Source: Saprospiraceae bacterium
GTDB lineage: Bacteria > Bacteroidota > Bacteroidia > Chitinophagales > Saprospiraceae
Assembly: GCA_020627965.1 (NCBI GenBank)
Contig: JAHDFX010000047.1
Coordinates: 1 to 33,788, forward strand
Direction: 5' to 3'
Length of the DNA: 33,788 nucleotides
In this document: piece by piece, positions 1 to 33,788 of the stretch
Position numbering within the stretch: the stretch's first letter is position 1
Layout: each line of letters opens with the position of its first letter
Notes under the pieces: model-generated
The model's database searches: none
Seen by the model: only the letters and a program-made list of their open reading frames with translations
What the model was told of the DNA's origin: nothing
Made by a program: the position numbers and the translations under genes

Positions 1-386
1 CTAACAAAACCTACTCTTTATTAGCAATAACTTAATTCAGTCCAAGCACTTACTTGTTCTTTTCCCCCTGCCCTGCGTTGGAGAACCCTTCGTTTAACTA
101 TGGCTAAAGTCAGGAACCTCCGCCTTGGTCAGAGCAAAAATAACTTCGTACAATATGGGCGTTTATTTCGTACCGAAGGCACTAGTTGAAATAGCCTTAA
201 TAGTAAGTCGATAGTCCATGGTCGATAGTCAATAGCTGCCTTTTAGTCTTAGAACGTGTTTAAATTTCCCTCAATTGGCTGCAAGATGCGTGTATAATTT
301 GGCAAATTGGAGTGTTTTTTATTTCAACCATGGACTATTGACCATCGACCATCGACCTCTTGTAATTCTTGTTTATCCTCAGACAT
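1..386. other. Non-coding left margin with repeat-like sequence
   Basis: No convincing gene is visible here: all frames are broken by stops. The stretch around 60-180 has a more balanced base composition than the AT-rich surroundings and contains an imperfect inverted repeat, cttcgtac at about 143-150 against gtaccgaag at about 170-178. It could be a decayed gene or a dispersed intergenic repeat. The part from about 207 to 356 holds a separate inverted repeat made of GTCGAT/ATGGTC units, listed on its own. Confidence 0.5.
214..355. repeat. Imperfect inverted repeat of GTCGAT-AGTC units
   Basis: The left arm (about 207-235) and right arm (about 328-356) are built from short units such as gtcgatagtc and ccatggtcgatagtc. 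The reverse complement of 214-235 matches 334-355 at about 20 of 22 positions, so the two arms can pair across about 100 bp. The unit-like internal structure (GTCGAT, CCATGG, GTCAATAG) suggests a dispersed intergenic repeat family and not a protein-binding site for one gene. No gene lies between the arms. Confidence 0.55.
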
Positions 387-416
387 AAAAAAGCCCCCCG
401 ATTGCTCGGGGGGCTT
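387..416 (-). terminator. Rho-independent terminator of the giant surface-protein gene
   Basis: A perfect 10-bp GC-rich stem, aagccccccg at 391-400 with cggggggctt at 407-416, has a 6-nt loop. On the minus strand it is followed by a run of T (plus-strand A run at 387-392). It lies about 35 bp after the stop codon of the minus-strand giant gene, the usual position for its transcription terminator. Confidence 0.9.
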
Positions 417-450
417 GTATCATCATCGCTTTTCAGCGAATCAATTCAAA

Positions 451-3400
451 TTACTCACCTAGTTTCACAAACTGTGTAGCATCTGTGTACCAGCCGCTTT
501 CGCCTCTGATAACAACAAAATAACTAGCTTGTGGCAGACGAGTTACATCAACATTGATCGTATTAAGACCAAGTGTAGTAGTAATTGCTTCTACCTGAAC
601 TGTTCTACCTAATGCATCCATGATAACAACCTCAGCATTTTCGTGATCGAAGCTGCTGTTGAAAGTGATATTCATTTGTCCTTTAGTAGGATTCGGGAAT
701 ATCTCAGAGATTGTATTTCCATCTGCACAATCCGTAGAAACATTGACAATGTCAGTGTAAGTAGTTGTACCATCAATATCAACCATTTCCAAACGGTAGT
801 AATTGTCTGCTGACAATTGCGTATCCGTGTAAGAGTAAGTCAGTAGTGAAGTAGAATTACCTGCTGCATCTACTCTTCCGATAGTCGTGAAGCCAAGACC
901 AGTCGTACTCTTCTGAATATTGAAGTGACTAGTTTCTTCTTCCGTTGCTGTAGCCCAGGTCAACAATGCCGTACAATTATCCTCTTCTCCTTTAAAGTAT
1001 GCCAATTCTAGTGGTAATGGTATACCAAATAGAGCAAAGTCATAGGATAAATTACTCGCTTCTGAACCAGGATCTGTCAGGTTAGGTGTTGTATTTGTAA
1101 GACCTTGTGTAGGTATTGCAACTACACCTAATGGATTATCAGCATCAATCAATTCATCACCGCCCGCATCAATAAATGCAGGGAGAACAGGAGTTACACC
1201 CGCACCAAATATACTAGTTGCTTGTACTTGGAAGTCAGGTATACTTACTGTATAAGTAGGTTCTACACCGTCGACTCCATTATAATCTTCATCTAACAGT
1301 AAACCTGTAAATTCATACGCACCATTTGCATCTGTCGTATCAGTAAGTATTATGGTAGTTCCGTCGGGATATGCAATTGTTAATAGAACCTCGACTCCTT
1401 CAACAGGTTGCTCTGGATCAAGCGGATCATTCGGATTCTGAATACCATCTTCTGTTTGAAGCTCTAGCCAAACAATACCACCAATACTAGCAGGCTCAAT
1501 GTAGTAACCAAAGTCAGCAGTTGGATTATCTACCGGATTACCACCACCTAGTGTAATTGCATATGGATCAGTCTGGCTATTATCATCAGCTCCAGGAGTA
1601 CCATTTGTATCCCAATAGCCTTCTAATACGCCATCTTCATCTGTAACATCAACGATGTAATCTACATCATTAGCAGGCAGGTTCGGGAATAAGTATTCAC
1701 CGTTTGCATCCGTAGTCGTTGTAGCAATTACAGATTCTCCCGGATCTACAACACCATTACCATTATCATCAAGGTATAGATCAATAGTTACACCTTCGAA
1801 TCCTGGCTCATCATCATCAGTACCTGGCGTTCCGTCAGGTCCATCAGGTCCATCGTTAACACCATTAGCATTGTGATCTTCCCAGATCAATGTACCGATG
1901 CTACCTGGTGTAGTTGGAACATAACCAAAGTCCTGATCTAAGTCTTCTCCGGCAGTTGGTAACGTAGTATCAGACTCACTATCATTTCCGCCATCAGGAT
2001 CAACACTGTTGGCCACCCCTGGAGGTAATGTAGATTCATCTACCACTACAGTATAATCATCTGCTGGTAAGTTACCGAAATAATAATTACCATTTTCATC
2101 AGTTTCAGTAGTACCTACCTGATCGCCATTACCATCAAATAAATCAACAGTAACACCTTCGATTCCTTCTCCTGGATCCGGTTGTCCGTTACCATTAAAA
2201 TCAAGGAATACTTCATCACCGATTATTCCATCTACACCTGGCTCCTGTCCTTTAGGTGTATAACCGAAGTCCTGATCCAGATCATCAGCAGGTAGATCAG
2301 AAACTGAAGACATGTCGTCGTTTCCACCATCAGGATCACCTGAGTTCTCCAAGCCAGCCAATACATTGTCTGTATCTGTAACTTCAACTGTATATGCTTC
2401 ATCTGGCAGACCTGTGAACAGGTACTCACCATTTTCGTCAGTAGTTGTGGTAGCGATAATGTTACCAGCAGCATCTTCCAGTGCAAGAGTTACACCTGGG
2501 ATACCTTCATCACCTGGATCCTGAGTTCCGTCTCCGTTAGCATCGAAGTATACTGTGTCACCAATATCATTATTATTCATTGGATCAATGTAACCGAAGT
2601 CGATCACTAAAATAACATCACCAGGAGCAGCCAGGATAGGATCACTCATGTTGTCTGGATTAGTTGCAGGCATGCCATACTCATCTGGATCACCCGTCTG
2701 ATCTTTGCTTGCGATACCAGCAGAAGTTGGGTCAACAACTACTACATACTCGCCAGCAGGCAGATTTGTGAAGATATAAGTACCATCTTCTTCAGTGGTA
2801 GTCGTACCACCTAAGTTACCATTTTGATCAGTTGCAGCAAAAACAGGAGAATCTGTAGCAGGATCAATAGTACCATCACCATTGCTATCAGAGTAGATAG
2901 TTACGGTAACACCACCGATACCTGGCTCACCTGGATCCTGAACACCGTCAGCATCAGCATCATGCCAGATTTTATCACCAATTGCAGCAGTACCTGTATT
3001 GTTATCAGGCTGTTCCCAGATATATCCGAAATCACCAGTCAGGTTCTCATCACCTGAAGCCAATGTAATGGTATAACCATTAGTCTGGTTACCAAAGTCA
3101 GCACCAGGATTAACCGGATTAGCTGTTTGAGCCATTCCATCAGGAAGTGTTGTTTCATCAACTGTTACCGTATAAGTACCTGGAGCAAGATCAGAGAATA
3201 AGTAACCACCATCTGTATCTGTTGTTGTACTTCCAACAGGGTTGCCCATGTCATCAGTCAGGTTAACAGTTACATTAGGAATACCAACTTCACCTTCATC
3301 TTGTAAACCATCCTGGTTTTCATCGATCCATACATAGTTACCTAAACTTGCATCCTCTTCTACTGTGTATGCAAAGTCATATGATAAGTGTTCTGGCTCT

Positions 3401-6400
3401 GAACCAGGATCAGTAAGGTTTGGAGTCGTATCACTCAGACCTTGAGCAGGCATAGCAGTTACACCTGCTGGATCATCAGCATCAACAAAGTCATCACCGC
3501 CTGCATCAATAACAGCAACCGGAGTATAGCCTAAATCATCTCCCTGACCAAATACATCAGGTATAGAAACTACATAAGTAGGTTCTCCAGCACCAGCTCC
3601 AGTGTAATCTTCATCCAATAGTAAACCAGTGAATTCGTAAGCACCGTTGGCATCCGTTACATCAGTAAGCGTTACCACAGAACCGTCAGGATATGTAATT
3701 TCTAATTGTACTTCTATACCTGGTACTGGCATTTGATCAGCATCAGCTGGATCCTGAACACCATCTTCTTCAGGCTCAAACCATACAATACCACCAACAC
3801 TTCCTGGCTCAATGTAGTAACCGAAGTCAGCAGTAAAGTTACTTGCCGGGAATGCGCCACCTATTGTGACAGGATATGGATCAGTCTGGCTATTATTATC
3901 AACAGTAGGAGTACCATTTGAATGCCAGTAGCCTTCTAATACACCATTTTCATCTGTAACATCAACGATGTAGTCAGTAGCATCAGTAGCAGGCAGATTC
4001 GGGAACAGGTAGTTACCATTAGCGTCTGTTTCCGTTGTAGCAATTACAGGCTCTCCCGGATCGACAACACCATTGCCATTTTCATCATAGTATAGATCAA
4101 TAGTTACACCTTCGAAGCCTGGCTCATCATCATCAGTACCCGGGATGTTATCAAGTCCGTTAGGTCCGTTATGAATACCATCCACATTATGATCTTCCCA
4201 TATTAGATTACCAATGCTACCAGGTGAATTTGCGACATAACCAAAGTCCTGATCTAAATCTTCGCCACCAGTTGGTAGTGTAGTTTCAGATTCACTGTCG
4301 TTTCCACCATCAGGATCAACACTATTTGTTACGCCTGGAGGTAATGTAGATTCATCTACCACTACAGTATAATCATCTGCTGGTAAATTACCGAAGTAGT
4401 AATTACCATTCTCATCAGTTTCAGTAGTACCTACTGGGCTTCCATTGCTATCGAATAATTCAACAACAACACCTTCGACTCCTTCTCCTGGATCTGGTTG
4501 TCCATTACCATTAAAATCAAGGAATACTTCATTACCCAGAATTCCATCTACACCAGGCTCTTGTCCTTTAGGTGTATAACCGAAATCCTGATCCAAATCA
4601 TCAGCAGGTAGATCTGCAACCGTAGACATATCATCGTTTCCACCATCAGGATCATCTGAATTTTCAAGTCCTGCCAGTACATTATCTGTATCTGTAACAA
4701 CTACTGTATACTCTTCATCTGGCAGACCTGTAAACAGATACTCTCCATTTTCATCAGTTTCAGTAGCAGCGATAATATTACCCATATCATCTTCAAGTGC
4801 AAGAGTTACACCTGGGATACCTTCATCACCTGGGTCCTGAGTTCCGTCTCCATCAGCATCGAAGTATACAGTATCACCAATGTCATTATTATTCATTGGA
4901 TCAATGTAACCGAAATCAGCTATCAGAATAACATCACCTGGAGCTGCCAAAATAGGGTCACTCATGTTATCAGGATTCGTAGCAGGCATACCATACTCAT
5001 CAGGATCACCTGTCTGATCTTTACTAGCGATACCAGCAGAAGCAGGATCAACAACTATAATGTATTCATCAGCAGGTAGATTTGTGAAGATATATGTACC
5101 ATCTTCTTCGGTAGTGGTCGTACCTGTACCTGTATTTCCATTTTGGTCAACAGCGGCTGTAAATGGAGAATCTGTAGCAGGATCGATAACACCGTCACCA
5201 TTACTATCAGAGTAGATAGTTACTGTAACACCACCGATACCTGGCTCACCTGGATCCTGAACACCGTCAGCATCACCATCGTGCCAGATTCTGTCACCAA
5301 TTGCAGCAGTACCTGTATTTCCGTCAGGCTGTTCCCAGATATATCCGAAGTCTCCAGTTAAGTCTTCATCACCAGCATCTAGCGTTATTGTGTAACCATT
5401 AGTCTGGTTACCAAAGTCAGCACCAGGATTAACCGGATTAGTTGTTTGAGCCATTCCATCAGGAAGAGTTGTTTCATCAACTGTTACCGTATAAGTACCA
5501 GGAGCAAGATCAGAGAATAAGTAACCACCTTCTGTATCTGTTGTCATACTTCCAACAGGGTTGCCCATATCATCAGTTAGGTTAACAGTTACATTAGGAA
5601 TACCAACTTCACCTTCATCTTGCAAACCATCTTCATTTTCATCGATCCATACGTAGTTACCTAAACTTGCAGGAACTGGTATGAAACCAAAGTCATAAGA
5701 TAAGTGAGTAGGCTCATCATTAGGATCAGCTTGAGGAGTAGTATCTGTAGCTCCCTGGTCAGCGATACCTTGAACGCCATTAGGATCATCAGCATCCTCT
5801 AAGTCATTTCCGTCAGCATTAACATCTTCCGTTGCAGGTAAGTAATCTGCAGGAGGTGTTATTACTTTTATTTCATAGTATGGCTCATCACCACCACCGG
5901 CCATCGGTGTAGCATATGTACCTGAACCATCATAATCTTCATCTAATAATAGATTTTCAAAAATGTAATGACCAGTAGCATCAGTAACATCAGTTAATGT
6001 AACTACACTGCCATCAGGATAAGTAACCATCAATGTCACTTCAACACCTTCAATACCTGGCTCACCAGCATCCTGAATACCATTATCATTAGTATCTTCA
6101 AATACATAGTTACCTAAAACAGCAGGCTCAACGTAGTAACCGAAATCAGCCGTGAAATCATCAGCTGGATCTGCACCACCTAATGTTACAGCATAAGTAT
6201 CAGTTTGGCTGTTATCATCAGTATTAGGCGCACCTAAGCTGTGCCAGTAACCATTCAGTACCTGATCTTCATCAGTTACATCTACAACATAGTCGTCATC
6301 ATCCGCAGGCAAACCTGGGAATAAGTAATTACCATCTGCATCTGTAGTAGTAGAAGCGATCAGTGATTCTCCTGGATCTACAAGTCCATTACCATTATCA

Positions 6401-9400
6401 TCAGCATACAAATCAATAGTTACACCTTCGATACCTGGCTCATCATCATCATTACCTGGGATGCCATCAGGTCCGTTAGGTCCGTCATTTACACCATCAG
6501 TATTGTTATCTAACCAAACTAGTGTACCAATACTACCTGGATTATCAGCTACATAACCGAAGTCCTGATCTAAATTGATACCATCATTAGTACCATCAGG
6601 ATCATTAGCTAAATCAACAGTAGACTGTCCATCAGGAGCACTGTCAGGATCAACAGTTTGAGTAATGTTTGCAGGAAGTGTAGCTTCGATTACATCTACA
6701 GAGTAATCTTCAGCAGGATCAAGTCCTGGGAAGTAGTAATAACCATTCTCATCTGTAGCAGTAGTGCCAATAACATTACCAGCAGCATCATGCAATTCAA
6801 CAGTTACACCTTCGATACCTTCTCCTGGATCTGGAGCACCATTACCATTATAATCAAGGAATACCTGGTCTCCAATAAGACCTTCTCCTGGATCTTGATT
6901 TTCAGGAGTATATCCGAAATCTTGATCTAGATCATCAGCACCTGCGAGTGTAACTTCTGACATACCGTCATTTCCACCGTCAGGATCTTCTGTATTTACC
7001 AAATCATCCAATACATTGTCTGTATCATTAATCATTACGGTATAAGTACCATCAGGTAAACCTGGGAATAAGTACTCACCATTTTCATCAGTTACTGTAG
7101 TAGCAATAACATCACCGTTATCATCAGTTAATTTAACAGTAACACCTGCGATACCTGGCTCATTAGGATCTTGAGTCTCATCAGCATCAGCATCAAAGTA
7201 TACAGTATCACCTATATCATTATTATTAGGATTGGTATAACCAAAGTCTAAATTCGTGTAGTTGTCACCAGGGCCAATAAGAACCGGATCACTCATATTA
7301 TCAGGATTCATGGCAGTCATGCCCGGCTCATCAGGATCACCTGTCTGGTCTTTATCCTGAATACCAGCAGAGTTAGGATCTACTACTACGATATACTGAC
7401 CTGCAGGCAGACCTGTAAAGTTGTAGCTTCCGTCAGGTTCTGTAGTTGTCGTACCTGTACCTGTAGCTCCATTTTGATCAATGGCTCCAGTAAATGGAGA
7501 ATCTGTAGCAGGATCAACAACGCCATCGCCATTGCTATCACCATAAATAGTCACTGTAACTCCACCAATTCCAGCTTCGCCTAAATCCTGAACACCGTCA
7601 GCATCAGCATCACGCCAGATTCTGTCACCAAGTGCGCCTAAACCACTATTACCTGGAGCATCACCGTAGTTGTAACCAAAGTCACCAGTCATATTTTCAT
7701 CAACATCATCACCTGTTTGGTTTAGTGTAATTGCGTAGCCATTAGTTTGGTTACCAAAATCACTACCAGCATTAACCGGGTTAGTTGTTTGAGTATAGCC
7801 ATCTGGCAAAGTAGTTTCATCTACAGTTACTACATAATCACCAGCAGGTAGATCAGGGAAAATATAACCACCGTTTGCGTCAGTTACTGTAGTTTCAGTA
7901 GCATCACCAGTCAGGTTAACTGTAACACCAGGAATACCAGGCTCACCTGCATCCTGAATACCATTACCGTTTTCATCTAACCATACGTAGTTACCAATCG
8001 CACCATCACAACCTTCGATCTCAACACAAAGCTCCTGGCTAACTTCCATACTCATTTCGTCTATAGCCGTTACTGTGTAACAACCTGGATCTAAGTCTGG
8101 ATAAACAGCAGGATATTGACACTCAGGTGGGAAGTTAACAGAGTAAGAACCACCTTCTGAACCAACAACACCAGGACCAGCTACATCATCGTAGTAAATG
8201 ATCTCGATCTCATCAATACAGTTAGTAAATTCAAATAGAACACCACCGTCATTAGTATTATTTAAACCTGTATCATTAATAGATTCAAATTGATTTGTTC
8301 CTACAACAGTTACATTTGACCCCGTTAGAGTAAAATCAGCCGGAGATAAAGCAACTGGATTACCATCATTATATACATTAACAACAGCAACATCATTATT
8401 ATCAATATCATTCAGGAACATAGACAAATCACAAACATCTCTGTCGAAAGTAAATGTACGTGTCATGTTCGCTTCGCCAGCACCAGTACCACCTGTAAGT
8501 TCGTTATGGTCAACTCCTGTACGAAGTGCGAAAGTACCATTCAATTGAGAATCATCGATAATCTCTTCATCAATAGAAGCACCACCAGCAAATACAACAT
8601 CATTAATGGTCATAGTAGCTCCTCTTACAATAAAGAAGGAGTTATTAATAGCATCTTCCACAATAGAATTGTCAACACCTCCAGCAACTGGATTAGCACC
8701 AGTACCATTTAAAGTCTGGAAATTTGCCCAATTAACTTCTGTGCAAGGTGTTGGTATTGGTAATGGATCGCCATTAGAATCTTCCCAGTAGTAGAAAGGA
8801 CCACCAACTCCGCTTGCGTCCAAATCACCTGTAGTTGCAGTACAAGGATCACAGTTAGTAGCAGGATCAACAGTATAGCTTGCAGTAGCTGTGCTACCGT
8901 TTGCATCCGTTACGACTACAGTATAAGTATCAGCAGGAAGACAAGTTAAATCTTCTGGACACTGTGCAGGGAAAGCGATCGTGTATGAACCACCTTCTGT
9001 ACCTACAACACCAGGTCCAGCTACATCATCATAAAAGACAATTTCGATCTCATCAATAGGACCAGCGAAATTGAAGAAAATAGAACCATCAAGGCTAGGT
9101 CCAAGTGGAGCATCTGTGATAGATTCAAATTCATTAGCATTTACCTGATTCACATTAGAACCAGTAGAAGCAATATCACTTGCCAAAATAGGCAGTGTAG
9201 TACCCGCTAATTTAGGTCTGATAATCGCGTAATCATTGTTATCCATATCATTGAATAACATTTCCAGATTAGAAACTGGTGGGTTGAAAGTCATGGTACG
9301 AGTCATGCTCGCTGCATTCTCTCCACCTACAAGATCTGGATGATCAACACCAGTACGAAGACCGACATAAGCAGTTTGCTGGCTATTATTGATAATCTCT

Positions 9401-11559
9401 TCATCAAGCGTAGCGCCACCACTGAATGTTACTGGATTAACTGTCAGGGTAGAACCTTTGATAACATAACCTTCTGCATTAATAGCAGTTGTTACATCTA
9501 CAGCTGTTCCATTCAATGAAGCAAAAGCCTGTTCTTCACAAGGAGGATTTACAGGAGCACCATTTGAGGAAGTCCACGCATAAGAATATGGAGGATTACC
9601 ACCTGTAACTGTAAGGTCAATAGCACCATCACTGTCCGCAGGACAAGGTGCAGGCGTACAGCTCACATTTGTTCCAGTAATTGAAACTTCAGGAGGAGCA
9701 CAATTAGGAGCAGGATCAACAATAAAGCTTTCAGTGCTTGTGTTTCCAGCCGCATCAGTCACAACGACTGTATAAGTATCAGCAGGAAGACAAGTCAAGT
9801 CTTCTGGGCATTGTGCAGGGAAAGCGATCGTGTATGAACCACCTTCTGTACCTACAACACCTGGGCCAGCAACATCATCATAAAAAATAATCTCAAGCTC
9901 ATCAATAGGACCAGAGAAGTTGAAGAAGACAGAACCAACTAAAGTATTATTCAAACCAGAATCAGTAATTGACTCAAATTGATTTGTTCCAACACGTAAA
10001 ACATTAGCACCTATAGAACTAACATCTCCTGCTGGAATTGACTGAATGACTCCTCCCAATTTAGGATTAACAATAGCAACATCATTGTTATCTAAGTCAT
10101 TAAGTAACATTTCTAAATTAGAAACAGGAGGATTGAAAGTCAGGGTACGTGTAATATTAGCAGCGGCAGGGCCACCAACAATATCGCCATGATCAACACC
10201 TGTACGAAGACCAATAAAGCCTGCTTGCTGACTGTTGTCAACAATCTCTTCATCGATAGAAGCACCACCATTGAATACAGCCTGATTGATCGTCAGGGTA
10301 GAGCCTTTGATTACATAGCCCTCTGCATTAATAGCATCTTCTACAACAGTGTTGTCAGCTCCGACAACAGGATTAGCTCCTAAGCCACTCTGAGCAGCAA
10401 AAGCTTGATCTTCACAAGGAGGATTTAAAGGCGTTCCTGCTGAAGATGTCCATGCATAAGAATATGGAGCAACTCCACCTGTGACAGAAAGATTGATAGA
10501 ACCATCACTATCTGCCGGACAAGGACTAGGAGTACAGGTCACATCACCAACAATACCCGTAATTTCTGGGTTTGTACAAGCAGGGGAAGGATTAATAGTA
10601 AAACTATCAGTCGCTGTGTTTCCATCTGCATCAGTCACAACTACTGTATAAGTATCAGCAGGAAGACAAGTTAAATCTTCTGGACACTGTGCAGGGAAAG
10701 CGATCGTGTATGAACCACCTTCTGTACCTACAACGCCTGGCCCAGCTACATCATCATAAAAAATGATCTCAACCTCATCAATAGGGCCAGAGAAGTTGAA
10801 TAAGATACCACCTGTTAAAACATTATTTAAGCCTGCATCAGTAATCGACTCAAATTGGTTTGTTCCAACACGAAGAACATTAGCTCCGATAAAAGAAATG
10901 TCTCCCGAAGGAATTGACTGCGTTACTCCCCCTAATTTAGGATTAATAATCGCAACATCATTGTTATCCAAGTCATTGAATAACATCTCCAGATTAGATA
11001 CCGGAGGACTAAAAGTCAGCGTACGTGTAATATTGGCTGCGCCAACACCCCCAACAATATCGCCGTGGTCAACACCAGTACGAAGGCCGACATAAGCTGC
11101 TTGCTGACTGTTGTCAACAATCTCTTCATCGATAGAAGCACCACCACTGAATACAGCCTGATTAACCGTCAGGGTAGAGCCTTTAATTACATAGCCCTCT
11201 GCATTAATAGCATCTTCTACAACAGTGTTGTCAGCTCCGACAACAGGGTTCGCACCCAAACCCGCTAAAGCAGCAAAAGCCTGTTCTTCGCAAGGCGGAT
11301 CTACGGGCGTTCCGACCGAAGATGACCATGCATACGAGTATGGAGCAGTACCTCCTGTCACTGTGAGATCGATAGCACCATCACTGTCTGTTGGACAGGG
11401 GGCTGGATCACAACTCACATCAGAGACCGTTGCACTCAAGGTTTGTGCATTCAGATTGGCGGAAACGCCAACCAACATGCAAAACGCCAACAGTCCGGCA
11501 ACGAACTGAAAACGCCAGAGACTAATGCCTCTGTTGTGTGTAAAGGTTAGATTTCTCAT
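451..11559 (-). CDS. Giant T9SS-secreted surface protein with SprB-like and SdrD_B repeats
   Basis: 3702-residue predicted cell-surface or secreted protein. Residues 1-38 are a signal peptide (hydrophobic 18-33, cleavage probably after NLNA). Residues 40 to about 1187 hold four SprB-like units (VSC...DGAIDLTVTGG...PYSYAW...LPADTYTVVVTD), each interrupted by a module of about 200 residues. Residues 1188 to about 3510 hold 18 SdrD_B/Cna-B-like domains, each opening with (I/L)GN-x-V-W-x-D-x-(N/D)-x-(N/D)-G and closing with DFGY or a variant, rich in Asp runs that suggest calcium binding. Residues about 3513-3610 look FnIII-like (LLTWATATEEETSHFNIQKS). Residues about 3619-3702 are a type A T9SS sorting domain (FPNPTKGQMNI ... 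ASYFVVIRG). Such proteins serve in adhesion or surface-layer functions; the ligand is unknown. The gene stands alone, divergent from the GH13 gene and followed by a strong terminator. Confidence 0.93.
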   Translation of the reverse strand: MRNLTFTHNRGISLWRFQFVAGLLAFCMLVGVSANLNAQTLSATVSDVSCDPAPCPTDSDGAIDLTVTGGTAPYSYAWSSSVGTPVDPPCEEQAFAALAGLGANPVVGADNTVVEDAINAEGYVIKGSTLTVNQAVFSGGASIDEEIVDNSQQAAYVGLRTGVDHGDIVGGVGAANITRTLTFSPPVSNLEMLFNDLDNNDVAIINPKLGGVTQSIPSGDISFIGANVLRVGTNQFESITDAGLNNVLTGGILFNFSGPIDEVEIIFYDDVAGPGVVGTEGGSYTIAFPAQCPEDLTCLPADTYTVVVTDADGNTATDSFTINPSPACTNPEITGIVGDVTCTPSPCPADSDGSINLSVTGGVAPYSYAWTSSAGTPLNPPCEDQAFAAQSGLGANPVVGADNTVVEDAINAEGYVIKGSTLTINQAVFNGGASIDEEIVDNSQQAGFIGLRTGVDHGDIVGGPAAANITRTLTFNPPVSNLEMLLNDLDNNDVAIVNPKLGGVIQSIPAGDVSSIGANVLRVGTNQFESITDSGLNNTLVGSVFFNFSGPIDELEIIFYDDVAGPGVVGTEGGSYTIAFPAQCPEDLTCLPADTYTVVVTDAAGNTSTESFIVDPAPNCAPPEVSITGTNVSCTPAPCPADSDGAIDLTVTGGNPPYSYAWTSSNGAPVNPPCEEQAFASLNGTAVDVTTAINAEGYVIKGSTLTVNPVTFSGGATLDEEIINNSQQTAYVGLRTGVDHPDLVGGENAASMTRTMTFNPPVSNLEMLFNDMDNNDYAIIRPKLAGTTLPILASDIASTGSNVNQVNANEFESITDAPLGPSLDGSIFFNFAGPIDEIEIVFYDDVAGPGVVGTEGGSYTIAFPAQCPEDLTCLPADTYTVVVTDANGSTATASYTVDPATNCDPCTATTGDLDASGVGGPFYYWEDSNGDPLPIPTPCTEVNWANFQTLNGTGANPVAGGVDNSIVEDAINNSFFIVRGATMTINDVVFAGGASIDEEIIDDSQLNGTFALRTGVDHNELTGGTGAGEANMTRTFTFDRDVCDLSMFLNDIDNNDVAVVNVYNDGNPVALSPADFTLTGSNVTVVGTNQFESINDTGLNNTNDGGVLFEFTNCIDEIEIIYYDDVAGPGVVGSEGGSYSVNFPPECQYPAVYPDLDPGCYTVTAIDEMSMEVSQELCVEIEGCDGAIGNYVWLDENGNGIQDAGEPGIPGVTVNLTGDATETTVTDANGGYIFPDLPAGDYVVTVDETTLPDGYTQTTNPVNAGSDFGNQTNGYAITLNQTGDDVDENMTGDFGYNYGDAPGNSGLGALGDRIWRDADADGVQDLGEAGIGGVTVTIYGDSNGDGVVDPATDSPFTGAIDQNGATGTGTTTTEPDGSYNFTGLPAGQYIVVVDPNSAGIQDKDQTGDPDEPGMTAMNPDNMSDPVLIGPGDNYTNLDFGYTNPNNNDIGDTVYFDADADETQDPNEPGIAGVTVKLTDDNGDVIATTVTDENGEYLFPGLPDGTYTVMINDTDNVLDDLVNTEDPDGGNDGMSEVTLAGADDLDQDFGYTPENQDPGEGLIGDQVFLDYNGNGAPDPGEGIEGVTVELHDAAGNVIGTTATDENGYYYFPGLDPAEDYSVDVIEATLPANITQTVDPDSAPDGQSTVDLANDPDGTNDGINLDQDFGYVADNPGSIGTLVWLDNNTDGVNDGPNGPDGIPGNDDDEPGIEGVTIDLYADDNGNGLVDPGESLIASTTTDADGNYLFPGLPADDDDYVVDVTDEDQVLNGYWHSLGAPNTDDNSQTDTYAVTLGGADPADDFTADFGYYVEPAVLGNYVFEDTNDNGIQDAGEPGIEGVEVTLMVTYPDGSVVTLTDVTDATGHYIFENLLLDEDYDGSGTYATPMAGGGDEPYYEIKVITPPADYLPATEDVNADGNDLEDADDPNGVQGIADQGATDTTPQADPNDEPTHLSYDFGFIPVPASLGNYVWIDENEDGLQDEGEVGIPNVTVNLTDDMGNPVGSMTTDTEGGYLFSDLAPGTYTVTVDETTLPDGMAQTTNPVNPGADFGNQTNGYTITLDAGDEDLTGDFGYIWEQPDGNTGTAAIGDRIWHDGDADGVQDPGEPGIGGVTVTIYSDSNGDGVIDPATDSPFTAAVDQNGNTGTGTTTTEEDGTYIFTNLPADEYIIVVDPASAGIASKDQTGDPDEYGMPATNPDNMSDPILAAPGDVILIADFGYIDPMNNNDIGDTVYFDADGDGTQDPGDEGIPGVTLALEDDMGNIIAATETDENGEYLFTGLPDEEYTVVVTDTDNVLAGLENSDDPDGGNDDMSTVADLPADDLDQDFGYTPKGQEPGVDGILGNEVFLDFNGNGQPDPGEGVEGVVVELFDSNGSPVGTTETDENGNYYFGNLPADDYTVVVDESTLPPGVTNSVDPDGGNDSESETTLPTGGEDLDQDFGYVANSPGSIGNLIWEDHNVDGIHNGPNGLDNIPGTDDDEPGFEGVTIDLYYDENGNGVVDPGEPVIATTETDANGNYLFPNLPATDATDYIVDVTDENGVLEGYWHSNGTPTVDNNSQTDPYPVTIGGAFPASNFTADFGYYIEPGSVGGIVWFEPEEDGVQDPADADQMPVPGIEVQLEITYPDGSVVTLTDVTDANGAYEFTGLLLDEDYTGAGAGEPTYVVSIPDVFGQGDDLGYTPVAVIDAGGDDFVDADDPAGVTAMPAQGLSDTTPNLTDPGSEPEHLSYDFAYTVEEDASLGNYVWIDENQDGLQDEGEVGIPNVTVNLTDDMGNPVGSTTTDTDGGYLFSDLAPGTYTVTVDETTLPDGMAQTANPVNPGADFGNQTNGYTITLASGDENLTGDFGYIWEQPDNNTGTAAIGDKIWHDADADGVQDPGEPGIGGVTVTIYSDSNGDGTIDPATDSPVFAATDQNGNLGGTTTTEEDGTYIFTNLPAGEYVVVVDPTSAGIASKDQTGDPDEYGMPATNPDNMSDPILAAPGDVILVIDFGYIDPMNNNDIGDTVYFDANGDGTQDPGDEGIPGVTLALEDAAGNIIATTTTDENGEYLFTGLPDEAYTVEVTDTDNVLAGLENSGDPDGGNDDMSSVSDLPADDLDQDFGYTPKGQEPGVDGIIGDEVFLDFNGNGQPDPGEGIEGVTVDLFDGNGDQVGTTETDENGNYYFGNLPADDYTVVVDESTLPPGVANSVDPDGGNDSESDTTLPTAGEDLDQDFGYVPTTPGSIGTLIWEDHNANGVNDGPDGPDGTPGTDDDEPGFEGVTIDLYLDDNGNGVVDPGESVIATTTTDANGEYLFPNLPANDVDYIVDVTDEDGVLEGYWDTNGTPGADDNSQTDPYAITLGGGNPVDNPTADFGYYIEPASIGGIVWLELQTEDGIQNPNDPLDPEQPVEGVEVLLTIAYPDGTTIILTDTTDANGAYEFTGLLLDEDYNGVDGVEPTYTVSIPDFQVQATSIFGAGVTPVLPAFIDAGGDELIDADNPLGVVAIPTQGLTNTTPNLTDPGSEASNLSYDFALFGIPLPLELAYFKGEEDNCTALLTWATATEEETSHFNIQKSTTGLGFTTIGRVDAAGNSTSLLTYSYTDTQLSADNYYRLEMVDIDGTTTYTDIVNVSTDCADGNTISEIFPNPTKGQMNITFNSSFDHENAEVVIMDALGRTVQVEAITTTLGLNTINVDVTRLPQASYFVVIRGESGWYTDATQFVKLGE
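1030..3345 (-). repeat. SdrD_B super-repeat 3 (six domains, residues ~2739-3510)
   Basis: Third block, about 772 residues. Domain openings are LGNYVWIDENQDGLQD, IGDKIWHDADADGVQD, IGDTVYFDANGDGTQD, IGDEVFLDFNGNGQPD, IGTLIWEDHNANGVND and IGGIVWLELQTEDGIQN. The last domain is longer and more diverged and runs into the FnIII-like module. Confidence 0.85.
3346..5664 (-). repeat. SdrD_B super-repeat 2 (six domains, residues ~1966-2738)
   Basis: Second block, about 773 residues. Domain openings, in the same order as block 1, are LGNYVWIDENEDGLQD, IGDRIWHDGDADGVQD, IGDTVYFDADGDGTQD, LGNEVFLDFNGNGQPD, IGNLIWEDHNVDGIHN and VGGIVWFEPEEDGVQD. Long runs are identical in block 3, at both DNA and protein level. 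Confidence 0.85.
5665..7998 (-). repeat. SdrD_B super-repeat 1 (six domains, residues 1188-1965)
   Basis: First of three consecutive blocks, each of six different SdrD_B domains in the same order. Opening motifs of the six are IGNYVWLDENGNGIQD, LGDRIWRDADADGVQD, IGDTVYFDADADETQD, IGDQVFLDYNGNGAPD, IGTLVWLDNNTDGVND and LGNYVFEDTNDNGIQD. Block length is about 778 residues. This block differs more from the other two than they do from each other. Confidence 0.85.
8002..8859 (-). repeat. Divergent SprB-like unit 4 with inserted module (residues ~901-1186)
   Basis: Fourth and most diverged copy. The SprB front half is replaced by a sequence with FYYWEDSNGDPLPIP, but the insert is recognisable (ALRTGVDH, VCDLSMFLNDIDNND, YYDDVAGPGVVGSEGGSYSV). 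It ends in a modified back half, DLDPGCYTVTAIDE. It connects the SprB-like region to the SdrD_B region. Confidence 0.72.
8860..9699 (-). repeat. SprB-like unit 3 with inserted module (residues ~621-900)
   Basis: Third copy, slightly shorter: the GLGANPVVGADNTVVED segment of units 1 and 2 is replaced by the shorter NGTAVDVTTAI. The rest of the insert is conserved (GLRTGVDH, PPVSNLEMLFNDMDNND, YDDVAGPGVVGTEGG). The shared 20-nt stretch is at 8966-8985. Confidence 0.78.
9700..10569 (-). repeat. SprB-like unit 2 with inserted module (residues ~331-620)
   Basis: Second copy of the SprB-plus-insert unit, about 290 residues. It keeps every landmark of unit 1: the CTPSPCPADSDG opening, the Cys at the start of the insert, PPVSNLEMLLNDLDNND, and YDDVAGPGVVGTEGG. 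The same 20-nt stretch occurs at 9825-9844, about 866 bp from the copy in unit 1. Confidence 0.8.
10570..11442 (-). repeat. SprB-like unit 1 with inserted module (residues ~40-330)
   Basis: Coding repeat. The first half of an SprB-type repeat (residues 40-81, ending PYSYAWSS) and its second half (299-322, LPADTYTVVVTDADGN) are separated by about 215 residues running from Cys90 to Cys292/Cys298. The insert contains GLRTGVDH, PPVSNLEMLFNDLDNND and YDDVAGPGVVGTEGGSYTI. Boundaries are approximate. Units 2 and 3 match it closely, including an identical 20-nt stretch, gcagggaaagcgatcgtgta, at 10691-10710. Confidence 0.8.
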
Positions 11560-12190
11560 GAATTGAATTTAGTTATTTAATAAATCCTGGTTGAAATAAG
11601 TATATAAATTTATGGTAAAATTCATTGTATAATAATACACGACATATACAATAAATACTTCACTTACTTTACAAATTAAGTAAATTGGACAAACGTCTGA
11701 AGTTCTGATAGTGATTGGAACATAATACACCCGAAAGGGTGAAGTGTGAATTTGTTATGGTATGAAAGCGTAAGGATGTTTCTGCTTACTTTTCATTTAG
11801 TCCAAAAATACCAAAATTCCGTTGCACTCCAATTTGTTAATATTTTGTTAAAATTAAGCTTTATTTTACTTTTTGGGAAATTCTAAAAAATCAAATTTTG
11901 CTTCAGCAAAAACATTGTATAAATACTGATAGGACATTGATTTAATATCAAAATAAACTTAACTTCCACTTAAACATTGTTTTTGAGACCTCAATTTTGT
12001 TTTTTTAATGCTTGACGTATATGAAACTACACTCCTTTAGAATGAAGTTTGCTTACTGCGTCACTCAATTTCTACTTTATGTATGGTTTTTTTTTACTAT
12101 ATCCTATACTGAATCAATCGTTTCAAGCAATCACCTTACAATAAAGTTTTATATCAAATACACATATACTAATAAGCCAATCTAACAACT
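11560..12190. promoter_or_regulatory. Divergent AT-rich intergenic region
   Basis: This 631-bp AT-rich region separates the giant gene (minus) from the GH13 gene (plus) and must carry both start signals. No clear match to the Bacteroidota promoter consensus TTG-N19-TAnnTTTG was found by eye. Visible elements are an 8-bp inverted repeat attgtata/tatacaat (11624-11631 and 11645-11652), related half-sites at 11914-11924 and 12137-12146, a caccc-GAAA-gggtg hairpin (11728-11741) and a ttttgc-ttca-gcaaaa hairpin (about 11896-11911). No ORF of note is present. Confidence 0.4.
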
Positions 12191-14566
12191 ATGATGAAAA
12201 TCAACACTTTACAAACAAGTTTACTTGTCTTACTCCTGGCTTTTGGCTGTCACATGTCAAATGAAAATAATTTCAAAAAAAATACAGATAACCTTAAATT
12301 CATCGGCTTGATTCCTCCTATTATAGCAGACGATACAAGTAAGCTCTTTATGGAAGACTATTTCACTGATTTATCCTCAATAGATTCCGTAACGAGTTCT
12401 TCTTTAGCCTTACAGTTATCTCCCAACAAGAAGGAACTTATCCTCAATACCAATGAGCAAACTCCTATATTGTCAGAATTGAAAATATGGGTAAGAAAAC
12501 AGCCTATTTCTTTTCTCATCAAAAAATCTAATAAAAAGCTGGTGAACATCAGCTTCAAATTAGAGCGCAAATATACAAAAGTACTTATCAAAGGACAGTT
12601 TAATAACTGGCTTTCAGAACCCATGACGTTAAGTACTGAAGGTCAGCTAGAAAAATCCTTTTACCTTTCTCCGGGTAATTATCAATACAAAATAATTCTT
12701 GACGACAAGGAAATTAGTGACCCTTCCAATCCTAATATTATTAGCAATGGCATGGGAGGTACTAATTCTCTATTGATTATTCCCAAAACTCCAAATGAGC
12801 AACTTCCAAACCTATTCACGAAACAATTATCAGAAGGAGGGCTTCGCATTGGTTTTGTCAATAAGCCTATGGAAGTATTTGCTTTTCTGCAAAATAAGCG
12901 CATTAAAACGAATATACATAACAATAATGAAATAATTATCCATCTCCCTAAAGAAGCTAGTTCTCAAGAACGTACTCATTTACGAATATGGGCTTATAAT
13001 GAGGCGGGTATTAGCAATGATCTGCTCATCCCTTTGGAGAACGGACAGCCCATATCTGATACGGATAAATTGAAGAGAAGCGACTTACAATATATGCTTA
13101 TGTATTTTGCACTTATAGATCGTTTTCATAATGGAAAATTGAATAATGACGACCCCATCAATGATAAACGTCTGAGGTCTATACAAAACTATATGGGTGG
13201 TGATCTTTCAGGGATTTCAAAAAAAATAAAGGAGGGTTACTTTGATCGTCTTGGTATTAATACGCTCTGGTTATCTCCTCTCACACAAAATCCTTATGAA
13301 GCCTGGCAGGAATTTCCTGAGCCTCGTCGTTGGTATTCGGGTTACCACGGCTATTGGCCGATATCAAGTTCAAAAGTAGACCACCGACTCGGTACGGACG
13401 AAGATTTGAAAGAATTGGTTAAGACCGCACATGAACACGAGATTAATATCTTCTTGGATTATGTTTGCAATCATGTACATAAAAACCACCCTATCTATCA
13501 GAAGCACCCAGAATGGACCACTTCTTTTGATTTGCCTGATGGTTCTAAAAATATCAGAATTTGGGAAAAGCAAAGACTTACTACCTGGTTCGATGAGTTC
13601 TTGCCTACACTTGACCTCTCAAACCCTGAAGCTATTGAAGCCCAGACAGATTCTGCTATATACTGGATCAAAGAATACAACCTTGATGGTTTTCGTCATG
13701 ATGCGACCAAACATATACCAGAAGAATTTTGGCGCAGCCTCACCCGAAAGCTTAAGCAGGAAGTCATGATTCCACAAGATCGTTATATATATCAGATCGG
13801 AGAAACTTATGGCAGTCATGAATTAATTGCTCAATATATTGGTCCTGGATTATTGGACGCTCAGTTTGATTTTAACCTTTATTTTACTTCACGTGATGCT
13901 TTTATTAAGGAAGATCAATCTATGGAAATCGTGGCAAATGCGCTTATGGAATCACTTAGTTGGTATGGACACCATCATACCATGGGCAACATCACAGGAA
14001 ACCACGATCAATCCAGATTTATGGGACTTGCAAGTGGAGCAGTTCGTTATGATGAAAATCATGTAGAGGCAGGTTTTAACAGGAACATACAAGTAAAAGA
14101 TACTAAAGGTTATTTAACATTGAGCAATTATTTTGCTTTCGTAATGACCATTCCCGGAGTCCCGACTATTTTATATGGTGATGAAATAGGTATGGTTGGT
14201 GCGGGTGATCCGGACAATCGTCGTATGATGCGATTCGACAGTTTAAGTCGCTTTGAAAACAGAACCAGAACAATTGTCAGTCAATTGACTCAACTTCGTA
14301 AAAACCATCTTGCACTAAGCTATGGAGATTTCATTATGCTGCATGCTGATAAAAACGTATTGGCTTATGCCAGAAATTATTTTGGAGAAACTGTTATTGT
14401 TGTTATTAACAAGGGAGGAAGAGAAAAGATCAGTTTTTACATTCCCGAATACCTCAATATAGACTCTCTGAAAAATCAATTTAATACTGGTAACATCAAT
14501 ATCGACAACCGTAAAGCTTCCATTAGTCTACCTGAGCGAAGTTTCGAAATATTTATTAACCAATAA
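12191..14566 (+). CDS. GH13 family alpha-glucan hydrolase lipoprotein
   Basis: 791-residue alpha-amylase-superfamily enzyme, expected to cleave alpha-1,4 (or alpha-1,6) glucosidic bonds in starch- or glycogen-like glucans at the cell envelope. Residues 1-20 form a lipoprotein-type signal (LLLAFGC, Cys20). A CBM48/AMPK-type glycogen-binding-like domain lies at about 125-197 (VLIKGQFNNWL ... GNYQYKIILD), followed by a second beta-rich segment at about 215-290. The TIM barrel spans about 300-690 with all four GH13 signatures: DYVCNH (423-428), GFRHDATKH with nucleophile Asp504, IGETYG with acid/base Glu538, and GNHD with Asp606. A C-terminal beta domain ends the protein. The catalytic triad is intact. 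No SusC/SusD pair is adjacent, so this is not a standard starch-utilisation locus. A MORN protein gene follows after 8 bp. Amylase, neopullulanase or cyclomaltodextrinase specificity cannot be separated by eye. Confidence 0.9.
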   Translation: MMKINTLQTSLLVLLLAFGCHMSNENNFKKNTDNLKFIGLIPPIIADDTSKLFMEDYFTDLSSIDSVTSSSLALQLSPNKKELILNTNEQTPILSELKIWVRKQPISFLIKKSNKKLVNISFKLERKYTKVLIKGQFNNWLSEPMTLSTEGQLEKSFYLSPGNYQYKIILDDKEISDPSNPNIISNGMGGTNSLLIIPKTPNEQLPNLFTKQLSEGGLRIGFVNKPMEVFAFLQNKRIKTNIHNNNEIIIHLPKEASSQERTHLRIWAYNEAGISNDLLIPLENGQPISDTDKLKRSDLQYMLMYFALIDRFHNGKLNNDDPINDKRLRSIQNYMGGDLSGISKKIKEGYFDRLGINTLWLSPLTQNPYEAWQEFPEPRRWYSGYHGYWPISSSKVDHRLGTDEDLKELVKTAHEHEINIFLDYVCNHVHKNHPIYQKHPEWTTSFDLPDGSKNIRIWEKQRLTTWFDEFLPTLDLSNPEAIEAQTDSAIYWIKEYNLDGFRHDATKHIPEEFWRSLTRKLKQEVMIPQDRYIYQIGETYGSHELIAQYIGPGLLDAQFDFNLYFTSRDAFIKEDQSMEIVANALMESLSWYGHHHTMGNITGNHDQSRFMGLASGAVRYDENHVEAGFNRNIQVKDTKGYLTLSNYFAFVMTIPGVPTILYGDEIGMVGAGDPDNRRMMRFDSLSRFENRTRTIVSQLTQLRKNHLALSYGDFIMLHADKNVLAYARNYFGETVIVVINKGGREKISFYIPEYLNIDSLKNQFNTGNINIDNRKASISLPERSFEIFINQ

Positions 14567-14574
14567 ACTTTATT

Positions 14575-15321
14575 ATGAAACATTACAAATATCTACTCAC
14601 ATTAATAAGCATGATCTGCGGATATACATCGTATGCACAGGATTGCAAAGTATTGATGCCCGAAATCGCTGTTATTTATGAAGGCGCATGCAAAAAAGGA
14701 CTAGCACATGGAAAAGGTACAGCCAAAGGTGAAAATGTATATGAAGGTAATTTCAAAAAAGGTTTACCACACGGGCAAGGACGTTATGTCTATGACAAAG
14801 GTGTTGGGTATCAAGGTGAATGGAAAGCCGGAAATCGTCACGGATATGGAGTTTTTGTGGATGAAGAAGGCAACCGTTACACTGGTGAATGGAAAGATGA
14901 TATGCGACATGGAGAAGGTTCTTATTATGTAAAAACCGCAGATGGCGATACCACCTATACTGGTATATGGGAACAGGACAAATATATTGGAGAGAAGCCC
15001 GAACGCCCTTATCTCATTGTCAGTCGAAGAAGTATTGACAGAGTTACTATGCGCAGAGTAGGTGATGGGAATCAACTTACGATCAAGATTATGCAGGGAG
15101 GAATGCCCAATATGACTGTTCAGGATTATCGTTTTCAATGGAGCAGTGGCAACGAACTCATTCTGAATCAAAATGCCAGAGGTTGGCAAAATTTAATTTA
15201 TCCATTTGAGGGAAGGATTGTTTATACAACAGCTAATAAATTAAGGACGTCTTATTACACTGTTCAGCTTGAATTTAAAATAAATCAGCCTGGAGAATGG
15301 GAGTTAATACTGCATAATTAA
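14575..15321 (+). CDS. Exported MORN-repeat protein
   Basis: 248 residues with a signal peptide (about 1-21, ending TSYAQ). Residues about 35-140 contain four to five MORN repeats with the pattern Y-x-G-x-(W/F)-x-x-G-x-x-H-G-x-G: YEGACKKGLAHGKG, YEGNFKKGLPHGQG, YQGEWKAGNRHGYG, YTGEWKDDMRHGEG and a degenerate YTGIWEQDKYIG. The remaining 100 residues are a beta-rich tail with no recognised family. MORN repeats form elongated beta sheets and often act as scaffolds or lipid-binding surfaces; the role here is unknown. The gene starts 8 bp after the GH13 gene on the same strand, so co-expression is likely. Confidence 0.88.
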   Translation: MKHYKYLLTLISMICGYTSYAQDCKVLMPEIAVIYEGACKKGLAHGKGTAKGENVYEGNFKKGLPHGQGRYVYDKGVGYQGEWKAGNRHGYGVFVDEEGNRYTGEWKDDMRHGEGSYYVKTADGDTTYTGIWEQDKYIGEKPERPYLIVSRRSIDRVTMRRVGDGNQLTIKIMQGGMPNMTVQDYRFQWSSGNELILNQNARGWQNLIYPFEGRIVYTTANKLRTSYYTVQLEFKINQPGEWELILHN

Positions 15322-15589
15322 AAAAAAGAAGCGACAGCCTATCTCAATGCGACCAAACAGAACAGATAAGTCATCACTTCCCATTAAGGACTATAAAAGT
15401 AAAACATATCTAAGTATTTTACAAATAAGTTGAGCATTTGAACCCAAAAATGCAACTTCTTTACCTTATACCTTGTCATAATTATTTAAAAAAATAGCCT
15501 GATCTCCTCTATTTTTTTTAAAACTTGCCCACAAAGCCTATTTTGAATACACTGTATTGAATTTAATTCTATTGTAAATACAATAAACC
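15322..15589 (+). other. Intergenic region with a terminator-like stem and a palindrome before DUF1800
   Basis: 268 bp without a gene. It holds an AU-rich hairpin at 15488-15518 (listed separately) and a palindrome, tattgt-aaat-acaata, at 15570-15585, immediately before the start codon at 15590. The palindrome could be an operator or could mask the translation start; it resembles the attgtata/tatacaat repeat upstream of the giant gene. Confidence 0.35.
15488..15519 (+). terminator. Possible weak terminator after the GH13-MORN unit
   Basis: A 10-bp inverted repeat, aaaaaaatag (15488-15497) with ctattttttt (15509-15518), separated by an 11-nt loop and ending in a T run. The stem is almost entirely A-T, so as a terminator it would be weak. 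It lies about 170 bp after the MORN stop. Confidence 0.35.
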
Positions 15590-16978
15590 ATGAAGAGAAT
15601 ACTGACTACACTCTGTGTACTTATGTTTGTATTTCCACTACACATAAAAGCACAGACCTATCAAGACTATTTTGGTAATGGTCATTCAATTGGCATCAGT
15701 GCAAGTGGCAGTGATCTGACAAACGCCAATGACGCCATAAACTCCATTAATGGAACAGACATTCTACCCGACCTCGCAGGTGCTTCCCGCTTTCTGGCAC
15801 AAGCTACGCTAGGATATAATTATGAAACAATTGAGTATGTAAGCCAGATAGGCATCAAGGAATGGCTGGATGAACAATTATCAATGGGCTTCATCCCCTT
15901 TACTGATGGCTACGACAGCATCTACAGCGATGTAAATAATACAATAGGCTCGCTAGATGATGGTAAGGAAGATGAATATCTGGGTTATAATTTCTATGAA
16001 AAAACACTCAAAGAACAAGATTATTTGCGCCAGAAAGTAGCTTATGCACTCAATCAAATCCTTGTTGTTTCTTATGATGTTAGCAGTAATAATGACCGAA
16101 GCGATGGTAATTCAGATTATTATAATGTGCTTTACGATGGAGCTTTCGGTAATTACAGAGATATGCTTCAGGAAGTTACTATGCATCATTCTATGGGTTT
16201 ATACCTCAGTACTTTTGGCAATCGTAAAGCCGATTTCATACTAGGTACTTATCCCGATGAAAATTATGCCAGGGAGGTGATGCAACTTTTCACAATAGGG
16301 CTACATGAATTAAACAATGATGGTACGCTAAAATTAGATGAAAATGGCGATCTCATTCCCACCTACGATATAAAAGATATTCAGGAGTTATCAAAAGTAT
16401 TTACGGGATTAGGTCCGGCAGAGCGACTAGATGGGTCAACGGTCTATTATACGACAAGCCTTGGCAATCTAAATTGGAGAGTTAATATGGCCATGTATGA
16501 ACTCTATCATGACAAAACTGAAAAAGTCATGATAGATGGCACTGTACTTCCGGCAGGTCAACCAGGATTACAAGATGTCAATGATGCCCTTGATATAATT
16601 TTCAATCACCCCAATGTAGGCCCCTTCGTCAGTACCCGCCTGATTCAGCAAATGGTAAAATCCAATCCAAGTCCAGCTTATATCAATCGGGTAGCCACTG
16701 TTTTCAACAATAATGGTGCTGGAGTTCGTGGTGATATGGGGGCTGTAGTAAAAGCAATCCTGCTTGATCCTGAGGCACGCAACTGTCAATGGATAGAACA
16801 TGCCCAAAGCGGCAAACTACTACAGCCACTCGAAAGAATAATTGGGCTTTTCGTTGCCTTCGACCTGCAAACACCTAGTGGTAGAATTTATTTTAAAGAC
16901 AAAAATGCACTCCTTGACGATCTGGGCCAAGCTTTTATGGCATCACACAGTGTTTTCAATTTCTTCTCTCCATGCTGA
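15590..16978 (+). CDS. DUF1800 family secreted protein, N-terminal part (frameshifted)
   Basis: 462 residues ending prematurely. Residues 1-21 are a signal peptide (MKRILTTLCVLMFVFPLHIKA). The DUF1800 signature follows: ASRFLAQATLGYNYETIEYV and IKEWLDEQLS near residues 63-100, then NYAREVMQLFTIGLHELN around 225-242, and HSVFNFFSP just before the stop. Family members normally continue through this motif into a (V/A)PEF segment. Here the frame runs into TGA (16976-16978), while the expected continuation (MVSPEFQIL) is in the +1-shifted frame from about 16974. DUF1800 genes are typically paired with a DUF1501 gene, which is found just downstream. The biochemical function of the family is not established. 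The shift is either a real mutation, a sequencing error or recoding. Confidence 0.85.
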   Translation: MKRILTTLCVLMFVFPLHIKAQTYQDYFGNGHSIGISASGSDLTNANDAINSINGTDILPDLAGASRFLAQATLGYNYETIEYVSQIGIKEWLDEQLSMGFIPFTDGYDSIYSDVNNTIGSLDDGKEDEYLGYNFYEKTLKEQDYLRQKVAYALNQILVVSYDVSSNNDRSDGNSDYYNVLYDGAFGNYRDMLQEVTMHHSMGLYLSTFGNRKADFILGTYPDENYAREVMQLFTIGLHELNNDGTLKLDENGDLIPTYDIKDIQELSKVFTGLGPAERLDGSTVYYTTSLGNLNWRVNMAMYELYHDKTEKVMIDGTVLPAGQPGLQDVNDALDIIFNHPNVGPFVSTRLIQQMVKSNPSPAYINRVATVFNNNGAGVRGDMGAVVKAILLDPEARNCQWIEHAQSGKLLQPLERIIGLFVAFDLQTPSGRIYFKDKNALLDDLGQAFMASHSVFNFFSPC

Positions 16979-17390
16979 AAAGGAATATGTAGCGCCTAAT
17001 GATATGGTATCTCCTGAGTTTCAAATCCTCAGCTCAACCTCTAGTATAGATTACCTCAATATCATGGAATACATGCTGACAAGAAAACCTTTTGATAATA
17101 AAACATTGATTCAAGAAGACAGTACAGGAACAATGACGAATCCTGATGATGAGCCATTTCTTGATTTCAGTGATGAAATTACTATCCTCGATAATGATGG
17201 TGTCATACCAATGCTGGATAGATTAAATATACTCCTTTGCAGAGGCCAACTTTCTCCTGAATCAAAGTCTATTATCAAAAATGCCATTGACCAGTACAGA
17301 GCTGGAGTCGTTGATTTTACAAGTGAAGATGCTGTTAAAGCTGCTATCTATCTTATCATGGCCTCACCCGATTATATGATCCTTAAATAA
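16974..17390 (+). pseudogene. DUF1800 family protein, C-terminal part in shifted frame
   Basis: About 138 residues continue the DUF1800 protein in another frame: AEKEYVAPNDMVSPEFQIL, then YLNIMEYMLTRKPFDN and a helical C-terminus ending AAIYLIMASPDYMILK, the usual family ending (the last two helices and SPDYM). An ATG in this frame exists at 16842, but the residues before about 16974 do not resemble the family, so independent translation from it is unlikely. Joining the frames needs removal of one base or addition of two near 16973. The DUF1501 start lies 8 bp after this stop, so the pair is still arranged as an operon. Confidence 0.8.
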
Positions 17391-17398
17391 AAACTGAT

Positions 17399-18811
17399 AT
17401 GTCAGGTAAATTATACGAAAGAAGACAATTTTTAAGACAATTAGGACTCGGATGTGCAAGTGTTGGAGCAACAACATTATTATCCGGTATCACCAATATG
17501 GGCTTACTCAATGCTGCCGCAGCAGCCAACATGCCTTATTACCGCCCAAATAACGATTATAAAGCATTAGTCTGTATCCTACTATCAGGGGGAAATGACA
17601 GCTATAATATGTTGGTTCCAAAGGGCGATGATGAATATGCTGATTATGCAAATATCCGAACCAATCTTAAAATAGAACAAAACCAACTGCTGGAACTTAA
17701 TCCGCTTAACCCCGATGGTAAAACCTATGGATTACATCCCAGCATGCCCAATATCCAAAACATGTTCCATGCTGGTAATTTAGCTTTTATTGCAAATATC
17801 GGTGCATTGGTACAGCCTACTACTGTAAGTAGCTTCAATGCAGCTCAAAATCTTCCACTCGGTTTATTTTCTCATTCCGACCAAAAACAACATTGGCAAA
17901 CCTCAATTCCTACAGATAGAAATGCCAATGGTTGGGGAGGGCGACTCGCAGATATTTTATATACGGGCAATACCAACCAGAATGTATCCATGAATGTCTC
18001 GCTGAACGGGGTGAATATCTTTCAAACAGGTAATACCGTGCAGCCTTACAGTATTAATCACTCAGGTGGAGGTTCTGTATTACTTAATGGTGCCACCAGT
18101 AATGGGCTTTATGAGGTATTGAAAAGACAATCTCTGGATAGTCTTCTGGAGGCGAGCTATCAAAATATTCTTGAAACAGCTTACACCAATACTGTAAAAG
18201 GCTCTAAGAACAACTCTTTCGAGTTCAACGCAGCGATATCCAATGTGCCTGAATTCACTACTACTTTTAGTGATGATACATTCTCTAAAAGACTCAAGAT
18301 GGTAGCAAAAACCATAGCTGCGAGAGATACACTTGGCTTTAATCGTCAGACCTTCTTCGTTCAGTTAGGTGGTTTTGACACACATGATGATATTCTACAA
18401 AGACATAGTGATCTCATGCTTGAATTAGATACTGCCTTACAGTCTTTCTATAATGTATTGGTAGAACTGGGAATGGAAAATAATGTAACTACTTTTACGA
18501 TTTCTGATTTTGCAAGAAAACTGGTTTCTAATGGCGATGGTTCTGATCATGCCTGGGGCGGACATGCTATGGTTATGGGCGGCGCAGTAAATGGTCAGAC
18601 TATCTATGGGCAATATCCCGACCTGTACCCTGGTCATTCGCTCGACATCGGTACAGGCAGAATTATTCCAACTACTTCTTGCGATGAATATTTTGCTGAC
18701 CTGGCACTCTGGTTTGGAGCTTCTCACTCCGACTTAAACCAAATTTTACCTAACATCAATAATTTCTGGACACCAGTTGCAGGAGCTACGCCCCTTGGAA
18801 TATTGTCTTAA
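17399..18811 (+). CDS. DUF1501 family protein with Tat signal
   Basis: 470 residues. The N-terminus has a twin-arginine signal (ERRQFLRQLG, Arg8-Arg9) followed by a hydrophobic stretch, indicating export in folded form. The body matches the DUF1501 family, which is related to the sulfatase/alkaline phosphatase fold: ALVCILLSGGNDSYNMLVP (about 57-75), LFSHSDQKQHWQT (about 157-169), the VQLGGFDTHDD motif (about 322-332), and DHAWGGHAMVMGG (about 383-395). The Asp and His clusters are those expected to bind metal, but enzymatic activity for the family is not established. It lies 8 bp after the DUF1800 gene and 10 bp before the haem/dockerin-like protein gene, so these three form one transcription unit. 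Confidence 0.9.
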   Translation: MSGKLYERRQFLRQLGLGCASVGATTLLSGITNMGLLNAAAAANMPYYRPNNDYKALVCILLSGGNDSYNMLVPKGDDEYADYANIRTNLKIEQNQLLELNPLNPDGKTYGLHPSMPNIQNMFHAGNLAFIANIGALVQPTTVSSFNAAQNLPLGLFSHSDQKQHWQTSIPTDRNANGWGGRLADILYTGNTNQNVSMNVSLNGVNIFQTGNTVQPYSINHSGGGSVLLNGATSNGLYEVLKRQSLDSLLEASYQNILETAYTNTVKGSKNNSFEFNAAISNVPEFTTTFSDDTFSKRLKMVAKTIAARDTLGFNRQTFFVQLGGFDTHDDILQRHSDLMLELDTALQSFYNVLVELGMENNVTTFTISDFARKLVSNGDGSDHAWGGHAMVMGGAVNGQTIYGQYPDLYPGHSLDIGTGRIIPTTSCDEYFADLALWFGASHSDLNQILPNINNFWTPVAGATPLGILS

Positions 18812-18821
18812 AAGCCATATC

Positions 18822-21680
18822 ATGAAAAGAACATATAAATTATATAACATATTTCTCATTTTTATTACCTGTCTTTTTTATTTTTCAAATCTTCAGGCAC
18901 AATGCATAGATAATGGGAATGTCTGGAATAAAAGCTGGGAATCTTGCCAGGTTTCTGCCAGCCCTAATCCCAACAGAGGTACAACACACTGGCTGCTTTA
19001 CGAATTTGATGAAGCTCAAAACATTGATAGTACCTATATCTGGAATGCCAATAAAACAGGCGAAAGTCAAAACGGTCTGAAAAATGTTATTATCGACTAT
19101 AGTGTGGATGGAAACACATGGACAGAGCTAGGTAGTTTTACCTTTCCTCAAGCTACAGAACTGACCGATTACGAAGGCTTTCTCGGTCCGAATTTCGGAG
19201 GTGTTTTTATTAAAAAAATATTAATAACGATTGTCAGCACACATGGAGATGGCACCTGTGCTTCTATTGCTGAACTCCAATTCCAAGTCAATAAAGATGC
19301 TTGTTACGGTATAATAGATGTCTGCGGAAATTGTAATGGACCAGGTGAAACAATCTGGTATCTGGATGCAGATAATGACGGACAAGGAAGCATCAACAAT
19401 ACCTTATCTAGCTGTACTCAGCCTTCCGGATATGTAAATAATGCAGATGATTATTGCGACAATGGATTGCCCGGTTGGAATGAAATACGCCGTATTTTTG
19501 AGGACAACGGCTGTATGGGCTGTCATGGTAATAATGCTTCGGGCGGATTAAACCTGAACACTTATGAGTCTGTTAATCAGGGAGGAAATAAATGTGGTAC
19601 TAATATGCTTACAGGTACAACTTTAGTGGATATTATCATGATCGACGGTTATGCAGGTTGTGGAACGCCTATAGGTATCCCTTCAATGAATCAGCGTGTA
19701 GGTGGTAGTATGGATAATGAAGAGTTAGCGCTATTACAAAGCTGGATAGATGCAGGTGCGCCCGAAGATTGTAATTGCCTGGCAGGCGCTGCCGATACAG
19801 ATAATGACGGAACATGCGATGCTATTGACAACTGCCCAGGCTTCGACAATACCTTGATAGGTTTAGCTTGTAATGATGGCAATGATTGTACTGAAAATGA
19901 TGTTTGGACAACAAATTGTAATTGCGCTGGCACACCTAAAACAGATTCTGACAATGATGGCGTTTGTGATGTTATGGATGCTGCCCCTACCAATTCCTGT
20001 ACAGCAGACGGAATCATTGATGGCATAGAACCTAATGATTGGGTAATGCTTCCAACCAACGATTGTGATAATGATTATATCAATAATGCCGGTGGCGATC
20101 TTTCAGATTTTAATGCCTGTATAGATAACGTTGGGCAGGTCAATTCTGTAAAATGTAATTGTGAAAATAATAAGCTTATAGCTGGTGGTCGATTTAAAGG
20201 AGAAAATGGTGTAGGGGGGCTTGAAGAAGCTAGTGATGGTATGCCTGATGGGCGATTTACTGGTAATATTAGTGGTACAAATGATGATCTCACATTGACT
20301 TTCCCTACAATGGCCGTTGGTGATGAAATTTGCCTCACTGTGAGTTTTTCAGATCCTGCCGGAAAGTTAAATCTTGATGTCAATTTTCTTTCTTTTACAT
20401 TTTTAAATGAAACAGGTTTAGTAGATGAAGCCCAGGAATTTTGTTTTGAGGTACTTCAGCCTGGCCCTCAGGAAGTTGTTATAAGAGATGAAGGTTCGGG
20501 AGTAATACTGCTTGATGGTTCTACCTTTGAATATTGTGAATGTGCAGAAAATGATCCTAAATTCAACACTCCTGAGTGCCAGTGCAATGATAATACTTTG
20601 ACCGAAGGTGGAGTTTTTGTTTCTAGTATTGGTATGTCTCTTGGCGAAAACGCTGCTAGTTTGCCGGATAGTATTTTGTCGGGATTTCTTGGTAATAACG
20701 ACTCTTTAATTTTAAGCTACCCTAATATTATTGATGAAGGAGAAATCTGTATCGTTATGGGTTTCAGTGATTCTTTAGGATTTGCTACGATAAAAGTAGG
20801 AGACGAGCAATATTTTGTTCCCAATAGATTACACCTTGTCGATTATGAACTACAGGAGTTCTGCTTCCCCATAAGCTCTACTCCGGCTCCAGAAGTTTTA
20901 ATCATGGAAATTGGTTCGGGAGGTCTAAAAATAGATGGCTCTTATTATAATTACTGTACAGCCTGTCTGGATGTACAACTTGCAGTAATGCTGGAAGGCC
21001 CTTTCATGGAAACTACAGGTATGATGAATACTTTTCAAAATTCAACACTGGGTCTACTCCCCGGACAAATTCCATATAACATTCTGGTTCCACCTACCCC
21101 ACCCGGACAACCTTATAATACAACTCCCTGGAATTATTTCGGCACAGAAGGAAACAACTGGACCAATCTGGATTATACGCCTGATGTAGTAGATTGGGTA
21201 CTTATCTCTTTCAGAACAGGAATAGAAAAAAGTACAGAGGTGGGCAGAACAGCAGGTTTACTAAAAAAAGATGGCAGTATTTTCTTACCCGAATGTGGAT
21301 TACGGGATACTGGTCTAAGTGAAGTATATATAGTTATTGAGCATCGTAATCATATGGGAATTATGAGCCCTAGTCCGGTTCCCATTGTAAATGGTATGTT
21401 GACTTATGATTTTAGAGAAGCTGACAGCTTTAAAGATGCAACCAGCATAGGACAAATACAACTGGCGAATGGTCAATGGGCTATGCTTGGAGGAGATTGT
21501 GATCAAACAGATTTTCCAAGTTACGATATTACAGGAAATGATAAAACACTATGGAATCTCGACAATGGACAGTTCAACCAATATCTGAATACAGATCTCA
21601 ATTTGGACGGCGATGTCAATGGTGCCGATAAACTAATCTGGGATAAAAATAATGGTTTCTCCTCAAGAGTGCCCAAATAA
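18822..21680 (+). CDS. Secreted mosaic protein: discoidin-like, CXXCH haem module, dockerin-like end
   Basis: 952 residues from the ATG at 18822, chosen because MKRTYKLYNIFLIF opens a normal signal peptide (to about residue 26, NLQA); an in-frame ATG at 18777 overlaps the DUF1501 gene and would put a polar extension in front. Order of modules: F5/8C-like domain (about 27-150); a WYLDADNDGQG calcium-type repeat (about 180); a cytochrome c-like module with CMGCH (about 230) and a downstream IPSMNQRVGG Met plus LLQSWIDAGAPEDC; thrombospondin type 3-like Asp repeats (about 325-430); two related domains of about 125 residues (445-575, 585-713); a Bacteroidota-type C-terminal region (VVDWVLISFRTG, VIEHRNHMGIMS); and a dockerin-like DLNLDGDVNGADKLIW ending. 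No T9SS sorting domain is visible. Third gene of the DUF1800-DUF1501 operon. Confidence 0.85.
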   Translation: MKRTYKLYNIFLIFITCLFYFSNLQAQCIDNGNVWNKSWESCQVSASPNPNRGTTHWLLYEFDEAQNIDSTYIWNANKTGESQNGLKNVIIDYSVDGNTWTELGSFTFPQATELTDYEGFLGPNFGGVFIKKILITIVSTHGDGTCASIAELQFQVNKDACYGIIDVCGNCNGPGETIWYLDADNDGQGSINNTLSSCTQPSGYVNNADDYCDNGLPGWNEIRRIFEDNGCMGCHGNNASGGLNLNTYESVNQGGNKCGTNMLTGTTLVDIIMIDGYAGCGTPIGIPSMNQRVGGSMDNEELALLQSWIDAGAPEDCNCLAGAADTDNDGTCDAIDNCPGFDNTLIGLACNDGNDCTENDVWTTNCNCAGTPKTDSDNDGVCDVMDAAPTNSCTADGIIDGIEPNDWVMLPTNDCDNDYINNAGGDLSDFNACIDNVGQVNSVKCNCENNKLIAGGRFKGENGVGGLEEASDGMPDGRFTGNISGTNDDLTLTFPTMAVGDEICLTVSFSDPAGKLNLDVNFLSFTFLNETGLVDEAQEFCFEVLQPGPQEVVIRDEGSGVILLDGSTFEYCECAENDPKFNTPECQCNDNTLTEGGVFVSSIGMSLGENAASLPDSILSGFLGNNDSLILSYPNIIDEGEICIVMGFSDSLGFATIKVGDEQYFVPNRLHLVDYELQEFCFPISSTPAPEVLIMEIGSGGLKIDGSYYNYCTACLDVQLAVMLEGPFMETTGMMNTFQNSTLGLLPGQIPYNILVPPTPPGQPYNTTPWNYFGTEGNNWTNLDYTPDVVDWVLISFRTGIEKSTEVGRTAGLLKKDGSIFLPECGLRDTGLSEVYIVIEHRNHMGIMSPSPVPIVNGMLTYDFREADSFKDATSIGQIQLANGQWAMLGGDCDQTDFPSYDITGNDKTLWNLDNGQFNQYLNTDLNLDGDVNGADKLIWDKNNGFSSRVPK

Positions 21681-21720
21681 TACGACCTGTAAACAACCGA
21701 CAAATACCTCAATATTTTCC

Positions 21721-21800
21721 ACCACAGATCGCACAGATTTACACAGATATTTTATTTTATCTCTGCCAATCTGTGTAAATCTGTGGTGTTCTTTTTTATA
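21721..21800 (+). terminator. CACAGAT-type inverted repeat, likely terminator
   Basis: A perfect 17-bp stem: 21732-21748 (cacagatttacacagat) pairs with 21769-21785, with a 20-nt loop; outer sequence accacag/ctgtggt adds further pairing with a bulge. On the plus strand it is followed by a T-rich stretch (cttttttata). It lies about 50 bp after the haem/dockerin-like gene and can terminate that operon. The same type of sequence (repeated CACAGATT units) is known as a dispersed intergenic repeat in many bacterial genomes, so it may be a mobile or repetitive element used as a terminator. Confidence 0.7.
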
Positions 21801-21879
21801 CACCATAAAACCCGTAAATTGCATCTATGTATGTGTTAAGTACTTGGACAAAATTATTACTGTAATTGAAATTTGAACT

Positions 21880-22197
21880 ATGTTTTCACTATTCAGATCA
21901 AGAAATATTCAGGCTAAGAAATTCAACTATACGCCACGCTACTACGACCCTGAACAAGAAGAATTTCGGGAGCGCATTGAAGAGCGAATGGGTGCCGGAG
22001 ATAAGACTAAAGAAGGTGCCAAAAAACGAATTGCCCAAGGTTTACGAGATGGTCGCCGGCGCAATACCCAATTCAGAAAAAAAGCTGTTCTGCGTTCAAA
22101 TTTAGTCTTAATTGCAATTGTGGTAGCTTTGTGCTTATTTTGCTATATCTTTATACAAAATTATTTACCAAAAATCATTGAAAACTGGTTTAGCTAA
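21880..22197 (+). CDS. Small single-span membrane protein of unknown function
   Basis: 105 residues. The first 68 residues are highly charged and rich in Arg, Lys and Glu (YYDPEQEEFRERIEERMG and QGLRDGRRR), followed by one hydrophobic segment at about 75-93 (LVLIAIVVALCLFCYIFI) and a short tail. I do not recognise a named family. It sits about 87 bp upstream of mutL on the same strand, at the head of the mutL-rhomboid-acyltransferase group, and may be transcribed with it. An overlapping ORF in another frame from 21866 lacks these features. Confidence 0.75.
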   Translation: MFSLFRSRNIQAKKFNYTPRYYDPEQEEFRERIEERMGAGDKTKEGAKKRIAQGLRDGRRRNTQFRKKAVLRSNLVLIAIVVALCLFCYIFIQNYLPKIIENWFS

Positions 22198-22284
22198 ATA
22201 GTGTTATTATGCCTTGTGTTATTGTAAAAACAAACGATAACACGTCAACACCAGAACACATTAACACATTAAAAACCATAAATT

Positions 22285-24144
22285 ATGGCTGACATCATTC
22301 AGCTTCTACCCGATTCCATTGCCAATCAGATCGCTGCGGGCGAGGTGATACAGCGACCAGCATCGGCTGTAAAAGAGCTGATAGAAAATTCGATAGATGC
22401 AGGTAGCACAAGCATAAAACTGGTCATCAAAGATGCCGGACGAACACTCATACAGGTTATTGATAATGGCTCTGGAATGTCAGAAACCGATGCCCGGATG
22501 GCCTTTGAACGACATGCTACTTCCAAGATCAGAGAAGCAACTGACCTCTTTGCTATACGGACAATGGGTTTTCGTGGCGAAGCAATGGCCTCTGTTGCCG
22601 CTGTAGCGCAAGTAGAAATGCGTACTCGTCAGGCAAAAAGTGACTTGGGAACACGCATTGTCGTTGAGGATTCTCAAGTTAAAATACAGGAGCCTTGTCA
22701 GTGTATTGTTGGTACAACTATATCTATCAAAAACCTGTTTTATAATGTTCCTGCTCGTCGCAATTTCCTGAAAAGCAATTCAGTAGAAATGCGGCATATC
22801 CTCGACGAATTTCAGCGTATAGCACTTGCTCATTCTGATGTTTTCTTTTCTTTACACCATAATGATAAAGAAGTTTTACATCTCCCTTCCGGGAATCTAC
22901 GGCAAAGAATCGTTGGTATTTTTGGTAAAAATTATAATCAAAAATTAGTTCCGGTACATGAAGAAACCGACGTTCTCCGCATTCAGGGCTTTGCAGGAAA
23001 ACCGGAATTTGCACGAAAAAAGCGAGGTGAACAGTACTTTTTTGTCAATACACGTTTTATAAAAAGTAGTTATTTGCACCATGCAGTTATGGGGGCTTTC
23101 GATGAGTTGCTGCAAAAAGACAGCCACCCGATGTATGTTATCTTTATAGACATTGAACCCTCAAAAATTGATATTAATGTACATCCGACCAAGCAGGAAA
23201 TTAAATTTGAAGACGAACGATTAGTATATAATTACCTGAAAGTAGCTGTACGACACGCGCTTGGTCAGTACAATGTGGCGCCGGCTCTTGACTTCGATCA
23301 GGAAACCTTTATCACCCGACAGGTGCAAATGGAAACTGCCCAACGTAAAGATACTATAGCGAAAGGTAAAGGCTCTAAATCTTCATTTTCATCGTCTGAT
23401 GTGCGTATTCAACGCCCCAATGAAGCCTCAAATCTTCAAAACTGGCAAAAATTATACGAAGGTATAGATGGGTTCGATACACCCGCAGAAAAATCCGATG
23501 AGCCCGTCACTTTTGAAAGTAGCTGGACAGATGAAGCCGCCATTGACGATAAGTCAAACACCTTTTCGAAACAAGTCAAACAACCATATCAAATCCATAA
23601 CTGTTATATCATTAGTCAGATAAAGTCTGGTTTTTTATTGATCGACCAACAATCAGCACATGAGCGTATTTTGTATGAAAAATATTTCAGTGCACTTGAA
23701 AACGGACAAGCTGCCACGCAGAAACAATTATTCCCCAAGACGATCAATCTGTCGGTAGCAGATGCAGAAATGATGCGGGAAATATTGTCAAAGATCAATG
23801 AATTGGGTTTTGATGTACAAGAATTCGGTCAAGATGCGTTTATTATACATGGGGCACCAGCTGAATTGCAAAATGGACAAGAAGAAAAAGTGATAGAAAC
23901 CCTACTTGAGCAGTATCGTCAAAATACAGACTTAAAACTGGACCTAAAAGATAACATAGCACGTTCAATGGCTCGCAGTACAGGTATAAAAAGCGGTCAG
24001 GAACTCAGTGCTTTAGAAATGCAAAGCATTATTAATGAACTATTTGCCTGCGAAATTCCGTATCAGTCGCCAAGTGGAAAATTGTGCTTTGTTACTTATG
24101 ATTTAGATGACCTTTCCAAACAATTTAATGGGTCATTAGGTTAA
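22285..24144 (+). CDS. mutL: DNA mismatch repair protein MutL
   Basis: 619 residues, usual length. MutL links mismatch recognition by MutS to strand processing. The N-terminal GHKL ATPase is complete: IAAGEV, ELIENSIDAGS (Mg/ATP-binding Glu and Asn), DNGSGM (about 59-64), and GFRGEA (about 95-100), followed by the transducer domain with DINVHPTKQEIKF. A low-complexity linker (about 350-430) leads to the C-terminal dimerisation domain from about 435 (HNCYIISQIKSGFLLIDQQ). The DQHAxxExxxxE site reads DQQSAHERILYE (454-465), and the usual metal-binding segments ACR and CPHGRP are replaced by MARS and SPSGKL. Endonuclease activity is therefore doubtful. The rhomboid genes follow within 10 bp. Confidence 0.96.
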   Translation: MADIIQLLPDSIANQIAAGEVIQRPASAVKELIENSIDAGSTSIKLVIKDAGRTLIQVIDNGSGMSETDARMAFERHATSKIREATDLFAIRTMGFRGEAMASVAAVAQVEMRTRQAKSDLGTRIVVEDSQVKIQEPCQCIVGTTISIKNLFYNVPARRNFLKSNSVEMRHILDEFQRIALAHSDVFFSLHHNDKEVLHLPSGNLRQRIVGIFGKNYNQKLVPVHEETDVLRIQGFAGKPEFARKKRGEQYFFVNTRFIKSSYLHHAVMGAFDELLQKDSHPMYVIFIDIEPSKIDINVHPTKQEIKFEDERLVYNYLKVAVRHALGQYNVAPALDFDQETFITRQVQMETAQRKDTIAKGKGSKSSFSSSDVRIQRPNEASNLQNWQKLYEGIDGFDTPAEKSDEPVTFESSWTDEAAIDDKSNTFSKQVKQPYQIHNCYIISQIKSGFLLIDQQSAHERILYEKYFSALENGQAATQKQLFPKTINLSVADAEMMREILSKINELGFDVQEFGQDAFIIHGAPAELQNGQEEKVIETLLEQYRQNTDLKLDLKDNIARSMARSTGIKSGQELSALEMQSIINELFACEIPYQSPSGKLCFVTYDLDDLSKQFNGSLG

Positions 24145-24153
24145 AAAATTAAA

Positions 24154-24771
24154 ATGAGATTTGATCTAACAGACGTTGTCAAACATTTGATCCTTATCAA
24201 TGTTGTCATGTTTATAGGAACGGGTGTACTAATGCTACCCGGAGGTAGTATTATCCCCTATCACTGGAAAAACTTGATTTTATATTATCCGACTTCTGAA
24301 TATCATCAGCCTTTTCAGTATGTTACTAATATATTTATGCACATTGATTTGTCCCATTTAGCTTTCAATATGCTTTCCTTGTTTTTTTTAGGACCATGGC
24401 TAGAAAGACTTTGGGGTCCAAAGCGATTTCTGTTCTTTTACCTCGCCTGTGGTTTGGGTGCCGTATTTTTGCACCTGGCTGTAGCCTTTTTTACAGGTAA
24501 CACATATACCTCTCTACTTGGTGCATCAGGGGCTGTATATGGTGTAATGATAGGTTTTGCTATGTTGTTTCCCGACCTGAAAGTGATGTTATTGATTCCG
24601 CCTATCCCGATCAAAGCTCGCTATCTGGCACTAGGTTTATTGGCATTTGATCTGTTTGCCGGATTTGGAGGACTCAATACAGGAATAGCACATTTTGCAC
24701 ATATTGGCGGTGCTTTATTAGGCGGTTTTATCGTCTGGTACTGGAAAAGTATTGGTCGGGGATATTCGTGA
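24154..24771 (+). CDS. Rhomboid family intramembrane serine protease 1
   Basis: 205 residues, a compact six-helix rhomboid core. The WR-like loop region includes FMHIDLSHLAFNMLSLFFLG (about 62-80). The catalytic dyad is present: GASG with Ser125 and HFAHIGG with His183, in front of the last helix (ALLGGFIVWYW). It should cleave transmembrane substrates within the membrane; the substrate is unknown. It starts 9 bp after mutL and 30 bp before a second rhomboid. The core lacks extra domains. Confidence 0.93.
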   Translation: MRFDLTDVVKHLILINVVMFIGTGVLMLPGGSIIPYHWKNLILYYPTSEYHQPFQYVTNIFMHIDLSHLAFNMLSLFFLGPWLERLWGPKRFLFFYLACGLGAVFLHLAVAFFTGNTYTSLLGASGAVYGVMIGFAMLFPDLKVMLLIPPIPIKARYLALGLLAFDLFAGFGGLNTGIAHFAHIGGALLGGFIVWYWKSIGRGYS

Positions 24772-24801
24772 TGTCATTAAAATTAAAATAATTCAGTAAT
24801 C

Positions 24802-25737
24802 ATGTTCAACTCCGTTTGGGAAGATATAAAAAGAGAATTTCAGTATGGTAATGTGCTCACCAGGCTCATTATCTTTAATGTAGCTGTTTTCATCGTTATT
24901 CGATTAATTGCACTTGGTTTTTTCCTGATTCCAGGCAGTGGCGGTGTAAGTTTCTTTTTAGAAAAGATCATGGAACCATGGCTGTGTGCACATTACACCT
25001 GGAAGCACATATTATTTAAGCCCTGGACGGTATTTTCATATATGTTTCTCCATTATGATCTCATGCATATCGTCTTCAACATGCTCTTTTTGTATTGGTT
25101 TGGACGTATTCTGAAAGACCTGAATGGAAACAGTCGAATATTTGCCATATATGTTTATGGCGGGCTGGCAGGATTCGCTATGTACCTTCTATATTGTATG
25201 TTGCTGCTCCCGCCCGATGCATCGGGTTACATGCTTGGTGCTTCAGCAGGAGTTATGGCGGTAGTCTTAGCAGCAGCAGCATTGGCGCCCGATTATTCTA
25301 TGCATTTATTGTTTGTAGGTCCTGTAAAACTAAAATATATTGCTTTTACACTAGTTTTATTAGATCTGATACTAATGACTGGAGGCAATACAGGAGGAAG
25401 ATTTGCTCATTTAGGTGGTGCTGCTATGGGTTGGTTTTTTATTTATCGTCTGGGAGAGGGGCAGGATTTATCAGTACCTTTCAATAATTTAATAAATAAG
25501 CTACTAGCTTTTTGGGAACGCATAAAGGACTTCTTCAGTGGTCGTAAGCGCCCTAAAGTGGTTTATCGGAATCCAAATAAAAACAAAGCAGCTAAAGGCA
25601 ATGCCAAATCAGATAACTCAATAGATACATCTGATCAGGAATTGATTGACAAAATTCTGGATAAGATCAAACGCTCTGGTTATGATAGCCTGACTCAGGA
25701 AGAACGTGAAGCCTTGTTTAGAGCAAGTAAAAAATAA
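24802..25737 (+). CDS. Rhomboid family intramembrane serine protease 2, with C-terminal tail
   Basis: 311 residues. The N-terminal two thirds (about 1-215) are a rhomboid core: FLHYDLMHIVFNMLFLYWFG, then LGASAGVMAV with Ser148, and RFAHLGG with His203. The residue after the GxS motif is Ala where the paralog has Gly (GASA, not GASG); the Ser-His dyad itself is kept. A basic soluble tail (about 225-311; RKRPKVVYRNPNKNK, then KIKRSGYDSLTQEEREALF) resembles the short C-terminal domain (DUF6576-like) often attached to Bacteroidota rhomboids. It lies 30 bp after rhomboid 1 and 20 bp before the acyltransferase gene. Probably a catalytically competent protease of unknown substrate. Confidence 0.92.
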   Translation: MFNSVWEDIKREFQYGNVLTRLIIFNVAVFIVIRLIALGFFLIPGSGGVSFFLEKIMEPWLCAHYTWKHILFKPWTVFSYMFLHYDLMHIVFNMLFLYWFGRILKDLNGNSRIFAIYVYGGLAGFAMYLLYCMLLLPPDASGYMLGASAGVMAVVLAAAALAPDYSMHLLFVGPVKLKYIAFTLVLLDLILMTGGNTGGRFAHLGGAAMGWFFIYRLGEGQDLSVPFNNLINKLLAFWERIKDFFSGRKRPKVVYRNPNKNKAAKGNAKSDNSIDTSDQELIDKILDKIKRSGYDSLTQEEREALFRASKK

Positions 25738-25757
25738 AGTCTTAAGATTCACACACT

Positions 25758-26372
25758 ATGCTAAAACTACTCGCCCGCTTTGTTATATGGATAGGACGCT
25801 GGGATGTACAGAATGATCTGAAAGATAAAATGCCCGAAAAATCTGTCATGATCGCTGTTCCTCATACTTCCAACTGGGACTTCCCATATGCCAGAGCTAT
25901 TTTTTATGAAATGGGTATTCCGCTTAAATTTACCATAAAAAAACAATGGGTGCGCTTTCCTGTTGGGGGCTTATTCAAAGCTATGGGCGCTATTGCTATA
26001 GACCGTAGACCAAAAGAAAATACAGGAAGAAAACTAAGTTATACAGAAGCTATGACTAATCTTATCAAAGAGTATGATGGTCAAATATGTGTTATAGTGA
26101 CACCAGAAGGAACTCGTGCTAAACGAACAGAATGGAAAACGGGCTTTTATTATGCGGCTAAAGGTGCTGGGGTGCCTATTATGCTGGGTTACATGGATTA
26201 CACCACCCGAAAGGCTGGTGCATCTATAATATATCCTTCCGACGACATGGAGACTGACATGAAGAAAATTATGGATTTTTATAAAGATTTTGATGGCAAA
26301 AATCCAGAACAATTCAGCATTGATATGCGCTATCAGCCAGATGGCTTTCAAGTACATTTACAAGAAAAATAG
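25758..26372 (+). CDS. PlsC-like lysophospholipid acyltransferase family protein
   Basis: 204 residues. It has the acyltransferase signatures HTSNWD (HX4D; His36, Asp41), a GAIAIDR-type block (about 77-83), and PEGTR (116-120). This is the 1-acylglycerol-3-phosphate acyltransferase superfamily, acting at the cytoplasmic membrane on lysophospholipids or related acceptors. At 204 residues it is shorter than classical PlsC and matches the short glycerol acyltransferase group; the acceptor cannot be told from sequence. Last gene of the mutL-rhomboid group, ending at a hairpin shared with the convergent TPR gene. Confidence 0.88.
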   Translation: MLKLLARFVIWIGRWDVQNDLKDKMPEKSVMIAVPHTSNWDFPYARAIFYEMGIPLKFTIKKQWVRFPVGGLFKAMGAIAIDRRPKENTGRKLSYTEAMTNLIKEYDGQICVIVTPEGTRAKRTEWKTGFYYAAKGAGVPIMLGYMDYTTRKAGASIIYPSDDMETDMKKIMDFYKDFDGKNPEQFSIDMRYQPDGFQVHLQEK

Positions 26373-26390
26373 CCGGTTCAATATTATCTT

Positions 26391-26447
26391 AGGAATGAGG
26401 GATGAATAAAACCTATAAGTGTACATTTTATTCCTGCGCCATTCCTT
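26391..26447. terminator. Bidirectional terminator-like hairpin between convergent genes
   Basis: Interrupted stem: aggaatg (26391-26397) with cattcct (26440-26446), an internal loop, then gaataaaa (26404-26411) with ttttattc (26426-26433). It lies in the 73-bp gap between the convergent acyltransferase (plus) and TPR (minus) genes, its right end touching the TPR stop codon. It could terminate transcription in both directions, but no long T run follows it. Confidence 0.45.
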
Positions 26448-28254
26448 ATTGTACCCCATCTCCTCTCAAAGCTCTAAAACGTTTCCGGGCTTCTACGGCA
26501 AAAGTACTGCCTGAATGTTCCATCAGAATACGTTGATAAAGGTCTTTAGCCTTGTCTTTGTCATCCAGATGTTTTTCATACAATTCTCCCAATTCAAATA
26601 ATGCATTATCAGCCCGAATTTCTTCTGGATATTCATCTATGATACGCTGTAGCATGTCCGCCGCTTTGGTATATTCTCTTTTCTTTTGGAAAATTTTTGA
26701 TTTGGCATAATAAATATCATCCAGCAAACCATGGTCAGGATAAATAAGCTTGATAGAATCCAACATCTCGAAAGATCCTTCAAATTTATTTTGAAAAGAT
26801 AGTAGTTCGGCCTTTGCATACATTATCATGGGGGTGGCTGTTGTATCGAGTGAATAATGATCCATGATGAAGACCGACAAGTCTATAGCATCATTAGAGA
26901 TCAACTCTGAAGTAGCTGCTTTGAGTACACTCAACTGAGCCTGTGCCCATTCAAAGTCTCCTGAAAAATAAGATAATTTGGCATTCCTGTAACGAGCTTC
27001 TTCTCCAATAATGTCATCTTTAAAAGCCTTGTCTACCTGCGAATACAATAGTGTAGATTCCCATATTTCATCTTTCATCAGGTAGAAATCTCCTAAGTCC
27101 AACTTACAGCGCGCCTGAATATATCGCTCTACTCCAGGATATTCTATGATTTCTTCAAGTAATGGAATGGCTTTATTCAGATCATTCATATATAATGCCT
27201 GCAACTGCGAAAGTTCTCTGGCTATATTGGCAGTTCTCTTATCTCTCCCAAATTCATCCAGAAATCGCACATAATCCTGTTCCAGTGTATCCAGATCTTC
27301 TTGTGTATACTTATATCCTTTCGTAAGTTTTAATCGTTTACAACTCAAAGCTTCACGCTTAGACTCCAGGTAGTAAGCACCATTTTTACCCTTCTCTTCC
27401 AAAATGTATTCATAAGCCATGATAGCAGCATCGTAGTCTTTTTCCAGTCTGGCGTTGGTGGCTAGTTTATATACCCGTCCTCCATTTTCTTTAAGGCGTC
27501 TGTCTAATGCTTTGACCTGACGAAAAGCATTTTTGAAATCTTTTCTCTGTACAAACAACCAGGTCAGTAGTTCTGGATAAACCGTAACATCTGGCTTTTC
27601 CTGAATACGCTCATATAATTCTGCTCGTAATTTGCCAAAATCTTCCTCATTCAGATAGCGCTGCAAATAGGTTTGAATAATAGACATCCGGTTTGGCGTA
27701 AATTCCAGACTATTCAGGTAATTGACGATCATTTGATCAATATTTCCATTCCGGCGATGAATATCAGCTATTTGAAAAGAAAATTTATATTCGTCTTTTA
27801 ATATCTTATTTCCTTTCTCATAAGTTTCAACAGCTAGATCGTATTTGGTCAATGCAGCGAATTTTCGGGCTAACTGATCTATTTTACCTTGGTTCGCCTG
27901 TAGTAAATTAATAGCTTTTCTATATTGACCATCAGCTTCTTCACTTTTAAACTGTGCTTCCAGCAGATTTCCATATTCAAGGTATAATTCACTATTCTTA
28001 TTATCAGCTTTAATACGCTTACTCAATATTTTCTCAGCTTTATCATATTCTTCGAGCTCCGATAAGCACTTCAGGTATTGTGAAAAATAGTATGAATTAT
28101 TAGGCTGCTCCGTTGTCAGCTTTTCAAACATAGTTGCTGCCTTTTCATATTCACCATTATCATAGTATTCTTTGGCTAGTTTATAATTGGTCTGCGCCAA
28201 AATAGTGGCAGGTAGAAAAGCGATCAGAAAAATAAAAGACAGAATATATTTCAT
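26446..28254 (-). CDS. Exported TPR-repeat protein
   Basis: 602 residues from the ATG at 28254 (or the adjacent ATG at 28257); upstream in-frame ATG at 28314 would add a non-signal leader, whereas MKYILSFIFLIAFLPATILAQ is a typical signal peptide. The mature protein is a long array of helical TPR-type repeats, clear at both ends (YKLAKEYYDNGEYEKAATMF; KAEKILSKRIKADNKNSELY; YAKSKIFQKKREYTKAADML; NALFELGELYEKHLDDKDKA). TPR arrays mediate protein-protein contacts; here it should act in the periplasm. The partner is unknown. The C-terminal part resembles outer-membrane assembly TPR proteins in spacing, but no lipobox is present. Its own promoter should lie in the 28255-28439 gap, downstream of the tonB terminator. 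Confidence 0.87.
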   Translation of the reverse strand: MKYILSFIFLIAFLPATILAQTNYKLAKEYYDNGEYEKAATMFEKLTTEQPNNSYYFSQYLKCLSELEEYDKAEKILSKRIKADNKNSELYLEYGNLLEAQFKSEEADGQYRKAINLLQANQGKIDQLARKFAALTKYDLAVETYEKGNKILKDEYKFSFQIADIHRRNGNIDQMIVNYLNSLEFTPNRMSIIQTYLQRYLNEEDFGKLRAELYERIQEKPDVTVYPELLTWLFVQRKDFKNAFRQVKALDRRLKENGGRVYKLATNARLEKDYDAAIMAYEYILEEKGKNGAYYLESKREALSCKRLKLTKGYKYTQEDLDTLEQDYVRFLDEFGRDKRTANIARELSQLQALYMNDLNKAIPLLEEIIEYPGVERYIQARCKLDLGDFYLMKDEIWESTLLYSQVDKAFKDDIIGEEARYRNAKLSYFSGDFEWAQAQLSVLKAATSELISNDAIDLSVFIMDHYSLDTTATPMIMYAKAELLSFQNKFEGSFEMLDSIKLIYPDHGLLDDIYYAKSKIFQKKREYTKAADMLQRIIDEYPEEIRADNALFELGELYEKHLDDKDKAKDLYQRILMEHSGSTFAVEARKRFRALRGDGVQ

Positions 28255-28375
28255 CATTGTATGATTATACAATACTGCGTATTGATTGAAAATTGGATGT
28301 AAATTGATTGCCAATAATAGACTTCAGCATTTAAAACGATTCAATGTAGTATTTAGTTTCAAATTTTATACCATA

Positions 28376-28411
28376 GAAAAAGGCTGTCTTCCATTTAGGA
28401 AAACAGCCTTA
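28376..28411 (-). terminator. Terminator of the gcvH-vanZ-tonB unit
   Basis: Stem aaggctgt (28380-28387) with acagcctt (28403-28410), extended after one mismatch by ttcc/ggaa with an attta loop. The plus-strand A run before it gives a T run on the minus strand. It lies 30 bp after the tonB stop codon and ends the minus-strand cluster. Confidence 0.82.
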
Positions 28412-28439
28412 ATATTTTAATACTGCTTAGAGACAGTAA

Positions 28440-29354
28440 TTAGCCTTCGAGTTTGAAACGCACCGGCAGGTTGAACTGAACACGTACTGGTTGATTTCTT
28501 TGCTTACCAGGTGTCCATTTTGGCATTTGCTGTACAATACGCAGGGCTTCTTTTCCGCAACCTCCTCCTAAATCTCTAAGCAATTTAGGATCGGTTACAG
28601 AACCGTCTTTTTCCACTACGAAACTGACTACTGCCATACCCTCAATACCGTTTTCACGGGCAATTGTAGGGTACTTGATGTTTTTGTAAATGAACTCCAA
28701 CATCTTTTTCTCGGCACATTTTTTCTTCTCAGCATCATCCCCCCCAACGTCTTCGCATCCAGGGAAACGAGGCATTTGTTGTACGATGGTGAAGATTTCA
28801 TCCGTTTCCTCTTCTGGCTCCGGCTCTGGTGGAGGCGGTGGCGGTGGAGGTGGCGGAGGTGGTGCTTCTTTCTTTGGTGGTGGCGGAGGTGGTTCCTCTA
28901 CTACCGTTTCTTCTTCTACAGTTTGATCTTCAAACTCTATTTCTTCTTCCACTTCTTCTTCCGGTACTTCTTCTATAACCGGTGGTGGTGGAGGCGGTGG
29001 AGGCGGTGGCGGTTCCGCTGTACGTGGAGGTTCGATCTCCAAGTCATCGGGAAGCTCCATCGCATCATCCGGGATATATACTTCACGCTCGTAAGTAGTC
29101 CAGCTAAAAGCTAGTAAAGTCAGTAAAATCGAACCGACCAAACCTGACAGCAAGAATGTATAAGTCAACTTGAAAGCACTAACTTCAGGATACTTACGTG
29201 CAAACTTCACATTTCGGTCATCCGCATACTTACTTCTCAAGTCCTGTGTACCAGCTTTAGTCAAACTATTTTTAACCAGTAAAATAACACCGATTATAAC
29301 AGCTAATACTAAGAGGAGAAATAACCCGAATCCTAATCCAGAGATTTCTAACAT
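28440..29354 (-). CDS. TonB family energy transducer, two-membrane-segment type (paralog 1)
   Basis: 304 residues. TonB couples the ExbB/ExbD proton-driven motor to outer-membrane receptors across the periplasm. Two hydrophobic segments are seen, at about 7-28 (GLGFGLFLLLVLAVIIGVIL) and about 67-84 (FLLSGLVGSILLTLLAFSW), the second followed by TTYERE as in ordinary Bacteroidota TonB. A spacer with two long polyproline stretches and Glu-rich segments spans about 108-185. The C-terminal TonB_C domain (about 190-304) has MPRFPGCED, IKYPTIARE, GMAVVSFVVEKDGSV, GGGCGKEALR and PVRVQFNLPVRFKL. The extra N-terminal membrane segment is unusual. No ExbBD gene is adjacent. Downstream of vanZ by 31 bp. 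Confidence 0.92.
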   Translation of the reverse strand: MLEISGLGFGLFLLLVLAVIIGVILLVKNSLTKAGTQDLRSKYADDRNVKFARKYPEVSAFKLTYTFLLSGLVGSILLTLLAFSWTTYEREVYIPDDAMELPDDLEIEPPRTAEPPPPPPPPPPPVIEEVPEEEVEEEIEFEDQTVEEETVVEEPPPPPPKKEAPPPPPPPPPPPPEPEPEEETDEIFTIVQQMPRFPGCEDVGGDDAEKKKCAEKKMLEFIYKNIKYPTIARENGIEGMAVVSFVVEKDGSVTDPKLLRDLGGGCGKEALRIVQQMPKWTPGKQRNQPVRVQFNLPVRFKLEG

Positions 29355-29385
29355 GATTAGAATTTTATTGAGTGATGAATTGTTT

Positions 29386-29745
29386 TTAAAAAAATCGTAA
29401 ACAGGCTAAGCCTGCAAAACTTCCTATAATATTAGCAATAATATCCAGAACATCAAAATTTCGTCCCGGAAAAAATTGCCATTGCATACATTCCATTGAA
29501 ATACCGTATAAAACAGCGATAAGAACAACTGTAACAATGGTATTTTTGGGTAAAGGTTTCAACTGAATTTTCTTAACAGTTCCCCAGAGTAAAAGTCCGG
29601 TTAGTATAGCATAAACTACTACGTGTCCGACTTTATCCGGCTGAAATAAATGCCACCAGTCAAAGCTTGGCATGGCATTTCCCGGCATACCAGACAGAAC
29701 AAGTATCAGAACTGCCCAGAGTATAGCGGGAATAAAGTATTTCAT
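29386..29745 (-). CDS. VanZ-like family membrane protein
   Basis: 119 residues with about four hydrophobic segments. It has the family pattern: DKVGHVVVYAILTGLLLW in the middle and SMECMQWQFFPGRNFDVLDIIANIIG near the end, with the conserved Asp, His, Glu, Gln, Pro-Gly-Arg and Asp-x-x-Asp positions. The role of small VanZ-like proteins is unknown (the name comes from teicoplanin resistance in enterococci, not implied here). Its ATG follows the gcvH TAG stop with no gap, indicating translational coupling in a gcvH-vanZ-tonB unit, an order that recurs in Bacteroidota. Confidence 0.88.
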   Translation of the reverse strand: MKYFIPAILWAVLILVLSGMPGNAMPSFDWWHLFQPDKVGHVVVYAILTGLLLWGTVKKIQLKPLPKNTIVTVVLIAVLYGISMECMQWQFFPGRNFDVLDIIANIIGSFAGLACLRFF

Positions 29746-30126
29746 CTAACTTGTTATAGCGTTCTGATAAGTTTCAGCGTCAAGCAATTCCTCTAGTTCC
29801 GAAGTGTCATCAATTTTGATCTTGATCATCCAGCCTTCGCCGTATGGATCTTCATTGACTTTTTCCGGCTCATCATTGAGTGCTTCGTTAAATTCTACAA
29901 TCGTACCACTTAGAGGCATATACAAATCCGAAACGGTCTTCACTGCCTCTACCGTACCGAATACATCATCTTTCGCGATTTGTTGTCCTTCGGTCTCTAT
30001 TTCCACGTAAACAATATCTCCTAGCTCTCCCTGAGCAAAGTCGGTAATCCCTACGTAAGCATGATCCCCTTCTACTCTTACCCATTCGTGTTCTTTAGTA
30101 TATTTTAAATCTCCAGGCACGTTCAT
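29746..30126 (-). CDS. gcvH: Glycine cleavage system H protein
   Basis: 126 residues, the usual length. GcvH carries a lipoyl group that shuttles the aminomethyl moiety between the P, T and L proteins of glycine cleavage. The lipoyl site is in VEAVKTVSDLYMPLSG, with Lys63 as the lipoylated residue; the flanking KEHEWVRVEG, GELGDIVYVE and NEDPYGEGWMIKIK segments are family hallmarks. It is a cytoplasmic protein. No gcvP or gcvT gene is nearby, so it is encoded apart from the other subunits, as is common in Bacteroidota. A Bacteroidota-type promoter -7 element is visible upstream. Confidence 0.97.
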   Translation of the reverse strand: MNVPGDLKYTKEHEWVRVEGDHAYVGITDFAQGELGDIVYVEIETEGQQIAKDDVFGTVEAVKTVSDLYMPLSGTIVEFNEALNDEPEKVNEDPYGEGWMIKIKIDDTSELEELLDAETYQNAITS

Positions 30127-30148
30127 AAGAATCTTTTTTTAATCTGCC

Positions 30149-30156
30149 CAAAGTTA
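30149..30156 (-). promoter_or_regulatory. Candidate Bacteroidota -7 promoter element for gcvH
   Basis: On the minus strand 30156 to 30149 reads TAACTTTG, an exact match to the Bacteroidota primary-sigma -7 consensus TAnnTTTG, about 22 bp upstream of the gcvH ATG. About 18 nt further upstream there is GTGTTT rather than a clean TTG -33 box, so support is partial. Confidence 0.4.
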
Positions 30157-30334
30157 ATTTTTTTTCAGAATAAACACGTGTAATTAAGAAGAATATTGTA
30201 TTTCAATTTATCCGATTTTTCGGATACTGTACCGACGGTTGGGGATTATTCAAATAATACTTGTATAAATAGTCGAGAATCGGGACGCAAAAGGTGAGAC
30301 ACAACTTAATCCTCCCAATTAACTCAATCCCCCA
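30157..30334. other. Intergenic gap between gcvH and tonB paralog 2
   Basis: No gene is visible. It is AT-rich near gcvH and has more GC near the tonB stop (ggttggggatt, cgggacgc). No terminator-quality hairpin was found for the upstream tonB paralog, so readthrough into gcvH is possible. Confidence 0.4.
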
Positions 30335-31243
30335 TCACCCACTCAATTTAAAACGTACAGGTAGATTGAATTGCACTCTTACCGGTCTTCCGTTTTGCTT
30401 ACCGGGCACCCATTTGGGCATTTCATTAACTACGCGTAGTGCTTCTTTTCCGCAGCCTCCTTCTAAGTCGCGCATGATGGTGGCATTACTTACAGAGCCG
30501 TCTTTTTCTATAACAAAGCTGACAACGGCCATACCCTGAATATCAATCTCACGGGCTATCGTGGGGTATTTTATGTTCTTGTAAACGAATTCCATCATTT
30601 TTTGCTCTGCGCATCTTTTAGTTTCCTGATTTATAAACCCATTATCTTCACAACCTGGAAAGCGCGGCATTTCCTGAACGAAAATTCTAATTTCATTATC
30701 GACCTTTTCTTCCTCTATCTCCATTGGAGGAGGAGCTTTTACTACGATCGTCCCTTTCTTTGGTGGCGGCGGTGGTGGAGGCGGTGCTTCCACGGCTGTC
30801 TCTTCTTCTACTGTCGTATCTTCAAACTCTATATCTTCCACTTCCTCTTCTGGCTCTACCTCTTCTATAACAGGAGGCGGAGGAGGAGGCGGTGGGGGGG
30901 GAGGTTCCGGATATGTTATTGGAGGAGTAGTTAACAGTTCTATCGGCAAATCACATCCAGTGACAACATATTCTTCCCGCTCATACGTCGTCCAGTTAAA
31001 AGCAAATAAGCATAGTACCAGCGATGTTGCCAGTCCAAAACGTAGCATCATCGGCACGAATTTGAATACATTAACTTCCGGGTATTGCTTTATAAAAGTG
31101 GGGTGATTCAAGTCTTTCCCTTCGGAAAGTTTCCTGAGCCCTTGTTGCATCAGTTGTCGACGAACCAGCAGGATGATCCCGCTTATAATGAGTCCTACGA
31201 CGACTAAGCCTATTAAAAGTTTAATTCCAGTGATCTCTATCAT
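30335..31243 (-). CDS. TonB family energy transducer, two-membrane-segment type (paralog 2)
   Basis: 302 residues, clearly paralogous to the TonB protein at 28440. Two membrane segments: about 7-27 (IKLLIGLVVVGLIISGIILL) and about 66-85 (FVPMMLRFGLATSLVLCLFAF), the latter followed by NWTTYEREE. Linker sequence before the second segment (FIKQYPEVNVFKF) matches the other paralog (FARKYPEVSAFKL). Two proline-rich stretches follow, then TonB_C (about 190-302) with MPRFPGCED, IKYPTIAREIDIQGMAVVSF, GGCGKEALRV and NLPVRFKLSG. A coding run of eight G (plus strand 30894-30901) lies in the first proline tract. Probably partners with ExbBD encoded elsewhere. The two paralogs flank gcvH and vanZ. Confidence 0.92.
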   Translation of the reverse strand: MIEITGIKLLIGLVVVGLIISGIILLVRRQLMQQGLRKLSEGKDLNHPTFIKQYPEVNVFKFVPMMLRFGLATSLVLCLFAFNWTTYEREEYVVTGCDLPIELLTTPPITYPEPPPPPPPPPPPVIEEVEPEEEVEDIEFEDTTVEEETAVEAPPPPPPPPKKGTIVVKAPPPMEIEEEKVDNEIRIFVQEMPRFPGCEDNGFINQETKRCAEQKMMEFVYKNIKYPTIAREIDIQGMAVVSFVIEKDGSVSNATIMRDLEGGCGKEALRVVNEMPKWVPGKQNGRPVRVQFNLPVRFKLSG

Positions 31244-31269
31244 AATATCAATTTTTTGAGTTGAGTATT

Positions 31270-31433
31270 AGACTTTATTCTGAAATATTTTGCATAGAGC
31301 TAAATAATCTTTTTCCGCTACTCTGCGTTAACTGAAAATTCACTATGCTAAGGCATAGCTCAATTTCAGTTGCCTTGATTAACGAAAAAATCTTTATTTC
31401 CTCTTTCATCCAAACTATTTCAGAATAAAGTCT
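31270..31433. repeat. 164-bp palindromic intergenic element
   Basis: Ends are perfect 18-bp inverted repeats: agactttattctgaaata at 31270-31287 and its reverse complement at 31416-31433. Inside, aactgaaaatt (31330-31340) pairs with aatttcagtt (31362-31371), and ctatgc (31343-31348) with gcatag (31353-31358) around a 4-nt loop. Weaker pairing (aaataatcttttt with gaaaaaatctttattt) lies between. The whole region folds on itself. It encodes no ORF. It could be a MITE-like element or a structured regulatory leader of the downstream tonB gene; no obvious target-site duplication is visible. Confidence 0.7.
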
Positions 31434-31527
31434 ATTGATATTACAGTGGCGCCATTAAGTAATATATTCAGATAGATGCGGGTACTTGTATTTTTGGTGT
31501 ACGGGTATGAATTAAATTACTTAAACT

Positions 31528-32553
31528 TCAAAACGGATACCTAGTATGCTCAAATTTATCAACCAGATACCGGGAAAATAGAGCAGCTCCGTATTCATTA
31601 AGGTGTTTTTCATCGAACCAGTATTTCGTTTCGTAGAGGTGAGGAAAATCGACTGGATCACACATATTTATTTTGTGATTTTCATCAATTTGTGTGAAGA
31701 GTGGAAGTAATTCCGGCTTTTTGGGTGGTAATAAAAAGATAAGGTGATAATTTTGCCCTTCAGCTTTTTTGATAATTTGTTGAATGTATTCTAAATGTGT
31801 TTTTGAACAGGCTCGGTTTTGATATTTTTTATACTCATTTAAAGCTGCCAGATAGGTCGATTTTCCCTGATAGTTATCGGAATTGGCATGTAGTCTTTCT
31901 AGTCTTTTGCAAAGTCCTTTACTCGTTTTTATATCGGCATCCAGTGGTCGGAAACCATTTTTTGCTGCGCCTAAAGCCTTTTTAGTACGCTCCCCTTTTC
32001 CCGGATGTGCGGCTGTGATTTCTTTCAGTTGACCTACATTCCAGATATTATTCCAATATGCTTTTAAGTAATTTTTTGTGAAATCGTTTTGCCAAATTTC
32101 TCTGACTGACTTCCCTTGAATACTATCCTGTATAGCTAGTTTTAATTGAGGATAATTTAAATAATAACTAGCCTCTATAGTGCCTAAGTTTTTATCAGCA
32201 ATAGGGATAAAGTTTTGCAATTCGATCATTATATAAGTCGGCTGAGTCGCTTTTCTTTTTATAAAATGTTCGAGCAAATAATAGGTTTCAGGATTGAAAG
32301 TGGCACGATAAGCCAGATTAAAAGAGTGGATTGAGTCAGTATGCGCATCAAAAATTTCGGGGTCAATTTGTCGATATACCCGACTTGAGCCCATAAAGAA
32401 CAGATTGTAGGCGTCTTGCTTCTCTTCCAGAAATTCTATTTTAGTGGCTATACCCGGATTGCCCCAATAATAAGGTAGTGCAATATCCAGTACCCGTAAT
32501 ATCAGGAATACGACTATAGAAAATACAAAAAGACGTTGCAGGAAACGTTTCAC
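31528..32553 (-). CDS. Membrane-anchored SGNH/DltD-like protein
   Basis: 341 residues. An N-terminal membrane anchor at about 8-28 (LFVFSIVVFLILRVLDIALP) precedes an extracytoplasmic domain. FFMGSSRVYRQIDP (Ser57 as the likely nucleophile position) matches the first block of SGNH-like proteins of the DltD/AlgX/DUF1574 type, and YWFDEKHLNEYGAALFS (Asp314, His317) matches the last block. A beta-strand LIFLLPPKKPELL lies between. Such proteins usually work with an MBOAT membrane acyltransferase to transfer acyl groups to cell-surface polymers; no MBOAT gene is in this window, so the pairing is not shown here. The icd gene lies upstream on the same strand but is separated by a terminator. Confidence 0.72.
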   Translation of the reverse strand: MKRFLQRLFVFSIVVFLILRVLDIALPYYWGNPGIATKIEFLEEKQDAYNLFFMGSSRVYRQIDPEIFDAHTDSIHSFNLAYRATFNPETYYLLEHFIKRKATQPTYIMIELQNFIPIADKNLGTIEASYYLNYPQLKLAIQDSIQGKSVREIWQNDFTKNYLKAYWNNIWNVGQLKEITAAHPGKGERTKKALGAAKNGFRPLDADIKTSKGLCKRLERLHANSDNYQGKSTYLAALNEYKKYQNRACSKTHLEYIQQIIKKAEGQNYHLIFLLPPKKPELLPLFTQIDENHKINMCDPVDFPHLYETKYWFDEKHLNEYGAALFSRYLVDKFEHTRYPF

Positions 32554-32650
32554 AGGGCTAATTTACAATACTTCATATTGGTTCTAGGGTTTATAGGATA
32601 GTAATCTGTAAATTCTGTCAAGCTCTTTACCCAATGCGAAGCATTGTCAG

Positions 32651-32687
32651 AAAAAAATCCCCGGCATTAGAAACCTAAGCCGGGGAT
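32651..32687 (-). terminator. Rho-independent terminator of icd
   Basis: Stem atccccggc (32657-32665) with gccggggat (32679-32687), extended by ttag/ctaa, followed on the minus strand by a T run (plus-strand A run 32651-32657). It lies about 43 bp after the icd stop. A second small hairpin, caatgc-gaa-gcattg at 32632-32646, follows immediately. Confidence 0.9.
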
Positions 32688-32729
32688 GCGTTCTGTATTG
32701 TTTTCGGAATAATTATTTCCGGAATTTTC

Positions 32730-33788
32730 TTACATATTCGCAATGATCTCGTCGCCGAATTCAGAACACTTTAATTTAGTGGCTCCTTCCATCAGGCGTT
32801 CAAAATCATAAGTTACACGCTTTTTAGCGATACCACCTTCAATACCTTTCTCTATCAGGTCACCAGCTTCGCTCCAGCCCATATAATCCAGCATCATAAC
32901 ACCAGAAAGAATAACTGAACTTGGGTTTACTTTATCCTGACCAGCATATTTAGGAGCAGTACCGTGTGTAGCTTCAAATAAAGCGATACCTGTTTCGTAG
33001 TTGATATTTGCTCCCGGAGCAATACCGATACCACCAACTGTTGCAGCCAATGCATCAGAAATATAATCGCCATTCAGGTTCAGTGTAGCAATTACACTAT
33101 ATTCTTTCGGACGAGTCAGGATTTGTTGTAAGAAAGCATCAGCGATCACGTCTTTTACGATCATCTCGTGACCATCTTTCTTGATGATTTGCCATGGGCC
33201 ACCCTCATAATCTACTGCACCAAACTCTCTTTTTGCCAGATCATAACCCCACTCTTTAAATTTACCTTCTGTAAATTTCATGATATTACCTTTGTGCACT
33301 AAAGTCAAAGAAGGTAATTTCTTTTCAAAAGCATAATTGAAAGCAGCGCGAACCAATCTCTCAGTTCCTTCTACAGAAACTGGTTTTACACCCAGAGAAA
33401 CAGAATCGGGGAAACGGATTTGCGTTACGCCCATTTCTTCCTGTAGAAATTTTTTCACTTTTTCGTTCTCCTCTGTACCATGCAGGTATTCAATACCAGC
33501 ATAAATATCCTCAGTATTTTCACGGAAAATGACCATATTTACCCATTCCGGATGCACAACAGGAGAAGGTACACCTTCAAAATAACGTACCGGGCGTACA
33601 CAAGCGTATAAGTCCAGCTTTTGGCGTAAAGCCACATTCAAAGAACGGATACCTCCACCAACTGGTGTTGTAAGGGGCCCTTTGATACCGACTAGATACT
33701 CTTCCATAGCATCTAGCGTAGCCTGTGGCAACCACTCACCAGTATTATCCATTGCTTTCTGACCAGCATATACTTCTACCCAATTGAT
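32730..33788 (-). CDS. icd: NADP-dependent isocitrate dehydrogenase (5' end outside window)
   Basis: 352 codons present, open to the window edge; the in-frame ATG at 33752 is internal because the upstream codons ([12 protein letters not shown]) are typical of the family. Converts isocitrate to 2-oxoglutarate and CO2 in the TCA cycle, in the cytoplasm. The protein follows the homodimeric bacterial type: [20 protein letters not shown] (holding the Ser phosphorylated in enteric enzymes), [52 protein letters not shown] and [18 protein letters not shown]. The Lys-Tyr of APKYAG and the Tyr and Arg of VTYDFERLM are the NADP-selecting residues. No isocitrate lyase or kinase gene is nearby. Only about 65 N-terminal residues should be missing. 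Confidence 0.97.

Follow-up and report, generated by a model that had tools for sequence, protein, structure and literature searches.

Annotation of the giant repeat proteins of Bacteroidota rarely goes beyond 'SprB repeat' or 'SdrD_B', and gives no indication of their targets. The DNA stretch studied here (the window, i.e., 33,788 nucleotides of contig JAHDFX010000047.1 from a Saprospiraceae bacterium, assembly GCA_020627965.1) encodes such a protein of 3702 aa. The original prediction, made from the sequence alone, had proposed that between positions 8002 and 11442 four consecutive SprB-like repeats carry, in place of a short loop, a module of about 200 residues, the repeat thus acting as a modular scaffold that presents a domain. 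What is this module, and what would a split repeat be for? The answer that we favor, at about two chances in three, is a static fibrillar adhesin with a type A sorting domain of the type 9 secretion system (T9SS), whose N-terminal tip would carry four lectin-like heads budding from split SprB repeats, above a stalk of about 18 SdrD_B-like domains.

The N-terminus of the open reading frame (ORF) consists of four units of about 280 aa each, and the predicted span corresponds to residues 40-1186, that is, to four units with inserts of 194-209 aa. Cys90, Cys292, Cys298 and both quoted motifs (one of them YDDVAGPGVVG) are indeed present in the translation. A Pfam scan of the ORF detected three SprB stretches at the N-terminus (PF13573, 68.3 bits for a cut-off of 28, E 4e-19), as well as 18 matches to SdrD_B and one to the Por secretion tail. 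The coordinates are collected in Table 1; no RNA families were found in the window.

Table 1. Features of the 3702-aa ORF, in window coordinates.
Feature	Residues	Position	Strand	Basis
Giant T9SS-secreted adhesin-like ORF, 3702 aa		451..11559	-	Pfam and NCBIfam
N-terminal leader, probable signal peptide	~1-38	11446..11559	-	by eye: hydrophobic stretch, end SANLNAQ
Unit 1, first SprB half	51-80	11320..11409	-	SprB model 6-35, 34.7 bits
Unit 1 insert, 203 aa	Cys90-Cys292	10684..11292	-	folded alone (AlphaFold2)
Unit 1, second SprB half	295-323	10591..10677	-	SprB model 41-69, 10.8 bits
Unit 2, first SprB half	341-374	10438..10539	-	SprB model 4-37, 32.0 bits
Unit 2 insert, 203 aa	Cys382-Cys584	9808..10416	-	
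Unit 2, second SprB half	587-614	9718..9801	-	SprB model 41-68, 9.0 bits
Unit 3, first SprB half	634-671	9547..9660	-	SprB model 5-40, 33.1 bits
Unit 3 insert, 194 aa	Cys674-Cys867	8959..9540	-	
Unit 3, second SprB half	870-898	8866..8952	-	SprB model 41-69, 12.0 bits
Unit 4, degenerate first SprB half, GGPFYYWEDSNG	~904-938	8746..8850	-	placed from translation and orthologous last units; undetected by SprB model
Unit 4 insert, 209 aa	Cys939-Cys1147	8119..8745	-	
Unit 4, second SprB half, weak	1156-1174	8038..8094	-	SprB model 45-63, 0.3 bits
Stalk, ~18 SdrD_B-like domains, approximate bounds	~1186-3570	850..8004	-	PF17210, 18 stretches, E 4e-276
T9SS type A C-terminal sorting domain	3620-3690	490..702	-	PF18962 E 1.5e-14; TIGR04183 40.6 bits, cut-off 23

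The repeats were analyzed with a full-length SprB model of 76 aa, built from 26 ordinary repeats of the source genome and its order. These measure 67-79 aa, mostly 75-78, and are therefore slightly shorter than the 80-90 residues first supposed. We observed that units 1-3 each match the model as two consecutive, ordered pieces (approximately 4-40, then 41-69), the first halves at 32-35 bits and the second at 9-12 bits, for a maximum of 6.5 bits among 500 shuffled sequences. The space between the pieces is exactly filled by the 194-209-aa module. The module does take the place of the SprB loop, and its flanks do match SprB repeats, in order. Since the pieces abut at model positions 37-41, the insertion point lies approximately there, in the loop that follows Y-x-Y-x-W. 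No description of an interrupted SprB repeat was found in the open-licence literature, as judged by title and abstract. The source genome is otherwise extremely rich in SprB repeats, with at least 150 scored matches and 764 first-look candidates.

In unit 4, the first half has no match to the SprB model and the second half matches it weakly. Judged by orthology, this unit counts as SprB, because the last units of three related loci (L059, L060, and L055) keep a recognizable first half and form a neighboring branch. Moreover, the nearest relatives of the unit 4 insert in the tree are last units from other genomes. In the unit alignment, identity to unit 1 is 83% for unit 2, 72% for unit 3 and 49% for unit 4; from these comparisons, units 1-3 are tandem duplicates. 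Units 1 and 2 are recent duplicates. AlphaFold2 predicts the full unit with a pLDDT of 85.4 and a pTM of 0.77, and five strands are listed for its SprB part (E3-9, E24-31, E38-43, E265-272, and E278-285). The two SprB halves would pair in one Ig-like fold, since they are colinear with intact repeats.

The insert was said to be unrecognizable as a named domain, which holds for families, none being found in Pfam or NCBIfam, and not for the fold, whose class is recognizable. Predicted alone by AlphaFold2, the insert forms one compact beta-sandwich (pLDDT 86.7, pTM 0.87). Among solved structures, its top match is the antigen I/II V-region (Z 9.4, rmsd 4.0, 171 aligned residues), a score modestly higher than the best Z of 7-8 that is typical of models without a clear match. 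GbpC and PrgB come next (Z 8.6 for both), and these three matches have an rmsd of about 4.0 over 168-175 residues. They are followed, at Z 6.4-7.8, by CBM4-2 (7.8), DUF4465 (7.8), the gingipain Kgp K2 adhesin domain (7.0) and many other carbohydrate-binding modules (CBMs). Foldseek gives low TM-scores (TMq 0.33-0.39 for the best rows, 0.33-0.38 for the antigen I/II, GbpC and PrgB folds). Because a Z near 9 is only modestly above background, we claim a fold class and no family: the predicted insert would belong with the jelly-roll, lectin-like sandwiches.

In the full-unit search, most rows align residues 53-255 approximately, which is essentially the insert, and this, with its compact prediction when folded alone, bears out the idea of a separate domain. 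The full unit also matches 9q5u, a 'carbohydrate binding module and split domain' of Aeromonas salmonicida (Z 7.0). The SdrD/ClfA N-domains came first in Foldseek for the full unit, with a TM of about 0.15 and an rmsd of about 25, look like artefacts of a two-domain overlay and were set aside. On the sequence side, the insert matches no curated CBM family (Pfam, NCBIfam), its profile matches no solved chain up to E 10, and neither a ligand nor recognized binding-site residues were found for it. PF23834 (DUF7204) was dropped as a candidate family, being hit by one relative only, at E 0.038, below the cut-off. A viral origin or spread was also rejected: no relative encoded on viral contigs was found, and the structure matches to phage tail proteins were weak and generic.

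The cysteines that bracket the module had been taken as a possible clamp at its base. Cys residues are present at both ends in 49/49 intact copies, nested in SprB or not, and the C-terminal column is invariant (47/47 copies). Being kept in every context, the bracket is, according to these alignments, part of the insert domain itself, and its role as an insertion device was rejected; the bracket stands, its specificity for the insertion does not. A Cys90-Cys292 disulfide is plausible. Inside the insert, the equivalents of Cys 188/259 occur together in 26 of the 47 copies and those of 191/255 in nine, never singly in either case. The position sums of the two pairs (447 and 446) fit neighboring antiparallel strands, and both pairs are located within or beside strands of the insert model. 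Each pair reflects no more than two or three independent changes, and the support that they give to the predicted fold is suggestive.

The scaffold shows a cysteine change of its own. Among the 26 ordinary SprB repeats, a Cys is found in the second half (tDxxxC) of 21 and near the start of 24. Nearly all the listed nested copies are without the tDxxxC Cys and show a new one (LTC, Cys298 in unit 1) just before the L-x-x-G-Y strand, whereas L053 retains the ordinary pattern. Hence, Cys298 may take over the pairing with the first SprB half, leaving Cys90-Cys292 to the insert.

Does the insert domain occur outside SprB, a check that the original prediction had asked for? It does. In four loci, it is the sole sizeable domain between leader and tail of T9SS proteins of about 420 aa, one of which (L041) is encoded by the source genome itself. 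In eight others, it is placed, flanked by Cys, between calcium-type DxDxDG repeats of long proteins, and it is found in other settings in three more (L065, L070, and L075). The longest protein of the DxDxDG context is a 9016-aa open frame (G005:C33). By profile and sequence searches, the insert domain is present in all examined genus-mates, and one further genus of the family has it nested in SprB. More distant copies, some of them partial, were found in 14 of 395 genomes sampled from the phylum, and a single-sequence search recovered the insert in 5 of 398 genomes of the order. The analysis defines an uncurated domain family with three contexts.

In related genomes, nested head units are carried by varied stalks (11 loci), for instance by SdrD_B domains in L034 and by about 30 HYR domains in L040, an indication that heads and stalks have been shuffled among these genomes. 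In most nested proteins, the insert is at the N-terminal end. The source genome also has a paralogue with two nested inserts (contig C222, 8521-10004), in which the frame shifts inside the second insert; its open frames are of 496 and 2610 aa, which reflects either a true frameshift or a fault in the assembly.

In a tree of 47 insert copies, whose root was not inferred, the 23 SprB-nested copies make up one side of a branch (support 86/94, present in 82% of bootstrap trees). The nested clade adjoins the copies located between DxDxDG repeats, and the free copies are near. Because the nested copies form one clade, the simplest account that the tree suggests is a single capture by a SprB repeat, then tandem amplification and spread to stalks of the SdrD_B (L034) and HYR (L040) types. 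This would be a clear case of domain capture, with the likely donor contexts still in the same genomes. The comparison of units gives dN/dS values of 0.14-0.22 for the main part of the insert and of 0.13-0.28 for the SprB halves; by these values, both are under purifying selection, and a pseudogene-like decay of the extra units was rejected, the ratios being well below 1.

The C-terminal tail of the protein indicates its route. It is of type A (TIGR04183, PF18962), and the type B signature expected of a SprB ortholog (TIGR04131) was not found in it. SprA, the T9SS translocon, is present in the source genome. In Flavobacterium johnsoniae, SprB carries a type B tail and is routed to the gliding machinery with its own SprF shuttle, while proteins with type A tails depend on PorV and are either anchored statically or released (PMC12618676). 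When the SprB tail was replaced by the type A tail of RemA, SprB became immobile (PMC12618676). The membership of our protein among the SprB gliding adhesins was rejected on account of its type A tail. No PorP/SprF-like gene was found among the ten neighboring genes scanned, and 450 bases of contig remain beyond the stop codon.

We thus propose that the four-insert region probably forms the adhesive tip of a long fiber. Each head would bud from the loop between the Y-x-Y-x-W and L-x-x-G-x-Y-T-V strands, the SprB repeat being the split scaffold. The two ends of the insert would be held next to each other at the scaffold, probably linked by the terminal Cys pair of the domain, while its far face would point outward to a ligand, most likely a glycan. 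The SdrD_B-like domains would form the stalk, with the heads at its distal, N-terminal tip, and the four copies would confer avidity. The type A sorting domain would direct type 9 secretion and then, by analogy with F. johnsoniae, static anchoring instead of loading onto the gliding motor. The analysis shows the sequence architecture, the separate predicted folding of the insert, its occurrence outside SprB, the single clade of the nested copies, the purifying selection, the type A tail and the presence of SprA; we infer the pairing of the SprB halves in one fold, the outward projection, the binding, the glycan nature of the ligand and the static anchoring. The modular presentation of a domain at a repeat loop, as first supposed, is supported by both the sequence architecture and the predicted fold.

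Other roles for the insert have to be weighed against this static, multivalent adhesin. Jelly-roll sandwiches may serve purely structural roles, and a shared fold alone does not prove function. The insert could then be a spacer or protective domain that makes the tip thicker or stiffer, or covers the SprB loops, with no specific binding. The evidence on the fold, a common jelly-roll with middling Z, would suit this, as would the copies located between the DxDxDG repeats of long proteins, where spacing would suffice. However, in the small T9SS proteins no other sizeable domain follows the leader, and the insert has nothing to space; its N-terminal position in most nested proteins and its best fold matches, which are adhesin heads, also argue against a spacer, and we regard this explanation as unlikely.

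Several of the structure matches being CBMs of glycosidases, the insert might also bind glycans on behalf of a secreted system that degrades polysaccharides, its anchoring serving feeding rather than adhesion, all the more so as an alpha-amylase-like gene adjoins the ORF (window 12191-14566). This is quite improbable: Pfam detects no catalytic domain in the 3702-aa protein or in the scanned free 420-aa form, the amylase gene is on the opposite strand, and multi-domain SdrD_B or HYR stalks are typical of surface adhesins. The least probable reading, to which we give very little credit, is that the protein serves gliding motility as SprB does, with the insert gripping the substrate. The SprB repeats and SprA are there for it, but the tail is type A, and both the distinct tail and SprF of F. 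johnsoniae SprB and the effect of the RemA tail swap (PMC12618676) argue against it, as does the lack of a PorP/SprF-like gene among the scanned neighbors on this contig, which ends just past the stop codon. The reading as a static multivalent adhesin is preferred because type A tails anchor or release statically, while the type B tail of SprB serves gliding (PMC12618676).

The closest precedent is found in RTX adhesins (AhLap, FrhA, and MpIBP), whose ligand-binding domains were recognized by their emergence from split Ig-like domains; these keep both ends close to each other and turn the binding face outward (PMC12077191, PMC10865825). Here also, a predicted self-folding, lectin-like beta-sandwich would leave the loop of an Ig-like scaffold in a putative giant fibrillar adhesin, its ends presumably side by side. 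On the contrary, the scaffold is SprB, the split unit is repeated in four consecutive copies, secretion is of type 9 and not of type 1, and the insert is uncurated. Indeed, the Pfam scan of the ORF detected no RTX family, and a T9SS tail stands in place of the RTX beta-roll and type 1 secretion. The protein would combine the principle of a split-repeat adhesin head with a different scaffold, a different secretion route and a domain family that is uncurated. We tentatively consider, at a little less than even odds, that splitting a repeat to bud a ligand-binding head arose independently in the type 9 adhesins of Bacteroidota, where a circulating lectin-like domain, free or flanked by calcium-type repeats, would have been captured once by a SprB repeat, tandemly amplified and moved onto other stalks (SdrD_B, HYR, and others). 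Should split SprB repeats mark binding heads, in the way that split domains do for RTX adhesins, a search for interrupted repeats could reveal heads in many giant proteins of this kind.

The other likenesses are partial. Antigen I/II (V-region), GbpC and PrgB are, like the proposed protein, fibrillar and tipped by heads, which are the best structural matches of the insert, but these heads are larger, are carried by Gram-positive wall-anchored proteins and share about 10% identity with it. With the SprB repeat proteins of Bacteroidota (PF13573), the likeness is that of both halves to ordinary repeats, which differ in having neither a domain of about 200 aa in the loop nor the new LTC Cys (Cys298), and in keeping the tDxxxC one. 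The stalk domains resemble those of the MSCRAMMs SdrC and SdrD, whereas the head is different, the tail is of the T9SS and the score is far below the curated cut-off (570.8 vs 2500 bits for SdrD).

Beyond the ORF, the adjoining alpha-amylase-like gene (plus strand) encodes an AMPK1_CBM-type domain and, as for a DUF1800/DUF1501 pair (window 15590-18811, plus strand), has no evident link to the adhesin. A MORN-repeat protein of 248 aa is encoded at window positions 14575-15321, on the plus strand.

Follow-up and report, generated by a model that had tools for sequence, protein, structure and literature searches.

DUF1800, DUF1501 and PSD1 proteins are widespread, often with many copies per genome, and to our knowledge none of the three has a known activity. 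The 33,788-nucleotide stretch of Saprospiraceae DNA analysed here (the window) carries a compact cluster in which a DUF1800 gene, a DUF1501 gene and a gene for a secreted 952-aa protein follow one another on the + strand, which raises the question of whether the three form one system and, if so, what that system might act on. The features of the cluster are listed below.

15590..16978, + strand: DUF1800 gene, first part, 462 aa (PF08811; Sec-type signal peptide by inspection)
16979..17390, + strand: remainder of the DUF1800 gene in another reading frame (ORF 16842-17390, aligned to the DUF1800 of locus L052)
17399..18811, + strand: DUF1501 with an RR Tat-type signal and a predicted alkaline-phosphatase-superfamily fold (PF07394; TIGR01409; structure model)
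18822..21680, + strand: third gene, secreted 952-aa protein (ORF; its family adjoins DUF1501 in other genomes)
18903..19292, + strand: discoidin-like (F5/8 type C) domain, constant across the third-gene family (alignment A1; match coordinates)
19458..19772, + strand: single c-type haem domain (CMGCH), PSCyt1-like, with a conserved Met-Asn motif (alignment A4)
20964..21680, + strand: 238-aa C-terminal domain ending in SSRVPK, a sorting- or anchoring-like tail (genome-wide copies)

An earlier reading of the letters alone (the sequence-only reading) had described DUF1800, DUF1501 and a large secreted protein 10 bp downstream, and all three were recovered in the window as open reading frames or profile matches. 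PF08811 matched with an E value of 3.8e-67 (227.7 bits against a gathering score of 26.1) and PF07394 with 3.2e-35 (122.5 bits against 27), the Tat signal model TIGR01409 matched the DUF1501 protein with 17.0 bits (cut-off 16.7), and the third-gene ATG at 18822 lies 10 bp past the DUF1501 stop. The same reading overlooked that the DUF1800 frame is not intact: a frameshift is visible in the sequence near 16975, and the first frame spans profile positions 1-337 of 419 before the stop codon at 16976-16978. This first part shared 66% identity with its L052 homologue over 462 aligned columns, and ORF 16842-17390 was 57% identical to the C-terminal 148 residues of that protein. The frameshift could be a mutation or an assembly error; because the frame is broken, the window copy of the operon may be inactive or mis-assembled. 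Intact DUF1800 copies are present elsewhere.

The association of the third gene with the pair was confirmed by a neighbourhood survey, and the outcome that the sequence-only reading had named as its refutation, a third gene unlinked to the pair in other genomes, was not seen. Of 42 third-gene discoidin domains in 40 genomes, 37 had a DUF1501 gene on the same strand at most 3 kb away, a count made with subsets of the DUF1501 and DUF1800 match tables, and the remaining five were at contig ends, where no more than 1262 bp remained towards the expected position of the pair. In a second, wider collection, 52 of 62 loci were linked; this collection was retrieved via the discoidin domain, so its pair counts are conditional on that domain, and the two genome sets overlap (the G003 locus and L052 are apparently one record). 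In addition, the domain gene lies upstream of DUF1800 in L095. One locus, L105, is from Membranihabitans maritimus, a cultivable host and named strain. Only the DUF1800, DUF1501 and third-gene families recurred in more than four of the 62 loci, and no glycan enzyme was recurrent beside the operon in this set. The median gaps within the operon were 32 and 23.5 bp, measured from the first ATG. Taken together, a DUF1800-DUF1501-discoidin operon is conserved in Saprospiraceae and neighbouring Bacteroidota, with several copies per genome, and the minimal operon of this set is now defined.

For DUF1501, a relation to phosphatases and sulfatases had been proposed, and structure prediction agrees with it. 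The DUF1501 model (pTM 0.79) matched human steroid sulfatase with a Foldseek E value of 1.5e-6 and the nucleotide pyrophosphatase ENPP1 (NPP) with a Z score of 18.6 (rmsd 3.1, 243 residues aligned), and sulfatases were also among its matches to PDB structures. DUF1501 is thereby modelled as an alkaline-phosphatase-superfamily fold, like NPP, sulfatases, LtaS and EptA-type transferases; it differs from that superfamily in its sequence (about 11% identity) and in an apparently modified ligand set. No similarity was found between the DUF1501 profile and profiles of NPP-family proteins, and the lone match of the profile to sequences of solved structures (E 0.022) was judged irrelevant. Residues D327, H329, D/E370, F371, R373 and H384 were invariant in 91 of 91 DUF1501 proteins; among the 12 'BC' proteins the D/E-F and D-H motifs are conserved by construction, because the pattern used to choose these proteins contained both motifs, and the conservation of D67, S158, D327 and H329 is independent of that pattern. 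D67 and S158 were kept in all 71 proteins of the DUF1800-type groups, whereas all 20 DUF1501 proteins of PSD1-type loci had S/A/C and N/L in their place. The putative two-metal ligands and the candidate nucleophile S158 were placed by topology rather than from a superposition, and by the same assignment F371 occupies the position of the second-strand NPP histidine.

The DUF1800 partner was modelled confidently over 617 residues. Searched as one undivided query, this model gave no fold match among solved structures (best E 0.13; no Z score of 2 or above among 876 chains), which does not show that the fold is new, and the DUF1800 profile did not match the sequences of solved structures. A profile comparison pointed instead to PSD1: hhalign scored DUF1800 against PSD1 at 47.0, while 150 block-shuffled controls reached at most 30.2; the matched part comprises 65-115 residues. 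A phylum-wide repeat was weaker (36.7 against a maximum of 37.1 in 80 shuffles, and 35.1 against 32.2), and the link failed when the A-type DUF1800 profile was used alone (E 0.056, in a different register). The C-terminal halves showed no similarity, the DUF1800 N-terminus against PSCyt2 was suggestive only (27.4, shuffle maximum 28.0), and PSD1 had no match in the window's own genome. The profile similarity of DUF1800 to PSD1 thus appears remote, recurring and modest, and on this basis DUF1800 is likely a distant relative of PSD1.

In relatives, PSCyt1-PSCyt2-PSD1 proteins (PF07635, PF07583, PF07587) adjoin DUF1501, with PSCyt1 fused to the partner of DUF1501. These modules of planctomycetes and their relatives share with the operon a DUF1501 gene downstream of its partner, an apparently PSCyt1-type single-haem domain and a sugar-binding-type insert in a partner protein. 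They differ in that here DUF1800 replaces PSCyt2-PSD1, neither a PSD1 nor a PSCyt2 domain being recognised, the haem either belongs to another, secreted gene product or is absent, a discoidin gene is added, and DUF1501 carries D67/S158 where theirs has S/N. Since DUF1800 is probably related to PSD1, the operon is likely a re-partitioned version of this planctomycete-type PSCyt1-PSCyt2-PSD1 plus DUF1501 module, in which the haem has left the PSD1 protein and become part of the secreted third protein. According to PMC5615132, nothing is known of the function of the planctomycete cytochrome domains (PSCyt), and a carbohydrate role has been suggested. A DUF1800-DUF1501 operon also adjoins horizontally acquired bacterial chitin synthase genes; in that report (PMC5122149), the two families form an operon and DUF1501 bears a twin-arginine motif, as here, but the neighbours there are chitin synthase and a sugar epimerase, neither of which recurs near the present operon at the 62 loci, and here a discoidin gene is present.

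Our tentative reading is that the operon is a three-part variant of the planctomycete-type module, in which a hydrolase or transferase exported by Tat works with a partner resembling PSD1 and with a binding protein at the surface on an extracellular glycoconjugate. DUF1501, exported in the folded state, would be a putative metal-dependent enzyme of the phosphate or sulfate ester type, and DUF1800 a helical partner for it in the periplasm. The third protein would be exported to the surface, as the type IX sorting domain in half of its family suggests, where its lectin-like domain may bind what the pair processes, a glycan or glycoconjugate, and the haem of one clade could serve an electron-transfer step or a sensor. 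Against this reading, the libraries recognised no type IX domain in the A-type DUF1501 and DUF1800 proteins scanned, and the pair and the third protein may occupy different compartments. The three-gene architecture is well supported; the substrate and chemistry are what we infer, and action on an extracellular polymer, as the sequence-only reading had put forward, is plausible. It is also possible, with about the same tentativeness, that DUF1800 and PSD1 arose from one ancestor, so that DUF1800-DUF1501 pairs and PSCyt/PSD1-DUF1501 modules would be two branches of an ancient exported machine. That machine would combine an alkaline-phosphatase-type enzyme with a helical partner whose fold is not yet solved; haem c and sugar-binding domains would be fused in one branch, the other branch would deliver them on a distinct protein that is secreted by the type IX route, and the DUF1501 catalytic signature would switch with the partner (GGND...SH versus GGPSQ...NH). 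Through the fixed third component, the DUF1501 fold, the partner-specific active-site signatures and the ancestry that DUF1800 and PSD1 may share, three separate unknowns become one testable system.

The third protein allows a different role for the pair. Its discoidin-like N-terminal domain is the defining, constant part: Pfam F5_F8_type_C matched 47 of 62 family members at E values of at most 0.001 (best 6e-15), and the window match was weak (PF00754, E 1.6e-4, 22.2 bits, under the curated cut-off of 28.2). These 62 proteins of alignment A7 were drawn from the window protein and 68 frames, with cut, masked or split frames omitted. Beyond this domain the proteins vary: 31 of the 62 carry a type IX sorting domain, 18 of the 62 a 3-coathanger tail, and PA14, MopE, fn3 or haem parts also occur. 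The constancy of the discoidin domain alone would suit a maturation or surface-display device, in which DUF1501 and DUF1800 act on that domain while it is periplasmic, modifying or escorting it ahead of type IX export, and the rest is cargo. Discoidin-domain and pair distances were also correlated (r 0.76 and 0.75, equalled in 0 of 2000 permutations), relatedness not being removed from these values. On the other hand, the window's own genome also carries DUF1800-DUF1501 pairs that lack a discoidin partner, an A-type pair with no discoidin gene occurs at G018:C46, and another DUF1800 protein of this genome (C402) bears its own F5/8 C domain, which fits substrate binding equally well. We regard maturation as rather unlikely.

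A single-haem module had also been noticed in the third protein and is supported: the window protein has one CxxCH, and in alignment A4, which included 26 of 30 haem segments, CxxCH was invariant and M77 and N78 were at least 90% conserved. PSCyt1 matched 20 of these 26 members at E values of at most 0.1 (best 2.1e-4), with 17.8 bits for the window domain against a cut-off of 22. As a hallmark of the system it did not hold up. In a tree of 50 loci, each with a complete DUF1501 and the third gene close by, 21 of the 24 members of one clade kept the haem domain, which is essentially limited to that clade, and the third proteins of 29 operons had no CxxCH. A system that transfers electrons or oxidatively modifies polymers outside the cell, with the haem as its working centre, would account for the conserved CxxCH and candidate Met ligand, for retention in that clade and for the PSCyt1 fusion of the related modules, but it is improbable given these haem-free operons and a smallest third protein that consists of discoidin domain and type IX tail alone; moreover, only one haem is present, and the neighbours that recur at the 62 loci include no redox enzyme. 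Unrelated surface genes hitch-hiking loosely as decaying copies of an expanded family, without joint function, would fit the damaged A-type copies of this genome (the window DUF1800, and DUF1501 truncated in C205 and C9), but this is very improbable: the linkage counts already speak against it, and the order and close spacing of the genes are kept across Bacteroidota families while the remaining neighbours change.

The dockerin-like end of the earlier description was not borne out. The C-terminus of the window protein is of the DxNxDG type, no dockerin model matched the protein or its tail, and a GC-type dockerin match was found in one of 62 relatives (E 0.0084). The C-terminal domain, for which there was no Pfam match, is genome-wide and not operon-specific: its last 48 residues had 46 matches across the window's own genome, and full-length copies lie on other contigs. 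Haem plus dockerin was ruled out as the defining feature, the haem being present at 21 of 50 loci. CotH-type neighbours, which were ruled out as a component with a match at one of 62 other loci, flank C402 and C353 in this genome together with LTD proteins, and an LTD protein also flanks C237.

The three-gene cluster described in the sequence-only reading is present in the window, with intergenic gaps of 8 bp (DUF1800 to DUF1501) and 10 bp (DUF1501 to the third gene), but a break in the DUF1800 frame had been overlooked. The features concerned, and others on the contig, are as follows:

15590-16978, then another frame to 17390, plus strand: DUF1800
17399-18811, plus strand: DUF1501
18822-21680, plus strand: third gene, a 952-aa secreted protein
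20964-21680: 238-aa C-terminal domain of a kind that closes many giant secreted proteins, ending in SSRVPK or similar
451-11559, minus strand: 3702-aa repetitive secreted protein with numerous similar domain repeats
28440-29354 and 30335-31243, minus strand: a pair of similar proline-rich, TonB-like proteins near each other, named by eye

The DUF1800 frame stops at 16976-16978, directly past its conserved FNFF motif. In the DUF1800 copy at another locus (L052), the final 148 residues align to a different window frame with 57% identity; the window gene therefore carries a single frameshift, which could be a mutation or an assembly error alike.

The window is one complete contig (33,788 bp) of a 6.43-Mb draft genome in 409 contigs, which the related loci assign to Saprospiraceae or its vicinity. 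In this genome DUF1501 gave 15 matches and DUF1800 gave 16 match rows, including two halves of one frame; these were sorted by sequence and architecture into three kinds: A, the window's kind, whose third gene carries a discoidin domain; B, with longer DUF1501 proteins, 3/5 of which have their own type IX sorting domain; and C, short pairs. In other genomes, too, the third gene accompanies the pair, contrary to the refuting outcome named in the sequence-only reading. The discoidin domain gave 42 matches in 16/40 genomes; counted on subsets of the DUF1501 and DUF1800 match lists, 37 of the 42 had a DUF1501 on the same strand at most 3 kb away, 34 had a DUF1800 at most 6 kb away, and the five lacking a nearby DUF1501 had at most 1262 bp of contig remaining on the pair's expected side. 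In a further scan, of a wider collection, 62 loci were retrieved by the discoidin domain and, conditional on that domain, 52 had a same-strand DUF1501 within 3 kb; beyond these, the domain gene lay immediately upstream of DUF1800 at L095, five loci were truncated where their contigs end, and no DUF1501 was in range at four others (L049, L076, L098 and L107). One A-type pair lacking a domain gene did turn up (G018:C46). Gene clustering over the 62 loci put the three families in 60, 52 and 51 loci, the next commonest family occurring in 4. Around 51 full A-type DUF1501 genes, DUF1800 was upstream in 47, the domain gene downstream in 46, and the domain gene before DUF1800 in 6. Furthermore, the distance matrices of the three genes, shared ancestry still included, correlated at 0.90, 0.76 and 0.75 (0/2000 permutations each). 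We conclude that the three-gene unit is real and is built of known domain families.

The six third-gene paralogues have in common only a domain of ~130 residues, N-terminal or internal. It is an F5/8 type C (discoidin) domain of divergent sequence, matched by PF00754 at E up to 0.001 in 47/62 family members, and its profile matched a glycosyl hydrolase module among solved structures (E 3.2e-4). The remainder is variable (type IX sorting domain in 31/62, 3-coathanger tail in 18/62), and the minimal protein, of ~245 aa, consists of signal peptide, discoidin domain and sorting tail. Across the window's own genome, 46 places matched the final 48 residues of the dockerin-like tail; the tail is therefore general and lies outside the three-gene system in which it had been included. 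This 238-aa domain had no Pfam match and, because orthologous third genes carry a type IX tail at its position, it may serve as an alternative signal for sorting or anchoring. The proposed haem module is a conserved domain, with CxxCH invariant and Met-Asn nearly invariant, and belongs essentially to one clade. CxxCH segments occurred 29 times in 68 third-gene frames, and the domain is weakly like PSCyt1, which matched 20/26 at E up to 0.1 (best 2.1e-4). When haem was mapped onto a tree of 50 DUF1501 proteins, 21/24 members of one supported clade and 0/26 others had it, and 4 changes were needed versus 16.1 in shuffles (0/500 as low), so that haem counts as a stable addition in a single clade.

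A sequence search of solved structures found no relative of DUF1501, its one match (E 0.022) being judged irrelevant. The suggested kinship with phosphatases and sulfatases is supported by a structure model (52 sequences, mean pLDDT 78.7, pTM 0.79), which matched sulfatases (Foldseek E 1.5e-6) and, over 243 residues at Z 18.6 and rmsd 3.1, NPP phosphodiesterases. From strand and helix order in this model we placed a putative site comprising D67, S158, D327, H329, D/E370 and D383-H384. D67 follows strand 1, and S158 begins a helix, which we take to be the position of the nucleophile in NPPs. H159, D327, H329, D/E370, F371, R373 and H384 were present in 91/91 DUF1501 proteins and D383 in 90/91, with the D/E-F and D-H positions conserved by construction in 12 proteins ('BC') picked by those motifs, as D67, S158, D327 and H329 were not. 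D67 and S158 occurred in 71/71 proteins of DUF1800-type groups but were replaced in 20 from PSD1-type loci (S, A or C at 67; N or L at 158), so that the signature follows the partner.

Among relatives, the highest-scoring DUF1501 genes mostly adjoin proteins with PSCyt1, PSCyt2 and PSD1; PSD1 was present in 10/40 genomes and was not found in the window's own. A model of DUF1800 (L052 copy, 48 sequences, pLDDT 85.4, pTM 0.84) had no match among solved structures by fold search, nor had DUF1800 by profile search. A diverse DUF1800 profile (47 proteins) scored 47.0 against the start of PSD1 (maximum 30.2 in 150 block-shuffled controls; reversed profile 12.2), and 47.1 with domains only (control maximum 30.9, n=100). 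Other results weigh against the similarity: taken singly, the A-type profile gave E 0.056 in a different register, and the B- and C-type profiles E 0.022 and 0.0039. In a phylum-wide repeat the score was 36.7 where shuffles reached up to 37.1; with all sequences it was 35.1, the shuffles reaching 32.2, with the register unchanged. DUF1800 and PSD1 are thus probably, not provably, remote relatives. By parts and order, the three-gene unit matches a re-partitioned planctomycete-type module, in which DUF1501 would be the enzyme, DUF1800 would be the helical partner in place of PSD1, and the haem c domain, fused in the planctomycete-type module, would sit on the third protein. The sugar-binding-type domain would be discoidin here and Laminin_G_3 on the PSD1 side, where 2/3 PSD1 proteins scanned carry it. 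One DUF1800 protein of the window's genome (L035:7951-10197) even has an F5/8 type C domain ahead of its DUF1800 domain (PF22633, E 7.9e-14). The inferred function is that of a hydrolase or transferase acting on a glycoconjugate at the surface. The accessible literature on DUF1800, DUF1501 and PSCyt modules gives no function; in excerpt, one source states that nothing is known of what PSCyt modules do and suggests carbohydrate metabolism (PMC5615132), and another reports that chitin synthase genes in bacteria have the pair as a neighbour (PMC5122149). Literature on DUF1800, DUF1501, PSCyt, DUF1553 and DUF1549, as covered mostly outside subscription journals, does not describe the discoidin third gene, and to that extent the three-gene unit is new to print. 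In a study of calcium-induced biomineralisation in the alga Emiliania huxleyi, DUF1800 is listed as one of the domains for which the up-regulated genes are enriched (PMC7563939), so the family occurs in eukaryotes too.

Three A-type copies in the window's genome are apparently damaged: that of the window and those on contigs C205 and C9 (L042 and L043), whose DUF1501 is truncated, in C9 near an apparent integrase fragment identified by eye. Contigs C237 and C353 both break off within DUF1501 at their ends and may be a single locus. The A-type operons L035 (C402) and L037 (C353) are bordered by CotH kinase-like proteins that carry lamin-tail domains, and a lamin-tail protein adjoins L044 (C237); such CotH flanking was not seen outside this genome, CotH matching in 1/62 loci. 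In addition, the B-type DUF1501 proteins of L038 and L040 begin with an RR Tat-type signal and also have a type IX sorting domain, which suggests Tat export followed by surface secretion.
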